NCBI RefSeq assembly: GCF_000970205.1
Contig: NZ_CP009512.1
Location: 1,302,001 to 1,366,000 of the forward strand
DNA length: 64,000 nucleotides
Origin: Methanosarcina mazei S-6
GTDB lineage: Archaea; Halobacteriota; Methanosarcinia; Methanosarcinales; Methanosarcinaceae
Reading direction: 5' to 3'
The notes under the pieces are model-generated. The model saw nothing but the letters and a program-made list of their open reading frames with translations, ran no database searches and was not told the DNA's origin. Within the stretch, counting starts at the first letter, position 1; each line of letters opens with the position of its first letter. The position numbers and the translations under genes were made by a program. Shown here one piece after another: positions 1 to 64,000 of the stretch.

Positions 1-127
1 ATCTCAATAAAATACCTTAATAAAACTACAATAAAAATTTCCAATAAATATAAAAAGTCACAATAGAAAGAGACATTAAGTTTGCCTTTCCATATTCTAA
101 CAGGGCATAGTTAGAGGGGGTAAAAGT

Positions 128-397
128 CTGTTTTCGGAAACACTTGCAGATCTTGAAAATATCAGCAAAAAAGACCTTGATAAGGAAATTCTGAGAGCCG
201 CAATGATCGCAGAACTGGATGCTGTCAATCTCTATGAACAGATGGCAAACCTGACAAAAAACGAAGAAATACGTACTATCCTGCTTGATATTGCACGGGA
301 GGAAAAGATCCATGTCGCCATGTTTGAAACCGTACTCCTGCAGGCGGACAAAGAGTTTTTAAAGATTTATGCGGATTATGCACTTGCCAGAAAATAA
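128..397 (+). CDS. Ferritin-like (rubrerythrin-type) small protein, start codon abnormal
   Basis: About 89 residues that form a short four-helix ferritin-like domain. The visible pattern is an acidic helix with AELDAVNLYEQMA followed by AREEKIHV, the E..Y and EExxH signature of diiron ferritin-like proteins. It resembles the ferritin-like domain found fused to, or packaged with, archaeal encapsulins, where such domains oxidise and store iron. The reading frame is open from position 101, but the only in-frame ATG (203) would remove the first metal-binding helix. A strong ribosome binding site (GAGGGGG, 114-120) points to a start near 128, where the codon is CTG. Either CTG is used or an ATG was lost. 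The C-terminus is short compared with relatives and no encapsulin gene follows. Family assignment is fairly sure; functionality is not. Confidence 0.6.
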   Translation: MFSETLADLENISKKDLDKEILRAAMIAELDAVNLYEQMANLTKNEEIRTILLDIAREEKIHVAMFETVLLQADKEFLKIYADYALARK

Positions 398-661
398 AAG
401 AAGAATATTTCCCGGTTTTTGTGGTTAACTGGTATCCTTGAATGACCGCAGGTTACATCTCAAATCCTTTTATACATGCGTCACACTTCAATTCCTTTCA
501 TATACGCATCGCACTTCTCTTGAAACCGCCTGTGTGCAGACGATCGGAATGAAAGCATCAGCCGCTCCGGAGGGGCTGGATTCCGAAATTTACTGTCTTT
601 TTTCAAGCTTTGCCGCATAACCATTTATATCCTGCGCTGCCATATTTTCTATTGATCTCCC

Positions 662-1120
662 ATGCTTGAAGAATATGAGAAGAAAAGGGATTTTAATAAG
701 ACCTCCGAACCCCCTGCCAGAGGGGAAGAGAAGAATTCCGATAAGCCTGTTTTTGTGGTTCAGCGCCATGATGCGACCAATCTCCATTATGATTTTCGCC
801 TGGAAATGGACGGAGTCCTTAAGAGCTGGGCAGTTCCTAAAGAGCCTCCGAAAAGCCCGGGAACCAGGAGGCTCGCTATCGAGACTGAAGACCATCCACT
901 CGGATATGCAGACTTTGAAGGGGAAATTCCAGAAGGACAGTACGGAGCCGGCAGAGTTGAGATCTGGGACAGGGGTACTTTTGAACTTCTAAAACGCAAC
1001 GAGAAAGAGATTATTATAACGCTTCACGGGGAAGAACTTGAAGGAGATTACGTACTGATAAAAACAAAGTACGGAAAAGAGGATAAAGGGTGGCTATTTT
1101 TTAAGAAAAAAACCGGTTAA
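662..1120 (+). CDS. Stand-alone DNA 3'-phosphoesterase (LigD PE domain)
   Basis: 152 residues, the size of archaeal single-domain 3'-phosphoesterases. In bacteria this domain is the N-terminal part of LigD; it removes 3'-phosphates and 3'-terminal ribonucleotides so that broken ends can be ligated. The metal and phosphate ligands known for the family are all visible: H36 (VVQRHDA), D44 and R46 (LHYDFRLE), E76 and H78 (ETEDHPL), and the PEGxYGAG loop. No ligase, polymerase or Ku gene is adjacent, so it probably acts as a separate end-cleaning enzyme. Start ATG at 662. Upstream bases 398-661 hold no gene I can support. Confidence 0.93.
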   Translation: MLEEYEKKRDFNKTSEPPARGEEKNSDKPVFVVQRHDATNLHYDFRLEMDGVLKSWAVPKEPPKSPGTRRLAIETEDHPLGYADFEGEIPEGQYGAGRVEIWDRGTFELLKRNEKEIIITLHGEELEGDYVLIKTKYGKEDKGWLFFKKKTG

Positions 1121-1539
1121 GCCATTGAATAGCTTATTCCAAGGCGTGAAGTCCCTTCCTCGCCTTCATCAAAACTCAGGGAGGAGAAGTTCACGCATTT
1201 AATAATTTAAACGATTGCGAAGTTAAGCGATCGAGACATTATTCCTTGAGAAATTAATGCAGGAAATACTCTTAACCAGGGTAAACCGACAAAGTTATTG
1301 AAGGTAAAAGGAAAAGGTGTTAGAGGAATAATCAGTAAAATGAGATAATCGGTAAAAAATGCTGGATAAAAAAGATTACCGGTAAAAAGTACTGGATAAA
1401 AGAGATAACTGGTAAGAAGTACTGGATAAATGGATGATTTCCAAAATACAGAAGGATAACAGGCAAGAGAAGAGGGGCTTCGTCGGCTGTTTTTCGGCTC
1501 AAAACTCTGGCTCTTGATCTCTGGCAAAGGAGTGATCAG
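1121..1539. other. Non-coding spacer with a tandem repeat
   Basis: No gene is supported. The first part has a possible inverted repeat just after the phosphoesterase gene; bases 1344-1433 are a 30-bp tandem repeat (separate entry). The final 30 bases carry the ribosome binding site of the next gene (AAAGGAG near 1526). Confidence 0.6.
1344..1433. repeat. Tandem repeat, 3 x 30 bp
   Basis: Three adjacent 30-bp units start at 1344, 1374 and 1404. Each contains a GGTAA(A/G)AA core followed by CTGGATAAA. The copies differ at a few positions. They are non-coding; open frames across them are by-products of the repeat. Confidence 0.8.
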
Positions 1540-1911
1540 ATGGGGAAGGCTACGGAAGAAAAGGTAAAAATAAAGATTATTGAGACTGCAGGAATTAACT
1601 GCTGTGTTGCAGCCTGCGACGGGCAGAAAGTGCACGATAAAATTGCAGATGCTTTCCGCAAAAACAGGATTGTTGAGCTTTCTTTTGCAGAAACCAATGA
1701 ACTTACTCCTGCCTTCTTAAATTCGGCTGTGGGGCAGCTTTATGGGACCTTCCAGGCTGAGATCATTGAAAAAAGCCTTTCTTTTACTGACCTTGACCAC
1801 GAAGATGAGATCGTCCTTAAGAGGGTAATGGAGCGGGCAAAAGTCTATTTTGAACATGCATATTCCTGCAGGAAAGCACTCAGGGATGTGATCGGGGGCG
1901 AAGATGCCTAA
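1540..1911 (+). CDS. STAS-like DUF4325 protein
   Basis: 123 residues. The central segment, RIVELSFAETNELTPAFLNSAVGQLYG, matches the DUF4325 (STAS-like) family, whose members often sit beside HTH or toxin-like genes. The stop overlaps the start of the downstream PIN gene by 8 bp, so the two are co-translated. In this context it is most likely the antitoxin or regulatory partner of the PIN ribonuclease, which is inference from arrangement. An RBS (AAAGGAG) lies about 10 bases before the ATG. Confidence 0.75.
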   Translation: MGKATEEKVKIKIIETAGINCCVAACDGQKVHDKIADAFRKNRIVELSFAETNELTPAFLNSAVGQLYGTFQAEIIEKSLSFTDLDHEDEIVLKRVMERAKVYFEHAYSCRKALRDVIGGEDA

Positions 1912-2527
1912 GAGTGTCCACCGCGCAACGGTCTATCCTGTAAGGCGCAGTGCGAGGCTCCGCCCCGGTAAAACCCTGCCTGTAAAACCAGGTCCTGCTC
2001 CTATCCATTCAATAGAGACCTATGACTTTCCTGAAGAAAGGAGTTATTTCTTTGATACTAATATCTGGCTCTATATCTACGGTCCTATAGGCTGGCCTGA
2101 CCAGAAGTCGGCTGTCTATTCCAGGGCTCTAAGGGAAATCAGGAATTCAAACGGCACGATTTATATTAACTGCATGATTATCTCGGAGTTCATCAATGCC
2201 TTTTCGAGAATTGAGTTCAAACAGCAGACCACTCACTCAAGGTATAAGGATTTCAGGAACTCCATCGGCTTCCGCCCGGTTGCCGAAGATATCGCCTCAA
2301 ACGTGAAAAAGATCCTCAGAAATACTCTCGCCTGTGATAATGATTTAAAAGTAATAGACCTGCCTGAAATTATGAGCTTTTTCGAGCAGGGGAAATATGA
2401 TTTTAATGACCTCGTTTTTGCAGAGATCTGCCGTTCAGGGGAAATGGTTTTTGTAACACATGATAAGGATTTCAGCGAACTTGGGGTCGAGATTTTGACT
2501 GCAAATGAAAAGCTGCTGCGAAGGTGA
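1904..2527 (+). CDS. PIN-domain ribonuclease, probable toxin
   Basis: 207 residues. After a basic, proline-rich N-terminal extension of about 45 residues comes a PIN fold: FFDTNIWLY with first acidic residue D51, a central acidic helix near IISEFINAF, and the C-terminal acidic pair in YDFNDLVFAEI and VFVTHDKDFSELG. PIN domains are Mg-dependent endoribonucleases, typically toxins that cleave tRNA, rRNA or mRNA. The gene overlaps the DUF4325 gene by 8 bp, a toxin-antitoxin-like arrangement. The target RNA cannot be read from sequence. All expected acidic positions appear to be present. Confidence 0.85.
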   Translation: MPKSVHRATVYPVRRSARLRPGKTLPVKPGPAPIHSIETYDFPEERSYFFDTNIWLYIYGPIGWPDQKSAVYSRALREIRNSNGTIYINCMIISEFINAFSRIEFKQQTTHSRYKDFRNSIGFRPVAEDIASNVKKILRNTLACDNDLKVIDLPEIMSFFEQGKYDFNDLVFAEICRSGEMVFVTHDKDFSELGVEILTANEKLLRR

Positions 2528-2591
2528 GCAGGAAATCAGGCTTTTTGGCGACTTTTTCGGTTTGGCTTGAAGGGTAAGGAGAGTAGATTCC

Positions 2592-2762
2592 TCATTTTTC
2601 TTTTTCAGCTTCAGCCTCAAGGTACAGTTCAATTGCTTCTTTTATTCTCCTGTTTAACTCGTCGAGTGTTTCTGCCTGCGTATGACATCCCGGAAGTTCA
2701 GGTACAGAAGCTACGTAAATTCCATCTTCGTCCTGTTCGATAACAACAGTAAATTCTCTCAC
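2592..2762 (-). CDS. HicB-like antitoxin, short, GTG start
   Basis: A 56-residue protein read from GTG at 2762 to TGA at 2592. It begins VREFTVVIEQDEDGIYVASV and contains PELPGCHTQAETLDEL followed by an amphipathic helix rich in Glu and Lys. This is the HicB-type partial RNase H fold, the antitoxin half of HicAB. No HicA gene with its double-stranded-RNA-binding fold is adjacent. The codon run just upstream (DLYLKDEASQ, ending in a TGA that overlaps the GTG) may be the tail of a lost partner. It is an orphan with moderately high family confidence. Confidence 0.75.
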   Translation of the reverse strand: MREFTVVIEQDEDGIYVASVPELPGCHTQAETLDELNRRIKEAIELYLEAEAEKEK

Positions 2763-3125
2763 TGACTGGCCTCGTCTTTCAGATACAAATCATATTCCAA
2801 TGATTTGATTTATAGCTGTGTTTACTTCTTCGTTTATTCTTTGCAGGTCTGCTTTCCGGAAGAGGATCTAAAATTCATAAATTAATCACAATATGTTCGT
2901 GCTTATTCAAGCATGTTCATCACATATTCATTACATGTTCATTCTGGTAGGTTTGGAGTGTTTGTCCCCTTTATGTCCCCGGAAGTGTGCCTAATTTGCT
3001 GTAAATTTGAAGTCAAGTTTTTGTGTATTATGGGAAAATTGATCTCCCGATATGCAATTTTCTACCAAATAACTTCTGAGATTTGTGATTTTACAGAACT
3101 TATGTTACACTGTCCTTTGTCCCAT
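2763..3125. other. AT-rich spacer
   Basis: No gene is supported. Between 2890 and 2945 there are imperfect direct repeats of the type TTCATCACATATTCATTACA. They could be promoter DNA for flanking genes or decayed sequence. Confidence 0.4.
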
Positions 3126-3800
3126 TTACAAAGTATTTTCTTTTTCAACTGTAGTCCCCGATAGAATATATGCTGTTCCTTTTCCTGTAGTGCCAATTTG
3201 TTCAAATATTTTTAAAGAAACTAGTTCTGCAAGGTCTCTTGAAGCCGTTCTCTTAGTTATATTGGATATTTCCTGATATTCTTTATTGGTAATCTTTCCC
3301 TTCTCTTTTACATAGAACACAGCCTTAATTTGCCTTTCATTTAGCCCAAGCCCTTTAAGATAGTCTTCGTTAAAAATTCCTTTCCTGAATATTACGCGGA
3401 AACCCTGATACTCTTCAAAAACAGGCTCAGGAACATCTGCTCCCTTACAGTAATTTATTATCTTTTCAATGCCGCTGCCCCACTGTTCAATTATTTTGGT
3501 ATCAAAAAAGACTTCTGCTATTCCTTTGTTCCTCAATTTCGAAGCATGAGGCTTGAAAAGCTCTTACAGTGTAAGCCCAGGAGGTAATCCACCCGGACTC
3601 CAGACTATCAGTTCGTTGTCATAAATCCGGATTTCGATTTGGGACATAATTGTGTAATCCCTGTGGCAGACTGCATTTACAACCGCCTCCCTGACTGCTT
3701 CTAATGGGTAGTCCCAGACCTCTTCCCTTTCGGGCCTGCCGGTCATAACAAATGAGGGTCTAAAGTGAAGTGGAACATGAGATAAAATATTTTCATGCAC
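3126..3800 (-). pseudogene. AlbA_2/RecG-like regulator, truncated and with in-frame TAA
   Basis: The C-terminal half of an AlbA_2-type (RecG-like, divergent ATP-binding) regulator. The part from 3800 shows PLEAVREAVVNAVCHRDYT and SPGGLPPGLTL, then TAA (3566-3564). The same frame resumes as ELFKPHASKLRNKGIAEVFFDTKIIEQWGSGI and ends in a winged-helix segment (KGKITNKEYQEI). Because both pieces are in the same frame, the break is a nonsense mutation, not a frameshift. The N-terminal AlbA_2 domain of about 200 residues is absent upstream. An intact relative lies at 8698-10062. Almost certainly non-functional as a full protein. Confidence 0.85.
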
Positions 3801-3835
3801 ACTATTAAAAAAAGAGTGTTTTAGGTATAAGTTGA

Positions 3836-3994
3836 TTAGCTTTTTAAGAAGTCCATTACTTCCTTCTCGGACTTTCTATATCGAGAGACAGGAGGTTTGG
3901 ATTTTTCATTTTTTTCAAATAAGGAATGTAACTTATTAATGGCAACAGGGTCTGATATATGTAAAGAGTTCTGTTCCAGATATCTTGAAGCCAT
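3836..3994 (-). CDS. Small hypothetical protein
   Basis: A 52-codon frame from ATG at 3994. The product begins MASRYLEQNS, contains a basic stretch (NEKSKPPVSRYRKSEK) and ends EVMDFLKS. The basic-then-helical layout resembles small antitoxin-type regulators, but I do not recognise a family. The ribosome binding site is weak. It lies immediately upstream of the AlbA_2 remnant on the same strand. Confidence 0.35.
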   Translation of the reverse strand: MASRYLEQNSLHISDPVAINKLHSLFEKNEKSKPPVSRYRKSEKEVMDFLKS

Positions 3995-4146
3995 ATTAAC
4001 CAATCCATTTAATTTTGTGCTTATTACTTTTGAGTGTGTTAATTATACTCGCTTCCAAACAACGTTTTTAGTATAATTGTCCGGTCTATATCCTTCTCAC
4101 TACACTATAGTATAGTTATAAATCCATATTAATTTATCTTATCCAA

Positions 4147-5133
4147 TCACTCAGTATTTAAATATTTAACTAATTGAATCCTTTCTACTTCATCCTCTTG
4201 AACTTCGGACTGTAATTCTATGAAGCCATTATTTTTGTAAAAACGCACAATGTAGTCAGCTTCTTTATTTGCTTCGAGCCAGACTATGTTTCCTCCCAGC
4301 ATTTCCATACATTCATAAACAATATTGACAGCTTCATCGAGCAGGTATTTTCCTTTAAAATTATATTTAAACATGTCATTTTTGCCTAACTGGGCAATGA
4401 AATAAGAGGGGATGCCATCCTGGTCCCTTAACAGATTCATATCCTTTTTTTGCTTTCGGGTTAATTTGTCCTGATTTACAGTCAATATTTTCAAAGCCAG
4501 AGCAAAGAACCCAAGAATATAGAAGTTTTCATCATTACTGTTTTTTCTATCAAGTATGAGATAAGACCTGCAAATTGATCTGTCATCAAATATTTCCATT
4601 TTATTTCGGATAAAATCCTGTATATCGGAGTCTTTTGAACAAAAGAAACTGTTTAATGTTTTTTTCGCTTTTTCTTCGTCGCTGTATTGTATGAATTTAT
4701 TATAAGGGACAACAATCGGGTCGAGTTCTAAGTCAAAAGAGACAAAATAGTCCTTTATGCTTATAAGATAATCAATATCCTCCAGCTGGCCCTTTTCAGG
4801 TGGATATTTACTTAAAAAGTCCTTTCCTTTTGAGCTGATTGAAATAAACCCTTCAGGATCTGATTGAATAAATCGAATCAATTTCAGGTACTTAAAAACC
4901 CAGTAGATTTCATTTTTAAACTCAAGGATTTTTGGCTTTAAATTTTCTTGATGAAAATCGTTTATTATCTTGAAGTCATCAATAAGTGTCTTCTAAAGAT
5001 CAGAATAAGTACATTTTTCACATCGGTAGAGGTACTTGACTGCCTGACTAAGAACATTTTCAAAACAAGGCAGATTTGTTTTCTCACCCAAAGATATCAG
5101 ATCCTGAAAAATAATGACTTCAGGTATACTGTA
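4147..5133 (-). pseudogene. GNAT-like protein, reading frame interrupted by an in-frame UAG
   Basis: The clear coding part (4147-4881) ends in a GNAT-like acetyltransferase segment: ENFYILGFFALALKIL, then YFIAQLG, then GGNIVWLEANKEADYIVRFY before NNGF. The same frame stays open and coding-like upstream (FKIINDFHQENLKPKILEFK, then EIYWVFKYLKLI) as far as a single TAG at 4995-4993, and beyond it (CFENVLSQAVKYLYRCEKC) to a TAA at 5136-5134. No normal start codon precedes this block. Methanosarcina can decode UAG as pyrrolysine, but the missing N-terminus makes gene decay the simpler reading. Confidence 0.6.
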
Positions 5134-5194
5134 TTAATTCTTATTATATTTTCCCTGCAAGTTTCTCAATGGTTGATAGTAATTCTACCAAATA

Positions 5195-5480
5195 TATCAC
5201 TTTTTTATTATATTTCCAGCACGCACTGCTCCTTTTTCCTTCACCTACCTTTTATTAGTTTTCAGTCCTGCACCAAACTAACCCTCTACAAAATCTCCAA
5301 ACCATGAAATCTTCAAACCGGGCCCTGGGATGGAAAAATTCTTGATAGGACCGGGAATAAGTGGGGCGCCTTATTAATTATATTCAGGAGGGGGTTCTGT
5401 AGTTTACTGAATATTTCTGTTGAGAAACTGGGTGATATGAGGGAGGTCTTGATGCGCTTTCAGGGATCAGGGGGTTTGAG
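5195..5480. repeat. Dispersed repeat copy A
   Basis: An AT-rich block (TTATTATATTTCCAGC...CTGCTCC...TTCACCTACC...TTTTATTAG...CTGCACCAAAC) that recurs with divergence at about 6902-6985, 8066-8180 and 10085-10400. Copies A and D remain similar for about 280 bp, including a shared downstream stretch around GGAGG. It fills the gap before the YhcG gene. Origin unknown; possibly decayed mobile or duplicated gene-end DNA. Confidence 0.6.
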
Positions 5481-5568
5481 GATGCAGGAGAGGAGAATTT
5501 AGCGGTATTTTCTTACTTTGGTTTTAGTGGAAGATTATATTTTGATTGAAATGGAGAAACTCGCTTCT

Positions 5569-6588
5569 TTACTTTATTTCCTCCAAAAGTTTCGAAATTT
5601 CTTCAGGAGAGGGTAATTTTCCTTTGAGTTTTTCTGGCAGTGTAGAAACAATTTTGTACTCAGCAACACCAATGGGCTTGTTTGATTCGCGAAGAGCATA
5701 TTCTACAATGGTTTTGTTTCTGGATTTGCATAGGATGATGCCGATAGAGGGATTTTCGTGGGGCTGCTTTACGAAATCGTCTAGCTGGGCCAGATAAAAC
5801 TGCATTTTTCCTATGTATTCTGGGAGGAATTTGCCAATTTTAAGTTCTACTGCGATGAGGCAGTTTATAGCCCGGTGGAAGAGAAGAAGATCGATGAAGT
5901 ATTCTTCATCTTCTACCTGAATGCGGTACTGACTGCCTATGAAGGTAAACATTCCACCCATTTCCCGGAGGAAAGCTTCCAGTTTTAAGAGAATTTCCTT
6001 TTCGAGTTCCTTTTCTGAGTGGAGATCTCCGAGTTCGAGGAAATCGAAAGTATATTCATCCTTAATTGCGAGTTTTGCCTTAGATTGAATTTCTGCCGGG
6101 AGGGTTGTTTCAAAATTCGTCTGGTTGAGCAGGGTCTTTTTGTAAGTATCGTTTTCAATCTGAACTATCAGAATATTTTTAGTCCACCCGAATTTCCGGG
6201 TTGTACGAAGATAAAATTCGCGTTCAAGGTCATCTTTACACTTTTCCATAATTGCTATATTGTGAGTCCATCCGATTTCTCGCACCAATGGTGCGAGTTT
6301 TTGATTGTCGGCATATGTGAGATAAAACATCCTCATGCGCCAGATATTTGAGGCAGAAAAACCCCTTACTCTAGGGAACTCCTCCTGGAGGTCTCTTGAA
6401 AGCTGGTCGACAACGGACTTGCCCCATGTCTCACTTTTTTGCCTTTCAACAATCAACTTTCCAATATCCCAGTAAACTGAGATCAATTCCCTATTTACTG
6501 CCTTTAAAGCCTCGTACTGGCCTTTAAGTATTCGATTTTTGATTTCTCCAAACAGAGTCTTATATTCAGAAGTTTCAATACCTTTCAT
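5569..6588 (-). CDS. YhcG-type PD-(D/E)XK nuclease (DUF1016)
   Basis: 339 residues, full length for the family. The N-terminal DUF1016_N half (residues about 10-150) contains YWDIGKLIVE, WGKSVVDQLSRDL, GFSASNIWRMRMFY and GWTHNIAIMEKC, a helical putative DNA-binding region. The C-terminal half is a PD-(D/E)XK nuclease: GSQYRI, then FIDLLLFHR with the catalytic Asp, then AVELKIG with the ExK pair. The family is common in defence islands and beside restriction-modification genes, though its role is not settled. It is monocistronic here. A perfect palindrome inside the gene (6279-6297) recurs about 110 bp upstream of the start. Decayed DUF1016-like sequence also lies near 8428-8609. Confidence 0.88.
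   Translation of the reverse strand: MKGIETSEYKTLFGEIKNRILKGQYEALKAVNRELISVYWDIGKLIVERQKSETWGKSVVDQLSRDLQEEFPRVRGFSASNIWRMRMFYLTYADNQKLAPLVREIGWTHNIAIMEKCKDDLEREFYLRTTRKFGWTKNILIVQIENDTYKKTLLNQTNFETTLPAEIQSKAKLAIKDEYTFDFLELGDLHSEKELEKEILLKLEAFLREMGGMFTFIGSQYRIQVEDEEYFIDLLLFHRAINCLIAVELKIGKFLPEYIGKMQFYLAQLDDFVKQPHENPSIGIILCKSRNKTIVEYALRESNKPIGVAEYKIVSTLPEKLKGKLPSPEEISKLLEEIK
6279..6297. repeat. 19-bp palindrome inside the YhcG gene
   Basis: CTCGCACCAATGGTGCGAG: a 9-bp perfect inverted repeat around a central A. It encodes the APLVREI part of the YhcG protein. The same palindrome with central T lies at 6701-6719. Confidence 0.85.
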
Positions 6589-6700
6589 ATAGTCATCCCG
6601 GAAAGCGCTCTCAAAAAGAACTCCAGTTTTCTATTTTTACATGTATACCCAGCCTTAAATATTCTTTACGCATAATTTTCATTAATTTCGTAGCAAATTT

Positions 6701-6719
6701 CTCGCACCATTGGTGCGAG
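6701..6719. repeat. 19-bp palindrome upstream of the YhcG gene
   Basis: CTCGCACCATTGGTGCGAG, the same 9-bp arms as at 6279-6297. It lies about 110 bp upstream of the YhcG start. Read on the minus strand, this stretch gives NLAPMVREI, so it may be a leftover of another DUF1016 gene; it could also serve as an operator. A degraded relative is at about 8561-8580. Confidence 0.7.
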
Positions 6720-6901
6720 ATTTTAAAAGTTCACATTTCCGGTTTCTGTGATTCTAATTTTAACTTACTCAGGTAACGTTTTTGCGACTAAAAAAACACG
6801 TGTTAGGATATTTCTTGCCTGAGTTTGGGATATGTGAATTAGAGGAAAATTAATTCATAAACAGTTTACGCTAACTCATAATCTAATAAAAGTCAGAACC
6901 G

Positions 6902-6985
6902 TCAGAATATTTCTGTAAAAATATATTTCCGGTGCCTGCTGCTTCCCTCTCTCCCAACCTGGTTTTTATTTACAGCGCTAAACAG
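6902..6985. repeat. Dispersed repeat copy B
   Basis: Begins ATATTTCTGTAAAAATATAT and continues with CCTGCTGCTTCCCTCTC. This start is nearly identical to the copy at 8066-8180 and is a shorter version of copies A and D. Confidence 0.6.
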
Positions 6986-7057
6986 GGAATAAAAACGTAG
7001 AACGGGAAATTTTCAGAGGCAGGGTATATTAAATATCAAAATTACCAGTTATTCTTT

Positions 7058-7264
7058 ATGCAGTTCACAATTAAACTTGAAGAATCTGAGGAAGGAGGCT
7101 ATACCGCCCGGTGCCTCGAAATTCCTGCCGCTATCAGCGAAGGAGATACAGAAGAGGAGGCACTTGAAAACATTAAGGAAGCTATCCAGCTTGTCCTGGA
7201 AGTAACAGGAGAACAGGCTCAGGTACTGGGAGAAATCGCTATAGTGGAGGTTTCAGTTAACTAA
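7058..7264 (+). CDS. HicB-family antitoxin, orphan
   Basis: 68 residues: MQFTIKLEESEEGGYTARCL, EIPAAISEGDTEEEALENI, then an amphipathic helix (KEAIQLVLEV) and a short C-terminal beta segment. This is the HicB partial RNase H fold, which neutralises and autoregulates HicA ribonuclease toxins. No HicA gene lies on either side. Such orphan HicB-like proteins are common in methanogens, so a free regulatory role is possible. Confidence 0.85.
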   Translation: MQFTIKLEESEEGGYTARCLEIPAAISEGDTEEEALENIKEAIQLVLEVTGEQAQVLGEIAIVEVSVN

Positions 7265-7291
7265 ATTGCCTTCGACTTCCGGAAAAATAAA

Positions 7292-7663
7292 TTAACAGTT
7301 AAGCTCGATCCCCTGCGTGCTTATTGGAAGGTTTATGCTGTTCAGCCCGAGAGCATCAAGGCCTTTGTCAACCAGTTTATTTCTCTTATTGACGCTCATT
7401 TTCATTGTCAGCCTGATATTTTCTTCGCTAACTTCTATGCGAGCTTCAAAGTATTTTATGTTCCTCAAGTCCTCTTTTGCAAGGTTGAACCTGTTTGAAG
7501 CATCAAGGATCTCGATAGCCATGATCTGGTCATCTTCGCCAATATCAAGGATTATTCCGTCCAGATCTATGGAAGACCTGTACTTCTTGTTGCTTCCGTA
7601 AAAGAAAATGCTATCATTTTCGAAATCGTAATCGTACTTAGTTACCAGGGATTCTTGCCTCAT
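7292..7663 (-). CDS. DUF2283 protein, probable partner of the upstream toxin-like gene
   Basis: Read from ATG at 7663 because a strong ribosome binding site (GAGGAGGCGG) precedes it; a longer frame from 7693 would ignore that site. The product (123 residues) begins MRQESLVTKYDYDFENDSIFF and has the DUF2283 core DLDGIILDIGEDDQIMAIEILDAS, where the DFENDSI and DDQIMAIEI strands are typical. A C-terminal extension of about 50 residues follows. It overlaps the end of the upstream DUF4258-like gene by 26 bp. DUF2283 genes are often paired with DUF4258 genes, an arrangement suggesting a toxin-antitoxin pair. Confidence 0.82.
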   Translation of the reverse strand: MRQESLVTKYDYDFENDSIFFYGSNKKYRSSIDLDGIILDIGEDDQIMAIEILDASNRFNLAKEDLRNIKYFEARIEVSEENIRLTMKMSVNKRNKLVDKGLDALGLNSINLPISTQGIELNC

Positions 7664-7976
7664 CCGGCCGCCTCCTCTTTTTTGCATCTTCAAGGAAACA
7701 GGTCACAAGGTTAAGTATTGTTGGATTTGTGCTCTTAATACTTACTATGACGATAAGGTCATAACTCTCGTTTCTTTCGTAATAGAGTTTGAACTTTTCT
7801 TGCTCCTGTTTAAGGATACCAACAGGCTGTTCTTTAAGGATTATGTTGTATATTTCATTTAAGTCTGGATGTATTTCACTTTTACGTTCCCGAATTCTTT
7901 CTTGAAAATGATATGTAGCACGTAGATTATCTATTTCAATTTCAGATAAACAATTTAATAAAGTGACTACATCCAT
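7638..7976 (-). CDS. DUF4258-like protein, probable RelE-fold toxin
   Basis: 112 residues. Visible pattern: YHFQERIRERKSEI near the start, EIYNIILKEQPVGIL in the middle, and KFKLYYERNESYDLIVIVSI followed by TILNLVTCF. This helix-strand layout, with a basic helix and a strand ending in a conserved V-T, fits the DUF4258 group (RelE/BrnT-like). It is translated with the downstream DUF2283 gene, which starts within its last codons. The toxin role is inferred from the pairing. Confidence 0.72.
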   Translation of the reverse strand: MDVVTLLNCLSEIEIDNLRATYHFQERIRERKSEIHPDLNEIYNIILKEQPVGILKQEQEKFKLYYERNESYDLIVIVSIKSTNPTILNLVTCFLEDAKKRRRPDEARIPGN

Positions 7977-8065
7977 CCAGTGACCTCACGGTTGCTTTAA
8001 AATTTAAGATGTTGTCTTATTCTATTTATAGTCTTAGATTTCTTTTGTCGAAGGTAGGTAACATA

Positions 8066-8180
8066 TTATTTCTGTAAAAATATATTTCCCGAGCCTGCTG
8101 CTCCCCTCTCCCCTCACTGCCGTTTTTTAGTTTTTGATCCTGCACCAAATCGGTCTAAGACAAAATTCCTAAATCATGAA
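8066..8180. repeat. Dispersed repeat copy C
   Basis: Shares TATTTCTGTAAAAATATATT with copy B and the downstream part (GCTGCTCCCCTCTCCCCTC, then GATCCTGCACCAAAT) with copies A and D. The region 7977-8177 otherwise holds only the promoter side of the DUF4258-like gene. Confidence 0.6.
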
Positions 8181-8390
8181 TTCAAGTATGCAGAATGGCG
8201 GAAAGTAGAACCGCGACTGGACGAAGGGGTAGACGAACTCGTAATACATATCGAGTCAATGACAGGAATCAGTGATGAAAGCATGCTTATCTACAGAGAG
8301 GTTAAGGAAATCAAAATCAGGTATAGGCAGCAGAAGGATGAGATACAGGCAAGAATTGATGAGCTGAATAAGGGAAAAGAACGGATGTAA
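8178..8390 (+). pseudogene. Orphan coding fragment
   Basis: An open frame of about 70 codons ending in TAA (8388-8390) with good codon pattern. Visible pieces are EFKYAEWRKVEPRLDEGVDE, LVIHIESMTGISDESMLIYR and a charged C-terminal helix ending in DELNKGKERM. There is no credible start codon and the frame runs back into repeat copy C, so it looks like the 3' end of a lost gene. Family not recognised. Confidence 0.5.
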
Positions 8391-8427
8391 TGGTGTGTGG
8401 TTGGCTTTTCAGGGCAAAGGCTGGAAG

Positions 8428-8609
8428 TTAAGATACCTTCAATACATTATGTAATTCTTTTGCAGTTACTTTTTCATGCGCTTGCAGGTAGCCTGTAATT
8501 TTTCTATTGCCCTTACGTTCTTTTTCTTTAAAGTTCTCTTCTTTTTTTATAGCAAATTTCCGCACTATTGATGCGAGATTTTTATTGTTAGTCTAAGCGA
8601 ATATAAAGT
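8428..8609 (-). pseudogene. DUF1016-like fragment joined to an HTH-like tail
   Basis: On the minus strand, sequence from about 8609 reads FIFA, stop, TNNKNLASIVRKF, which matches the FYLTYADNQKLAPLVREI part of the YhcG gene. The frame then continues coding-like as RKITGYLQAHEKVTAKEL and ends LHNVLKVS before TAA (8430-8428). The tail resembles a winged helix. It looks like a mosaic remnant. Confidence 0.45.
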
Positions 8610-8697
8610 CCTCAATTCCATTAATTTCCAAAATCCATACCTTTTATAATACTTGAATATTATCTTAAAGTCATAAGAATTATTTCAGGACCTGGTT

Positions 8698-10062
8698 ATG
8701 AACCCTTTTTTTAAACAAAAGGAATCTGAAACCCTTGAACTGAAAAAATCCACTGCACAATTGAAACCTGCCGTAATCTCTATAGTTGCTATACTCAACA
8801 AGCATCAGGAAGGCAAATTATACTTTGGAGTTAAGGACGATGGGACAGTTGTGGGGCAGGAAATTGGGAATGACACTTTGAGAACCATTTCTCAGGCTAT
8901 TTCAGCGTACATAGAACCAAAAGTCTATCCCGTTATCCGGCAAGTAACTTTCGAGGGAAAATCTTGCATTGAAGTCGAATTCCAGGGAAATGAAGTACCT
9001 TACTTTGCATACGGCAGAGCTTATATTCGCACTTCTGATGAGGACAAGCCCCTGAGTGTAAAAGAACTTGAGAACCTGATACTCAGGAAGAATAAGGACC
9101 AATTGAAGTGGGATAGTTCCATTTGCAGGGAAGCAAGTTTAGAAGATATCAGTGAAGAAAAAGTCAGGTCCTTTGTAAAAGAAGCTGGCAAAGAGTACAA
9201 AGGGCTTGAAAATTCCCTGAAAAAATTAAAGCTCTCAAAAGACGGAAATTTAACAAATGCCGCAGTCATTCTTTTCGGAAAGAAACCCGAGGATTTTTTC
9301 CCTAATGCAAAACTCAGGTGTGCAGTCTTTGCTACAAATGACACTTCATATATCATTGACATGCAGGACTATACAGGTGATCTCTTCTACCTGATAGGTG
9401 AGGCTGAAAAATACCTCCTTAAAAACACCCACATTGGAATGCGGCTTGAGGGCCTGAAGAGAATCGACGTCCCTGAAATCTCGAAAGAAGCAATAAGAGA
9501 AGCCATAATAAATGCCTTTTGCCACCGGGACTATTATGAATATGATTCCGTAAATGTAGCCGTATTCAAAAACCGTGTGGAAATCAGAAACAAAGGTCTC
9601 CTTTATGGAGGACTTACCATCGAACAGATCAAGACCGAAATGGTTTCTGAGCGAAGGAATGAGCTGATAGCTGAAATCTTCCATGAAATTCACTGGATTG
9701 AAAAATGGGGCAGAGGAATAAGTCTTATCCTTTCGATGGAACCCGACACTGATTTTAAAGAGGTTGGGACTCAGTTTATTGTAACGTTTAAGAGGAAGTA
9801 TTTTGAGGATAGTGAGGAAAGAGACGGAGAAAAGGTCGGAGAAAAGGTCGGAGAAAAGGTCGGAGAAACTCTAACCCAAAATCAAGAAGTGATACTCAGT
9901 TTGATAAGAGAAAATTCACGAATTTCAGCCAGGGAACTTTCCGATAGAGTAGGCATTTCTGCAAGAAAAACTGAAGAAAACATTTCTAAATTAAAGAAAA
10001 AGGGTTTACTCAAGAGAATCGGTTCGGCTAGAGGCGGTTACTGGGAAATCATTGAAAAATGA
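8698..10062 (+). CDS. AlbA_2 (Schlafen-type) putative DNA-binding regulator
   Basis: 454 residues. The N-terminal AlbA_2 domain (residues about 10-125) shows ESETLELKKSTAQLKPAVIS, YFGVKDDGTVVGQEIG and EPKVYPVI. The middle contains the divergent ATPase-like region with EAIREAIINAFCHRDY and VEIRNKGLLYGGLTIEQI. The C-terminus is a winged helix (ENSRISARELSDRVGISART-like). Linking them is a 12-bp tandem repeat (9826-9861) that encodes GEKV three times. Family members act as transcription regulators or nucleic-acid-binding proteins. An ancestor or relative is broken at 3126-3800. Starts with ATG directly before NPFFKQKE. Confidence 0.85.
   Translation: MNPFFKQKESETLELKKSTAQLKPAVISIVAILNKHQEGKLYFGVKDDGTVVGQEIGNDTLRTISQAISAYIEPKVYPVIRQVTFEGKSCIEVEFQGNEVPYFAYGRAYIRTSDEDKPLSVKELENLILRKNKDQLKWDSSICREASLEDISEEKVRSFVKEAGKEYKGLENSLKKLKLSKDGNLTNAAVILFGKKPEDFFPNAKLRCAVFATNDTSYIIDMQDYTGDLFYLIGEAEKYLLKNTHIGMRLEGLKRIDVPEISKEAIREAIINAFCHRDYYEYDSVNVAVFKNRVEIRNKGLLYGGLTIEQIKTEMVSERRNELIAEIFHEIHWIEKWGRGISLILSMEPDTDFKEVGTQFIVTFKRKYFEDSEERDGEKVGEKVGEKVGETLTQNQEVILSLIRENSRISARELSDRVGISARKTEENISKLKKKGLLKRIGSARGGYWEIIEK
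9826..9861 (+). repeat. In-frame 12-bp repeat, 3 copies
   Basis: GGAGAAAAGGTC occurs three times in a row within the AlbA_2 gene and encodes GEKV repeats in the linker before the winged helix. Copy number may vary between strains. Confidence 0.9.
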
Positions 10063-10084
10063 GGAACTGGAGCCGCCTGTGGGG

Positions 10085-10400
10085 CTGTCTGAATATTACT
10101 GTTTTATTATATTTTCGGGCGGGCTGCTCCCCTTTTTCCCCACCTACCGTTTATTATCTTTTTGATCTTGCCCTAAACCGGTCAGCAACAAAACTCTCTC
10201 CATCATAAAATCCTCAAACCGGACCCCTGAATACAAAACCCTTGATAACGACCGGGAATACCTGAGATACCTAATTAAAAAATCTTCGGGAGGAAGTTTT
10301 GGAATTTACAGGAAATCCCTGCGTTGAGGAACTGGCTGATGTGAAGGCGGTTGTTGATGCATTTTCCGAGATCAATGGTTTGAGGATATTGTAAGTGTGC
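10085..10400. repeat. Dispersed repeat copy D
   Basis: Shares GGGCTGCTCCCCTTTTTCCC, CACCTACC, TTTATTA and the TCAAACCGG end with copies A and C. The part from about 10215 onward matches copy A (for example CTTGATA...GACCGGGAATA...GGAGG). Confidence 0.6.
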
Positions 10401-10518
10401 AGGAGAGAAAGAAAGAGGAAAGAGGAGGATTTGCTGGTAGGATTTTGCTTATTGGGTTTTTGATAAAGGGGAGGAGTGAAGTTTGTGTAGAGACTTTTTC
10501 TCGAAATTCCTTGGTGAT

Positions 10519-10612
10519 TGGAGGCTGATATTGCAAGTAAGGAAAAGATTGAAGAGGTAGCCGAGAACGGAAAGAAGCAATTAAACTCTACTTCGAAGAC
10601 GAAGACTCTTAG
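10519..10612 (+). pseudogene. HicB C-terminal remnant, frameshifted
   Basis: The codons GAA GCA ATT AAA CTC TAC TTC GAA GAC before TAG (10610-10612) encode EAIKLYFED, the C-terminal helix typical of HicB. The upstream part is out of frame and no start remains. Confidence 0.5.
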
Positions 10613-10769
10613 ATCTAGGCTGCCGAACAGATTTTTATCATACTTGTAGAGTTTTTCTCTTAAATATAAGAATCTCTTTTTGTTTTTCTAAAAAAGATTG
10701 ATGCACTCGTTTTTCTATATGGGCAATGACTCACTGTTACTACTTATTTTTCAGCATAGTCTTTTGGTC

Positions 10770-12116
10770 TTATGGTTTTATGAAGCTTTTAGCAAATTTT
10801 TCAAGTATTACCGAACTTGGATGCGCTGATAAGGATACTAGTTTATTTGCGAGCGCAACAGGGAACAAAGAATTATCATACATATCACATTTTAATTGTT
10901 CTAGATTCTGCAGAATTGAGTCTAGATTCTTAAAATTTTCTTTTTTTGGATCAAGAACGACAGATTCGTTTTCAACAGGTATAGTTACAACGTATAATCT
11001 TTCGTCACGGGATTTGAAAATCAATTTTCCCCCATAATAAGATGTCCTTGCATAGGGATTATCTGGATCAGCTTTGCCGGGAATGATATACTTATATATG
11101 TAGTTGTTGTTTATGAGCAAAAGTGTCCCAGATTCCATCTTATTTCCTATTTGAGCGGCGTGTTCTACAAAAGATCCACTTTTTTCAACACCTACTAAAT
11201 TAAGATCATATTTTTCCAATAAATAGTTAGACAAATCTCTCATTGGTTTATGCATATTCGCGGTGACACTAAAAAATGCTAAAGGCCCCTCTTTGATAAA
11301 TAATGTTTCTTTCAGCAGAGAGGGCTTTATCCTCAATATTGTTCTAATATAATGAATCAACAATATATGTTCAAGAAGATTGGTAACATATGCTAAAATC
11401 CCACCTGCCCCAAATTCATCATCAATTACTTCGTGAAGCCTAAAAACATCTGTTAAATATATTTTTTCGCCACAGTCATCGCAACAGAAAAGATAATTCT
11501 CTGACATATCCCTTTTGTTTAATTCAATTCTTTTATTGTTACATTTTGGATTTGGACAACTAGAGAGTGTGTAAGAAGCGATTTCCTTTTTACTGTCGTA
11601 TTCCCTATATAAAAACCATTTTAGAGTTTCAATGAAATTTTCTTTATTTTCTGTAAAAAACTCATAAAATGTATTTCTAACTGAATTGGTTAAACTTTCA
11701 TCTTTGTAAGAAATGTTTTTTGTGGGAAGAACAAATTTTAGCCGTTCTATTTTTTTGAGCCTTTCGATATCTTCGGGATCTATAAACGGTTTGTTAGAAA
11801 GAGTTTTAAGATCCTTAAGCTCAAAAATCAATGCTCCAAATTGAAAAAAGTTCAAAACACATGATGGAAACTCTCTTCTAATGAAAACCTCTGTATACCC
11901 TCCATCTATTGTGATAAAAAGGCTTATAGGGCTTTTTAAATCATAATTGACATCAGCTATAAGATTTTCTTCTCTTAGAACAATCTCATCAGAGCCGCTG
12001 GGAAGACTGCATTTATCTAAGAATTCTTTAATATCTTGGTCCCATATTATGTTAGTATGTGACGATTTACTCGCATATTCATTTGGTCTCCTTCCAGCTT
12101 GACTTGAATAACTCAT
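10770..12116 (-). CDS. NurA-domain nuclease
   Basis: 448 residues. The NurA hallmark is SLFITIDGGYTEVFIRREFP near residue 90, where the Asp of IDGG is a metal ligand; a second conserved region (ESGTLLLINNNYIYKYIIPG, then YYGGKLIFKS) follows in the C-terminal half. In between is a probable zinc ribbon, CPNPKCNNK and CCDDCGEK. NurA is a 5'-3' exonuclease and ssDNA endonuclease that works with the HerA translocase in end resection; defence-associated versions occur next to restriction genes. It starts 4 bp inside the HerA gene (ATGA overlap) and is the last gene of the operon. Confidence 0.82.
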   Translation of the reverse strand: MSYSSQAGRRPNEYASKSSHTNIIWDQDIKEFLDKCSLPSGSDEIVLREENLIADVNYDLKSPISLFITIDGGYTEVFIRREFPSCVLNFFQFGALIFELKDLKTLSNKPFIDPEDIERLKKIERLKFVLPTKNISYKDESLTNSVRNTFYEFFTENKENFIETLKWFLYREYDSKKEIASYTLSSCPNPKCNNKRIELNKRDMSENYLFCCDDCGEKIYLTDVFRLHEVIDDEFGAGGILAYVTNLLEHILLIHYIRTILRIKPSLLKETLFIKEGPLAFFSVTANMHKPMRDLSNYLLEKYDLNLVGVEKSGSFVEHAAQIGNKMESGTLLLINNNYIYKYIIPGKADPDNPYARTSYYGGKLIFKSRDERLYVVTIPVENESVVLDPKKENFKNLDSILQNLEQLKCDMYDNSLFPVALANKLVSLSAHPSSVILEKFAKSFIKP

Positions 12117-12985
12117 CTTAATTCCTCTAAATCAATTTCATCAGCCAAAAATCGATCGATGTGGACTGGTACCACAAAGGAATTCGAATAAGTCTTCATT
12201 CTGATGAATCCCTTGTCTGAGGTAGCGTTGAATAGAATTAAATTTTCGGTAAAATCTTTAAAATCATAGTATTTTTTAATTTCTTTTATCTCATCTTCAT
12301 TGTTTAAATGAGCAATAAACCAATTCTGGGTATTTTTTAATATATTTGAAGATATTGAGCTTACTTCTTGAGTTGCATAGATTAAACCTAAATTTAACTT
12401 TGCTCCTTCTTTTGCTATTCGGTTATATATATCACTCATATCTTTATCTTCTTTCTTTGGAAAGAGATTGTGAGCTTCTTCAAAGTAAAATTGTACAAAA
12501 TTATTTGGTTTATTTCTGGTGAAATTACCCATTGAGTGGTTGAATATTTTACTACATATTCTCTCAGAGTATAGCTTTTGAATTTCCGGATCTCCTTGAG
12601 ATAAGTCAATTATTATTATTTTACCTTGAGCCAATGCTTCTATTATTTCTTCTTCAAATGGTTTTTCGTTAGTGGCAGTATGTAGATCTTTCATTTTTCT
12701 TAGCTTAAGGTAACCACTGATATTTTGTCTGCCAGTTGGATTTTTTTTCTTAGTTAAAAATATTAGTAATGCTTTTAAATCTTCGTCTATCCAATCATGC
12801 CCTTTCTTTTTTTTATAATCTTCAAAAAATTCAGAATTAGATTGTTCCCAGATGGTAGTAAACCAACTAGTTGCCTCTTTAAGAGTAATTCCATTCTTTG
12901 GATTTATTTTTCCATCTTCTTGCACTAATTTGTTTAGGTTATCATTCCCCTCAAAATAAACTTTATAATTTGTTGGGGGAATCAA
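12113..12985 (-). CDS. HerA-like ATPase, C-terminal half only
   Basis: 290 residues. Visible are the Walker B region FVQFYFEEAHNLFP, the sensor segment LGLIYATQEVSSISSNIL, NWFIAHLNNEDE, and a C-terminal GFIRMKTYS, all typical of HerA/DUF87 hexameric DNA translocases. The N-terminal HAS barrel and Walker A (GxxGxGKS) are absent: the frame begins at a TTG inside the stop codon of the upstream helicase and enters directly at a mid-protein position (IPPTNYKVYFEG). Relatives have roughly 250-300 more residues upstream. Without Walker A it should not hydrolyse ATP. A deletion that also removed the end of res is the likely cause. Confidence 0.75.
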   Translation of the reverse strand: MIPPTNYKVYFEGNDNLNKLVQEDGKINPKNGITLKEATSWFTTIWEQSNSEFFEDYKKKKGHDWIDEDLKALLIFLTKKKNPTGRQNISGYLKLRKMKDLHTATNEKPFEEEIIEALAQGKIIIIDLSQGDPEIQKLYSERICSKIFNHSMGNFTRNKPNNFVQFYFEEAHNLFPKKEDKDMSDIYNRIAKEGAKLNLGLIYATQEVSSISSNILKNTQNWFIAHLNNEDEIKEIKKYYDFKDFTENLILFNATSDKGFIRMKTYSNSFVVPVHIDRFLADEIDLEELR

Positions 12986-15338
12986 TCCTGCACTGAATAA
13001 GCAACATAAGTATGCTGCTTTCTTCCTCCCATATCTGATTTTATCTGAGTAATCATGTTCGTTTTCTCTAGAAGCTGGTAGTATATTTTTGTCCAGTCTA
13101 GGAGATTAATTTCGGGGCTCCTGATTTCCCTTCTTGGTTTTTTGTACTCAGCTCTTATTTCTTCAGATTCATTACTTTCAAGGACATCAATTTTAGGATA
13201 AAGGTCAATCTCTACTGGCTCCATTTTTTCATAACTATCAAGCTCAAAAATATGGTTTTTAAATTCCCGGTTGTTATAGTCAGGTATGAGTAACTCTTCC
13301 TTTATGTAGGAATCATTAATCTGGATTTTTATTGGGATTTCAATTCTGTTGTCTACAGTCACTCCTTCATTTCTGAGGTAGTATTTGAACTGATCCATAT
13401 AGTTGGCTTCAATGCCGAAGATGTTCAGAGTTTCAAGCACAGGGATATATTCAGAAGAGCCATCTGTTGCAGTACTCCTTTTTAAGCTCATATTTTTTCC
13501 TTTGAGCCGAACACCTCTCCCGAAAAGCTGGATGATCTGCGAGCCTTCACTTTTGCCTATGTTCAAAAGACCCATGTTAGAAACGCGCCAGGAGTTCCAG
13601 CCCTCAATGAATTTCTTTGCCCCTATGAGTATATTGATGTTGGAATTGTTTGAGTTGATATCCCTGAAAAGAGAGTAGCTTATATCATCCGAATCAATGC
13701 GAAGGTTCAGGATTTTTGCGGTAGTGGGATCTTTGCATTCATTTTCTACACGATCCAAAAACTGGCCATCGCTTCCGATATTGATTACTCCAAAGTATTT
13801 TCCAGTTCCGCATTTAAGTGCGATTTCTCCTTTTGCATTTTTAATGTTCACTAGGTAGAGAGGAGCAGAGCCTACAGTGTGGAAAACCTTTTTCAGTATA
13901 TTGGTATAGATTTCTTCCGGAGATAGCCCGCTTTCACGGAGAAACTTGAGCTTCTGTTCAGGATATTGGGGAGAAAAGATGTCTATCCCTGTGGGATCTT
14001 CAAGTCCTGAATTCCCTTCAAAGATATCTTTGATGTTATTTATTACCCAGTTATCTTCGTTTTTGAGGAATTTTCCGAGGAAATTGATCACCTGTAAAAC
14101 ATCAGAAGTTTCAGTGTTTTTATTTACGCTACTCCCCAAAAAAACCCAGAGAGGTTCTGCAATATTATATTCTTGGGTTTCAGCATAGTTGTCATTGAAA
14201 ATTTTCTTTTGCTGGTAGAAGGAAAGCAAGTTCACGAGCATGAGTTTGTGCTTTATTTCATCAGAATATGCCTTGTCCTTGAGGTTCAAGATTTTGTATT
14301 TTTTTCCATATCCGTCTTCAAAGAAGAAGCGATAGGAGTAATCAAAAAGAATTGATTTGCCGTATTCATGAAAAAGTTTCTGTCCCTCTTCGCTCCCTGA
14401 AGCTACAGCCTGCCCGAAAGTAGCACTGTATTCAATTTTGAACCCATCGGAAGTGAGCTCATTCCTGAAGTAATTCCATTTCTTTCCACTACTACCTTTG
14501 TGTCCTTCATCCACAAAGACCAGGTTCTTTGTCCCGAATTTTTCAATATCTATGGTGACTCCAGAGCCCTTTTTTTCATCGGTAAGTTTATGGATGTCAA
14601 CCACTTTTATGGTGTTCTCATCTGCAAATTTGGAAAAATCCCCAAACTCTGTGTTTCCAAAAAGCATGCAAGGAATACGGCTTTTCTTCATCTCTTCGAT
14701 GTGCTGGAAGGAAAGATTTTCGTTTGGGGTGATGAGCAGAATGTTGTCAAATTTAATCCGGTATTTTCCCCTGTTATGTTTTATGAACTGGAGATAATTG
14801 AGATGAACGAGGAATGTTTTCCCAGACCCAGTTGCCATCCAGAATGCAAGTTTTCTGAGATCATTTCTTGAATGAATGAATCCACTATTCTCTTCTTCAA
14901 TTGGACTTGTATGCTCTTTAATGAATCTATACTCAAATTCTGTTAGTTCATTGATAAAATTAACATGATCAGAGAAATATCTATCTAGATCTCCCCGAAA
15001 AGCACAGATAGGTATTGGAAGTACTTGAGTTTTATAGGAGTTTCCCTAGACTGGTTGATATGTTCCATATACTCTCTGATGTTGCTGTCATAGTCTTCGA
15101 GCATGGGCTTAAGTCTTGGTTCCAGTTTCTTCAGGGAATAAAGAGCATGGAACATGTAGCTTCTCCCTTCTTCATCAAACCCTTCTTCTGTCTGTTTCAG
15201 GATCTCTTTCAGTTCTTTAAAATTTTTCATCCCGAAGAGATTGAGCATATATGAGTTCAGAACGAGGTGGTCGTCAAGCAAAGCCTTCCTTTTACCACTG
15301 CTATTCTTTGCCCCGCTCTTCCTTCTACTCACCGTCAT
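12982..15338 (-). pseudogene. Res-like superfamily 2 helicase, frameshifted and truncated
   Basis: Type III Res-like DEAD/DEAH helicase in two frames. The first piece (15338-14985, 117 codons) ends KYFQYLSVLFGEI then TAG. The matching continuation LDRYFSDHVNFINELTEFEY, then RNDLRKLAFWMATGSGKT, is in another frame that runs to 12982. Helicase motifs are present: Walker A ATGSGKT, DEGH in LVFVDEGHKGSS, motif VI in IIQLFGRGVRLKG. The normal C-terminus is missing: after YYQLLEKTNMITQIKSDMGG the protein ends in an unrelated 15-residue tail. An ATG inside the Walker A region (14838) is not a credible start. The gene begins just after mod stops. Confidence 0.8.
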
Positions 15339-15341
15339 ACC

Positions 15342-18300
15342 TCATGCCCCCATAAGCCTAGAAAAAGTTGGCTCAATCGGGAATGCACCTTCCACAGCAA
15401 AGTCCGAGTTTACATAAACCTTTGAATCAGGTTCCTTTTCCGAGAGAACGGTACTTTCAATAAAATTTTTATCCTCTTTGAGATCAAGTCCTACGGTGCA
15501 CCGCCATACCACAATAATATTTTCCTTTCTCTCGTTCTCCCCCTGAACCTTAAACCCATAAATCACACGGTAATAGGTGCCATTATTTTCGAAAGTTTTA
15601 ACTTTCTTCACATGGATTCCGAGAAGGTAGTTGAAAGTCTCTACAAGGTCTACAACCTGTTCCCGAAGTTCATTCTGATCAGAAACTTTGAGAGTATAGT
15701 TAAAAGGGTTTTTAAGCTTTGTTATGTTTAACCTGCAGGGACTATATGCAGTTTCAAAGTCGAGCATGTAATGTAACATGTAGTCCGAAAAACCATTAAG
15801 TCTTCTCTGAAATGAGCTTTTTTCTCCAAATTCTATGTTATTTAAGGTATCCTCGTACTGTTCAAGTGTAAGGTATTTGAAAATATGACTTTGCCCGTCT
15901 TTTGATTGGGGTCTTTCATCTTTCCAATCTTTTGAGTATATTATTTTTTTGATACGAGGTTTTAGGACTGAGTCAAAATAGTCACCCATCTCTATAAGTA
16001 TATATTTTCGGTTTCCACATTCTTCTTTGTTTAAGTTGAGAATTGCATGGGCAGTTGTACCAGAACCGGCAAAGAAATCAAGAATTATTGATGCTTCATC
16101 TTGAGATCCTAAATTTATTAAAAATTCCAGAAGTTTTGGAGGTTTTGGATATAAATCAATATCTTCATTTATAACATTTTTTAATGTGGACGTTCCTTCT
16201 TTTGTATTAGTTAATTTTGATATTACTGTTTTTGGATTTATTTTACTTTTTTCTTTTTCATAACATAGGATACCATTTTTATTGAAGTAAAATTTTGTAA
16301 CCTTTTGTCCTTTTGTATCGTAAGTCTCTTTTCCTTCAAGCCAATTCAGTATTTGTTTTTTCATTGCCCATCCAGCTTTGATTATTACTGGCTTTTTTAA
16401 TTTACCATTTTCAAATTCCATTTTTTCACTAATTATATATTCCTTTTCAGAGCCACCAATGCATCCAGAAAACTCATCTTTATCTCCCTCGAATTCTATT
16501 CCTGCCGGAAATAGAATTTCACTTGCTGGATTGGCTTTTGATATTTTTTTCAGTGCACCATGTGTTATAGTACCGCCGTCTGTATAATCAAAATTATCTA
16601 ACATTTTTTTATTTTTTGCATATGAATATATATATTCGTGCGATCTCGTAAAATGCCCAGCAGTTGTACCTGTACCAAGGTCCCATATTAGGTCTGCGAG
16701 ATAATTATCACTGCCAAAATATTCATTAAAAACTTGTTTTAAGTTATGAGCCTCGTTGCTATCAATACTACAAAAGAAAATTCCGTCTAATGTTAGAATT
16801 CCTTTTGAAGATTGAATTGTTTGTGATAGTAAAGATAACCAACAACTGTGCATATATCGATCTTTATATGGAAACTTATCCTTTCCAGTATTGTAAGGCG
16901 GATCAATATAAATACATTTTATCTGTTCAGTGTACTTGTTTAATAATAAATTCAATGCCTGCCAATTTTCACTATTTATCATCAGACCTCCAGTTGCTTC
17001 ATCGAGGTCATTGAAGTTTGAAAGGAGGCAGTCTTTGAAGGATTGGTCAAAGAACTTTGTATCAATTACAAGGTAAGGATTTGCTTTGAGATCTATGATC
17101 TGGGATTCAAGATCATAGAGACTTTTCTGATTCTTTATTCTGATACCATAGAGTTTTTCCCATTCTTCAAGCTGGGCTTTATTTTGCAGAATGTTGGGAT
17201 AGATAAATTCAGGTACATTGTCTATAGTCATGCAGTATTCAGATGTTAGGACAAACTTTTTTTTCTCAAAGAGCTTTTTTTGGAACTCTTCTATCTGGGA
17301 GAGGAAGTCAATAATCTTTAGGCAGATTGTTTTAAAGACCTTTACTCTTCCTACATAACGCTCCATCTTTGCTTCGTTTCCTGATTCGAGAATGTTGTCA
17401 AGGTCGAAGATTTCATTTTTGATGTAGAAATCAAGTTCATTGGTCAGGAAGCGCTTGAGGTTCTTGTGGATAAAGTAATCAGTATTATTTTCTCGCACAT
17501 AGCGGTTAAGGTGTTTTCGCAGGAAATTCTTTTTTCCGTCTATAGGTCTTGTAAGTACCTTTTTCAGGTCTGGATCTTTTATGATAGCAAGAATTTTGGT
17601 TTCTATTTCATCAAGAATTTTGTCCTGCACATTCTTAGTACCAAACTCCTTCTCTTCTTCCTTTGTCAATCCTCGGTATTCAAAGAGGATGGTAAGTTCT
17701 TTATTCTCAGGATAATAAAAAATAGGTTCCAGAACTTCCGTCTCATCTTCAGTTTCAATCTTGCTTTTTCTTTTCAGTATGAAGAACCGGTTTTCATCTT
17801 TGTTGCTGTTCTTTTCTATAGGGGTGTTTGAAATCCTGAAATGTGTGGTGTAAGTCTTCCCGTCATCCTTGAAAACATAGTTTTGGAAGTTCTTTCCTGT
17901 TTTTATGAAGTACTGACCCTTGTTTGCCCAGTGAAGCATGACCTCTTCACCGTTATAGGGGATGGCGTATTTCTGCTGTTTTGAATAGCGCTGGAGCGAT
18001 ATGAAATCTCCTTTGTCGTAGTAGCGTGAGAAAAAGTGATAAATGTGAGAGAAAATCTCGGCTTTGTGCTGTTCAAAGGTTGTTTCATCGTCTCCAAATT
18101 CTGAATCCCAAGTTTTTCTCTCTATTTCATTGCTTTGTAAATACTCTTCTGAAGTTTCAATTCCGTATGCAGGGAAATCTCCGAGTAAAGGATTAATTAA
18201 AGGGTTTATGATGGTCGTACCTGCAATCTCCGTAGCTGAAACTCCTAAATTGTTCAAAGTTGCTGCTTGAACCCATTTCTTTGCTAAAGAAGGAGAGGCC

Positions 18301-18497
18301 AGAGCTCTTTTTTCGGATGCTCTGTACTTTTCAAGTGCCTCTTCAACTGCGTTGATCAAATCTTTATTTATGAACTTTTCAATCTCACTGCGCTTCTGGT
18401 TCATTATGCGATAAATTCCAAAATCCAGATCTGTCGAATCGAACTGGAAAAGCGTATGTAAGAGTTCCTGGAGTTTTTGGGTGTAATCATCTATCAA
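15342..18497 (-). CDS. Beta-class DNA adenine methyltransferase (type III Mod-like)
   Basis: 1,051 residues, larger than classical type III Mod because of a 500-residue N-terminal region (FQFDSTDLDFGIYRIMNQKR near the start), which probably recognises DNA or partner subunits. The catalytic motif IV, IYIDPPYNTG (D532), precedes the AdoMet motif I, LDFFAGSGTTAHA (F809), the order of beta-class N6-adenine methyltransferases. Between them lies the target recognition region. It would modify host DNA and mark it as self, with the following Res-like helicase acting on unmodified DNA. The start is TTG 18497, since an in-frame TGA lies just upstream; no clear ribosome binding site. The gene looks intact. 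Confidence 0.9.
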   Translation of the reverse strand: MIDDYTQKLQELLHTLFQFDSTDLDFGIYRIMNQKRSEIEKFINKDLINAVEEALEKYRASEKRALASPSLAKKWVQAATLNNLGVSATEIAGTTIINPLINPLLGDFPAYGIETSEEYLQSNEIERKTWDSEFGDDETTFEQHKAEIFSHIYHFFSRYYDKGDFISLQRYSKQQKYAIPYNGEEVMLHWANKGQYFIKTGKNFQNYVFKDDGKTYTTHFRISNTPIEKNSNKDENRFFILKRKSKIETEDETEVLEPIFYYPENKELTILFEYRGLTKEEEKEFGTKNVQDKILDEIETKILAIIKDPDLKKVLTRPIDGKKNFLRKHLNRYVRENNTDYFIHKNLKRFLTNELDFYIKNEIFDLDNILESGNEAKMERYVGRVKVFKTICLKIIDFLSQIEEFQKKLFEKKKFVLTSEYCMTIDNVPEFIYPNILQNKAQLEEWEKLYGIRIKNQKSLYDLESQIIDLKANPYLVIDTKFFDQSFKDCLLSNFNDLDEATGGLMINSENWQALNLLLNKYTEQIKCIYIDPPYNTGKDKFPYKDRYMHSCWLSLLSQTIQSSKGILTLDGIFFCSIDSNEAHNLKQVFNEYFGSDNYLADLIWDLGTGTTAGHFTRSHEYIYSYAKNKKMLDNFDYTDGGTITHGALKKISKANPASEILFPAGIEFEGDKDEFSGCIGGSEKEYIISEKMEFENGKLKKPVIIKAGWAMKKQILNWLEGKETYDTKGQKVTKFYFNKNGILCYEKEKSKINPKTVISKLTNTKEGTSTLKNVINEDIDLYPKPPKLLEFLINLGSQDEASIILDFFAGSGTTAHAILNLNKEECGNRKYILIEMGDYFDSVLKPRIKKIIYSKDWKDERPQSKDGQSHIFKYLTLEQYEDTLNNIEFGEKSSFQRRLNGFSDYMLHYMLDFETAYSPCRLNITKLKNPFNYTLKVSDQNELREQVVDLVETFNYLLGIHVKKVKTFENNGTYYRVIYGFKVQGENERKENIIVVWRCTVGLDLKEDKNFIESTVLSEKEPDSKVYVNSDFAVEGAFPIEPTFSRLMGA

Positions 18498-18846
18498 TTT
18501 TCAAACACTGTCCATTTATTTTTGATATGTTATAAATTATTGCTTCCACTTAATAAATTTTTTGAGCAATAATTGTGTTTATTTTTATGACTTGGCCAGT
18601 CTGTCTGAAAATAATGTCACAAAACCTTAAAAAATCAATAAACAAAAAAATGGATCTCAATGCCTATTGAAGTCGTTTTTTTTTCAACGAGTAAGTCCTA
18701 TAAGATATTTTGGTAGTTCCCATAAATGAAGAGATGCAATAGTGTGCACAAATGTACTGGATATGTAGGAAAATTAAAATGGGATGCCAAAAAAGTTTAG
18801 AATATTAAAAAGCCTTAGAAAGAAATTGAGTAGTAGGTAAACCAAC
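18498..18846. other. Spacer between mod and nmad3
   Basis: AT-rich, no gene supported. It may hold a promoter for mod, since the distance is too large for simple translational coupling. Confidence 0.4.
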
Positions 18847-19356
18847 TTATTCTACAAAAAGCAAGTTTTTCAATTTATCCACATATTCTTCCTTTACTTC
18901 CCTAGGTCTGCTCCTCTGAATAGAGCCTTCGAATCCAAAAATTGGCCTCATTTTTTTAGAAACTACGTGAAGATTTCTACCTATAGAATCACTGCCTTTC
19001 TCACTGATCTTTATGGCTTTATCAAGTAATTTACTCCCGTTTTTTTGGCCCATAATTATGACCAGATCATCAAGATGCTCTTCTCCTAAAATTTCCATTC
19101 TCTTTATATGAGCATTATTTTTGCATCTCTTGCAATACTTCTCTCTTTCTTCAGTGCTCAAGAGGTTAAAATCGATAACTTCTTTAACTGTGAAATATCC
19201 AATAATATATAATGCTGCTTCTTCCTTTTTTTGATTGTAAGGTTTTAGTCCTGCGTAAAAAACCAATAAGTCATTTTTTTGCAATCTCAGGAGAGAACTT
19301 CTTTTACTTGTCGGATCTCCATAAGTGTAGGTTTTAAACTCAGGGTCAAAATGCAT
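18847..19356 (-). pseudogene. Nmad3-like protein, C-terminal part (split by IS)
   Basis: 169 codons beginning at the Met that follows the target-site duplication: HFDPEFKTYTYGDPTSKRSS, then LQKNDLLVFYAGLKPY and YIIGYFTVKEVID. This fits the putative nucleotide-modification-associated domain 3 (Nmad3). The N-terminal 67 codons lie beyond the insertion element at 21081-21283. Removing the element plus one copy of the target duplication joins ...LKDVG to MHFDPEF... in frame, giving about 236 residues. The exact activity of Nmad3 is not established; it is predicted from genomic context with modified DNA. Confidence 0.75.
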
Positions 19357-19362
19357 CCCAAC
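19355..19362. repeat. Left target-site duplication of the IS1634-type element
   Basis: ATCCCAAC, repeated at 21081-21088. The last C may belong to the inverted repeat, so the duplication is 7 or 8 bp. Confidence 0.8.
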
Positions 19363-21080
19363 CTACTCTCGGCAGGTAAACATATAGATTAATATTATTA
19401 ATTTTATATCTCTTTCCTGGTCTTCCCATGTCAGAGAAAAACAGTAGTAGAAGAGTTGAATCTTCCTTAAAACGTACAAGGTTCTTAGGTCACCTTGGTC
19501 TCATGGCTGGAGTTTTCAGAGAACTTGAAGTTGACAAACTGATCGATGAGAAACTTCCCAAGGAAAGGGATCACAATGTTCCTCACTCAGTTTGCATCCT
19601 TGCCATGGTACTCAATGGTCTTGGTTTCATAGGGCAACGTCTGTACCTTTTTCCTGATTTTTTCAAAAACATTTCTACTGAAAGGCTTTTCGGAGACAAT
19701 GTAACAAGAGAAGACCTGAATCAATATGCTATCGGAGAGACTCTTGATAGAATCGTAAAATATGGCCCTACAAAACTGTTTACGGAAATTGCTCTTCACA
19801 TTATGGCTCGTCTACCTATTCCTGTTCACTGTTTACACGCTGACACTACAAGTGTCAGCGTTTATGGGGATTATGAAGACGAAGAAACTGAGTCTATTGA
19901 TATTACTTTTGGAATTCCCAAAAACGGAAGATGGGACCTCAAACAATTTGTACTGAGCTTGATTGTTAATCAGCATGGCATACCTCTTTTCATGAACACC
20001 CATTCAGGAAATGCTTCCGACAAAAACACAATTCTGGAAGCTATCAACTCTCTTAAATCAGTTCTAAGGCCTGAAAGCAAAGTGTACTATGTCGCTGATA
20101 GTTCCTTTTACACAGACAATAATATCAAGAACATAGGAACGTCATTCTGGATCAGTCGCGTTCCTGCAACAATTACCGAGGCAAAGGAACTGTTAGCTGC
20201 AAATCTGAACCTGAAAACGCTAAAAAGCGACGAAAGATACTCATTTTATCAAACCTTTGTGGAATATGGTGGAGTTAAACAAAAGTGGGTTTTGCTGCTT
20301 TCTCACAAGATGAAAGAGAAAAAAGAGCAAACTCTCAGAACAAAGCTTGACAAAGAGTTTGAAAAAGCAGAGAAGTCTTTTAAAAAGCTGAAAGGAGAGG
20401 ACTTCTTCTGTGAAGATGATGCATTAAAAGCCGCAGAGAAATGGATTCAAGATTTCCCCTCAATTGTGTTTGAAAATGTTGATTTGAAAGCCATTAAAAA
20501 ACGTGAATCGGGTAAAAGAGGCAGACCTTCAAAAGATGAGAAATTAAAGACTTATTACAGGATTGATGGCAGTTTAAAGACTAATGAAGCTTTTGTTTTG
20601 AAAGAAATGGAGAAAATGGGACTTTTCATTCTTGCAAGTAATGATATCAGTATTTCTCCTGAAGATATGCTGAAGTATTACAAAGGACAGGACAATGTAG
20701 AAAAAGGATTCAGGTTCTTGAAAAGTGATACGTTTAGCATATCGAAAGTTTACCTCAAGAAAAAATCCCGAATTGAAGCACTGACTATGATAATGGTTCT
20801 CTGCTTAATGATTTATTCAATTGCAGAATGGAAATTAAGAACAAAGTTAGAAGAAGAAAATGAAACGGTTCCAGATCAAAAAGGGAAGCCAACAAAAAGA
20901 CCTACAATGAGATGGATATTTTTCAATTTCCAGGGAATTACAGAACTTAGGATTCAGAAACAAGGAGAAATAGAGTCCGAAATATTGAATATGGAGGATA
21001 TTCACTGGAAGATACTGAGGCTCATGGGAGAAAAATATGAAAATATCTATCTCTAATTACGTCAACCTGCCGAATGTAGG
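19362..21080 (+). mobile_element. IS1634-type insertion sequence
   Basis: About 1,719 bp with imperfect terminal inverted repeats: the left end reads CCTACTCTCGGCAGGT and the right end, read inward, CCTACATTCGGCAGGT (2 mismatches in 16). It is flanked by the 7-8 bp duplication ATCCCAAC and carries one transposase gene. It lies inside nmad3, in the opposite orientation. Its transposase is intact and the target duplication is perfect, so the insertion is probably recent. Confidence 0.88.
19428..21056 (+). CDS. IS1634-family transposase
   Basis: 542 residues, a full-length DDE transposase of the IS1634 (IS4-like) group. N-terminal DUF4277-type region: VESSLKRTRFLGHLGLMAGV, then HNVPHSVCILAMVLNGLGFI. 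The first catalytic Asp lies in PVHCLHADTTSVSVYG, the second in VYYVADSSFYTDNN, and the Glu in the late segment YYKGQDNVEKGFRFLKSD, the Y(2)R-like region. The start is ATG 19428. No frameshift or stop; likely active. Confidence 0.92.
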   Translation: MSEKNSSRRVESSLKRTRFLGHLGLMAGVFRELEVDKLIDEKLPKERDHNVPHSVCILAMVLNGLGFIGQRLYLFPDFFKNISTERLFGDNVTREDLNQYAIGETLDRIVKYGPTKLFTEIALHIMARLPIPVHCLHADTTSVSVYGDYEDEETESIDITFGIPKNGRWDLKQFVLSLIVNQHGIPLFMNTHSGNASDKNTILEAINSLKSVLRPESKVYYVADSSFYTDNNIKNIGTSFWISRVPATITEAKELLAANLNLKTLKSDERYSFYQTFVEYGGVKQKWVLLLSHKMKEKKEQTLRTKLDKEFEKAEKSFKKLKGEDFFCEDDALKAAEKWIQDFPSIVFENVDLKAIKKRESGKRGRPSKDEKLKTYYRIDGSLKTNEAFVLKEMEKMGLFILASNDISISPEDMLKYYKGQDNVEKGFRFLKSDTFSISKVYLKKKSRIEALTMIMVLCLMIYSIAEWKLRTKLEEENETVPDQKGKPTKRPTMRWIFFNFQGITELRIQKQGEIESEILNMEDIHWKILRLMGEKYENIYL

Positions 21081-21283
21081 ATCCCAACGTCTTTGAGGCT
21101 TTTAAAAACGTAAGTAGACAATGGTAAACCTTTTCTACCGATTGTGTTTCCGTAAGTTTTATCTTCTTCTGACAGATAGCCTTCAGGAATAGGGATGTAC
21201 TCAAAAGAACCGTCTTTAAAAATAGGTCCAAGTGTTCCCCCGCTTCCTGTATCAATACCAACACGTAACAACATTGCTTTCAT
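21081..21283 (-). pseudogene. Nmad3-like protein, N-terminal part (split by IS)
   Basis: 67 codons from ATG 21283, which has a GGAGGGAA ribosome binding site. The product MKAMLLRVGIDTGSGGTLGP, then FEYIPIPEGYLSEEDKTYGN, ends LSTYVFKSLKDVG at the insertion point. The beginning (VRVGID... and VPIPE) is characteristic of Nmad3. The rest of the gene is at 18847-19356. It follows the helicase-nuclease gene by 75 bp on the same strand. Confidence 0.75.
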
Positions 21284-21358
21284 ACCATTCCCTCCAAACA
21301 CTTATACAATTTTAACTTTTGATTTCATTATGCATAAACATAAAATTTGATAAATGTC

Positions 21359-24094
21359 TCATCTTTTTTTCCATCTACATATCTTTGTAAGTTCACACTT
21401 ATTACAAAATTCCCCTGTACATGGTTTGAAGCTACGGTTTTTTATTCCCTCTATATGTCTTTCTACTTGTTTTTTTGTTTCTTCAAGTCTGGAATCATCT
21501 ACTTCCACATATGCGACTTTTGCGTCTGAGAGATATGCTACAGAACCCTTAGTCACATTTTCCCCAAGAATTTTCATTCCTATTGAGTACATCTGGATTT
21601 GCATGGCAGATTCAGCTTCTGTGATAACGCTATCTGATGTTTTATAGTCACGAACTTCCAGCTGATCTCCATCATGAATTATAACGTCAATTTTTCCAGT
21701 AATTGTGGCTTTTTGGAGTGGAAACTCTATCCTTGCTTCAACTTCCTGTATATTATGCATATCCGTTTCATGCTTTTTCACAAAACTTATGAGCTTTCTC
21801 TTAGCTGCTTCCTTTATTTTTTCTCCCTGTATCTTATTTACAAAGGGCATATAGAAATTCTCATCGACTGCTGTTGAAATTGCACTTATGGGGCTGTACC
21901 CTTCATTTTTAATCAGATCTGCTGCTTGCTGAAGGCAGAAATGTAGAGTATTTCCATAACCGATTCTCTCTTTGAATCCCGGCTCGTAACCCCAGATTTG
22001 GTTTAATCTGTAAAAGTAAGGGCATTTCCGGTATAGGATAATCTCGGAGGGGGTGTACGTAAGTATCTCATCTGAAATTTTGGAACTTGTTAGGTCATGC
22101 AAAGGTAGTTCGTCTTTTGCAGATAATTTCGTAGTCTTTGAATCCCGAAGCCCTTCACTGATAAAAGTGCTTTCTCCTGAGTTTCTGCCGTTTAGCGTTC
22201 CAAAGTGGCTAACAACAAGCACATCCTTTGCCCTCGTGAGAGCAACATAGAAAAGTTTCTTTTCACTCTCTATATCTCCCTCATATTTCTCGGCATCAAA
22301 CATATTCCTTGGGATCATCCATGTTTGCTCTCTTCCTGCCATACTCGATGGAAAACGCCTAGCGTTCATAGCTGGGACAAAGACCAGTGGCCATTCAAGT
22401 CCCTTTGCTTGGTGTACTGTCATCAACTGAACAGCATCTACTCCTCGGATGTCGTCTCCCGGCTGCTCTTCATAAGAGCCTGATGCATAACTATTCATAT
22501 ACCAGCAGAGATTCTTCAAATCTCTTTCCCAGTTTCTCTGCCTGCCACCAAGCATATTTGCAGATTCAAAATCAGTTAAAAGAGAGCTAAACCTTCCCAA
22601 GTTTGCCATTATCACAGCATGATTTGGATCTTCTGAATCAAGGTTAAGGTAATTTAACAGGACGAGAAGTTCATGGTACACTTCTGTAAAGCTTTCGTAT
22701 TTTGAATCAAGCGTATTTTTTTTCCAGTTTTCGAGCTTTTTAATTACTTCGCTATGTAATTTACAGCTAGGAACTCCATCATTCCAGCTTTCAAGTGCAG
22801 AATAGAGGAGCTCTTCTCCTTCCTCTTTATTTTCTCGATCCCATTGGCTTTCGTACCAGAATCCTTTATCGTAAAGCCAGGCGAAAAGTTTGCCCATAGT
22901 TTGAATTTCAGGCCTGCGGAAAAGACCAACTTTACCTCCTACAATAAAAGGTATGTTTCTTTCCCTGAATATATCAATGAATGGAGGCGCTGATGTATTT
23001 ACACTGCGAAGTAGTATTCCAATATCACCATATGAACACTTTCCAGCATCTACATGTTTCTCTATCTGATCCGCAATCCATTTTGCTTCATGGATGTTAT
23101 CCGAAAGTTTTGCAATATATACTGCACCCTCTTCTTTTCTCACAGGATCAAGATGGTCATATTCATCTTCAAAATAATCTGAGAACTGATTTGAAACTTC
23201 TATAATTTGCCTGCCACTCCTTCTATTTTCATTAATAGAAATAGTTTCGGCATCTATGTGCTTTACTGCAAAATCTTCAAAACACTTCTCATCTGATCCC
23301 CGCCACTGGTAAATAGTTTGCCTGGGATCTCCCACAATAAAAATCTCGGAATTCAGTCCTATTAACTGTATAAGTTTTTCCTGAGCCCTATTTATATCCT
23401 GGTATTCGTCAACAATCAGATATTTTACATCTGAGAGTACGTTTTGCTTCTCTTGTAAATTTGTTAGGGCTAGATTGATCATTCTATTAAATGTCAACCT
23501 CTTATGGGAATCTAAGATTTCTTCATATTTTTTAAAACACTTATAGAATTCTGGAGCTTTCTTTTTTAGATTGTTTTCTGGTATTAGCTCCCCATATACC
23601 ACGTTAAGATTTTTAAGAAATGTCCGGCAGTTCTGGGTGTAATTTCCATTTTTACCAAACCCAAGCTCCCATCCCACACGCATTAGAAAAGCAGTTTCTT
23701 GATTTTCGTCAAGAACTCCATAGTCTCCAAACTTAAAATGGTTCTCTAGTAAAAAAGAGCAGTAACCATGTATTGTGCCAATGTACATTTCCCCCAGTTT
23801 GGCACATATCTCTTCACCACCAAGTTGGCGGACACGATCATAAACTCGACTTTTCATCCCCTGCGCTGCTTTTTCCGTAAATGTGAAAGCAACAATAGAT
23901 GCTGGTTTAACATTTTCGTAAAGAAGCAAACACACAATTTTTCTTGTGAGTGTTTCAGTTTTCCCGGCGCCAGCTCCAGCAATAATCCTGATATGTCTTC
24001 TGTCTGATAGAACGGCTTTTTTCTGACTATCAGATAGTTCTTTCGGTTCTTTAATTATCAATTCCAGAAATCTTTTATCACCCATTTTTTTCAC
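21359..24094 (-). CDS. UvrD/Rep-type helicase with C-terminal PD-(D/E)XK nuclease
   Basis: 911 residues. Superfamily 1 helicase motifs: Q-motif region LSDSQKKAVL, Walker A IIAGAGAGKTETL (residues 38-50), Walker B LIVDEYQDIN, motif III VGDPRQTIYQWRGS, motif V VQLMTVHQAKGLEWPLVFV, motif VI LFYVALTRAK. The C-terminal third is an AddB/RecB-like nuclease: YTPSEIILYRKCPYFYRLNQ, GKIDVIIHDGDQLEVRDYKT with the catalytic D and ExK-like DYK, and a Cys cluster (CTGEFCNKCELTKICRW) that with the earlier Cys would bind an iron-sulfur cluster. It is probably a DNA-end resection or invader-degrading enzyme. It heads the defence-like operon. Start GTG 24094 or ATG 24085. Confidence 0.88.
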   Translation of the reverse strand: MKKMGDKRFLELIIKEPKELSDSQKKAVLSDRRHIRIIAGAGAGKTETLTRKIVCLLLYENVKPASIVAFTFTEKAAQGMKSRVYDRVRQLGGEEICAKLGEMYIGTIHGYCSFLLENHFKFGDYGVLDENQETAFLMRVGWELGFGKNGNYTQNCRTFLKNLNVVYGELIPENNLKKKAPEFYKCFKKYEEILDSHKRLTFNRMINLALTNLQEKQNVLSDVKYLIVDEYQDINRAQEKLIQLIGLNSEIFIVGDPRQTIYQWRGSDEKCFEDFAVKHIDAETISINENRRSGRQIIEVSNQFSDYFEDEYDHLDPVRKEEGAVYIAKLSDNIHEAKWIADQIEKHVDAGKCSYGDIGILLRSVNTSAPPFIDIFRERNIPFIVGGKVGLFRRPEIQTMGKLFAWLYDKGFWYESQWDRENKEEGEELLYSALESWNDGVPSCKLHSEVIKKLENWKKNTLDSKYESFTEVYHELLVLLNYLNLDSEDPNHAVIMANLGRFSSLLTDFESANMLGGRQRNWERDLKNLCWYMNSYASGSYEEQPGDDIRGVDAVQLMTVHQAKGLEWPLVFVPAMNARRFPSSMAGREQTWMIPRNMFDAEKYEGDIESEKKLFYVALTRAKDVLVVSHFGTLNGRNSGESTFISEGLRDSKTTKLSAKDELPLHDLTSSKISDEILTYTPSEIILYRKCPYFYRLNQIWGYEPGFKERIGYGNTLHFCLQQAADLIKNEGYSPISAISTAVDENFYMPFVNKIQGEKIKEAAKRKLISFVKKHETDMHNIQEVEARIEFPLQKATITGKIDVIIHDGDQLEVRDYKTSDSVITEAESAMQIQMYSIGMKILGENVTKGSVAYLSDAKVAYVEVDDSRLEETKKQVERHIEGIKNRSFKPCTGEFCNKCELTKICRWKKR

Positions 24095-24215
24095 AAACAG
24101 AGTATGTTTTTTTAATATATCACTCTTTCCATATAATGTGAATGATGTTTTTATAGTTCTATGAACACCTTTTTATTTTATTATCTAAAATATTAATTTG
24201 AGTTGTGGAGAATTA

Positions 24216-24545
24216 ATGCAAGATTACCTGATTCAAATAGCATACACGCCTGAAGCAGTAGCTACGTTAGTAGCGAATCCTCAAAATCGTGAAGAAATGG
24301 CACGCTCTTTAATTGAAAAACTTGGGGGAAAACTTAAAGGTATCTGGAACTCACTTGGCGATTATGATCTGGTGGAAATAGCAACATTACCTGATGATGA
24401 GAGTGCAGCAGCCCTATCTATGGCTATCCTGGCTGGAGGTGCTATAAAGATCTCCAGGACTACACCGTTGCTGTCACTCAACGACGGCATGGAGGCTATG
24501 GAGAAAGCATCGAAGCTTGAATACAAACCGCCGGGCAATTTTTAA
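24216..24545 (+). CDS. GYD-domain protein, copy 1
   Basis: About 109 residues from ATG 24216, chosen because TGGAG precedes it closely and because the paralogue starts at the same codon. MQDYLIQIAYTPEAVATLVA, GKLKGIWNSLGDYDLVEIAT and a late AMAILAGGAIKISRTTPL-like strand define the GYD family, small dimeric ferredoxin-fold proteins of unknown function. It is about 75% identical by eye to the copy at 25482-25814. Confidence 0.85.
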   Translation: MQDYLIQIAYTPEAVATLVANPQNREEMARSLIEKLGGKLKGIWNSLGDYDLVEIATLPDDESAAALSMAILAGGAIKISRTTPLLSLNDGMEAMEKASKLEYKPPGNF

Positions 24546-24548
24546 TAA

Positions 24549-24896
24549 TCAATTGCTAAAACTCAACTCTTCAATCAGTTTTTCAAGCTCTCTCTCAACC
24601 ATGGGAACTCTGTTTTTAGCGGTATCCCAGACAAGATCATAATCGACATTAAAATAGGCGTGTATCAAGCGATCCCTCATACCTGCCATACCTTTCCAAT
24701 CAAGGTTTGGGGCTCGTGACTTTATATCTGCGGGGATGGCTTTCGATGCCTCTCCCAGTATCAGTAACTGATGAGCAACTGCACTCCTGGTTTTCTCGTC
24801 CTTTAAAAAAGTCTCTTTTTCCATACCTTGCAAGAAATCCTTTATATTTCTGGAAGAATCGAGCATTTCAGAAAGGTATAGAAGCGGAGATCTCAT
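24549..24896 (-). CDS. hepT: HepT-type (DUF86) HEPN ribonuclease toxin
   Basis: 115 residues. The HEPN catalytic motif RX4HXY is present in GMRDRLIHAYFNVDYDLVWD. HepT is a ribonuclease toxin kept inactive by its MNT partner, which in characterised systems AMPylates the Tyr of this motif. The ATG overlaps the stop of mntA by 4 bp. Gene order (mntA then hepT) is standard. The pair sits between two GYD genes on the other strand. Confidence 0.9.
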   Translation of the reverse strand: MRSPLLYLSEMLDSSRNIKDFLQGMEKETFLKDEKTRSAVAHQLLILGEASKAIPADIKSRAPNLDWKGMAGMRDRLIHAYFNVDYDLVWDTAKNRVPMVERELEKLIEELSFSN

Positions 24897-25204
24897 ACCG
24901 GCACCAGTTCTCTTAGCACGTCATCCTTCATCATCGGGTGAAGAGCTCTCTCCGAAACAACATCCACTGAGATTCCAAAAAGATCTTCGAGGTAATCTCC
25001 AAGCCCCACAAGCTCAAAAAGGGATGCTCCTTCTCCAAATCTTACCAGGACATCAATATCACTTCCCTCTTTTTCCTCTCCACGTGCATATGAACCAAAA
25101 ATTCCAATGATCTCAGCTTTGAATTTTTCTTTTATTTCATCCTTTCTTTCCAGGATAAGAAGCCGGATCTGATTGACATCAATGTGTATTTCTTTATCTT
25201 CCAT
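24893..25204 (-). CDS. mntA: MntA-type nucleotidyltransferase antitoxin
   Basis: 103 residues with the minimal nucleotidyltransferase signature GIFGSYARGE (G37-S38) followed by GSDIDVLVRF (D49, D51). The later SLFELVGLGDYLEDLFGISV is typical of MNT antitoxins. It neutralises the downstream HepT, probably by adenylylating it. Start ATG 25204; upstream 25205-25440 is AT-rich promoter DNA without other genes. Confidence 0.9.
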   Translation of the reverse strand: MEDKEIHIDVNQIRLLILERKDEIKEKFKAEIIGIFGSYARGEEKEGSDIDVLVRFGEGASLFELVGLGDYLEDLFGISVDVVSERALHPMMKDDVLRELVPV

Positions 25205-25481
25205 AATATCCGTCTCTTATATTTCTTTCACTGCTGGAATTATATGGCTACTTTTCTCTATACTGATATAATATTTCATGTGTATATTCTTTTTCTGCAG
25301 TTTTGGTTCCAACTTGGTCCCAATTTAGAGCCCATCCGAAAAGTGTTACAACCTGCTGTAACTTTACAATAACCAAAATGTGCTATTCTACAAAAGCACT
25401 CAATTTTATTTAAAACCTTTAATAGATATGTATATATTTTATCTATAGAAATATTAATCCAAGTAATTGGGAGGGGAATTT

Positions 25482-25814
25482 ATGCAAGATTACCTGATTC
25501 AAATATCCTATACGCCTGAAGCGGTAGCCAGATTAGTAAAAAATCCGGAAAATCGCGAAGAAGTGGCACGTTTTTTAATGGAAAAACTTGGGGGAAAACT
25601 TAAAGGTTTCTGGGTTTCATTTGGTGAATATGACTTGGTAGAAATTGCGACATTACCTGATAATGTAAGTGCAGAAGCCCTAACAATGGTTCTCCTGGCT
25701 GGAGGTGCCGTAAAGATGGTCAGGACCACACCGTTGATGTCGGTCAACGAAGGCATGGAGGCTATGGAGAAAGCAGCGAAGCTGGAACTGGAATACAGAC
25801 CACCAGGCAAATAA
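25482..25814 (+). CDS. GYD-domain protein, copy 2
   Basis: 110 residues from ATG 25482, preceded by a strong GGGAGGGGAA ribosome binding site. MQDYLIQISYTPEAVARLVK, GKLKGFWVSFGEYDLVEIAT and VKMVRTTPLMSVNEGMEAME match the first copy. Codon choice and 5' flanks are also alike, so the two come from one duplication and the mntA/hepT pair now lies between them. A candidate TATA-like stretch (TATATATTTTATC) lies near 25430. Confidence 0.87.
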   Translation: MQDYLIQISYTPEAVARLVKNPENREEVARFLMEKLGGKLKGFWVSFGEYDLVEIATLPDNVSAEALTMVLLAGGAVKMVRTTPLMSVNEGMEAMEKAAKLELEYRPPGK

Positions 25815-25970
25815 TTAAGAAGAAATCGCTTTTTCTTTTTTACCTGGCTTTCAACCAGCTTTTCGGATCAGTCTTATCTCGGTATGCAGTCGAAAATTAA
25901 AAAAGAATAAACTGCCCTCAGGCAGCTGAAAAAAACGCGAATCCTTCAAAAGGATTAATCTTCAATTACC

Positions 25971-26738
25971 TTAAAGTGCCGTCCAGCCGCCGTCAACCGT
26001 AATTATCTGGCCTGTAATATATTTTGATGCTTCGGACGCGAGGTAAACAACCGTTGTATCCAGGTCTCCTGTCTGTCCTGCACGTCCCATAGGGCACATA
26101 AATTCAATAATTTTTGCAAATTCCGGGTCAGCAACAACCCCTTCAGCCATTCCCAGGGCAAAATAACCGGGTCCGATCGCATTCACGGTAATGCCTTCTT
26201 TTGCCCATTCGGTTGCCAGGGACTTGGTGAGCATTAAAACTCCGCCTTTTGTAGAGCAGTAGGCTGTGACCGGCATTCCTTTCATCGACACAGTCGAATG
26301 AATCGATCCTATGTTAATGATTCTTCCGTATTTCTGCTTCAGCATTACTTTCCCGACTTCCCGCGCAAAGAAAAAAACACCATTCAGGTTGGTATCAATC
26401 ATATTGCGCCACATTTCATCACTTGTTTTATCCGCAGCGTCAACAAGCCCGAGACCGGCATTGTTTACAAGTATATCTATTTTGCCGAAGTCTTTCTCTA
26501 TTTTTTCAACCGCACTTTTAATCTGGTCTGTTTGCATCACGTCACAAATGTAATACCGGCAGGTTACGCCGATTTTTTCGATCTCCTTCTGGACTTCCTT
26601 TAATTTTTCTTCACGGCGTGCAACTATAGCAATATCTGCACCCTGGTTTGCCAAAGCCCTGGCAAACTCAACTCCAAGGCCCGATGAAGCACCTGTTACA
26701 ATCGCAACTCTTCCAGTTAAATCAAATAGATTTTTCAT
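25971..26738 (-). CDS. Short-chain dehydrogenase/reductase
   Basis: 255 residues, classical SDR length. NAD(P) motif TGASSGLG at 15-22, structural NNAG at 92-95, catalytic S145 region (NIGSIHS), Y160 and K164 in YCSTK, and C-terminal YITGQIITVDGGW. It resembles gluconate 5-dehydrogenase and 3-oxoacyl-ACP reductase-type enzymes; the substrate cannot be fixed. It is monocistronic, with a GGAGGGT ribosome binding site before ATG 26738. Confidence 0.9.
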   Translation of the reverse strand: MKNLFDLTGRVAIVTGASSGLGVEFARALANQGADIAIVARREEKLKEVQKEIEKIGVTCRYYICDVMQTDQIKSAVEKIEKDFGKIDILVNNAGLGLVDAADKTSDEMWRNMIDTNLNGVFFFAREVGKVMLKQKYGRIINIGSIHSTVSMKGMPVTAYCSTKGGVLMLTKSLATEWAKEGITVNAIGPGYFALGMAEGVVADPEFAKIIEFMCPMGRAGQTGDLDTTVVYLASEASKYITGQIITVDGGWTAL

Positions 26739-26800
26739 TTTAACCCTCCTTATTCTTTATCCCCTTACGAAAAAAGGAACACTGTATATTGGAATCATAT

Positions 26801-26850
26801 AGTTATGAGTCACATAGTTATGAGTCACATAGTTATGAGTCACATGGTTA
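26801..26850. repeat. Tandem repeat, 15-bp unit
   Basis: AGTTATGAGTCACAT repeated three times from 26801 plus a partial fourth copy. It lies about 70 bp upstream of the SDR gene, so it may overlap its promoter. Confidence 0.9.
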
Positions 26851-27426
26851 TATTAGATTTGTTGATCTCAATTTAAAACAGCAGTGTGGGAAAGTTCTGT
26901 AAAATCCAAACCTTTTACTCCGGAAGGTAACTCTTAAAACCCGTCATATCCTTTTTCTCCAGGATATTTCAAAAAAACAGTGTTGTTTTCACTGCATAAA
27001 CGATTCTGTGACTTGCAGTTTTTTATTCCGTCTTTCGCTTCAGTTATACTTTTTTCTTATCCTGTCCGGGTCAAGATGGGGTTTTACTCCAGCACTGTGC
27101 AGCCTGACTTTAAAACCATCAGATTTTATCCAGAGATAAGGACTTCCTTTTTCTTCCAGTTTTTTGTACTGGCGTTTCATGAAAGTCTCGTAATCAACCT
27201 CATCCATAGATGCCTGATCCTGAAAAATGGCCTGAGGAATTCAGGAAAAGGGTATGTGAGCTGTCGAAATGAATCTATTTTCTCTAAATTTTCTTCTCAT
27301 TTTTTATTCTTGCCTTTACCTTTAAACTTTTCAATGATGTTCAACCTATTTTTTCCTTTTTGCTTTCCTTGCTGTTGTGAACAGGAAAGCAGAACATGTT
27401 TCTGACCGATTTCTTTATATACGGAA
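26851..27426. other. Spacer, nothing recognised
   Basis: AT-rich. A short coding-like run (MPDPEKWPEEFRKRVCELSK, from 27209 to a TGA) may be a fragment of a lost gene, but there is no ribosome binding site or homologous neighbour to support it. Confidence 0.35.
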
Positions 27427-27427
27427 A

Positions 27428-27709
27428 TGATGTGTATAGTGGAGCCATTAACTAGTTAGTATCCGTTAATTTCTGAGAATATCTGGCCGATTTCCGGTCA
27501 CATTTTTGACTATCAGGAGCCTGTGGCTGTCGGCAGATGGGATGGGGCCCCAGTCCGGAAATGCTAAGAGGCTCAGAGATTTTTGTATTGCATGGAGAAG
27601 GTTGCGCTGGAGCGATTCCTGTGGCAGTTCGGAACTGCGCAGAAGCGCCTGAAAACCTTTCACGCTCACTGATTATGGAAAGGCTCATCCGAGCATCCGG
27701 AAGATAAAA
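27428..27709 (+). pseudogene. Unidentified gene remnant upstream of eS1
   Basis: Two coding-like pieces in different frames. The first begins at ATG near 27428 and, after an in-frame TAG, continues PLISENIWPISGHIFDYQEP and VAVGRWDGAPVRKC before TAA. The second reads SPEMLRGSEIFVLHGEGCAG, then AIPVAVRNCAEAPENLSRS and ends RLIRASGR then TAA at 27707-27709. Codon pattern is Methanosarcina-like in both. I do not recognise the family. A frameshifted gene, or a structured RNA with chance frames, would both fit. Confidence 0.35.
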
Positions 27710-27715
27710 ACCTGA

Positions 27716-28399
<684 letters not shown>

Positions 28400-28427
28400 T
28401 TATTTTCGACTGAAAATTAGAAGCAGG

Positions 28428-28449
28428 AGAAAATCCGAAAGGATTTTCT
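28428..28449 (+). terminator. Hairpin after eS1, probable terminator
   Basis: A 9-bp perfect stem AGAAAATCC / GGATTTTCT closed by a GAAA tetraloop, followed by a pyrimidine-rich run (TATCTCTCTTTTG). Confidence 0.65.
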
Positions 28450-28912
28450 TATCTCTCTTTTGAATTTTGTTATTTCGGAACACTCTTCTCTTTTCTAAAT
28501 TATCATTATAAGGCTTCCAATTTATTTTGTCCGTTTCTTCTGGATACGGATCGAGAATGCCTTATCCAGAGAACTGTTCCTCTCCTCCCGAAAACCGGTT
28601 TTAAATTCATTGTTAAATACAAAAGCCTTCGCCAGCTCATCTGACGGTTCTGCCCAAAAAGAAGAAAAAGTTTGTAGGAAGGGAGAAGTAGAACAAATAG
28701 AAAGTGGAAGACGTTTGGAAATGTGATAAGAGCAGAAATAAATTATTAGTCAGAAGTAATTATTAGTCTATTCTTCTTTTGTTCTTTTTTATTGCGGGAA
28801 AGGCCGCTATCCTTCGTCGAGCGTACAGGAACGGCTCTGTATAGCCAGTAAGGTTGCACGGTAGAGATATTATAACTCTATAACTTCATTTTTCGGCCCT
28901 CTTAAAAATCCT
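28450..28912. other. Spacer between convergent genes
   Basis: AT-rich with T-runs. No gene supported. It serves as the 3' side of both eS1 and topA. Confidence 0.4.
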
Positions 28913-31411
28913 TCACTTCCGGTCTTTCCTGCTGTCTGCCACTGATACAGTTTTTGAAACTCTGCGAGCCGTCGTCCTTTCCTTATTTCTTGCCGTACTT
29001 CTCGCCCCGAGCTCTGCTCCAGAGTCTGCAGAAATCTTGCCCTGTGCTCTTGCTCCACTTCTGGGTCCCACTTTTTTCCAGTACTTTATTCCTTCAGTGC
29101 AGCGCCGGTTTATGCAGATATCTTCTTCCAGGCTTTCGTTTCCTTCTACCTCTTCTTTCAGCCTGAACAGCTTCCAGCCGCAGGTCTCACAGGTTTTGTC
29201 GAGGAGGGTCAGTTTTCCGGTTTTAGGAACGGAATGGGTATATCCACAACGCTTTGTACAGCCCAGGAAGCGGTTGTCTTTGAAAGATATCAGGAACATG
29301 CTTCCGTCACATTCAGGGCAGGGTCCCACGGTTTCAGGGGGATAGCACTCCTTTTCAAACTCGCATTTAAAGCAGGGTCCAATACCAACAGCCCAGTTGT
29401 ATTTGTTTCCCACCTTCAGGACGGCTGCCCCTTCTTTTTTACATTCCTTGCTCCTGAGCACGGTAAGGGCTCCGGTCTTGGGTAGAGAGAAGGAGTTTCT
29501 GCAGTCAGGATAGCCTGTGCAGCCCACAAAACGCCCGGAATCCGTTTGTATGATTCTGAGAACGTGCCCGCAAGCCTTACATGTCCCGATGTAATTTTTC
29601 TTGTCTTCGAGGGCGGCTTCATCCTTTATTGTGCCTGCAATGTTTGAGGTAAGCTCTTTTTTGTTTGCTTCAAGCTGGGCATACATCTCTTTAATCAGGA
29701 CCGTACCATCGGCAAGAGCCGCTTCGAACTCTTTTTTCCCGTCTTCAACTTCCTGGATAAGGGCTTCTATCTTTGAGCGGATATCAGGTTTTACAAGGAT
29801 AGGGACGGACAGGGAAAGCCCTTCCATAAGGGTAAAACCTGTATCTAAGATTGAAATTGTCTTTCCTTTATTCTCGAAATACCCCCTCTTTTTGTTTGTT
29901 TCTATATGTGTAGGGGCTGTTGCTTTTGTCCCTATCCCGTGCCTGTCCATAAGGGTCAGGAGTTCGGCTTCTGTCAGTTTTTTCGGAGGGCTGGTCTTGG
30001 ATTTTGTATTGCTCAGCTTTTTTACGTCTACTCTCTCTTTTTCCTCTACAAACGGGAGAAGCTTATCTTTTTTATTTTCAAACGGATAAACCTCAAGCCA
30101 TCCCGGTTCTTTAAGCACGGTCCCCGAGGAGTCGAAAGGCTCTTCCTTAACCTGCAGGTGGAGGTGGGTTTTTTCGAAAACTGCTGCAGGCATGAGGTTT
30201 GCCAGGAAATGCCTTGCAATAAGGTCATAAACTTCAGCAGCCTGCGGTATATTTACTGCAGAACTGACCTCTCCCCTTGCAGCCGCCCTGATCGGGTGGA
30301 TAGGTGGGTGGTCATGTGCGTCTTTTTCTCCATTCTTTGGAACTATCGGGGCAGAGAGGATTGATTCTGCAAATGGCTTATACTCTTTCTGCCTTGCGAA
30401 ATCAAAGACCAGGGACTTGAAGTCAAAGTCATCTGCATATTTATTGGTCTCTGTCCTCGGGTAGCTCGTAAACCCTGCAAGGTAGAGCTGTTCTGCGGTT
30501 TCGAGTGCAACTTCGGGGCTGATCCCCAGGAACTTTGAAGCCCGCTTCAGGAACTCTGTGGTGTTAAGTGGATTTGGAGGGCTGGTTTTTGCTTCTTTTA
30601 CGGTCTTCTTTACAACGAGTCCTTCTTTTGCCCCTTTCAGCCTCTTGAAGATTTCAGCTGCCTTTTCTTTGTCATGGATGTTTCCTGCCCTGTGGGTGCC
30701 TTCGAATTCCCCTCCTTTTGCAGCAAAAACCGCAGTAATCTTCCAGAAGTCCTTTGCCTCAAAAGCCCGGATAGCCTTTTCCCTTTCGTAAACAAACCCG
30801 CAGGTAGGAGTCTGGCAGGGCCCTATTGAAAGGACGTCTTTTGTCCTTGCTTTTTCCCTGACCGAGAGCGTAACAAAACGTGTAAATGCAGCCCCCATCT
30901 TCAGGTCAAGAATCTGCCTGGCTTCGGCAGCCATAGCAAGGTTGTGGTCAGGATCTACAGGGTTTTCAAAGGCTTTCCTTACTTCTTTTGGGGAAAGGGC
31001 TGAAAAACGTGCCCTTGCAACAGGGACATCAGTGACCTCTTCGGCAAGGGTTTTTGCTTCAAACCCTATATTTTCCCCTTCCCTGTCATAGTCGCATGCA
31101 AGGATAATTTTGTCTGCCCTTTTTGCCAGGTTTTTTATTGCAGCTTCATACTCCTTCCTGGTCACAAATTTTTCCGGATCAACTCCAAGCAGTGTCCCGG
31201 GGTCAACTTCACTCCATTTGTTATATTTTTCTGGAAAGTCGTAGTTCATGATGTGGCCGGAAAGCCCCATCACAAGCCACTCTTCTCCTTTCCATTTAAA
31301 CTCGTAGGCAGGCAGCCCTTCCACTGATATTTTATCCACTTCCCCTTCGCCAAGGATGCTGGCGATCTGGGCTGCTGCTTTGTTTTTTTCTGCAAATGCG
31401 ACAACTGTCAT
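28913..31411 (-). CDS. topA: DNA topoisomerase I (type IA)
   Basis: 832 residues. TOPRIM domain at the N-terminus (VVAFAEKNKAAAQI, then ILACDYDREGENIG with the acidic DxDxE set), type IA core with active-site Y317 in FTSYPRTETNKY, and DRHGIGTKATAPTHI. The C-terminal third carries several zinc-ribbon modules (CKACGHVLRI, CPECDGSMFL, CETCGWKLF). A low-complexity basic tail (SADSGAELGARSTARN) follows and is poorly conserved in the family. It relaxes negative supercoils. Start ATG 31411. Gene intact. Confidence 0.95.
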   Translation of the reverse strand: MTVVAFAEKNKAAAQIASILGEGEVDKISVEGLPAYEFKWKGEEWLVMGLSGHIMNYDFPEKYNKWSEVDPGTLLGVDPEKFVTRKEYEAAIKNLAKRADKIILACDYDREGENIGFEAKTLAEEVTDVPVARARFSALSPKEVRKAFENPVDPDHNLAMAAEARQILDLKMGAAFTRFVTLSVREKARTKDVLSIGPCQTPTCGFVYEREKAIRAFEAKDFWKITAVFAAKGGEFEGTHRAGNIHDKEKAAEIFKRLKGAKEGLVVKKTVKEAKTSPPNPLNTTEFLKRASKFLGISPEVALETAEQLYLAGFTSYPRTETNKYADDFDFKSLVFDFARQKEYKPFAESILSAPIVPKNGEKDAHDHPPIHPIRAAARGEVSSAVNIPQAAEVYDLIARHFLANLMPAAVFEKTHLHLQVKEEPFDSSGTVLKEPGWLEVYPFENKKDKLLPFVEEKERVDVKKLSNTKSKTSPPKKLTEAELLTLMDRHGIGTKATAPTHIETNKKRGYFENKGKTISILDTGFTLMEGLSLSVPILVKPDIRSKIEALIQEVEDGKKEFEAALADGTVLIKEMYAQLEANKKELTSNIAGTIKDEAALEDKKNYIGTCKACGHVLRIIQTDSGRFVGCTGYPDCRNSFSLPKTGALTVLRSKECKKEGAAVLKVGNKYNWAVGIGPCFKCEFEKECYPPETVGPCPECDGSMFLISFKDNRFLGCTKRCGYTHSVPKTGKLTLLDKTCETCGWKLFRLKEEVEGNESLEEDICINRRCTEGIKYWKKVGPRSGARAQGKISADSGAELGARSTARNKERTTARRVSKTVSVADSRKDRK

Positions 31412-31619
31412 ATAAAGTACCTTAACCTCTGTTAATGTGATATGGAATTTCGTAAGGAAAAGTAACGGAACAATTCTAAAATTTTAATGAATTTTGTGCG
31501 TAAAAATGTTCCGCACAAAACATTAAAGATGACAAATTAAGCATGGTATATTAAAGAAGCATGTAATGGTATGAAATGTTTTTTGGCCAGATTTTTGACT
31601 CTAATCGGTCAACTGCTCC

Positions 31620-31715
31620 AATTAATTGACTTTCTAATTAATTGACTTTCTAATTAATTGACTTTCTAATTAATTGACTTTCTAATTAATTGACTTTCTA
31701 ATTAATTGACTTTCT
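31620..31715. repeat. Tandem repeat, 6 x 16 bp
   Basis: Six perfect or nearly perfect units of AATTAATTGACTTTCT. Each unit contains the palindrome AATTAATT. Confidence 0.95.
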
Positions 31716-31928
31716 ATATGTATCCACGCTGCTTATTAAGCCCCTATCCTCTGTAAAAATCCTTCGCTTTATAAATAACAGGCGTGCATTTCCTGCACAT
31801 GTATGCTCTACTTAATAGGGATACATTATTTATATATTTGTCTATTTATACATTACTGGGAGACTTTTCCGAATGTAAAAAGCTATATACCAGTTTACTC
31901 TCTGTTCTAAGCGACAAACTGGAATTTT

Positions 31929-32000
31929 CGGATTAATCAATTGTAATCATTTAACAGAGAATTCCGGATTAATCAATTTTAATCATTTAAAAGAGAAGTT
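31929..32000. repeat. 36-bp direct duplication
   Basis: Two adjacent 36-bp units start at 31929 and 31965 with CGGATTAATCAATT. A few positions differ. They lie in the thiC upstream region. Confidence 0.85.
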
Positions 32001-32222
32001 TGTTCGGCTAGAAGGTTTACCCAATCAGATTATTTCATTATCATTATTATTGGTACATCTACCGGTAGTTCTTATTTTTTTACTGGTATGTCCTTATCGG
32101 TACATCCTGTTCAAGATTTAAACATTCAGATTCAGGACTTAAACGTTTATGGCTGGAATCTTCAGGACCTGAGTACTTCAGGACTGGAATACTACTCATC
32201 CACCTCACATACGGAGCAAAAA

Positions 32223-33509
32223 ATGACGCTGATGGAAGATGCAAAAAAGGGGGTCATCACCCCTGAAATCGAAGCCGTGGCAAAAGCTGAAGGAATAGAC
32301 GCCGAGATTGTCCGTTCCTGCGTTGCAAAAGGGCTGGTCGCCATTCCAAAGAATGCCAGGCGAGACACTCTCCCTGTCGGTATTGGAAAGTACATGAGCA
32401 CAAAAATAAATGCCAATGTAGGGACCTCAAGGGACTGCATCGATATAGATGCTGAAATTGAAAAAGCAAAAGCTGCAGAAGCCTTCGGAGCCCATGCAGT
32501 GATGGACCTCTCAACAGGAGGAGACCTGGACGAGATCCGCACCCGCATCCTTAAAGCCGTAAACATCCCTGTAGGGACTGTCCCTATCTATCAGGCTGCA
32601 GCTTCCCGGAAAATTGTGGTGGAAATGAGCTCTGACGACATGTTCAATGCCGTCAGGAAACATGCCGAACAGGGAGTGGACTTTGTAACCGTACATGCCG
32701 GGGTCAACCTGAACTCCCTGGAGCGCCTTCGCCAGAGTGACCGGATTATGAATGTTGTCAGCCGCGGAGGCTCTTTTACCCTTGCCTGGATGCTGCACAA
32801 CGGGGAAGACAACCCCTTTTATGCCGAATTTGACTATCTTCTTGAAATCGCAAAAGAATATGATATGACCCTGAGCCTTGGAGACGGCATGCGCCCCGGA
32901 TGTATAGCAGACGCTTCCGACCGTCCCAAGTTCATGGAATTTATCACCCTCGGAGAGCTTGTAAAGCGCTCAAGGGAGGCAAATGTCCAGACTTTTGTTG
33001 AAGGACCCGGGCATGTCCCCTTAAACGAAATTGAACTCAGCGTCCGTGGCATGAAAGAACTCTGTGACGGAGCCCCCCTTTACCTTCTAGGCCCGCTTGT
33101 CACTGATATTGCTCCCGGTTTTGACCACATCACAGGCGCAATAGGAGGAGCAGTAGCAGGTATGCACGGAACTGACTTCCTCTGTATGGTAACTCCCTCA
33201 GAACACCTTGCTCTTCCATCTATCGAAGATATTAAAGAGGGACTGCTTGTAACAAAGCTTGCAGCTCACACCATAGACCTCATAAAAGAAGGGCCAAGAG
33301 AACGTGCATGGAAGCAGGATACAGCCATGGCCTATGCCCGAAGAGACCTTGACTGGGAAAAGCAGTTCGAGCTAGCAATCGACGGCGACCGCGCCCGTAA
33401 AATTCGGGACGCCAGAAAGACGGAAAGTGATGCCTGCTCCATGTGCGGGGAGCTCTGCGCAGTTAAAATCGTAAAGGAAGCTTTCGGGGAAAAGAAGGAA
33501 GAGGAGTAA
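32223..33509 (+). CDS. thiC: Phosphomethylpyrimidine synthase ThiC
   Basis: 428 residues from ATG 32223 ([20 protein letters not shown]), the standard archaeal start; a longer frame back to 32088 encodes a low-complexity stretch and is unlikely. ThiC is a radical-SAM enzyme that turns aminoimidazole ribotide into hydroxymethylpyrimidine phosphate for thiamine. Visible are [30 protein letters not shown] and [11 protein letters not shown], plus the C-terminal cluster motif C405-x2-C408-x3-C412, which carries the 4Fe-4S centre. Monocistronic; possible leader structure upstream. Confidence 0.95.
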
Positions 33510-33675
33510 AGACAGAAAAGAGTAAAGACCGAAAAAAGTAAAGGCAGAAGAAGCAATTTCTTTTATTTCCTTTTTCTTTCAATTATCTAATTTTTTCTTC
33601 TTTCCAGTCTCCTCTTCCCTTTTTTGGAAAAACCGTTTTCCTGCGTCGAGATGGATAGTCATTTTGGGTGCCCCA

Positions 33676-34650
33676 TCAATTAGTCCTCTTGAGCGCAGCG
33701 AAAAGGACCTCGTGCTCCCGAAACGAAACTCGGGAAGGACACCGTCCTCCCGAGACGGGACTCGGGCGTTTGAGAGAGTACACCTCAACCATGTGGTGCG
33801 GGTGATATCTAAGCTTTGCCTCCCTGAGACCGCCAACCCCGAGATCGCTCTCCCGGTTGATATACTCCACTTCATCTGCTAGAGCAGCTGCTGTTTCTGC
33901 ATTGATAGCCTTATATATCCCTTCGCAGTCCGGGAGCCCTTTCTCGAAATGGATCAGTGCCGTATCTGCGTTGAGCCGCTCAAAAATGGAAATGGCACCA
34001 ACCTCCGAATCAACCCTTAGAAGAAAGCCTCTCAGGCGAAGTTCCATAAAATGTTCAACTGCATAGAAGGCTGCTTCTACCTCATGGGAAAGAACCGGAT
34101 TTTTATCACACCCTTTCCAATCTCTCCATTTTTTCAGGAGTTCCATAACCTCTTCCAGGTTTTCAGGTGTAATTGGTTCGACCGTGCTCATGCAGTTTCT
34201 GCGGAACCTGTTAAGATGGCTGCGGATTTTCTGGTATTTCTTTCCGGGAAGTTCTGCAAGGTCGGAAGCTCTGTAGACATATTCAAAGTTATCTCTATCC
34301 GGCACCAGCTCAAGATCCGGCTCGAGTTCACGTATCCAGAGTGCAGTATCAGGATCTATGAATATAAGAGGTGTATTGTCGCTTACTTTCATTGCCAGCT
34401 GTATAAGCTCACGCATAAGTTCAGGGTCACGCGGGCCGATTGGAGGGTGAAACCGCGTAATCCCTCCGGTGGTGCCAGAAATTATTATATTTCCGTTCAC
34501 GTATGCATACCGGTATTGTGTAAAATGATTCCAGCAGACCATGTTTGTAAACGTGTTACTGCTATGGGTTTGCGGGTAAAGTTCACTGTGCCGTTCGAAA
34601 AATTCCCTGTCGGCAAGAGTGACAGGCTTGAAATCTTCCTCACAGAGCAT
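33676..34650 (-). CDS. DUF2156 (phosphatidylglycerol lysyltransferase C-terminal-like) protein
   Basis: 324 residues. The DUF2156 fold is a double GNAT-like domain: FKPVTLADREFFERHSELYP, then FTNMVCWNHFTQYRYA, NRFRRNC, GAISIFERLNADTALIHFEK and VEYINRESDLGVGGLREAKL. Members transfer aminoacyl groups or are uncharacterised. The family core ends near residue 293 (YHPHHMVEVYSLKRP). The last 30 residues (VSGGRCPSRVSFREHEVLFA) are encoded by a dispersed palindromic repeat (33678-33766), so the native stop was probably lost. Start 34650. Confidence 0.8.
   Translation of the reverse strand: MLCEEDFKPVTLADREFFERHSELYPQTHSSNTFTNMVCWNHFTQYRYAYVNGNIIISGTTGGITRFHPPIGPRDPELMRELIQLAMKVSDNTPLIFIDPDTALWIRELEPDLELVPDRDNFEYVYRASDLAELPGKKYQKIRSHLNRFRRNCMSTVEPITPENLEEVMELLKKWRDWKGCDKNPVLSHEVEAAFYAVEHFMELRLRGFLLRVDSEVGAISIFERLNADTALIHFEKGLPDCEGIYKAINAETAAALADEVEYINRESDLGVGGLREAKLRYHPHHMVEVYSLKRPSPVSGGRCPSRVSFREHEVLFAALKRTN
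33678..33766. repeat. Dispersed GC-rich palindromic repeat, copy 1
   Basis: Begins AATTAGTCCTCTTGAGCG and continues AGCGAAAAGGAC, followed by short inverted repeats such as CTCCCGA...TCGGGA. Related copies at 36648-36745 (inverted) and 53666-53769. Confidence 0.8.
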
Positions 34651-34868
34651 CAGGGGACCCCTGAATTTCGTAAATGGGATGCTCTGTAAGTACAGCGTAC
34701 GGGGTCTGTTTTCATCTCTCCAATCATTTTCTTCACTGATTCCCTGGTAAATCTTTTATCAGAAGTCATGCCGGACAGTAATTATCATGGACTGAGCAGG
34801 TATATTTGACTTTTTAAAATCATATTAAAATATATCTTCAATTTAATAGGTTTGCGGATTTGATTTTT

Positions 34869-35018
34869 GAACTCAATTATCTTGAACTCAATTACTATGA
34901 AATTAATTATCTTGAAATCAATTATCTTGAAGCCAATTATTATGAAATTAATTATCTCGAAATAAATTGTTATGAAACAGACTATTATGAAACAGATTAT
35001 TATGAAATTAATTGTATA
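34869..35018. repeat. Tandem repeat, 10 x 15 bp
   Basis: Ten diverged 15-bp units with consensus GAAATTAATTATCTT. Because the unit is a multiple of three, all frames tend to stay open and mimic a protein of FxII-type repeats; there is no ribosome binding site or start to support that. It lies just upstream of the GNAT gene and may extend into its promoter. Confidence 0.9.
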
Positions 35019-35080
35019 CATCCATAAATTTCTGTAAATTTTCCAGGGTTATACAAACTGATACGAAAAAAGGAATGAAG

Positions 35081-35578
35081 ATGCCTGACACTGAGAAGAA
35101 ACCCGCTTTGAACATCCGCGCTGCAAAAAAAGAAGATATCCCTCTTATCCTTGAGTTTATAAAAGGGATTGCCGAATTTGAAAAACTTACTCACCTTGTT
35201 ACAGCCACGGAAGAAACCCTTGAGGAATCCATGTTCGGTGAAAAGCCTTATTCTGAGGTTTTCTTTGCCGAGCTTGACGGAGAGCCTGCTGGTTTTACGG
35301 TCTTTTTTCACAACTTCTCTACTTTCGTGGGAAAGCAGGGGCTCTATATCGAAGACATTTTTGTAAAGCCCGGGTTCAGGGGTAAAGGTATCGGAAAAGC
35401 AATGTTCCTGCACTGCATTAATCTCGCGAAAGAAAGGAACTGCGGGAGAATGGAATGGGCGGTGCTCGACTGGAATCCTGCAAGGGAATTCTACGAATAC
35501 TTCGGAGCCGGGCCTGTTGACGGCTGGCACATCTACCGCATGAGTGCGGATAAGTTCGAAAGTGCGCTTGAAAAATAA
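35081..35578 (+). CDS. GNAT-family N-acetyltransferase
   Basis: 165 residues from ATG 35081, which lies 9 bases after AAAGGA; ATG 35075 is also possible. The GNAT acetyl-CoA motif is IEDIFVKPGFRGKGIGKAMF, followed by MEWAVLDWNPAREFYEYFGA. The layout resembles diamine (spermidine/spermine-type) acetyltransferases, but the substrate is uncertain. Monocistronic. Confidence 0.9.
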   Translation: MPDTEKKPALNIRAAKKEDIPLILEFIKGIAEFEKLTHLVTATEETLEESMFGEKPYSEVFFAELDGEPAGFTVFFHNFSTFVGKQGLYIEDIFVKPGFRGKGIGKAMFLHCINLAKERNCGRMEWAVLDWNPAREFYEYFGAGPVDGWHIYRMSADKFESALEK

Positions 35579-35631
35579 GTTTTAGAATTTTTTCTCCAGC
35601 TTTCCTGTATTCAGGGCGGGTATTTTAAAAT

Positions 35632-36036
35632 TCAGGTTGTATCTTCCTGCTGGATGAAAGAGTGGTGTTCAAGCCGTTCCACTCTTTTCTCAAGCCCTTC
35701 TATCTGCTCAAGAATTTCTTCTGATCCCTCTTTACCCTGAGCAGTTCCCATGCCTTTTTCTCCTGCTTCCTCTGTTAGTTCCTGAGCCAGCTGCATAAAT
35801 TTATCCAGTCTCATTATCGGGAAAGTCTCGAATTTGCATAGCCCCATAAAAGGGAGGACTGAAGCTGCATAGGTCTTCTCATCATCAGCTTCGTAGATCA
35901 CAAACGTCCGGTAGCCCGTAAGGTCAGTCCATTCATCGATCACTTTTATGCCCTTCGGGTACTCATAATTCGCATAGAATTCCGCGACTTTTAACGAGTC
36001 TTTCGGCTCCCAGGTTATTATGTCCATAAGCAACAT
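35632..36036 (-). CDS. DUF3303 protein
   Basis: 134 residues. The DUF3303 ferredoxin-like domain is in the first 90 residues: MDIITWEPKDSLKVAEFYAN, GIKVIDEWTDLTGYRTFVIY and FPFM-like strand. The C-terminal 40 residues form a charged coiled coil (EILEQIEGLEKRVERLEHH). Function unknown. The start is ATG 36036 or 36027; the latter gives the usual family N-terminus. Confidence 0.8.
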   Translation of the reverse strand: MLLMDIITWEPKDSLKVAEFYANYEYPKGIKVIDEWTDLTGYRTFVIYEADDEKTYAASVLPFMGLCKFETFPIMRLDKFMQLAQELTEEAGEKGMGTAQGKEGSEEILEQIEGLEKRVERLEHHSFIQQEDTT

Positions 36037-36790
36037 TTCCCTTGCACTCCCTTTAGTGTGCAGTTTCTTTAATTTGCACTTTCTTTAATTTGCACTCACT
36101 TTAATAATAAATTAGAATTATATTCAATCAATCTGTACATGGTTTAAAAGTACACTCAGCAAAGTTAAGTATTGTTTCTCTTTTCTCTTCATACGGGCAT
36201 ATATTTTAAAGAAACAATGTTCAGAAAAATCCTGAAAATATAAGGCTAAAAATTTCTTAAACTTAAAAACCTGCCATTTTTTTATATTATTTCATTACCA
36301 TGACTGTGTGTACCATGCCATCATATGACAAACCTTAAATACAATTTCTGCTTATTTTTTCTTGCTAAAAGAAATAATCTATCCCTAATGCGAACAGACC
36401 TGCAAGACCCGCAAAAAACGTTAATATGCGGGTCAAACTAACAAACCGAACTGGTTTTTACGACTTCTAAAACACTTCTCAAAAATACTTCTCAATTTTT
36501 CCACTTCTCTCTTCATCCTGTTGCATCTTCACCCTGTTGCAGTTTCTTAAATTGTGCTCCTACCGGGTTGTGTTTTGGGATCAAAGTAAATCGCAGGTTT
36601 TCTATGAGTTGAACTGTAAGTACAACAGCACGAAGTCTTTTTCACTCCCCGAATTGCGCCTCGGGAGTCCGCTGTCCTTCCCGAATTGCGCCTCGGGAGT
36701 CCGCTGTCCTTTTCACTCGCTCCGCTCGCTCAAGAGGACTAATTTAAAAATTATAATTAAGCCTGGAATCAGGTTTCAAACTTAGTATAA
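36037..36790. other. Long spacer with palindromic repeat
   Basis: AT-rich. Short repeated words (TTTGCACT/TTTAATTTGCAC near 36056-36100; CATCTTCACCCTGTTGCA near 36520) are visible. From 36648 it contains copy 2 of the palindromic repeat. No gene is supported. Confidence 0.5.
36648..36745. repeat. Dispersed GC-rich palindromic repeat, copy 2
   Basis: Two tandem 32-bp units (36648-36679 and 36680-36711) that begin CCCGAATTGCGCCTCGGGAG, then the conserved end TCAAGAGGACTAATTT, inverted relative to copy 1. Confidence 0.85.
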
Positions 36791-39700
36791 TTAGTATAAT
36801 TCTTCATCATTTTCAAGAGACTTCAAAACCTCAAGTTTTTCCCTTGCGTCTGCCATATCCGGGTAAATGCGCAGGATTTCATCAAAAGCCCTTATAGCTT
36901 CCCCGAACCTTTCCAGCTTTCCAAGGATGACCCCCCTGTAATTCATGGACTGGACGTCCTGCGGGTTTATCCTGAGCAGTTTTTCGAAGGCTTTCAGGGC
37001 TTCTTCGTATTCTCCGATTTTTGCAAGGGAGATGCCCAGGTATCTCAGGGACTGCTCATGCCAGGGGTTTATGGAGAGAGCTTCTTTAAATGCTCTGGCT
37101 GCGGTTTCGTAGAGCTTCTGTTTAAAGCAGACAACCCCTACATTATAAATCGCTTTTATATTTTCCGGGTCCCTTTTGAGCACTCCGTCAAAGGCACGCA
37201 GAGCTTCCCTGTACTGGTCCAGCATGCAGAAAATAACTCCTTTATAGTTCAGGACATCGAGGTTATCAGGGGAAATCTCAAGGATGCGGTCAAAGTATCC
37301 CAGGGATTCCTGGGCCCTGTTTAATTTAATGAGGGTTGTGGCTGCATTATACAGGGCTTCTTCGTTTTTCGGGTTGAAGAGGGCTGCTTTTTCAAAGGCT
37401 TTCAGGGCTTCTTTGAGGTTGTCCAGTTCCAGGAGGCAGAGGCCCAGATAATTAAGGCTTTCAGGGTCTTCAGGAGATGTTTCAAGCAGCTGTTCAAAGG
37501 TTCTGGCAGCTTCTTCGTACTCTTCGAGGTTGAAAAGGACCAGAGCCATATTATAAAGTGCTTCTTCGTGTTCAGGCTCCCATTCAAGAACCATGTCAAG
37601 TGCCTGCAGGGCTCTTTCGTAATCCTGAAGCTCTATACTGGCAATTCCCAGCATATAACAGGCTTCGGTATAATCAGGGGAGTCAGGGGCAAAAAGGAGC
37701 ACTTTTTCAAGGTCTTTTGCAGCATCTTCAAAGTTGAGGGTCTTGAAACTTGCCACTGCACGGTTGTAAAGGACGTCTGCATTTTCAGGGCTCTCTTCAA
37801 GGACTGAACTGAAGGCATCCCTGGCTTCTTCATACCTGCAAAGTGAAAGAAGGGCAAGCCCTTTCTGTTCCTGGGCAGCTCTCAGGTCAGGTTTGATTTC
37901 CAGAGCCCTGTTAAAAGCTTCCACTGCATCCTCATTCTGGTCAAGCCCCCTCATAACAAGGCCGCTTAAGTACCATATATCAGCAGCCATTGGATTTTTC
38001 TCAAGAACCTTTTCAAAGGTGTCGCAGGCATCTTCGTATTTCCCGGTTTTGAGCTGGGAAAGCCCTATTTTAGTCAAGGCGTCTTCCAGTTCAGGTTCGC
38101 CTATTTTCGACTCTTCCCCGTCCGGGACAGCCTGTTTAAGGGCTTTCAGGGCTTCTTCGTAATGTTCCTGTGAAAACAGCACCAGCCCTTTTCCATACCA
38201 TGCCTTTTTAAAGTCCGGATAAATCTCAATCAGGTCTGAAAATATTTCAAAGGCTTCTTCCTGTCTCCCCAGCTCCAGAAGTGCTATCCCTCTGTCATAA
38301 AGGGTTTCTTTTGAAGCCGACCCTTCTCTTGCAAGCTTTTCGAGAGGCAGGAGAGCTTCTTCAGGTTTTCCCAGCTCTATAAGGGCGGATGCAAACTTTT
38401 CAAGCAGTTCCTGACAGATCCGGTTATTTTCTTCCGGGCTTTTCTCGGGCTCATTTCCTTCTGGCTCATTTCCTTTTTCTCCTATGGTTAAGTTTTCTGC
38501 GGAAAGCTCTAGAAGGAAATTTACTGCAGATACGGCTTCTTCCTGCCTGCCAAGTTCAAAAAGTGCAAGAGCTCTTTTTTGCAGGACATCCGGGTCCTGT
38601 GTCCCTTCTTCAGGGAGTCTGTCAAAGGCTTTTAAAGCTCCTGCATAGTCTCCTGTTTCGAAACAGGAAAGCCCTGTGTAATAAGGAATATCAGGCTTCT
38701 GGCACCCGAGCTCAAGGGCTTTTCCAAACCCTTCCAGAGCTTCGGTGAAGTTTCCAATCCTGAAAAAGGCAAGCCCTTTAAGGTATTGCATGTATGTCTT
38801 ATTCGGGCAGTATTCAAGCGCTTCTTTAAAAGCTTCCGCTGCTTCTCCATACCTTCCCAGTTCAAAGAGAGCGTATCCTCTCTGTTCAAGGGCATAAGAA
38901 CAGTCAGGCTTGAGCTTCAGGACAAGGTCAAAAATGTCCAGAGAATCCTGTATTTTACCGAGGGCTTTTAAGGCAACTCCTTTCCGGAAAAGGACAGTTT
39001 TTCTTTCAGGGGTCTGACTGAGAACCTTTTCAAAGATCTCCAGGGCTTCTTCGTAGTGTTCCTGTTTGAAACATGCAGTGCTCAGGTGTGCGAGGGCTTC
39101 AGCATTGTCCGGGTCTCTGAAAATAACTTCCTTAAAACCCACCTCAGCTTCTTTATATCTTCCAAGCCTGAGCAGGGAAAGACTCTTCATGTAGATAAGG
39201 TCCGTATAAGTAGTTTCCGTAATTTGTTCCCGATCAGGAGTCGTCTTAAAAGCCTTTTCGAAAGCTTTCAGAGCCTCCTCAAACTTTCCCAGTTCAAAAT
39301 TGGAAATCCCCAGCTGATAGCATATGTCGTGTGTGTCACGTAATGCAGAATTGATTTCAAGGGCTTTTTTGAAAGCTTCGGAAGCTTCCTCATATCTTCC
39401 AAGTTTTGAACATGACAGCCCTGTAAAGTACCAGCCTTCAGCAAAGTTCGGGTCCTGATCAGTAATCCCTTTAAATGCTTCAACTGCTTTCTCGTAAGCT
39501 TCCTGCCGGATAAACACAAGCCCTTTCCAGTAAAGTACGGAATTGGGTTTTTGAGGGTCCCGGGTTTTTTCGTATATTCCTTCAGCTTTTTCATTTATTC
39601 CTTCAAAAAGTTCAAGAGCATTTTCATACTGTCCAAGCTCGAAATATTCAATTCCCAGCCTGAGTTTTGCCTCTTCAAGCCTTAGTTTCGTGTCTTTCCT

Positions 39701-42253
39701 TTCCGGGTCGCTTTCAAGCAGGGTTGAGAGGGCATCGACTGCTTCTTTATTCTTCTTCAGTTCAAAGAGGCAAATTGCCCTTTTTTCCAGGGCTGAAAGG
39801 TTTTCAGGGTCTTTTTCCAGTACAGCTTCAAAAGCTTCGAAAGCAGCTTCATACTGCCCTGTTTCGAAAAGGCACTTTGCCCTGTATTCAAAAGCTGTAT
39901 AAAGTCCAGGGTTCAGGCGGGAAGCTGATTCAAATGCTTTTGCAGCTTCTTCCTGTCTTTGAAGGGTGTAAAGTATCATGCCCCTGTAGTACCAGGCGGT
40001 GTCAGAGTCGGGTTTTTTCTCAAGCACCCTCTCAAAGGTCTCAAGAGCAGATGCGCATTCTTTAAGTTTCATCTGGGCAAAGCCCTTCAGGACTCCGGCA
40101 TCTTCGTAATCCGCATCTTTTGTAGCTACCGCATCGAAGGCTTTTACAGCTTCCTCAAAGTTTTCCAGCTTCAGGAGAGCAAGCCCTTTCCTGTACCAGG
40201 CTTCTCTTGATGCGGGTTTTTCAGTCAATATCCTTTCAAATGCCTGCAGGGCAGTTTCATAATTTCCAACCTCCATTGCAAGCTTTCCTCTCCTGCACTG
40301 GATTTCCAGGTCATAGGGGTTCTCTGAAGCAAGTTTTTCAAAGGTTTCCAGAGCTTTTTCATATTCTCCAAGTTCGGTTAACGCCACACCAAGGCTGTAG
40401 GACAGGTCAGGGTAATCGGGCCTGAGGGAAACGACTTTTTCAAGGTATTCAAGGGCAGTTTCTTTTCTTCCCAGTTTAAGAAGGGATATACCCCGGTTGT
40501 AGAGAGAATCTATATCTTCAGGGTTTATCTTAAGGACTTCGGCAAAGGCTTCTTCAGCTTTTTCACATTCTTCTGAGGCAAAAAGTAAAAGCCCTCTATT
40601 CTTCCAGGCATCTTCGAAATCAGGCCTGAGTTTTATTGCTTCTTCAAAGGCTTCAAGGGCTTCTCCTGTTTTTCCAAGTTTTCCGAGAACTATTCCTTTC
40701 CTGTTCCAGCCCGTCTCAAGGTAGGGGTTCAGCCGCAGTCCTTCCTTAAAAGCTTCAAGAGCTTCTTCATAACGCTCCAGGGAGTAAAGGGCAAAACCCA
40801 TGTTCATCCAGCAGGTCTCATTATCAGGATTCAGGCGTGCAGCATTTTCAAAAGCATCAATTGCAGGTTCTAGTTTGCCTGTATCAAGGAGAATAAGTCC
40901 TTTTTGAAGCCAGAGGTTATAGTTTTCAGGCTCTTTTTCAAGACTTTTCTCAAGGGGTCCAAGGGCTTCTTCAAAACGTCCGAGCCCTGCAAGCACTGTA
41001 CCCCTTAGTTTCTGGGCTTCGGTAAAATCAGGATCATATTCAAGCAGTTTTTCAAGGGCATTCAGGGCTTCTTCGTGCTTCCCTGTTCTGGCAAGCAGAA
41101 GCCCCTGCTGGAGCCATGCATCTTTATTTTCAGGGTCAAGTTCAGTAACACGGGCAAAGGATTGGACAGCTTCGGCATAGTTCTGCAGTTTCAGAAGAGC
41201 AAGTGCCCTGCTGTACCAGATATCCTTCACATCGGGATAGATTCTGAGCATGGAATCAAAAGCTTCAAGGGCTTCTTCGTAGACCTCGAGTTTCATAAGT
41301 GCAAAACATCTGCAGTTCCAGGCCTCAAAATAAGAGGGATCGATCTTAATGGCTTCTTCAAAAGCTTTTATGGCTTCATTGAGCCTGAGAAGCTGTACAA
41401 GGGCAAAACCTTTCCTGAACCAGGCTTCCCTGTTCTCGGGATCGAGTTTCAATACTTTCGAAAAGATTTTTTCTGCTTCTTCGTATCTTGAAAGCTCGCT
41501 TAAGAGGATACCTTTATGGTAAAGTGCAGCCTCATTTGCAGGATATTTCTTTAAGAAATCTTCGAGAGCTTCAAGAGCTAAATCTTTTTTCCCTATCTTT
41601 GCAAGCAAAAGGCATTTCTGTTCAAGGGCGTTTTCATTTCTCGGATTTTCCCTTGTAAGGGAATCAAAGCATTCCAGAGCACTGTCATATTTTTCAAGTT
41701 TTGCAAGGACAAGACCTTTTGCATAGCAGGCTTCGGAGTCCTTTGGGTTAATTTCAAGTGCACGTTCAAAATTCTCAAGGGCTTCTTCATACCTCTCTGC
41801 CTTTCCGGCTACTGTCCCCATTGCACACCAGGCGGCTGCATATTCAGGCATGAGTTCAAGAGCTTTTTCAAAACAAAGGATTGAAGCTTCAGTCCTGTCT
41901 ATTTCGGCAAATGCAAGCCCTCTCATATACCAGATTTCAGGGTTGTCAGGGGAAGTTTCGAGGGCGCTTTCATAGGCTTCGAGGGATTCTCCAAATTTTA
42001 AGAGAGCTGCAAGACAGGTTCCTTTTCTATAGAGGGCATCGGAGTTTCCGGGTTCGAGCTGCAGGACTTCATTAAATGAATCGAGGGCCTCCTGGGGTTT
42101 TTTAATTTCAAGAAGAGCAAGACCTCTGTTAAATAGGGCTCCTGTATGTCCCGGGTTTTTATCCAGTATCTTATTGAACGTGTTTACAGCTTTTTCATAT
42201 CTTTTATGTTTAACCAGGTCAAGGCCTCTTTGAAAGGCTTCATCGTAAACGAT
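36791..42253 (-). CDS. Giant tetratricopeptide-repeat protein
   Basis: At least 1,711 residues, made almost only of consecutive 34-residue TPRs (motif A-x3-G-x2-L-x2-L-x2-Y-x2-A-x2-A-F-x2-A-L). More than 50 units can be followed. TPR superhelices bind peptides and assemble complexes. There is no signal peptide, membrane segment or enzyme domain. ATG 41926 lies inside a repeat (IWYMRGLAF). The frame is open and TPR-like for 109 further codons, to about 42253, where a GGAGG site precedes ATT ATT ATC and no ATG/GTG/TTG is present. So either a rare start is used or the start was mutated, giving about 1,820 residues. Confidence 0.85.
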   Translation of the reverse strand: MVYDEAFQRGLDLVKHKRYEKAVNTFNKILDKNPGHTGALFNRGLALLEIKKPQEALDSFNEVLQLEPGNSDALYRKGTCLAALLKFGESLEAYESALETSPDNPEIWYMRGLAFAEIDRTEASILCFEKALELMPEYAAAWCAMGTVAGKAERYEEALENFERALEINPKDSEACYAKGLVLAKLEKYDSALECFDSLTRENPRNENALEQKCLLLAKIGKKDLALEALEDFLKKYPANEAALYHKGILLSELSRYEEAEKIFSKVLKLDPENREAWFRKGFALVQLLRLNEAIKAFEEAIKIDPSYFEAWNCRCFALMKLEVYEEALEAFDSMLRIYPDVKDIWYSRALALLKLQNYAEAVQSFARVTELDPENKDAWLQQGLLLARTGKHEEALNALEKLLEYDPDFTEAQKLRGTVLAGLGRFEEALGPLEKSLEKEPENYNLWLQKGLILLDTGKLEPAIDAFENAARLNPDNETCWMNMGFALYSLERYEEALEAFKEGLRLNPYLETGWNRKGIVLGKLGKTGEALEAFEEAIKLRPDFEDAWKNRGLLLFASEECEKAEEAFAEVLKINPEDIDSLYNRGISLLKLGRKETALEYLEKVVSLRPDYPDLSYSLGVALTELGEYEKALETFEKLASENPYDLEIQCRRGKLAMEVGNYETALQAFERILTEKPASREAWYRKGLALLKLENFEEAVKAFDAVATKDADYEDAGVLKGFAQMKLKECASALETFERVLEKKPDSDTAWYYRGMILYTLQRQEEAAKAFESASRLNPGLYTAFEYRAKCLFETGQYEAAFEAFEAVLEKDPENLSALEKRAICLFELKKNKEAVDALSTLLESDPERKDTKLRLEEAKLRLGIEYFELGQYENALELFEGINEKAEGIYEKTRDPQKPNSVLYWKGLVFIRQEAYEKAVEAFKGITDQDPNFAEGWYFTGLSCSKLGRYEEASEAFKKALEINSALRDTHDICYQLGISNFELGKFEEALKAFEKAFKTTPDREQITETTYTDLIYMKSLSLLRLGRYKEAEVGFKEVIFRDPDNAEALAHLSTACFKQEHYEEALEIFEKVLSQTPERKTVLFRKGVALKALGKIQDSLDIFDLVLKLKPDCSYALEQRGYALFELGRYGEAAEAFKEALEYCPNKTYMQYLKGLAFFRIGNFTEALEGFGKALELGCQKPDIPYYTGLSCFETGDYAGALKAFDRLPEEGTQDPDVLQKRALALFELGRQEEAVSAVNFLLELSAENLTIGEKGNEPEGNEPEKSPEENNRICQELLEKFASALIELGKPEEALLPLEKLAREGSASKETLYDRGIALLELGRQEEAFEIFSDLIEIYPDFKKAWYGKGLVLFSQEHYEEALKALKQAVPDGEESKIGEPELEDALTKIGLSQLKTGKYEDACDTFEKVLEKNPMAADIWYLSGLVMRGLDQNEDAVEAFNRALEIKPDLRAAQEQKGLALLSLCRYEEARDAFSSVLEESPENADVLYNRAVASFKTLNFEDAAKDLEKVLLFAPDSPDYTEACYMLGIASIELQDYERALQALDMVLEWEPEHEEALYNMALVLFNLEEYEEAARTFEQLLETSPEDPESLNYLGLCLLELDNLKEALKAFEKAALFNPKNEEALYNAATTLIKLNRAQESLGYFDRILEISPDNLDVLNYKGVIFCMLDQYREALRAFDGVLKRDPENIKAIYNVGVVCFKQKLYETAARAFKEALSINPWHEQSLRYLGISLAKIGEYEEALKAFEKLLRINPQDVQSMNYRGVILGKLERFGEAIRAFDEILRIYPDMADAREKLEVLKSLENDEELY

Positions 42254-42311
42254 AATAATTCCTCCGATTCCCTTTTTTGCAATAAATCCTGCAGCTCATT
42301 TGAGTGTTATC

Positions 42312-42349
<38 letters not shown>

Positions 42350-42440
42350 TGCTACTTTCCTTTGAGTGTATTTCAAAAAAATTTATATCAATCAACTATT
42401 CCGCGAATTCATTTTGATAAACGTTATTAATGAATGTTAT

Positions 42441-42500
42441 TTACATATGGTATCGATATATTTTTGATACTTACATATGGTATCGATATATTTTTGATAC
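42441..42500. repeat. 30-bp tandem duplication
   Basis: Two identical adjacent 30-bp units (42441-42470, 42471-42500). Each contains GTATC...GATAC, able to form a hairpin. Confidence 0.95.
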
Positions 42501-42827
42501 ATTTTTACTGATATGCGTTTACTGATCCATATTAGGAATACGTGTTTAATTCCCGCTTTTTTGTGCAGGTGTTAATGGCATCTATAATTTGTTATCATGC
42601 CTTTGGATCTATAATTTGCTATCATATCTTCATCATTATAATTTTTATTTAGAACCTATTTTTCTAACATACTATATAAAGAATCTCCCATAAGTGTGTG
42701 TGGGAGAAAACTTTCAAAATTTAATTTTCTCATTGTTTACCACGCATTTGAGCAATCTCTTTGAAGACAGTTAAATTATTAAAAAATATGTATAAGATAT
42801 TTCCATCTGAATTCTCTTATCACGGGC

Positions 42828-43352
42828 TCACAAGATTTTGCTCAAGGCTTTTTTGATGCTTTTGCAGCTGTCTTTGTTATAACAGACCAGATAAACAGTC
42901 TCAGGAATCTCGTTTTTCTGAAGAAACTCCTTCACCTGAGAAACTGCAATACCTGCTGCCCTTTCGGAAGGAAAGCCATAGGCTCCCGTACTTATGGCTG
43001 GAAAAGCAATTGTTTTTATTTTGTAATCCCTGGCAAGTTCAAGGCTTTTCCTGTAGCAGGAAGCCAGAAGCTCGTCCTCTCCTTTTTCTCCTCCCTGCCA
43101 CACAGGGCCAACTGTATGTATAATATATTTTGCAGGCAGAAGGTACCCTGATGTAATTTTTGCTTCTCCTGTAGGGCAGCCGTTAAGAGTTTTACATTCC
43201 TCAAGTAATGCAGGACCTGCAGCTCTGTGGATTGCTCCGTCTACTCCTCCGCCTCCCAGGAGTGTATTATTTGCAGCATTAACAATGGCATCCACTCTCA
43301 TTTTCACGATATCGCCTTCGAATATCCTTATTCTATCTATGTTTAGCTCCAT
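42828..43352 (-). CDS. Macro-domain ADP-ribose hydrolase
   Basis: 174 residues from ATG 43352, with GAAGG six bases upstream; a longer frame to 43391 lacks a site. Macro-domain signature: [53 protein letters not shown] and [19 protein letters not shown]. The MacroD-like [11 protein letters not shown] loop supports removal of ADP-ribose from proteins or of acetyl from O-acetyl-ADP-ribose. Monocistronic. Confidence 0.93.
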
Positions 43353-43471
43353 ACGGATTCCTTCTTCTACTCTGGTATTCTGATTTTTCACCTGGTTTAT
43401 CAGGAGATTTATCCCGTATTTTAGAGTTTCTTCTGGTTTAGAGTCTTTTTCTGGTAGCGGACTTTCTGAAG

Positions 43472-43510
43472 CTTATTTTTCTGACTTATTTTTCTGACTT
43501 ATTTTTCTGA
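43472..43510. repeat. Tandem repeat, 3 x 13 bp
   Basis: CTTATTTTTCTGA three times, followed by a partial copy. Confidence 0.95.
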
Positions 43511-43814
43511 CTTATTTTATTTTCACTTTTTTAAAAATCGTAGTTTTAATTTGTATTTTTTAAAGTTCACATTTTTAATTCGTATTCTCCCAAACAATGA
43601 TATAGCATAAAACCCAGATTATAGTAGTCAGTCCGAAAACGGGGATTTCGGTGACCTGCAGGCTTAATTGCCCGCTTAATAAGCTCTAACCGCTCTTATA
43701 CGCCTCCTGGGGTTACCGAGGCAATCCTGTTATAAAAATGGCTTAAAAACCAGAACCTAAACGGTCAGTATAAATTACTAAATAAATCAACGGTTAAAAA
43801 CTGGACCGGAAAAT

Positions 43815-43828
43815 TTCTTAAATATATT
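43815..43828 (+). promoter_or_regulatory. Candidate TATA element of mtaA
   Basis: TTCTTAAATATATT about 62-75 bases before the mtaA start codon. Placed by sequence only. Confidence 0.35.
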
Positions 43829-43889
43829 TCTTGACCGTAGCTGGACAGAGGCAGAATAAATCTCGAATCATTTCAACGGGGAGATTACC

Positions 43890-44909
43890 ATGGGTGATAT
43901 GACACTTAAGGAGAGACTTTTAAACGCATTGGAAGGAAAGCAGGTTGACAAAGTGCCTGTTTGTTCCGTGACTCAGACCGGGATTGTAGAATTGATGGAT
44001 CAGGTGGGAGCACCCTGGCCAGAAGCTCACTCAGAACCTGAACTGATGGCAAAGCTGGCGATTGCAAATTATGAGGTCAGCGGGCTCGAAGCTGTGAGGG
44101 TTCCATACTGCCTGACAGTGCTTGCAGAAGCAATGGGATGTGAGGTCAATATGGGGACAAAAAACAGGCAGCCTTCTGTCACAGCTCACCCTTACCCCAA
44201 AGATCTCGAAGGTATGGAAATGCCTGAGAACCTGATTGATAAGGGCAGGATCCAGGCTGTCCTGGGCTCTATTAAAATCATCAGAGAAAAGGTAGGACCT
44301 GATGTGCCTATTATCGGCGGTATGGAAGGTCCGGTTACCCTTGCCTCCGACCTCTCAAGTGTAAAGACTTTTATGAAATGGTCTCTGAAAAAACCCGATC
44401 TTTTTGAGCAGGTACTTGATTTTGCTACCGAAGCCACAATAGCCTACGCAAACTCTATGGCTCTTGCAGGAGCAGACGTTGTTGCCATTGCGGACCCTGT
44501 TGCATCTCCTGACCTGATGAGTCCTGACTCCTTTAAAAATATACTTCAATCAAGACTCCAGAGGTTTTCCTCAAATGTGAACTCGGTCACAGTCCTGCAC
44601 GTCTGCGGCAATGTAAATCCTATCCTTGACTATATGGCAGACTGTGGTTTCGAAGGTCTGAGTGTTGAAGAAAAAATAGGGAGCGTAAAGAAAGCCAAAG
44701 AAATACTCGGGGACAGAACCAGGCTCGTAGGAAACATTTCAAGCCCGTTCACTTTGCTTCCGGGCCCGGTTGACAAAATAAAAACCGAAGCCAGGCAGGC
44801 TCTTGATGACGGAGTTGACGTGCTGGCACCGGGATGTGGAATTGCGCCCATGACCCCTGTTTCTCACATTAAAGCTATGGTAGAAGCCAGGGACGAGTAT
44901 TACGCCTGA
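43890..44909 (+). CDS. mtaA: Methylcobamide:CoM methyltransferase MtaA
   Basis: 339 residues, the exact family length. MtaA takes the methyl group from the methyl-corrinoid of MtaC and gives it to coenzyme M, forming methyl-CoM in methanol metabolism. Zinc ligands H237 and C239 (VLHVCGN) and C316 (APGCGIAP) are present at the same positions as in characterised MtaA. Early signature VCSVTQTGIVELMDQVGAPW. RBS GGGGAGAT before ATG 43890. It faces mtaB in convergent orientation. The methanol-specific enzyme (MtaA rather than MtbA) is favoured by sequence and by the neighbouring mtaCB. Confidence 0.93.
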   Translation: MGDMTLKERLLNALEGKQVDKVPVCSVTQTGIVELMDQVGAPWPEAHSEPELMAKLAIANYEVSGLEAVRVPYCLTVLAEAMGCEVNMGTKNRQPSVTAHPYPKDLEGMEMPENLIDKGRIQAVLGSIKIIREKVGPDVPIIGGMEGPVTLASDLSSVKTFMKWSLKKPDLFEQVLDFATEATIAYANSMALAGADVVAIADPVASPDLMSPDSFKNILQSRLQRFSSNVNSVTVLHVCGNVNPILDYMADCGFEGLSVEEKIGSVKKAKEILGDRTRLVGNISSPFTLLPGPVDKIKTEARQALDDGVDVLAPGCGIAPMTPVSHIKAMVEARDEYYA

Positions 44910-45247
44910 TTAATTGATATATATCTCCACTTAATTTTTAATTTCATTTTTTAGTCGAATGTGTTTTTAAAAATTTTTCTTTTTGTATCTTTTTTATTTT
45001 TATTATTTCTTCTCCTTTTATTATCTCTTTTATTATTATTCATATTGTTATTATTTTCCTTCTGTTTTTGACAGCATTACAAGGATAACAAAGTGTTCTG
45101 AATGAAAAACCCAGTACTGTAAAAAGCTTGAAAATATACTGAATAAATCCAGTCATGAATGAAAAATTCGTAAATTATACTGAAGAAAACCGCTGTAGAA
45201 TATCTTAACAGGTTTTCGGAATAAAAAAGAAAAAAGAGTTACAGCCT
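44910..45247. other. Convergent mtaA/mtaB spacer
   Basis: T-rich tracts directly after mtaA (TTTTTATTATTT-type) would act as terminators. No gene. Confidence 0.5.
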
Positions 45248-46636
45248 TTAGAGGCCGTAGTTCTCTGGTTTGAAGACTTTGACTTCCTGTTTATATTTTG
45301 TAAGGCAGTCGCTCATGAACTTGTCAGCATCGTCAGTAAGAGCTTCAAAAGATGTCTTTGCGTTTGCAAGTGCAGTTGTTTCGAACCTTGAGAGTTCGAG
45401 CTTACCTTTTGCTCCTTCTTCGATGATTTTGATGGTTTCGAGAGCGGCATTCTTTGCACGGAGGTAGATGTCGTCTCCGTTCCTGACAATTGCCTCTCCT
45501 ACCCTGTAGGCATGCGGATATGCGAGGACATAGCCCTGCGCGTCTCTGTACATATCGGAAGCCACGAGTATGTCTCTCAGTACTTTCTCGTTGCCCGACT
45601 GGAGAGCGACGTTCATCATGGAACAGTCATATGCAAGGGTCTCTGACCAGCACTGAACTGTGGTACCGCCGAATTCACCATGGTATTCGACAGATTCATT
45701 GGACCATAGGTCACAGCACTGCATAACGATGTTACCCATCAGGTCAGAGTGGGCACAGGTCGAGGTCTTACCTTCCTGAGCAATCGGAACTCCTGCAATT
45801 GCTTTGACAATTGTGTTTTCATAACCGCAGTCTTTTCCAGGGCCGGTTGCACCTGCTTCGTATGCCACGAGAGATCTCGCTGCTGATATGGTCCTGGCAA
45901 TTATTGCGATTGTATGGGCAAGGTTCTTGTCAAGGAGACCGCCTGCAATGAACATTGCGGTGTTTGCCTGGGCACAGTCTGTGTCACCAGCGGAAATAGT
46001 TCCTGTCTTCTTTGCAATGTCAGAAATGTCTTTCCAGATCATTTCCATATCCATGCTGCCCAGAACGCCTATACCGAAAAGTATGCCGGCCATGTCGTTC
46101 CTGAGAATGGCATAGTCAAAGATTTCTTTTCCACCCATTGATTCTACAGAAAGCATGTCTGCGCCACTCTTTGCACACTGCTCAAAGGCTTCCAGGAAGG
46201 TGTTGTACTTGTCTCCCCCTCTGAGCTCGAGGAAGTCCCTGCTCTCACGAATATCACCAATGGTGTGACGGAGAGCACACTTTATGCCGTATTCATCATG
46301 GTAGTCTTCCATGATGGTCTTCTGTGCATGTGCAACGGCTGCACCCCATTCGGGATTGTTGGACATCTGCTGGACATGTTCGGTTTCCAGAACAACAGCT
46401 GGAGCACCGATCTGGACCATCCTTGCCATGATGTCGGTAGTGATCCTTTCATATTCTTTTATGAGCTTCTCTTTGGATGCACCTGCTTCAGGCCTGGGAG
46501 CGTAGTTTACTTCAGGAGTTGTGTAGCCGGCCCCGATCTCGAGCCCGAGCCCTGCTTTGACGGGCTTGACGGCTTTTCCAAAGATCATTTCATCTGCGCT
46601 TGCATAAGACATTTTAGTACATCTGTTTACTGCCAT
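45248..46636 (-). CDS. mtaB: Methanol:corrinoid methyltransferase MtaB
   Basis: 462 residues. MtaB activates methanol with a zinc ion and transfers the methyl group to Co(I) of MtaC. The zinc ligands known in the family are at E165 (SVESMGG), C221 (GDTDCAQ) and C270 (GKDCGYE). N-terminus KMSYASADEMIFG and VNYAPRPEAGA are diagnostic. A strong GAGGAGGTGG site precedes ATG 46636. It follows mtaC by 13 bp in the same operon. Confidence 0.97.
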   Translation of the reverse strand: MAVNRCTKMSYASADEMIFGKAVKPVKAGLGLEIGAGYTTPEVNYAPRPEAGASKEKLIKEYERITTDIMARMVQIGAPAVVLETEHVQQMSNNPEWGAAVAHAQKTIMEDYHDEYGIKCALRHTIGDIRESRDFLELRGGDKYNTFLEAFEQCAKSGADMLSVESMGGKEIFDYAILRNDMAGILFGIGVLGSMDMEMIWKDISDIAKKTGTISAGDTDCAQANTAMFIAGGLLDKNLAHTIAIIARTISAARSLVAYEAGATGPGKDCGYENTIVKAIAGVPIAQEGKTSTCAHSDLMGNIVMQCCDLWSNESVEYHGEFGGTTVQCWSETLAYDCSMMNVALQSGNEKVLRDILVASDMYRDAQGYVLAYPHAYRVGEAIVRNGDDIYLRAKNAALETIKIIEEGAKGKLELSRFETTALANAKTSFEALTDDADKFMSDCLTKYKQEVKVFKPENYGL

Positions 46637-46649
46637 CTACTCCACCTCC

Positions 46650-47417
46650 TCAGTGTCTATGGAATTTCTCCCTTAGTTTCACAACGTTGTCCCCATTTGC
46701 CTTGATGAAATCGGCTATTTTAGCGGCATCGGCTGCTTCTTCACCATAAACCCCAAGCTCATACTGGGACACGAAATCCTGATTCACAGCACCTCCACCA
46801 CATGCAAATGGGATCCTGTAGCCTTTCTCCATAAGCTTATCATTAACTTCCTTGAATGCATACATGGTCGTGGTCATCAGAGCAGTACCTGTTAGCATCA
46901 TGGGATTTTCTTTTTCAACAGTTGCGATGACCTCATCTACAGGAACATCTCTTCCAAGGTCTACAACGTCATAGCCAGCTGCTCTCAGTAGTGCAGCCAC
47001 AATATTCTTTCCGATATCATGGACGTCACCTTCTGCAACATGGCATACTACTTTTCCTTTTACTGTGGGTGCCTTTCCTGCCTTCTGCTTAACATGGTCG
47101 ATACCTTCCAGCATAGCGTCAGCAGACATCATAACGTTTGGCAGGAAAATAATTCCTTCATCGTAAAGTCTGGTGACTACCCCCATACCAACCATCAATG
47201 CGTCATCTATTAGGGAGATTGGGTCCTTTCCAGAGCTAATGGCCTTTTCCAGTCCTTCTACAACGTCATCTTCTTCGCCTTCAAAAATGGCCTTTGCTAT
47301 CGGATAAATTAATTCATCTTTTGGGTAAAGTTCTTCTGCAGCGTCTTCTGGTGTCATTTGCTTTTCCATTTTTACATTATAACGCACCAGAATCATACTG
47401 GGATCTATTTCTATCAA
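46650..47417 (-). CDS. mtaC: Methanol corrinoid protein MtaC
   Basis: 255 residues. Helical cap domain first (EELYPKDELIYPIAKAIFEG, LYDEGIIFLPNVMMSADAML), then the Rossmann B12-binding domain with AEGDVHDIGKN (cobalt ligand H133) and the GTALMTTTMY and ACGGGAVN loops. The start is TTG 47417: the GGAGGT site lies inside a longer ATG-initiated frame (ATG 47432), seven bases before TTG, so the ATG cannot be the normal start. It is translated ahead of mtaB. Together they form the methyl-accepting complex. Confidence 0.93.
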   Translation of the reverse strand: MIEIDPSMILVRYNVKMEKQMTPEDAAEELYPKDELIYPIAKAIFEGEEDDVVEGLEKAISSGKDPISLIDDALMVGMGVVTRLYDEGIIFLPNVMMSADAMLEGIDHVKQKAGKAPTVKGKVVCHVAEGDVHDIGKNIVAALLRAAGYDVVDLGRDVPVDEVIATVEKENPMMLTGTALMTTTMYAFKEVNDKLMEKGYRIPFACGGGAVNQDFVSQYELGVYGEEAADAAKIADFIKANGDNVVKLREKFHRH

Positions 47418-47960
47418 ATATTTAACCTCCATTTAAGCTCTTGAGGAGCAATCCCTGGTTTAAGTAGGGGTAAAGGTCGGGCTAAAAAAGTTCCTGGTAA
47501 GACCTATAAAATACCGAGATACCCTCTAATTCCCCATTTTTTGATAAGGATACCTAAATATGATCTAATCAGGTATTAATTCCCAGAATCTTCCCAATTT
47601 CTTAAAGGGACTTACAACTCCCCTTAATTTAATTGTGATTCTATATATATAAAATTCACTGAGCAAGTCTAAGGTTCTAAGACTGAAAATAAGTAATTTC
47701 AGTCCTTAACGATACTGTTTTTTTCCAGCCTATAAGGCTGTATTTTTTTACAACAGGTACAGGACTTCATGTTTTTAGTGTGAAAATAGTGGTAATCATA
47801 GTCGAAGATGTTTGAAAAGATATTTGAAAAGATATTAGTTATGAAAAGAAATTATTAACGAATATCCAGAATACTTTATATTTCTTTATACACTGTCTCA
47901 TCCTTCTTCTGATGCCTTTATTTTCAAAAGCAATTTTCATTTCCTTTTATACTGGCAGCT
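47418..47960 (-). promoter_or_regulatory. Upstream region of mtaCB
   Basis: No gene supported. A hairpin with arms GACTGAAA/TTTCAGTC lies at 47681-47704 and a TATA-like run (CTATATATATAAAA) at 47641-47654. Methanol operons of Methanosarcina are known to have long 5' leaders under dedicated regulators; the TATA-like run would give a leader of about 200 nt. Confidence 0.5.
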
Positions 47961-47972
47961 TTGTATAATCAA

Positions 47973-48456
47973 GCAAAAAGTATTTATACAAGAACTGCGT
48001 TTAGGAGATTCCCTGATCAGGAGAGATCAGGCGGCATGCGCTTATGGATTTGTTGGATTATCATTTTTTTCAATAAAATCTGTATGCAAGTGCATGGTAA
48101 GCAAAAAGCTTTATATACAAGAACTGTCTTGTATATTCCTCTTGTACAGTTAATGTGCAAGTCTCGCCTTCTTCCGATTTCACTAATCGGAAATGCGCTG
48201 TCTTTGCAGGTTCAGGCAAAATTCTTTGCATGGGACTGCTTTAAAAAGCTGCGAGGTGGGAAAAGCTTTATATACAAAAGCTGTCTTTTATGTATCCTTC
48301 ACACAGCTCAAATGTGTGAAAGTCATAAGAAGCTTTATTTCAAAGAAATGTCTTGTATGGGTTCTTCACATCCATAATGTTGTGAACCTGACAATACAAA
48401 GCTTTATATACAAGAAACGTCTTGTATGTATCCCTCACACAGGTCAAATGTGTGGG
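47973..48456 (+). promoter_or_regulatory. Tandem promoter-like units of the rRNA operon
   Basis: Five related units begin at about 47973, 48101, 48258, 48327 and 48391. Each has AAG(C)TTTATATAC or a variant (TATTTATAC, CTTTATTTC), then AAGAA(C)TGTCTTGTAT or variant about 15-20 bases on. In the last three, the transcript-start side is followed by an inverted repeat such as CACACAGGTCAAATGTGTG. The TTTATATA cores are archaeal TATA boxes. Multiple promoters in series fit strong rRNA expression. Confidence 0.75.
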
Positions 48457-48490
48457 TTGAAAATCAAATTCAATTTCATCTTTTAATGGA

Positions 48491-48510
48491 GTCAGGAGTT
48501 ATTTCCTGAC
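48491..48510 (+). promoter_or_regulatory. Hairpin in 16S leader
   Basis: Stem GTCAGGA / TCCTGAC, 7 bp, in the transcribed leader between the last promoter unit and the 16S processing stem. Confidence 0.55.
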
Positions 48511-48517
48511 TGACGAG

Positions 48518-48550
48518 GATTTGTCGGTTCGGTTAATTCTGGGTGATATT
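48518..48550 (+). other. 16S processing stem, 5' strand
   Basis: CTGGGTGATATT (48539-48550) is a perfect 12-bp complement of AATATCACCCAG at 50141-50152. The outer parts GATTTGTCGGTTCGG and ACCGAACAAATC are also nearly complementary. Pairing would form the long stem cut by the splicing endonuclease to release pre-16S. Confidence 0.8.
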
Positions 48551-48654
48551 TGTTATACTACATTTATCGCGACATGAACTAACTGAATTGATAGTTGTTA
48601 GTGCAAGTTTCTGCGACCAAGACCTTTAATTTTGAAGTGTGCGATACATTAACA

Positions 48655-50129
<1,475 letters not shown>

Positions 50130-50140
50130 AAGCATAAAAC

Positions 50141-50175
50141 AATATCACCCAGATGCCGATAAACCGAACAAATCC
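50141..50175 (+). other. 16S processing stem, 3' strand
   Basis: AATATCACCCAG, then ATAAACCGAACAAATCC, pairing with 48518-48550. Confidence 0.75.
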
Positions 50176-50212
50176 TCAAACCTGAGATCCATTTGGATCT
50201 CTTGTCTCTCTC

Positions 50213-50285
50213 GGGCTTGTAGATCAGCTGGAAGATCGCTGCCTTTGCAAGGCAGAGGCCCTGGGTTCGAGTCCCAGCAAGTCCA
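50213..50285 (+). tRNA. tRNA-Ala (TGC)
   Basis: 73 nt. Acceptor arms GGGCTTG/CAAGTCC, anticodon loop TTTGCAA between CTGCC and GGCAG (anticodon TGC), T-loop GGTTCGAGTCC. No encoded CCA. Its place between 16S and 23S is standard in Euryarchaeota. Confidence 0.95.
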
Positions 50286-50387
50286 TTTTTGTGCACCCGG
50301 AAAGTAAATTTTCGGGGAAGGATGGATAGCCTGCGCGGAACCGCAGGCACATGAAGTCGTGTATAGGTGCTGTATATTGAACGCTAA

Positions 50388-50396
50388 CTGGACCTG
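50388..50396 (+). other. 23S processing stem, 5' strand
   Basis: CTGGACCTG, perfect complement of CAGGTCCAG at 53311-53319 just after 23S. Confidence 0.75.
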
Positions 50397-50398
50397 GT

Positions 50399-53290
<2,892 letters not shown>

Positions 53291-53310
53291 ATCCGTTCCT
53301 TTCCCTAATT

Positions 53311-53319
53311 CAGGTCCAG
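53311..53319 (+). other. 23S processing stem, 3' strand
   Basis: CAGGTCCAG, pairs with 50388-50396. Confidence 0.75.
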
Positions 53320-53382
53320 GCGAAATTCAGTATGCAGCACATCTATACATGACTCCATCTTTTCCATATCCTTTTTATAGGT

Positions 53383-53511
53383 TGAGTTTGGCGGCCATAG
53401 CGGCAGGGCAACTCCTGTACCCATCCCGAACACAGAAGATAAGCCTGCCCGCGTTCCTTACTGTACTGAAGTGTGCGAGCCTTCGGGAACTCTGGATCGC
53501 TGCCAAGCTCA
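53383..53511 (+). rRNA. 5S ribosomal RNA
   Basis: About 129 nt. Terminal stem TGAGTTTGGC / GCCAAGCTCA, loop A region CCCATCCCGAACACAGAAG and the GCGAGCCTTCGGG arm are present. Confidence 0.92.
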
Positions 53512-53665
53512 CCTTATAATACTTTAATACTCTTTTGAATTGATTTTTCTGATATTGTTTTTTCTGAACGTTTTTCTGATATGTTTTTAAGTTTTATTCA
53601 ACTCTGTTTTTTCCAATCATTTTTATCTTATCTTTTATCTGTTTGAGCAAAGCTTAACTCATCTT

Positions 53666-53769
53666 AAATTAGTCTTCTTGAGCGAAGCGAAAAGGACGCG
53701 TACTGTTGCGATTACATCGCAACTCCCAGAAAATCTACGATTTCCTGCGATCCCGAGGCGCAATTCGGG
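53666..53769. repeat. Dispersed GC-rich palindromic repeat, copy 3
   Basis: Begins AAATTAGTCTTCTTGAGCGA, continues AGCGAAAAGGAC and ends CCCGAGGCGCAATTCGGG, as in copies 1 and 2. Contains the arms GTTGCGAT...ATCGCAAC. Confidence 0.85.
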
Positions 53770-53826
53770 TGTGCGAGCCTTCGGGAACTCTGGATCGCTG
53801 CCAAGCTCACCTTATAATACTTTAAT
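53769..53826 (+). pseudogene. Duplicated 3' part of 5S rRNA
   Basis: 58 bases identical to 53471-53528: the last 41 bases of 5S plus downstream spacer. Similarity continues in the T-rich spacer beyond. It lacks the 5' two thirds, so it cannot make 5S. Confidence 0.9.
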
Positions 53827-54163
53827 TTTAAAACCGATTTTTGAAATTGATTTTTCTGGTATTGTTTTTTGAATGATTTTTCTGGTTTTTTGTTTTGATC
53901 TTATTCTTGTTTTAATCATTTACTGTCTTTCAGAACTTCGTTTATCAAATATTGTAATTGTTTACTACTTGCAGTCTCAAGCTTTTAAGCTATATTTGTC
54001 GATAAATCAAGATATATGCCTGAGACACATTCCTTAAACTTACATTCTTAATTCCGGTGCTGCGTTTTCAGATCTAAAGAGCGTGCACCTCACAGTATAT
54101 TAAATAGGGCAGAAGTGGTGGGAAATTAGATTCATTTATATTGTATACGAAAACAGTTTTGTT

Positions 54164-54766
54164 TTATTCTCCTCTTAACTCAAGCCCTGCCTTAATCCCT
54201 TTTATAACTGCTTCTGTAATCTTTTTTCCAAACTCAGTACTTGAACCTGCATAAGGGATTTCCTGATTTGTCTTACTTTTCGGGCCCGAGTCTGAGCAGG
54301 TCTCATATGCAACAATAACTGCATCCGTATTGGTGCCCAGAAAATTGTATCCTTTTTCGAGAAGAGCAAGCCCTTTAGCTTCAGTAGCTGTGATGATTGC
54401 ACCGAAGAGAGCTGTTTCTGATAGCCTTGCTTTTGAGACCAGAATTATGTTTATGGTCCCTGCCTTTGCCCTGAATTCCGAGCAGTTGCTTACGCCAGCT
54501 GTTATAAAAGCTGTCATATAATCGTCTTCAATGACCTGGAGGTATTCCATATTTACTGCTGTCAGAAGACCGAGACTGGCTGTTTCTATTCCGTCTTTTC
54601 GAGCTTCTTCTCTTATGAACTCCTCAGGACTTGGGGGATTAAAAGTCCTTGGCACCTGTTTATTAAAAATGTATTCTACCCGCGCACGGCCGCCGTTTAA
54701 TCCGGTGCTTACGGCTTCAAAATCACCTTTTATAATGAGTGTCTGGTCTTTTATGTGATATTGCAT
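54164..54766 (-). CDS. cbiZ: Adenosylcobinamide amidohydrolase CbiZ
   Basis: 200 residues. CbiZ cuts the aminopropanol side chain from adenosylcobinamide to give adenosylcobyric acid, so archaea can salvage and remodel corrinoids. Signature: STGLNGGRARVEYIFNKQVP, SLGLLTAVNMEYLQV, FITAGVSNCSEFRAKAG, TINIILVSKARLSETALFGA and TNTDAVIVAY. Its location after the rRNA operon and 7 kb from mtaC is compatible with high corrinoid demand in methylotrophic growth, but no operon link exists. Start ATG 54766. Confidence 0.92.
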   Translation of the reverse strand: MQYHIKDQTLIIKGDFEAVSTGLNGGRARVEYIFNKQVPRTFNPPSPEEFIREEARKDGIETASLGLLTAVNMEYLQVIEDDYMTAFITAGVSNCSEFRAKAGTINIILVSKARLSETALFGAIITATEAKGLALLEKGYNFLGTNTDAVIVAYETCSDSGPKSKTNQEIPYAGSSTEFGKKITEAVIKGIKAGLELRGE

Positions 54767-55280
54767 GTAAGGGCTCCGTTTTTAAAGAGGATGTATATTT
54801 CATATAGGTGGCGAGTTGCGAGATAATATTGTGAGATAATATTTTCCAAACTCGTTACATAAGGTTACGAGATTTTATATTAAGTATTCCGGTCCTCTCG
54901 GATAAGTATAGCATTACATTCAGACTCTTTATGCAGTGTACGGTAATTCTTACTGATGTCAAAGTTTCTTTTCAATTTTTTTAGTTTTATAAATAATTAT
55001 TATAATGAACTGATAAATGTCATCTTCGTTAAGTCAAAAACTCATAATTTGAAAAAACCGAAAAATCTTAAAAGTGAAGAGCTAATCTCAAAGGCAAGGA
55101 GCTAATCTCAAAGGCAAGGAGCTAATCTCAAAGGCAAGGAGCTAATCTTAAAAGCGAAGAGCTGAAAAACCAGGACATCTTTCTCAACTGTTAAAACAGA
55201 CTATAGAATTAGAAAAGAAATATTAATTATATTTCTAATAAAATAATAAACGAAACTTAGATATATCAATTTATCATAAT
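54767..55280. other. Spacer with tandem repeat
   Basis: Contains the 20-bp repeat at 55061-55163 and AT-rich flanks. No gene supported. Confidence 0.5.
55061..55163. repeat. Tandem repeat, 20-bp unit, about 5 copies
   Basis: Unit GCTAATCTCAAAGGCAAGGA: three perfect units from 55081, a variant fourth (55141-55160), and partial copies on each side. Confidence 0.95.
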
Positions 55281-55342
55281 TATAGTGACCCTTCTATATA
55301 ATGCAACATTTATATAATTGAAGTAATTATATTATTTTAATT

Positions 55343-55849
55343 ATGAGTTTGGAAATGTTTACTACTTCTGATGTTGCCACGGCTATCTGTAGTTCCTGTG
55401 ACAAGAATGAGAAGTTAAAACTTCAAGCGTTGCTGTTAGTTAAAAATGGTTTGAGTCCAGCTAAAGTTGCAGAAGATTTCTCAGTTCATCGTTCAACAGT
55501 TCATCGTTGGATGAAAAGAGCTGAAGAAGAAGGTTTGTCCAGCCTTAAATGTAGACCTGGTCGAGGAGTAAAGTCTTTTTTAACTGAAGAGCAACTTTCT
55601 GTGTTAAAGAAAGCATTATCAGAGCCAATACCAACAGATGATGGCTTTTCTCGTGGTTGGCAAACTAAGGATGCAATTCAATTTGTCAGAGAGAAATTTG
55701 GAATATCTTATTCCAAATCAAGAATGAGACAAATTATTAAAAATTTAGGATTTAGTAGAATTACATGTAGACCTCAATCAAAAAGACGAAATCAGGCATT
55801 AACAAACGAATTTATTGCTGAAATCAAAAAAAAGACTCTTAAATCCTGA
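55343..55849 (+). CDS. IS630-type transposase, N-terminal frame
   Basis: 168 codons. Two HTH units: VKNGLSPAKVAEDFSVHRST, then VHRWMKRAEEEGLSSLKCRP; then a GWQTKDAIQFVREKFGISYS segment. The frame stops soon after a run of eight A (55826-55833). Skipping one base there joins the C-terminal frame, so this is either a programmed frameshift or a one-base slippage mutation. Confidence 0.85.
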   Translation: MSLEMFTTSDVATAICSSCDKNEKLKLQALLLVKNGLSPAKVAEDFSVHRSTVHRWMKRAEEEGLSSLKCRPGRGVKSFLTEEQLSVLKKALSEPIPTDDGFSRGWQTKDAIQFVREKFGISYSKSRMRQIIKNLGFSRITCRPQSKRRNQALTNEFIAEIKKKTLKS

Positions 55850-56354
55850 CTATTTATTTGTCACTCAGGATGAGAGTAGTTTTTATTTAGACTCAAACAG
55901 ATCAAAATGTTGGGCAATAAAAGGCTCTAAGCCTATTAAATTTATAAGTGGTTCAAAAACAAAAATCAATATTGGAGGATTCTACACTGAAAACAGAGAC
56001 TTTTATTGGTATGATTTAGGGATTAAAAAGAATACAGACTCTTTCTTAAAATCATTAATAAAGCTTAAAAAAGACATAGGAAGAAAAATATTTCTTCTAC
56101 TGGACAGAGCAACATGGCATAAATCGAAAAAAGCAAGAGAATTCTTTCAAAATAACAAATATTGGTTGCAAATATTACTTTTCCCTCCAGCTACTCCAGA
56201 TAGGAACCCAACAGAATATTGTTGGAAAACGACAAGAGAAGAGTTAACGTCAATAAAATCATTCAAGAATATTAAAGTATTAAAGGAAGAACTAGATGAG
56301 TTTTGGGAGAAGCATGTATTCACGCACAAGATGTCGCATTATTTAAAATGGTGA
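55815..56354 (+). CDS. IS630-type transposase, catalytic frame
   Basis: The DDE catalytic part: YLFVTQDESSFYLDSNRSKC (first D), FLLLDRATWHKSKKAREF (second D), LLFPPATPDRNPTEYCWK (final E). The coding frame overlaps the first by 35 bp. It has no independent ribosome binding site, so expression needs the frameshift. Confidence 0.85.
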   Translation: MLKSKKRLLNPDYLFVTQDESSFYLDSNRSKCWAIKGSKPIKFISGSKTKINIGGFYTENRDFYWYDLGIKKNTDSFLKSLIKLKKDIGRKIFLLLDRATWHKSKKAREFFQNNKYWLQILLFPPATPDRNPTEYCWKTTREELTSIKSFKNIKVLKEELDEFWEKHVFTHKMSHYLKW

Positions 56355-56374
56355 CTATATATATGGTAATTGGC

Positions 56375-56512
56375 ATGGATGAACTGGGGGCAGTTCTAAG
56401 AAGAATTGACCCGATCATTCTCAACCTTTTGATTCTTTTATTTTTTGTAACGCTGGGGCTGATTGTGGTTGAGTTGATTCTTAAATGTTTGGTAATTTGT
56501 AGCCCTTTTTGA
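56375..56512 (+). CDS. Small single-pass membrane protein
   Basis: 45 residues (MDELGAVLRRIDPIILNLLI, then LLFFVTLGLIVVELILKCL). One strong transmembrane helix after a short charged N-terminus. ATG 56363 is an alternative start. The insertion element ends only 18 bp upstream, so its promoter may have been displaced. Family not recognised. Confidence 0.4.
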   Translation: MDELGAVLRRIDPIILNLLILLFFVTLGLIVVELILKCLVICSPF

Positions 56513-56649
56513 AAATCTCGGCTTTTCTTTTATTTTCTTATTTTTCTCTCATTTTACTTTTTCCTTTGCTCTAAATCCCGGCTTCTTCCGATATATGAAT
56601 ACCTGCTGCATAGAATTCCTGATTGATTTGGAAAACCTAAAAAGCACTT

Positions 56650-56967
56650 TTATTTTAGTGGGATTGGAGTTTTAAGGGGTGTGAACATCTGTCTTTTCTC
56701 TGCTTTATCTATAAAATTACGCACGACCTTAAGGTACTCATCTGTTTTTTCAAGGTGGTGTTGATGCGATGCATCCTCAAAGATAACAATCTCAGAGACC
56801 GGAAGTATGATGATAGTATTCAGTTGTAAACGGGGTAGCCTCATCATAACGCCCGCAGGGGAAAAGGGCTGAAGGATATTTCTTTCAGGCGATCTTCTCG
56901 CTTGTAGCCTTTGAGCGTTCCTGTAATTGTAAACTTGCTTGGACCCACATTTGCTCATATACTTCAT
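56650..56967 (-). pseudogene. Alpha/beta hydrolase C-terminal remnant
   Basis: The last 45 residues (SEIVIFEDASHQHHLEKTDE, then YLKVVRNFIDKAEK) match the C-terminal catalytic-His region of alpha/beta hydrolases of the proline iminopeptidase type. The preceding part (RRSPERNILQPFSPAGVMMR) is out of register with the family, so the gene is truncated and frameshifted. Confidence 0.55.
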
Positions 56968-57361
56968 GCCTTAATTTTTCCATAGCTCTATTCATGCAGT
57001 CTGGACAAGGGTCAGGCGGCACATACGGTTACTTGGCACTATTCGTTCCTTCATGGATGGGTTACTGATACAGCTTGTATTAGCCAATATTTGTTTAAAT
57101 TTATCTTATTATGTTAACTTATTATTTGTTAGCAATATAAAAAAGAAATTCAAATAATACAAATCAAGGAAATGGCATTATAATATAATATACTATAATA
57201 TAATGTCTTAAAGTTATCAATACAACTGAATACAAATGATGTCTTGTTATATAACAGAAAGTAAAAGAGTATGGAAATCAAAAAACTATAATTTATTCGG
57301 TGATTGTTGAAGGTCAGATGTTTTATCGGCTAGGTAATGGAGATTTAAGGGGGAAATAAAA
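56968..57361. other. AT-rich spacer before the sensor kinase
   Basis: Runs of TATAATATAATATAC near 57180-57200 provide TATA-like elements; GGGGGAAA (57349-57356) is the ribosome binding site. No gene. Confidence 0.5.
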
Positions 57362-59098
57362 GTGAAAACGGGGCAATCTCCAGCAACAGACTCAAATCCT
57401 GTGCTCAGTGTGGCTGTGGCAAAGGATGGTGTCGTTTTTAACTCAAATGAGGCAGGTGAGTCCTTACTGCATGAGTGGGGAGTGAGAGTAGGAGATAAAT
57501 TACCTCCACATATCGAAATTTTTGTTCAAAGGGCAATTTCCCGGGAAGCTATTGAAAAAATAGAAGTTAAAATAGGCAAGAGAGTGTACTTTGTTGTATT
57601 TCACCTCTTGGCCGAACAAGAATGCGTAAACATTTACGGATTTGATATAAGTGACAATAAAAATCTTGAGGAAGAACTTCTTGAAGGTGAAACTCAAGAA
57701 AAGGTGAACCTGGAACTTGCCGAGATTATTGACGCTAAAGCAATCCAGTCCCTTATGAATGATTTTTATAGGCTTTCTCATATCCCCATGGCCCTGCTTG
57801 ATCTTAAGGGCAATATTCTGGTAAGTGTTGGATGGCAGGATATCTGCACAAAATTTCACAGGGTTAATCCTGAAACCTGCAAGTACTGCATAGAAAGTGA
57901 CATAAATCTAACTGCTGACGTTGCTCCGGGAGAATATAAGCTGTACAGGTGCAAGAACAATATGTGGGACGTAGTGACTCCCATTATGGTAGAAGGGCAG
58001 CATATAGGGAATATCTTCTCAGGGCAGTTCCTTTTTGATAATGAGCCTCTTGACTACGATCTTTTTCGGTCCCAGGCTAGAAAATACGGCTTCAATGAGG
58101 AGGAATACATAAAGGCGCTTGAAAAGGTCCCGCGGTTGAGCAGGGAAGCTGTGGATACAAGCATGGCTTTCTTCATGACCTTTGCCAATATGATCTCACA
58201 ACTGAGCTACAGCAATATCAAGCTGTCTCAATCACTGGAGGAACGTGATGCTGTGGTAGACGCGCTGAGAGAGAGCGAGAAACGTGAACGGGCTCGCTCG
58301 GATGAGCTGGCAGTAGTATTGGATGCCGTTCCTGTCTCCGTTTATATAGCACACGATCCCAAGGCTCTTCAGATAACCGGCAACCGCCTCTCCTATGAAT
58401 GGGTGCATGCTCCTGAGGGTACAAACTTCTCCAAGTCCGCTCCTGAAGGAGAGAGACCCGAGATGTTTAAGTTATTCAAGGACGGGGTGGAGATGCAGCC
58501 TGAAGATATGCCATCACAGGTGGCAGCTGCAGGTAGAGAGGTAAACGATTTCGAGCTAAACATTGTATCTTCGGAAGGCAAGATACGACATGTTCTGGGC
58601 AATGCAAGACCGCTGTGTGACGAGCAGGGTAACCCACGTGGATCTATTTCTGCATTCATAGATATTACCGAACGCAAAAAGACAGAAGAAGCTCTAAGAC
58701 TGTCAAATCTCTATAACCGCAGCCTGATTGAAGCCAGCCTGGACCCTCTTGTAACCATCGGGCCTGATGGCAAAATTACTGATGTAAATAATGCTGCAGA
58801 AAAGGTTACCGGATATTCCAGAAATGATTTAATCGGTACTGATTTTTCAGATTACTTTACTGAGCCCGAGAAAGCCCGTGCAGGCTATCAGCAGGTATTC
58901 ATGGATGGTGAAGTTAGGGATTATTCTCTGGAGATTCAACATAAAGATGGGCAGATAACTCCTGTTCTGTACAATGCTTCAGTTTATACAGACGAGAATA
59001 GCGAGGTTATTGGTGTTTTTGCTGCTGCACGCGATATCACCGAACGTAAGAAGGCGCTGGAAACGCTTCGCTGTAGTGAGGATCAGTTTCGGGGACTA
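57362..59098 (+). pseudogene. PocR/PAS sensor histidine kinase, N-terminal part (split by IS)
   Basis: 579 codons up to the insertion point. A 105-residue N-terminal domain, shared with the next kinase, is followed by a PocR-type ligand-binding domain (MNDFYRLSHIPMALLDLKGN, CKYCIESD, GNIFSGQFLF) and PAS domains (VYIAHDPKALQITGN; SLDPLVTIGPDGKITDVNNA, each ending DITERKK). The GTG start at 57362 follows GGGGGAAA. Intact protein would be cytosolic: no membrane helix is visible. The rest lies at 60274-62553. Removal of the element and one TA restores the frame RGLVQNVKSG. Confidence 0.88.
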
Positions 59099-59157
59099 GT
59101 GTCTCAACCATTTAATTATTAGTCATCATTATAAACGTTGAATCCTTTTATACCTTC

Positions 59158-59589
59158 ATGCTACAGATTCAACTTGCAGATAATGAGGTAAATTTCCTTC
59201 AGGATTTTGTGAGAAAAGGACGTAAAAGCGCAAGAGAACTAACTCGAGCCCGTATTCTCCTTCTATCAAACCAGCAAACAGAAATCACTGAAATCGTGAA
59301 AATATTAGGTATTTCCAGGAGTACCACCTTGAATATACGGAAAAGATACCTTGATGAAGGTATCCCCAATGCTCTTTTTGACAAATCAAGATCTGGTCAA
59401 CCTATAAAATACACTGAAAAACATGTTGCAGAAGTAATCGCTTTAGCCTGCAGCAGTTCCCCTGATGGAAGCAAGAGATGGTCGCTATCCCTGCTTACTG
59501 AAGAACTTAGGAAAAAAGAAGGATTTGAAACTATAGGTAAAGAGAGTGTTCGGCTTATTTTGAAAAAAGCAAAACTAAACCTTGGTTAA
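59158..59589 (+). CDS. IS630-type transposase, N-terminal frame (copy B)
   Basis: 143 codons with an HTH (QQTEITEIVKILGISRSTTL, then NIRKRYLDEGIPNALFDKSR). It ends KAKLNLG then TAA. One missing base in AAACTAAACCTTGG would explain the break: with four A the text reads KLKPWLRRMWC in frame with the second part. Confidence 0.82.
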   Translation: MLQIQLADNEVNFLQDFVRKGRKSARELTRARILLLSNQQTEITEIVKILGISRSTTLNIRKRYLDEGIPNALFDKSRSGQPIKYTEKHVAEVIALACSSSPDGSKRWSLSLLTEELRKKEGFETIGKESVRLILKKAKLNLG

Positions 59590-59594
59590 GAAGG

Positions 59595-60254
59595 ATGTGG
59601 TGTATTCAGACTATCGATACTGAATATAGAGACAGGATGTATGACATTCTTAGTCTGTATGAAGAGGATTATGATCCTAAAAAACCTCTTATCTGTCTTG
59701 ACGAGAAGCCTAAGCAACTGCTCAGGGATAAAAGAATGAGCATTCCTATGAAGCTTGGAAGCTCAGAAAAATATGATTATGAGTATGTCAGGAACGGAAC
59801 AGCAAACATATTCATGGCGGTAGAGTTCAAAGCAGGAAAAAGGGTAACTCAGGTAACCAAAAGAAGAACAATGAAGGATTTTGCACAATTCATGAAGATT
59901 CTTGTCACAGAAAAATATTCTGAAGCAGAAGTCATCAGACTGGTTACGGATAATCTCAATATCCATAAAGAGAAGTCATTCTACGAAGCATTCTCAGAAG
60001 AGGAAGCAAAGAAGATTCTGGACAAGATAGAGTTCCATTACACGCCAAAACATGCAAGCTGGCTCAATGCTGCTGAAATCGAGATCAATGTCATGGATAT
60101 CGAATGTACAGGAAGAAGGATCGGGAACATCGAGACGCTTAAAAATGAAGTGGATTCATGGACAAAGAGAAGGAATGAACACAAAAGGAAAATTGAATGG
60201 AAGTTTACAAGGAAGAATGCAGATGAGAAAATGTCAAAGTATTATGTGAAATAA
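59595..60254 (+). CDS. IS630-type transposase, catalytic frame (copy B)
   Basis: 219 codons from ATG 59595. Catalytic set: KPLICLDEKPKQLLRDKRMS (first D), VIRLVTDNLNIHKEKSFYEA (second D), HYTPKHASWLNAAEIEINVM (final E). Together with the upstream frame it makes a full transposase. The element is probably inactive unless frameshifting occurs. Confidence 0.85.
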   Translation: MWCIQTIDTEYRDRMYDILSLYEEDYDPKKPLICLDEKPKQLLRDKRMSIPMKLGSSEKYDYEYVRNGTANIFMAVEFKAGKRVTQVTKRRTMKDFAQFMKILVTEKYSEAEVIRLVTDNLNIHKEKSFYEAFSEEEAKKILDKIEFHYTPKHASWLNAAEIEINVMDIECTGRRIGNIETLKNEVDSWTKRRNEHKRKIEWKFTRKNADEKMSKYYVK

Positions 60255-60273
60255 TTAAATGGTCATGACACTA

Positions 60274-62553
60274 GTCCAGAATGTAAAATCTGGAGTTGCG
60301 CTTATTGATGAGACTGGCAGGTTCGCAGTGGTAAACCCATCATTTATGCAGATTTTTGGCCTGGATAGCGAGCTCGACATTCTAAATATTAATAGTCAGG
60401 AATGGAGCAGATGGGAAGTCTATGGAGAGGATGGTAAACTACTGCATGTCGATGACCATCCCGTTAGAAAGGCTGTGAGAACCGGTAAGCCCGTGAAAGA
60501 CCAGCTCGTAGCCGTGCGGAATCCCGAGGAAAACGAACTCACCTGGATGCTGATAAGCGCCGAACCGGTCATGAAAGAAAATGGCCATATATACAGGATA
60601 ATCTGCACTTACCATGACATTACCGAACGCAAACGGGCTGAAGAGGCGCTGCGGAAGAGTGAGGAGCGTTTTCGTGCTCTTGTAACGGCCAGTTCAGAAG
60701 TGGTATATCGTGTGAGTCCTGATTGGAGCGAGATGCGCCAGCTCTATGGTCGAGGTTTTCTTGCAGATACGGAAATCCCAAGCAGTTCATGGCTTCAGGA
60801 ATATGTTCCTCCGGAAGATCAGCCTCGTGTGACAGCCGTCGTCAATGAAGCTATAAGTACAAAGAGCACTTACCAGCTGGAACATCGGGTCCGGCTAGCA
60901 GACGGCAGCCTTGGATGGATCTTCTCGCGTGCGGTTCCTATGCTGAATGCTAACGGCGAAATCGTTGAATGGTTTGGTGCCGCCAGCGATATCACCGAGC
61001 GCAAACGGGCCGAAGAGGCACTTCGTGAAAGTGAGGAGCGTCTGCGTCTCCTGGGCGACAACTTACCGAACAGTGCAGTTTATCAGTATATCCATGAGCC
61101 CGACGGCAGTGTCCGGTTTCTGTACTTCAGCACAGGCATCGAACGGCTCAACGGCATCAATGTCCAGGATGTGCTGCGTGACCCCAGCACACTGTACAGG
61201 CAAGTTCCGCCGGAATATTTAGAACGGGTCTTTGAAGCAGAGGCGCTTAGTGCGAGAGAGTTGTCGGATTTTGATATGGAAGTACCTATGCGGCTGCCAG
61301 ATGGCCAGGAGAAGTGGATGCGACTTCACTCCCGTCCTCGCCGGCTTCACGACGGCCGAAAGATATGGGATGGCGTTCAAATAGATGTCACTAAGCAAAA
61401 GCAGGCAGAGGAAGATCTAAATAAAGTACATTATAATCTGGAAAAATTAGTTGAAGAACGTACATCAGAGCTTGAAAAGGCTTATATTTCATTGAAAGAG
61501 AGTGAAAAAGGCCTCGCTGAAGCTCAAAGAATGGCTCATATTGGAAACTGGGAATGGGACATTGTAACTGGTAAAGCATATTGGTCTGAGGAAATGTATC
61601 GTATCTTCAGATGCGACTCTAGAGAATCAGCACCGCCTTATAACGAATTTTTAAATTACGTACATCCGGAAGATCGAGACTATTTGGATAGCGTCCTTAA
61701 GAAAGCTGTAAAAGGAAGAATTCACAGTATTGAATATAGAATCGTCTTGGCTAATGGGGAAGAGCGTGCAGTCCATATGCAATCTGAGGTCATTTTTGAT
61801 GGAAAAAACAACCCTATCCGGATCAAAGGAATAATTCAGGATATTACAGAGCGTAAAGAAACAGAAGAAGCCCTGAAAAATATTGAGACTGCCCGTAAAA
61901 AGGAAATCCACCATCGGATTAAGAATAATTTGCAGGTAATTTCCTCACTACTTGACCTTCAGGCTGATAAGTTCGATAATCCGACAGTTATTGAGGCTTT
62001 CAGAGAAAGCCAGAACCGGGTTATATCTATGGCTCTCATCCACGAAGAACTTTATAAAGGGGAAAATACCGATACTCTTAACTTTTCAACTTACATAAAA
62101 GAGTTAGCTGAAAATCTTTTCCAGACTTATAGCCTTAGTAGCAAAAACATCCATCTGAATATGGATCTGGAAGAAAATGCGTTATTTAATATGGATGTTG
62201 CTGTCCCGCTGGGAATAATTATCAATGAACTCGTTTCCAATTCCCTCAAACATGCATTTCCGGGCAGAGACAGTGGAGAAGTCCGAATCGAACTCCGCAG
62301 AGAAAAAAATGGAAAGCACAAAAAGGAATGTAATAAGGTCACCAGTTTTATTCTGGCTGTTTCAGACAATGGTATAGGCATTCCTGAAAATCTCAAAATT
62401 GAAGTTGCTGGTAGTCTTGGCATACAGCTGATAACCGCCCTTGTTCATCAGTTAGATGGGGAACTTGAACTTAATAGGAATAACGGAGCTGAATTTATTA
62501 TTAAGTTTTCAGTAAGAGAAAAAAGTAATCAGGCGTCACATCCAGCAGTATAA
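60274..62553 (+). pseudogene. PocR/PAS sensor histidine kinase, C-terminal part (split by IS)
   Basis: 760 codons. Several PAS domains follow (ALIDETGRFAVVNPSFMQIF; YRVSPDWSEMRQLYGRGFLA; YQYIHEPDGSVRFLYFSTGI; a last one beginning AEAQRMAHIGNWEWDIVTGK), then a HisKA_2-type dimerisation helix EIHHRIKNNLQVISSLLDL with the phospho-acceptor His at residue 1125 of the restored protein, and a HATPase domain (ADNELV-like IINELVSNSLKH, VSDNGIGIP, GSLGIQLITALVHQLDGEL). The fragment could be expressed from ATG 60259 inside the element, giving a kinase without PocR. Confidence 0.88.
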
Positions 62554-62603
62554 AAGAATAAGTTAGGCATATTGCTGCCTAAGAGAGGGAGCCAGAGGGG
62601 AAT

Positions 62604-64000
62604 ATGGACACAAAAATGAAGCAATTTCCGACAAATATCTCTAATCCTGTGCTCAGTGTTGGAATGGATGGGACTGTTCTTTACTCAAATGAGGCTGGGG
62701 AGCCCTTGTTGCATGAGTGGGGCGTTAGAGTCGGAGAAAAATTGCCTTCAAGTATCGGATATATTGCGCAAAGGGTAATTTCTCGGAATAACCCGGAAAA
62801 AATCGAAGTTAAAGTGGGAAAAAGCGTATATCTGATTGTTTTTCACCCCTTATCCATGCAGGAGTGCGTAAACATTTCTGGATTCGATATAAGTGGTCAG
62901 AAAGAGTTTGAAGAAAAGCCTCTGGAGAGCAAAGAGAAATATCAGGATCTCTTCAATTTGATTGAACAGGCGGTACAGATTGGCGAGATCGTCTTTGATG
63001 AAAACGGTCGGTCAATTGATAATATAATTCTTGATGTTAATCTCGCGTATGAGAAGCATTCAGGTCTCAGGCGAGAACAGGTTATCGGTCGGGGTTTCAA
63101 AGAGATATTCCCCATCGTTGAGCAGAGATGGCTGGATCGCTACGGAGAGGTTGTTCGCACAGGTATGGGAATGCACTTCGAAGAATACAACGCTTCTCTT
63201 GACAGATGGTTCGAAGTATTTGCAAGCCCGATGGGAAGTAATCGTTTCATTGCGGTCTTTAGCGACATCACCAGGCACAAGCAGACAGAAGAGGATCTTC
63301 TCCGGTCGGAGCAACATTATCGACTTTTACATGAGACTATGCTTCAAGGTGTGGTCTACCAGGATGCAAGCGGTAAGATAATCTCCATGAATCCCGCAGC
63401 TGAGAGAATTCTTGGTAAAACTCCAGCTGAGTTCCTGGGTAGCTCTTCTGTGGGTGAAGAGTATCTTACTATCCGGGAGGACGGCTCTATGTTCCCGGGA
63501 CTCGAGCATCCAGCTATGGTGTCCCTGCGAACAGGGCAGAAAGTGCAGGGCGTGGTGATGGGAGTTTACAATCCCCGGGAGAACTTCTATCGCTGGATCA
63601 ACATTAATGCTGTGCCCATTTTCCGGACTGGAGAAGACAGGCCCTTCCAGGTATACACCCTGTTTGATGATATAACTGAACGCAAGCAGGAAGAACACAG
63701 GATACGCAGATACAATCGTATCCTTAAGGGAATCAACCGGATCTTCAGCAATGTAGTGCAGGCAAAAACAGAAGAAGAAGTGGGAAATGCATGTCTATCT
63801 GTAGCCCTGGAAGTGACCGGCAGCGAGTTTGGTTTCATTAATGAAATGGGTACCGACGGCCTTCTCCATGATGTTGCAAAAAGCGATCTGGGATGGGAAC
63901 GGTGCTTCATGTACGACAAGACCGGACATCGCCGTCCTCCGAGCTTTTTTGCTGTCCATGGCCTGTACGGCAGTGTCATTATCAATGAGAAAGGCTTCTT
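62604..64000 (+). CDS. PAS/GAF sensor kinase, truncated by the window end
   Basis: Open from ATG 62604 to the last base. The first 105 residues (NISNPVLSVGMDGTVLYSNE, then AGEPLLHEWGVRVGEKLPSS) are a close copy of the start of the preceding kinase. Then come PAS domains (YQDLFNLIEQAVQIGEIVFD, then VNLAYEKHSGLRREQVIGRG; YQDASGKIISMNPAAERILG) and the beginning of a GAF domain (NRIFSNVVQAKTEEEVGNAC). The kinase domain is expected beyond the window. It is 50 bp after the first kinase, with a GAGGGGAA site. Confidence 0.88.
   Translation, partial: MDTKMKQFPTNISNPVLSVGMDGTVLYSNEAGEPLLHEWGVRVGEKLPSSIGYIAQRVISRNNPEKIEVKVGKSVYLIVFHPLSMQECVNISGFDISGQKEFEEKPLESKEKYQDLFNLIEQAVQIGEIVFDENGRSIDNIILDVNLAYEKHSGLRREQVIGRGFKEIFPIVEQRWLDRYGEVVRTGMGMHFEEYNASLDRWFEVFASPMGSNRFIAVFSDITRHKQTEEDLLRSEQHYRLLHETMLQGVVYQDASGKIISMNPAAERILGKTPAEFLGSSSVGEEYLTIREDGSMFPGLEHPAMVSLRTGQKVQGVVMGVYNPRENFYRWININAVPIFRTGEDRPFQVYTLFDDITERKQEEHRIRRYNRILKGINRIFSNVVQAKTEEEVGNACLSVALEVTGSEFGFINEMGTDGLLHDVAKSDLGWERCFMYDKTGHRRPPSFFAVHGLYGSVIINEKGF

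Follow-up and report, generated by a model that had tools for sequence, protein, structure and literature searches.

The window analyzed here (64,000 nucleotides from the genome of Methanosarcina mazei S-6) holds six named components between positions 10770 and 24094, all on the minus strand, and profile searches supported the identity that a sequence-only reading had assigned to each of them. The further claim that no other genes lie between them did not hold, as a plus-strand transposase gene sits inside the Nmad3 gene. The run begins with an intact open reading frame (ORF; 21359..24094, minus strand, 911 aa) for a UvrD-type superfamily 1 helicase with a C-terminal PD-(D/E)XK nuclease and four Fe-S-type cysteines. 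Its matches to UvrD_N/UvrD_C and PDDEXK_1, together with Cas4-like cysteines, bear out the helicase-nuclease that had been proposed, and D803, E813 and K818 as well as C691, C897, C900 and C906 are invariant in all 7 aligned sequences (the window's included). Also intact is Mod (15342..18497, minus strand, 1051 aa), a large beta-class type III methyltransferase that matches N6_N4_Mtase, MTase_III of PADLOC and PDLC03646 (E 2.5e-167), as well as solved type III Mod proteins. The N-terminal part of about 500 residues and the beta motif order were both confirmed: as expected of a type III enzyme, motif IV precedes motif I with the recognition region in between, and the DPP and FAGSG-type motifs do not vary among the 6 sequences aligned. 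Res, which matches ResIII and REase_III, has a frame break at about 14985-14990. The 117-aa ORF that precedes it (14985..15338, minus strand), which stops at this break, is the N-terminus of Res, matching positions 20-127 of PDLC03654 and aligning to intact Res proteins; the helicase part follows in a 687-aa frame (13066..14988, minus strand) that stops ~320 residues short of the C-terminus found in intact relatives and lacks the nuclease motif. The frame break could be a sequencing error. With its C-terminus absent and its frame broken, the window's Res does not show the SF2 motor with C-terminal PD-(D/E)XK-like site that characterizes type III systems.

Nmad3 is split by an IS1634-family insertion sequence (19362..21080, plus strand, 1719 bp) into an N-terminal part (21081..21283, minus strand; PF18754 positions 1-57), whose frame is open through the empty site, and a C-terminal part (18847..19354, minus strand; PF18754 positions 69-199). 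The element is bordered by 7-bp target duplications (ATCCCAA, at 19355-19361 and 21081-21087), has similar inverted repeats at its ends (CCTAC..TCGGCAGGT) and encodes a transposase of its family (19428..21056, plus strand; NF033559, 396 bits); the genome contains eight near-full copies, four at ~100% identity (the window's included) and four at 91%. Nmad3 is a guest gene in the island. It is present in 52 of 294 genomes and shares a genome with Mod in only 3 of the 294, on separate contigs outside the window, which rules it out as a core part; linkage to Mod beyond the window was found in none of these genomes. The C-terminal part had no match when compared with phage records.

The remaining two genes encode a HerA-like motor and a NurA-like nuclease. 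HerA (TdpA-like; 12113..13066, minus strand) is represented by its C-terminal half only: the first ~345 residues are absent, Walker A included, and what is left corresponds to residues ~344-669 of an intact 669-aa homolog at 73%. Its assignment is supported by PADLOC models, with Pfam DUF87 scoring 18.8 bits, under the cut-off of 23.2. NurA (TdpB-like; 10770..12116, minus strand) is full length (448 aa; PF09376, 24.6 bits against a cut-off of 21) and carries E276 in place of the D that all 16 aligned relatives share. Homology to Res ends and homology to HerA begins at about 13066-13072, within an apparent deletion junction (13060..13090, minus strand). As the alignments suggest, an apparent deletion joined Res to HerA and took the C-terminus of the one and the N-terminus of the other. 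Because relatives have a methyltransferase beside HerA-NurA where the window has the junction, the corresponding methyltransferase was probably lost in that deletion as well; no remnant of it was found.

The locus is thus not a set of six intact, uninterrupted genes, which is ruled out by the insertion sequence, the Res frame break and the truncations of Res and HerA. Neither is there an intact second copy elsewhere in the genome, as Mod gave a single match. Judged by reading frames and motifs, only the UvrD-nuclease and Mod appear undamaged, restriction by Res or by HerA-NurA has almost certainly been lost in this organism, with Mod perhaps surviving as an orphan methyltransferase. We consider it likely that the locus is a composite restriction island in decay, in which two modules of separate history (UvrD-Mod-Res, here module A, and methyltransferase-HerA-NurA, here module B) stand together with the guest gene Nmad3, so that the window offers an example of how such islands decay. 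A nucleotidyltransferase-like gene lies at the island edge. A scan for sigma-70 promoters returned 23 sites versus 17.7 in shuffles, archaea using other promoters.

Module A recurs independently of HerA-NurA. Of 20 Mod loci that were examined in the window's phylum, 12 have UvrD adjoining Mod, 8 of the 12 without HerA-NurA, and searches of the genomes of those 8 UvrD-Mod-Res loci found no HerA or NurA of the module B kind; UvrD-Mod-Res without HerA-NurA was also found on a Thermotogota plasmid. Within the window's own family, 15 genomes had a Mod match, of which the 7 strongest were examined and the 8 weakest left out. Gaps of -31 to +9 bp were measured in four loci, and UvrD, Mod and Res form a compact operon in which a large type III restriction-modification pair is combined with a helicase-nuclease. 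Between congeners, Mod residues ~638-770 diverge while both flanks are 82-86% identical, a pattern that suggests exchange of the target-recognition region. The motor motifs of Res were found in 18 of 18 aligned relatives, and its C-terminal motif, (Y/F/H)PDF..(D/E)P(K/H)G, in 17 of 17 aligned full-length proteins. The idea that HerA-NurA replaces a dead Res nuclease was rejected, as this motif varies (DPKG, EPHG, DPHG) regardless of HerA-NurA.

Module B is found by itself as well. A DNA methyltransferase lies beside HerA-NurA in 23 of the 26 relatives with readable flanks (in one, L081, two genes away), although these 26 loci are related sequences rather than independent draws, and three of them are one inherited island. 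The count covers 26 of 29 loci, the window and the fragments L015 and L085 being left out, and includes two loci (L093 and L094) whose contigs begin at NurA, with HerA outside view. In the 3 other loci, on cyanobacterial plasmids, an adjacent methyltransferase was not found. The adjoining enzymes belong to at least three groups. As a control, 130 of 131 other ORFs within 8 kb of 19 loci were analyzed, and no DNA-methyltransferase family was among their 25 most frequent Pfam families; at L063, an annotated N-6 DNA methylase lies beyond this 8-kb range. Loci with module B but without module A include L012, L013, L014 and L016: methyltransferase-HerA-NurA without module A occupies the same chromosomal slot as the window's in two other Methanosarcina, and occurs in Anaerolineae, Thiothrix and others. 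Plasmids carry HerA-NurA too, as do contigs of a viral collection, in which 3 of 34 UvrD loci were compared. Intact relatives suggest that in module B a DNA-marking enzyme works with a motor that pulls DNA and with a nuclease.

No established type covers the whole locus, which the sequence-only reading could not match to a named type either: the best PADLOC matches are to Mod/Res, to HerA in general and to a GajB-like helicase, which are parts only, and the NCBIfam HerA models score far under their cut-off. Module A shares with type III restriction-modification (EcoP15I-like) a beta-class Mod with a target-recognition insert, an SF2 Res with a C-terminal PD-(D/E)XK-like site (MTase_III and REase_III in PADLOC) and the adjacency of their genes, but differs in the size of Mod (~1000-1060 aa, with the N-terminal part of ~500 residues) and in the AddB/RecB-like UvrD-nuclease gene that leads the operon in the 12 of 20 archaeal loci. 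Type III enzymes cleave in an ATP-dependent manner between head-to-head asymmetric sites and methylate one strand. The UvrD half of the window's protein matches GajB models of Gabija (E 1.3e-57); unlike GajB, it carries a fused PD-(D/E)XK nuclease, and GajA was not among the matches listed for 10 window proteins.

For module B, the closest named system is TdpABC, with which it shares a HerA-like motor and a NurA-like nuclease. TdpAB (8wet, 8wfd) is the best solved relative of both subunits: the HerA profile matches TdpA at 3e-33 (next HerA, 4e-15), and the predicted NurA fold matches chain G of TdpAB, which we read from the structure entry as TdpB, with Z 21.5 and 19.4 (next NurA, 14.9). The better of these (8wfd) spans 315 residues at rmsd 3.7 and 15% identity, and was obtained by fold comparison, as PDB sequence searches with NurA gave nothing significant. 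Relatives have the TdpA-like motor, of which the window keeps the C-terminal half only; the TdpB-like nuclease is present, judged by its predicted fold. TdpC is a phosphorothioation enzyme, and in the Tdp system a backbone mark stalls the translocating nuclease, providing self-recognition. Module B appears to differ in its putative marking gene, which in 23 of 26 loci is a neighboring DNA methyltransferase of one of at least three groups rather than TdpC. The canonical archaeal HerA-NurA of Thermococcus and Sulfolobus has the same two folds and the same gene pair, but its partner is Mre11-Rad50 rather than a DNA methyltransferase, and the NurA model is closer to the TdpAB nuclease than to any repair NurA listed. 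Whether archaeal HerA-NurA serves end resection in repair or antiviral degradation is under dispute (PMC12977600); that study describes exonucleolytic degradation of DNA by the pair from T. kodakarensis, which in the authors' view might act against viruses. Composite islands with a methyltransferase, a helicase, a HerA-type motor and effectors, EVE included, are described for BREX-related, Hma and HerA/FtsK-capture systems (PMC12839542, PMC10853773), in whose main texts neither NurA nor UvrD appears. DUF499, BrxC and PglZ, typical of BREX/Hma, had no Pfam match among 10 window proteins (E <= 0.01).

Based on families and motifs, Mod would methylate a sequence set by its exchangeable target-recognition region, Res would cut unmethylated DNA by means of its SF2 motor and C-terminal site, and the UvrD-nuclease would then unwind and degrade DNA from the ends. 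By homology to Tdp, the methyltransferase of module B may mark self DNA, while a hexameric HerA would thread DNA into a NurA dimer that degrades it unless the marks stall the motor; module B is possibly the methylation counterpart of the phosphorothioate-guarded system. More tentatively, HerA-NurA could do the restricting in a motor-nuclease family of restriction-modification systems that is widespread, guarded by methylation and swaps its methyltransferase among different groups, and which in some archaea is built into a single two-tier operon with a UvrD-armed type III system, one tier cutting and the other degrading; this broader proposal we hold to be rather unlikely. As the pairing of HerA-NurA with exchangeable DNA methyltransferases is conserved across archaea, bacteria, plasmids and viral-collection contigs, it poses a direct question, namely whether methylated DNA is safe from HerA-NurA. 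Were this the case, the Tdp principle would reach ordinary base methylation, and a bench system would be transferable to laboratory strains. The titles and opening lines of abstracts in the HerA/NurA literature, including few subscription papers, described no methyltransferase-HerA-NurA unit, and those searched for UvrD with type III restriction likewise yielded none; since subscription papers were mostly outside this search, we do not call the unit undescribed.

The locus had been proposed to be one self/non-self system, to be checked by looking for the same gene order in other genomes, where the neighbors proved mostly independent. Most of the genomes seen keep the two modules apart. In the Anaerolineae phylum (400 genomes, 6 of the 12 Mod genomes looked at), HerA occurs in 11 (E <= 1e-40) and Mod in 12 (E <= 1e-80), with both in 0 against 0.33 expected by chance, and of the 4 genomes of the window's family with this NurA, only the window's also has Mod. 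Still, HerA of this kind occurs in 6 of 294 genomes and lies directly beside UvrD-Mod-Res in 4 of these 6 (hypergeometric, 3.3e-5; 0.007 with three congeners counted as one), which exceeds the expectation for two unlinked modules, though defense genes cluster anyway. Two of the congeners, G332 and G307, have a seven-gene co-directional run, UvrD-Mod-Res-EVE-Dam-HerA-NurA, with gaps of at most 144 bp and mostly overlaps; the third, G226, has the same run with a STAND gene between UvrD and Mod and gaps up to 151 bp. These three archaea share one joining event. Their HerA-NurA clade differs from the window's, so A and B came together on at least two occasions. At two Anaerolineae-phylum loci, the run continues past HerA-NurA with another kind of UvrD helicase and with PD-(D/E)XK as a gene of its own; together with the congener run, this makes helicase-nuclease, methyltransferase and HerA-NurA a recurrent combination, and a UvrD helicase gene shares a run with HerA-NurA in 5 of 26 relatives, plus the window. 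The idea of a single system is thus partly supported, though neither for a unit of six genes nor for the membership of Nmad3.

These data allow several readings besides a composite island. The locus may be an ordinary defense island, with unrelated systems in a hot spot and zero functional link, which we regard as quite possible while leaning against it. Of the two modules, the same slot in two other Methanosarcina holds only methyltransferase-HerA-NurA, the gap between UvrD and Mod is filled by Nmad3 or a STAND gene in different genomes, and the nucleotidyltransferase-like gene sits at the edge, all as such an island would have it; it accounts less well for the recurrence of the combination in distant lineages and for how closely the genes are packed where the modules meet in G332: Res and EVE overlap by 4 bp, EVE and D12 are 144 bp apart and D12 and HerA overlap by 4 bp. 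At the other extreme, the window could be a broken copy of one integrated two-tier system, UvrD-Mod-Res-(EVE)-methyltransferase-HerA-NurA, in which Mod/Res open unmethylated DNA and the UvrD-nuclease and HerA-NurA degrade it processively. The seven-gene run, kept although the recognition region of Mod changed, the second joining in the window with another HerA-NurA clade and the two loci with another UvrD argue for it. Each module is complete alone in most genomes seen, though, and the absence of HerA with Mod among the 400 Anaerolineae-phylum genomes at the thresholds used, the single Mod among four NurA genomes in the window's family, the one event behind the three congeners, and two module B genomes, L016 (Thiothrix) with its Mod-like match ~220 kb from HerA and L014 with none, make this reading unlikely.

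That HerA-NurA is a second copy of a housekeeping DNA-end repair pair, unrelated to restriction, seems very improbable. The classical role of HerA-NurA in archaea is in repair (PMC5715905), and weak matches to repair HerA models were found; the NCBIfam repair-HerA model, however, scores 34 bits against a cut-off of 970, both proteins resemble TdpAB more than they do their repair counterparts, HerA is patchily distributed (6 of 294 and 11 of 400 genomes), and the pair is accompanied by a methyltransferase in 23 of 26 loci and occurs on plasmids and viral-collection contigs.

All six genes that the sequence-only reading had joined into one candidate self/non-self system were found on the minus strand, in the transcription order UvrD/PD-(D/E)XK (24094-21359), Nmad3, Mod (18497-15342), Res, HerA and NurA (12116-10770), in a 4.14-Mb, single-contig genome that shares its genus with Methanosarcina sp. 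UBA11020 and ERenArc_MAG2. The window covers positions 1302001-1366000 of that contig. The run had been taken as uninterrupted; it is instead disrupted at several points, a decay that had been missed. An IS1634-family element of 1719 bp (19362-21080, on the strand opposite to the island genes, target duplication ATCCCAA) splits Nmad3, which forms a single open frame once the element is removed; four genome copies of this element, counting the window copy, are ~100% identical, which suggests recent movement. Res lies in two frames (junction ~14985-14990) and ends ~320 residues prematurely, HerA, compared with its intact relatives, starts only at ~residue 345 (Res homology meets HerA homology at ~13066-13072), and the full-length NurA carries E276 in place of the D found in the motif F(I)xDGPL of 16/16 aligned relatives. 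Given this damage to Nmad3, Res, HerA and NurA, at most the UvrD-nuclease and Mod are likely to be functional, and the island is a relic. Nmad3, moreover, is a guest rather than a system member: the gap between UvrD and Mod is a guest slot, occupied in a related archaeon (G226) by a gene for a 981-aa NB-ARC/TPR (STAND-like) protein (L053:11217-14159). At the island edge lies a gene pair that by eye is nucleotidyltransferase/HEPN-like (24549-25204, minus strand), and a nucleotidyltransferase 36% identical to the window's adjoins the island in the Methanosarcina locus L012; a Schlafen/AlbA_2, HATPase_c_4 and HTH protein (8698-10062, plus strand) also flanks the window island.

The proposal of a single system stood in that the association of UvrD-Mod-Res (module A) with methyltransferase-HerA-NurA (module B) is real, but the component parts were also found living apart. 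In three congeneric archaea (G332, G307 and G226), UvrD, Mod, Res, EVE, D12, HerA and NurA are all co-directional. Neighbouring genes in the seven-gene runs of G332 and G307 overlap or lie no more than 144 bp apart, and gaps reach 151 bp in G226, where the STAND gene is inserted. Because these islands lie in syntenic DNA, they represent one event. The congeners' HerA and NurA are ~30% and ~25% identical to the window's clade, and the window HerA clade extends to other phyla at 53-67% identity, so that the pairing in the window is a second event. Among 294 genomes sampled from the window's phylum, HerA was found in 6, Mod in 13 and both in 4, adjacent in 4/4 (raw P = 3.3e-5, or 0.007 when the congeners count as one, both ignoring the clustering of defence genes). 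Within the window's family, 4/111 genomes have a NurA of the window's kind, and of these only the window genome has Mod. In the phylum of Anaerolineae (400 genomes; HerA in 11, Mod in 12), no genome has both, which is uninformative by itself since 0.33 would be expected; two loci there combine HerA-NurA with a different UvrD and a separate PD-(D/E)XK gene, NurA and UvrD overlapping by 4 bp in both. We read the partnership of the two modules as recurrent yet optional. Downstream of NurA in the G332 island (L069:16-4890) is a gene for a 1624-aa protein, the N-terminus of which, judged by eye, is apparently a GHKL/sacsin-type ATPase.

Module A appears to be a type III restriction system with a helper helicase-nuclease. 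Of 20 Mod loci in the window's phylum (7 strong ones from 15 family genomes, 10 from the phylum sample and 3 from one other family), 12 have a UvrD gene ahead of Mod, close in nine, namely the window and eight others that are 58-82% identical to the window or G332 query, and distant in three (25-26%). Res follows Mod in every locus with a long enough contig, gene gaps range from -31 to +9 bp (four loci, mechanically chosen starts), and all three genes also occur together on an Athalassotoga plasmid. In the Anaerolineae phylum, no UvrD match adjoined Mod in 6/6 stretches, several of which are cut by contig ends. The RecB-like nuclease D/E/K and four cysteines of the UvrD family are kept in 7/7 sequences; Walker A, DE(G/A)H and FGRG(V/I)R are conserved in 18/18 Res sequences, and 17/17 full-length ones have (Y/F/H)PDF..(D/E)P(K/H)G as a C-terminal motif. 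The Mod proteins of the three congeners are 82-86% identical on either side of residues ~638-770 and have no match within them, the mark of recognition-region exchange. An EVE gene lies immediately 3' of Mod-Res in genome G270 (L057:14390-14821), where the stretch that was read contains no match to HerA-NurA, and on an IMG/VR contig (L097, 4575-8926) a UvrD-nuclease homologue (28%) precedes a Mod-like methyltransferase match.

The closest intact relatives of the window's module B are in the Methanosarcina loci L012 and L013, which lack module A and have the order methyltransferase (322 aa)-HerA-NurA (HerA 669 aa and NurA 445 aa in L012). Both occupy the chromosomal slot of the window island, which is flanked at one end by rpS3ae and topoisomerase genes and at the opposite end by a PIN-like gene (judged by eye) plus other shared genes. 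In L013 (ERenArc_MAG2) the module is also broken (4195-9448) and decaying: of two near-identical transposase genes, one splits HerA and one lies just ahead of the methyltransferase, and NurA has a frame break. The same arrangement, with methyltransferases 58-64% identical, was found in Anaerolineae (L014), Thiothrix (L016), L077 and L078, and L076 has a divergently placed one (40%). More distant units have a Dam-like D12 enzyme (L011, L051, L053, L054, L079, L080, L082, L092, L093 and L094; in L053 and L054 deduced from DNA alignment across that stretch, while the contigs of L093 and L094 begin at NurA) or another N6_N4-type enzyme (L063, L064, L066, L083 and L084), and L081 has a larger Mod-like methyltransferase. 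In total, a methyltransferase adjoins HerA-NurA in 23/26 loci (two genes away in L081); in the three without one, all of them cyanobacterial plasmids, an HTH gene takes its place. As a control, 130 further ORFs (200 aa or longer) lying no more than 8 kb from 19 of these loci were scanned against Pfam; the 25 most frequent families, the lowest of which have two members each, include no DNA-methyltransferase family.

The best solved relative of the HerA profile is TdpA (E 3e-33; next 4e-15), with single HerA sequences matching it at 3.6e-20 and 4.7e-23. The predicted NurA model (13 sequences, mean pLDDT 83.3) aligns best with chain G of TdpAB (8wfd; Z 21.5, 315 residues, rmsd 3.7), ahead of the NurA of Sulfolobus (Z 14.9) and T. 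kodakarensis (Z 12.8). TdpAB is a motor-nuclease kept off self DNA by phosphorothioate marks, which TdpC makes, whereas the marking gene next to module B is a methyltransferase; base methylation would here replace the sulphur mark. HerA-NurA is conserved while its methyltransferase swaps between groups, which argues for the mark, not one particular enzyme, as the thing that matters. The relatives thus indicate what is possibly a methylation-guarded, TdpAB-like restriction unit, which is worth bench testing. For the T. kodakarensis HerA-NurA, exonucleolytic degradation is reported, and a possible defence role proposed, in one study (PMC12977600).

The 19 HerA-NurA loci lie in mobile, defence-rich DNA, since phage integrases (5/130) and PADLOC matches to mad3 (5/130) and AriA (4/130) are among the ORFs flanking them (alignment A3). 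On three IMG/VR contigs (L092, L093 and L094) a NurA of this kind lies beside a D12 methyltransferase, with HerA seen in L092; either module B may be carried by mobile DNA, or the contigs may be host flanks. In L015 (Calothrix PCC 7103, 7673-10711), another decayed locus, a UvrD-like ORF near half a NurA is 33-36% identical to the HerA-NurA-linked UvrD of L079 and L081.

What the first reader, a model, noticed from the sequence alone, without database searches (positions are those of the whole stretch)
12940..13100. Res and HerA are both shortened at one junction, pointing to a deletion
Res stops soon after its YYQLLEKTN segment, well before the normal family end. HerA starts, overlapping the Res stop, at a mid-protein position with no HAS barrel and no Walker A. 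One deletion of about 1.5-2 kb, removing the res 3' end and the herA 5' half, explains both.
Basis: partly seen in the sequence, partly recalled or inferred. Interest (0 to 1): 0.6.

Follow-up and report, generated by a model that had tools for sequence, protein, structure and literature searches.

The report
Broken restriction operon with deletion scar
In an archaeal genome, two neighbouring anti-virus defence genes have each lost part of their sequence at one shared break point, so this is an ordinary decaying defence island and not a new minimal system.

Summary
On the minus strand the type III Res frame stops 296-326 aa short of its intact homologs, losing the nuclease domain. HerA homology starts at residue ~355 of 669, after Walker A. 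The two meet within ~15 bp (window 13054-13069).

Two corrections: HerA homology runs ~70 nt past its TTG 'start' into the out-of-frame Res tail, so the Res-stop/HerA-start overlap is chance; and Res is broken a second time, by a 4-nt loss near 14985.

The deletion reading is partly supported. No relative has the short form, and the missing pieces were not found elsewhere in the genome. Intact arrays UvrD-Mod-Res-(EVE)-MTase-HerA-NurA exist in the same phylum, with a methyltransferase between res and herA, so a single loss would be ~3 kb, not 1.5-2 kb. In the same genus, at the same site, two genomes carry MTase-HerA-NurA without Res; the closest Res relatives have UvrD-Mod-Res without HerA. 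A replacement joining two modules therefore fits almost as well as a deletion in one operon.

Restriction is very probably dead here. Mod, UvrD and NurA frames remain open. An IS also splits an Nmad3 gene. Ordinary; low interest.

The parts
13054..13069 (-). junction: end of Res homology against start of HerA homology (about 15 ambiguous bases, short CTTCYAGA-like similarity on both sides)
   Evidence: blastn to G020 and G019 stops at 13054; Res alignment ends at LLE, about 13069; related DNA of both sides compared
14985..15338 (-). N-terminal piece of Res (117 aa), cut off by a frameshift
   Evidence: REase_III profile PDLC03654 20-127; matches L024 Res residues 4-103; 4 nt shorter than G188 DNA at the conserved EIYLDR
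12982..14985 (-). main Res frame, helicase part, lacking the C-terminal 296-326 aa; last ~24 codons are out-of-frame herA DNA
12113..13054 (-). 3' part of herA (G020 residues about 355-669), no Walker A
10770..12116 (-). NurA, intact frame of 448 aa, 82% identical to G020
   Evidence: Pfam NurA 2e-5
15342..18497 (-). type III Mod methyltransferase, full length 1051 aa, DPPYNT and FAGSG motifs present
   Evidence: PDLC03646 2.5e-167; Pfam N6_N4_Mtase; aligned end to end with homologs
18847..19366 (-). C-terminal part of an Nmad3-domain gene
   Evidence: Pfam PF18754 2.2e-15, profile 69-199
19367..21068 (+). insertion sequence with a 542-aa transposase, splitting the Nmad3 gene (borders approximate)
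21069..21283 (-). N-terminal part of the Nmad3 gene
   Evidence: translation MKAMLLRVGIDTGSGG...
21359..24094 (-). UvrD/PD-(D/E)XK helicase-nuclease, 911 aa, intact frame
   Evidence: Pfam UvrD-helicase 3e-49 and PDDEXK_1 4e-21; 61-62% identical to the UvrD next to Mod-Res in G188 and G472

Best explanation
This is a decaying defence island. A type III restriction module (UvrD - Nmad3 - Mod - Res) lay upstream, on the same strand, of an MTase - HerA - NurA module. One illegitimate (non-homologous) recombination removed the res 3' end, the methyltransferase gene between and the herA 5' half, about 3 kb. It left res helicase sequence joined out of frame to the herA C-terminal half. The join is shown; the single deletion and its size are inferred. 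Consequences (inferred from family knowledge): Res has no nuclease domain and a second break, and the HerA remnant cannot bind ATP, so neither restriction route can work. Mod may survive as a lone methyltransferase.
For: Both genes end at one point within ~15 bp with no filler. Colinear intact arrays UvrD-Mod-Res-(EVE)-D12 MTase-HerA-NurA occur in G305, G331 and G448, and the same without a detected UvrD in G217. Nearest HerA relatives G020/G019 have a 322-aa MTase directly upstream of HerA. The missing Res C-terminus, MTase and HerA N-terminus are not found elsewhere in the genome. All other Res and HerA homologs checked are longer, or cut by a contig end, IS or stop. Further lesions: 4-nt Res frameshift, IS in the Nmad3 gene. 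The HerA remnant and NurA still show low pN/pS, about 0.10-0.19, which fits a recent loss.
Against: No genome was found with close homologs of both halves side by side. The combined arrays are only ~30% (HerA) and 43-48% (Res) identical and use a different MTase (D12 instead of N6_N4_Mtase). Same-site relatives show no Res/Mod relic, so the combined operon may never have existed intact here. The deletion size cannot be measured.
Confidence: 0.6

Rival explanations
1. Replacement join: the site held MTase-HerA-NurA, as in G020/G019, and an incoming UvrD-Nmad3-Mod-Res fragment integrated by non-homologous recombination, replacing the MTase and the herA 5' half. The truncation of res marks the end of the incoming fragment. 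No combined operon and no internal deletion were needed.
For: Same chromosomal site as G020/G019, which have MTase-HerA-NurA and no Mod/Res relic. The closest Res relatives G188, G415 and G472 are UvrD-Mod-Res with no HerA detected nearby. The extra block lies between shared flanks at about 13054 and 24892.
Against: The order and orientation equal those of the combined arrays in G305, G217, G331 and G448, which a random join would match only by luck.
Confidence: 0.3
2. A conserved working minimal system in which short Res and short HerA act together.
For: HerA remnant and NurA frames are open with low pN/pS.
Against: No relative has the short forms. Res is split by a frameshift. No Walker A, and the HerA frame has no start near the junction except a conserved Leu TTG.
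Confidence: 0.04
3. Assembly or sequencing artefact at the junction.
For: No reads or second assembly were available; contamination is estimated at 2%.
Against: Single-contig 4.14 Mb genome at 99.97% completeness; only short, weak repeats (23 and 11 nt) around the junction to cause misjoining; missing parts found nowhere else in the assembly.
Confidence: 0.05

Closest known systems
Type III restriction-modification system (Mod/Res), PADLOC MTase_III PDLC03646 and REase_III PDLC03654
   Same: Mod full length with DPPYNT and FAGSG motifs; Res helicase part with ATGSGKT, DEGH and FGRGVRL motifs; Mod-Res gene order; UvrD upstream as in G188, G415 and G472
   Different: Res lacks the C-terminal nuclease domain and is frameshifted; an Nmad3 gene split by an IS lies between UvrD and Mod
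MTase-HerA-NurA module at the same site in G020 and G019
   Same: HerA C-terminal half and NurA 74-86% identical; same neighbouring genes
   Different: here the MTase and the HerA N-terminal half are absent; G020 and G019 have no Mod/Res
UvrD-Mod-Res-EVE-D12 MTase-HerA-NurA arrays in G305, G217 and G331 (G448 without a detected EVE; UvrD not detected in the stretch fetched from G217)
   Same: same order and strand of the shared genes
   Different: no EVE or D12 gene here; the middle is missing; low identity
TdpA / HerA-family ATPases with solved structures (PDB 8wet, 8xau)
   Same: sequence similarity over the ATPase C-terminal part (using the intact G020 HerA)
   Different: the window remnant lacks the P-loop half that such machines need

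Membership tests
Type III restriction-modification system | Mod methyltransferase with catalytic motifs | tested here: met
   PDLC03646 2.5e-167; PF01555 1.3e-29; DPPYNT and FAGSG in sequence
Type III restriction-modification system | Res with helicase motor and C-terminal PD-(D/E)XK nuclease in one open frame | tested here: not met
   frameshift near 14985 and C-terminal 296-326 aa absent
HerA translocase | HAS-barrel region and Walker A | tested here: not met
   homology begins at residue ~355 of 669, after GMTRTGKS
HerA translocase | C-terminal ATPase half with Walker B | tested here: met
   FYFEEAHN present; HerA profiles match
NurA nuclease | NurA domain in an open frame | tested here: met
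   PF09376 2e-5, 448 aa, 82% identical to G020
Working restriction or defence activity | cuts foreign DNA in the cell | not testable with these tools
   needs experiment

The most novel reading that the evidence does not exclude
The intact arrays behind this relic (UvrD-Mod-Res-EVE-MTase-HerA-NurA) form one composite defence system that couples type III restriction to a HerA-NurA DNA-destroying machine, and this locus is its decayed form.
Probability: 0.25. Interest if true: 0.4.

Novelty: new member of a known kind. Interest (0 to 1): 0.15.

Why it matters
It prevents mis-annotation of a relic as a minimal type III/HerA system. It also points to intact composite arrays (G305, G217, G331, G448) that are better material for studying how type III restriction and HerA-NurA modules combine.

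Tried and rejected
Conserved minimal form: rejected, as all homologs checked are longer or cut by a contig end, an IS or a stop (G205's Res frame is 810 aa, still longer than here). Rearrangement with the missing parts elsewhere in the genome: nothing found. IS-mediated join: no IS or inverted repeat at the junction; the IS at about 19367-21068 lies 6 kb away. Res/Mod relic next to the MTase in G020 or G019, which would have proved an ancestral combined operon: none. Microhomology at the junction (CTTCYAGA-like): seen, but with about 25% divergence from the compared sequences it is too weak to weigh. Literature: no paper found naming this gene combination; the BREX-related paper PMC12839542 treats other HerA systems.

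Full report
The finding describes the minus strand around 12940-13100. The res frame (12982 to about 15000) ends at 12982 and a HerA-like frame follows. Profiles confirm a type III system. Mod matches PDLC03646 (2.5e-167) and the main Res frame matches REase_III PDLC03654 (3.4e-114). The HerA frame matches only the C-terminal part of HerA profiles, and the next gene is NurA.

Intact relatives set the expected sizes. Res homologs in L022-L024 and further genomes are 1020-1117 aa and carry 296-326 aa beyond the point where the window's match ends (LLDWTKIYYQLLE). That stretch includes the putative nuclease motif YPDFI...DPKG. G020, of the same genus, has an intact 669-aa HerA. The window matches it only from residue ~355, so Walker A (GMTRTGKS) is absent. 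DNA similarity to G020 and to G019 both stop at 13054, and Res homology ends at about 13069, so the join is tight.

The TTG at 12985 is the Leu codon of the conserved AGLIP, not a meaningful start, and HerA homology runs ~70 nt further into the Res tail. Res carries a second lesion: 4 nt fewer than the homologous G188 DNA at the conserved EIYLDR near 14985, which splits its first 117 aa from the rest.

Was there an intact combined operon? Four genomes of the same phylum (G305, G217, G331, G448) have Mod, Res, (EVE in three), D12 MTase, HerA and NurA in a row on one strand, with UvrD upstream of Mod in three of them; in G217 UvrD was not detected in the stretch fetched. In contrast, G020 and G019 have MTase-HerA-NurA at the same chromosomal site as the window, beside a PIN-domain-like gene and the rpS3Ae/topA/thiC genes (gene names from my reading of the sequences), with no Res or Mod relic. 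The nearest Res relatives G188, G415 and G472 have UvrD-Mod-Res with no HerA detected. So a deletion inside a combined operon (about 0.95 kb of res + 1.0-1.5 kb between + 1.06 kb of herA, about 3-3.5 kb) and a replacement that joined two modules are both open. I favour deletion because gene order and strand match the combined arrays.

No other genome in the genus sample carries Res or the junction, and the missing pieces were not found elsewhere in the window's genome. The empty own-genome searches have a positive control only in that the HerA and full Res queries did find their remaining parts.

Rest of the island: UvrD is intact (911 aa). An Nmad3-domain gene is split by an insertion sequence. 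NurA and the HerA remnant show low pN/pS against G020/G019, consistent with recent loss, though this measures mostly time before the event. By family knowledge, Res without its nuclease and HerA without its P-loop cannot restrict; whether Mod still methylates is untested. The host is probably Methanosarcina (my inference from gene content and genome size; not tested).

Noticed in passing
window 14985-15018: Res is split by a 4-nt loss in an AT-rich tract at the conserved EIYLDR motif; the 117-aa upstream ORF is the Res N-terminus.
   Followed up: yes
window 18847-21283: A gene with an Nmad3 (nucleotide modification associated) domain is interrupted by an insertion sequence with a 542-aa transposase.
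   Followed up: partly
L059, L060, L061, L062: Intact arrays UvrD-Mod-Res-EVE-D12 MTase-HerA-NurA (EVE not detected in L062; UvrD not detected in L060), a possible composite defence system for which no paper was found.
   Followed up: partly
L026 5713-6993: In G019 the HerA gene of the same-site MTase-HerA-NurA module is interrupted by an insertion sequence with a 405-aa transposase, and its NurA is split over two frames: independent decay at the same site.
   Followed up: no
window 24892-27785 against L025 11845-14331: The prolyl-tRNA synthetase-like gene present at this place in G020 and G019 was not seen in the window; a short-chain dehydrogenase-like gene (25971-26738) lies there instead.
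   Followed up: no
L088 2908-5136: G472 carries a 742-aa P-loop protein between UvrD and Mod, in the position where the window has the Nmad3 gene: a variable cargo slot.
   Followed up: no
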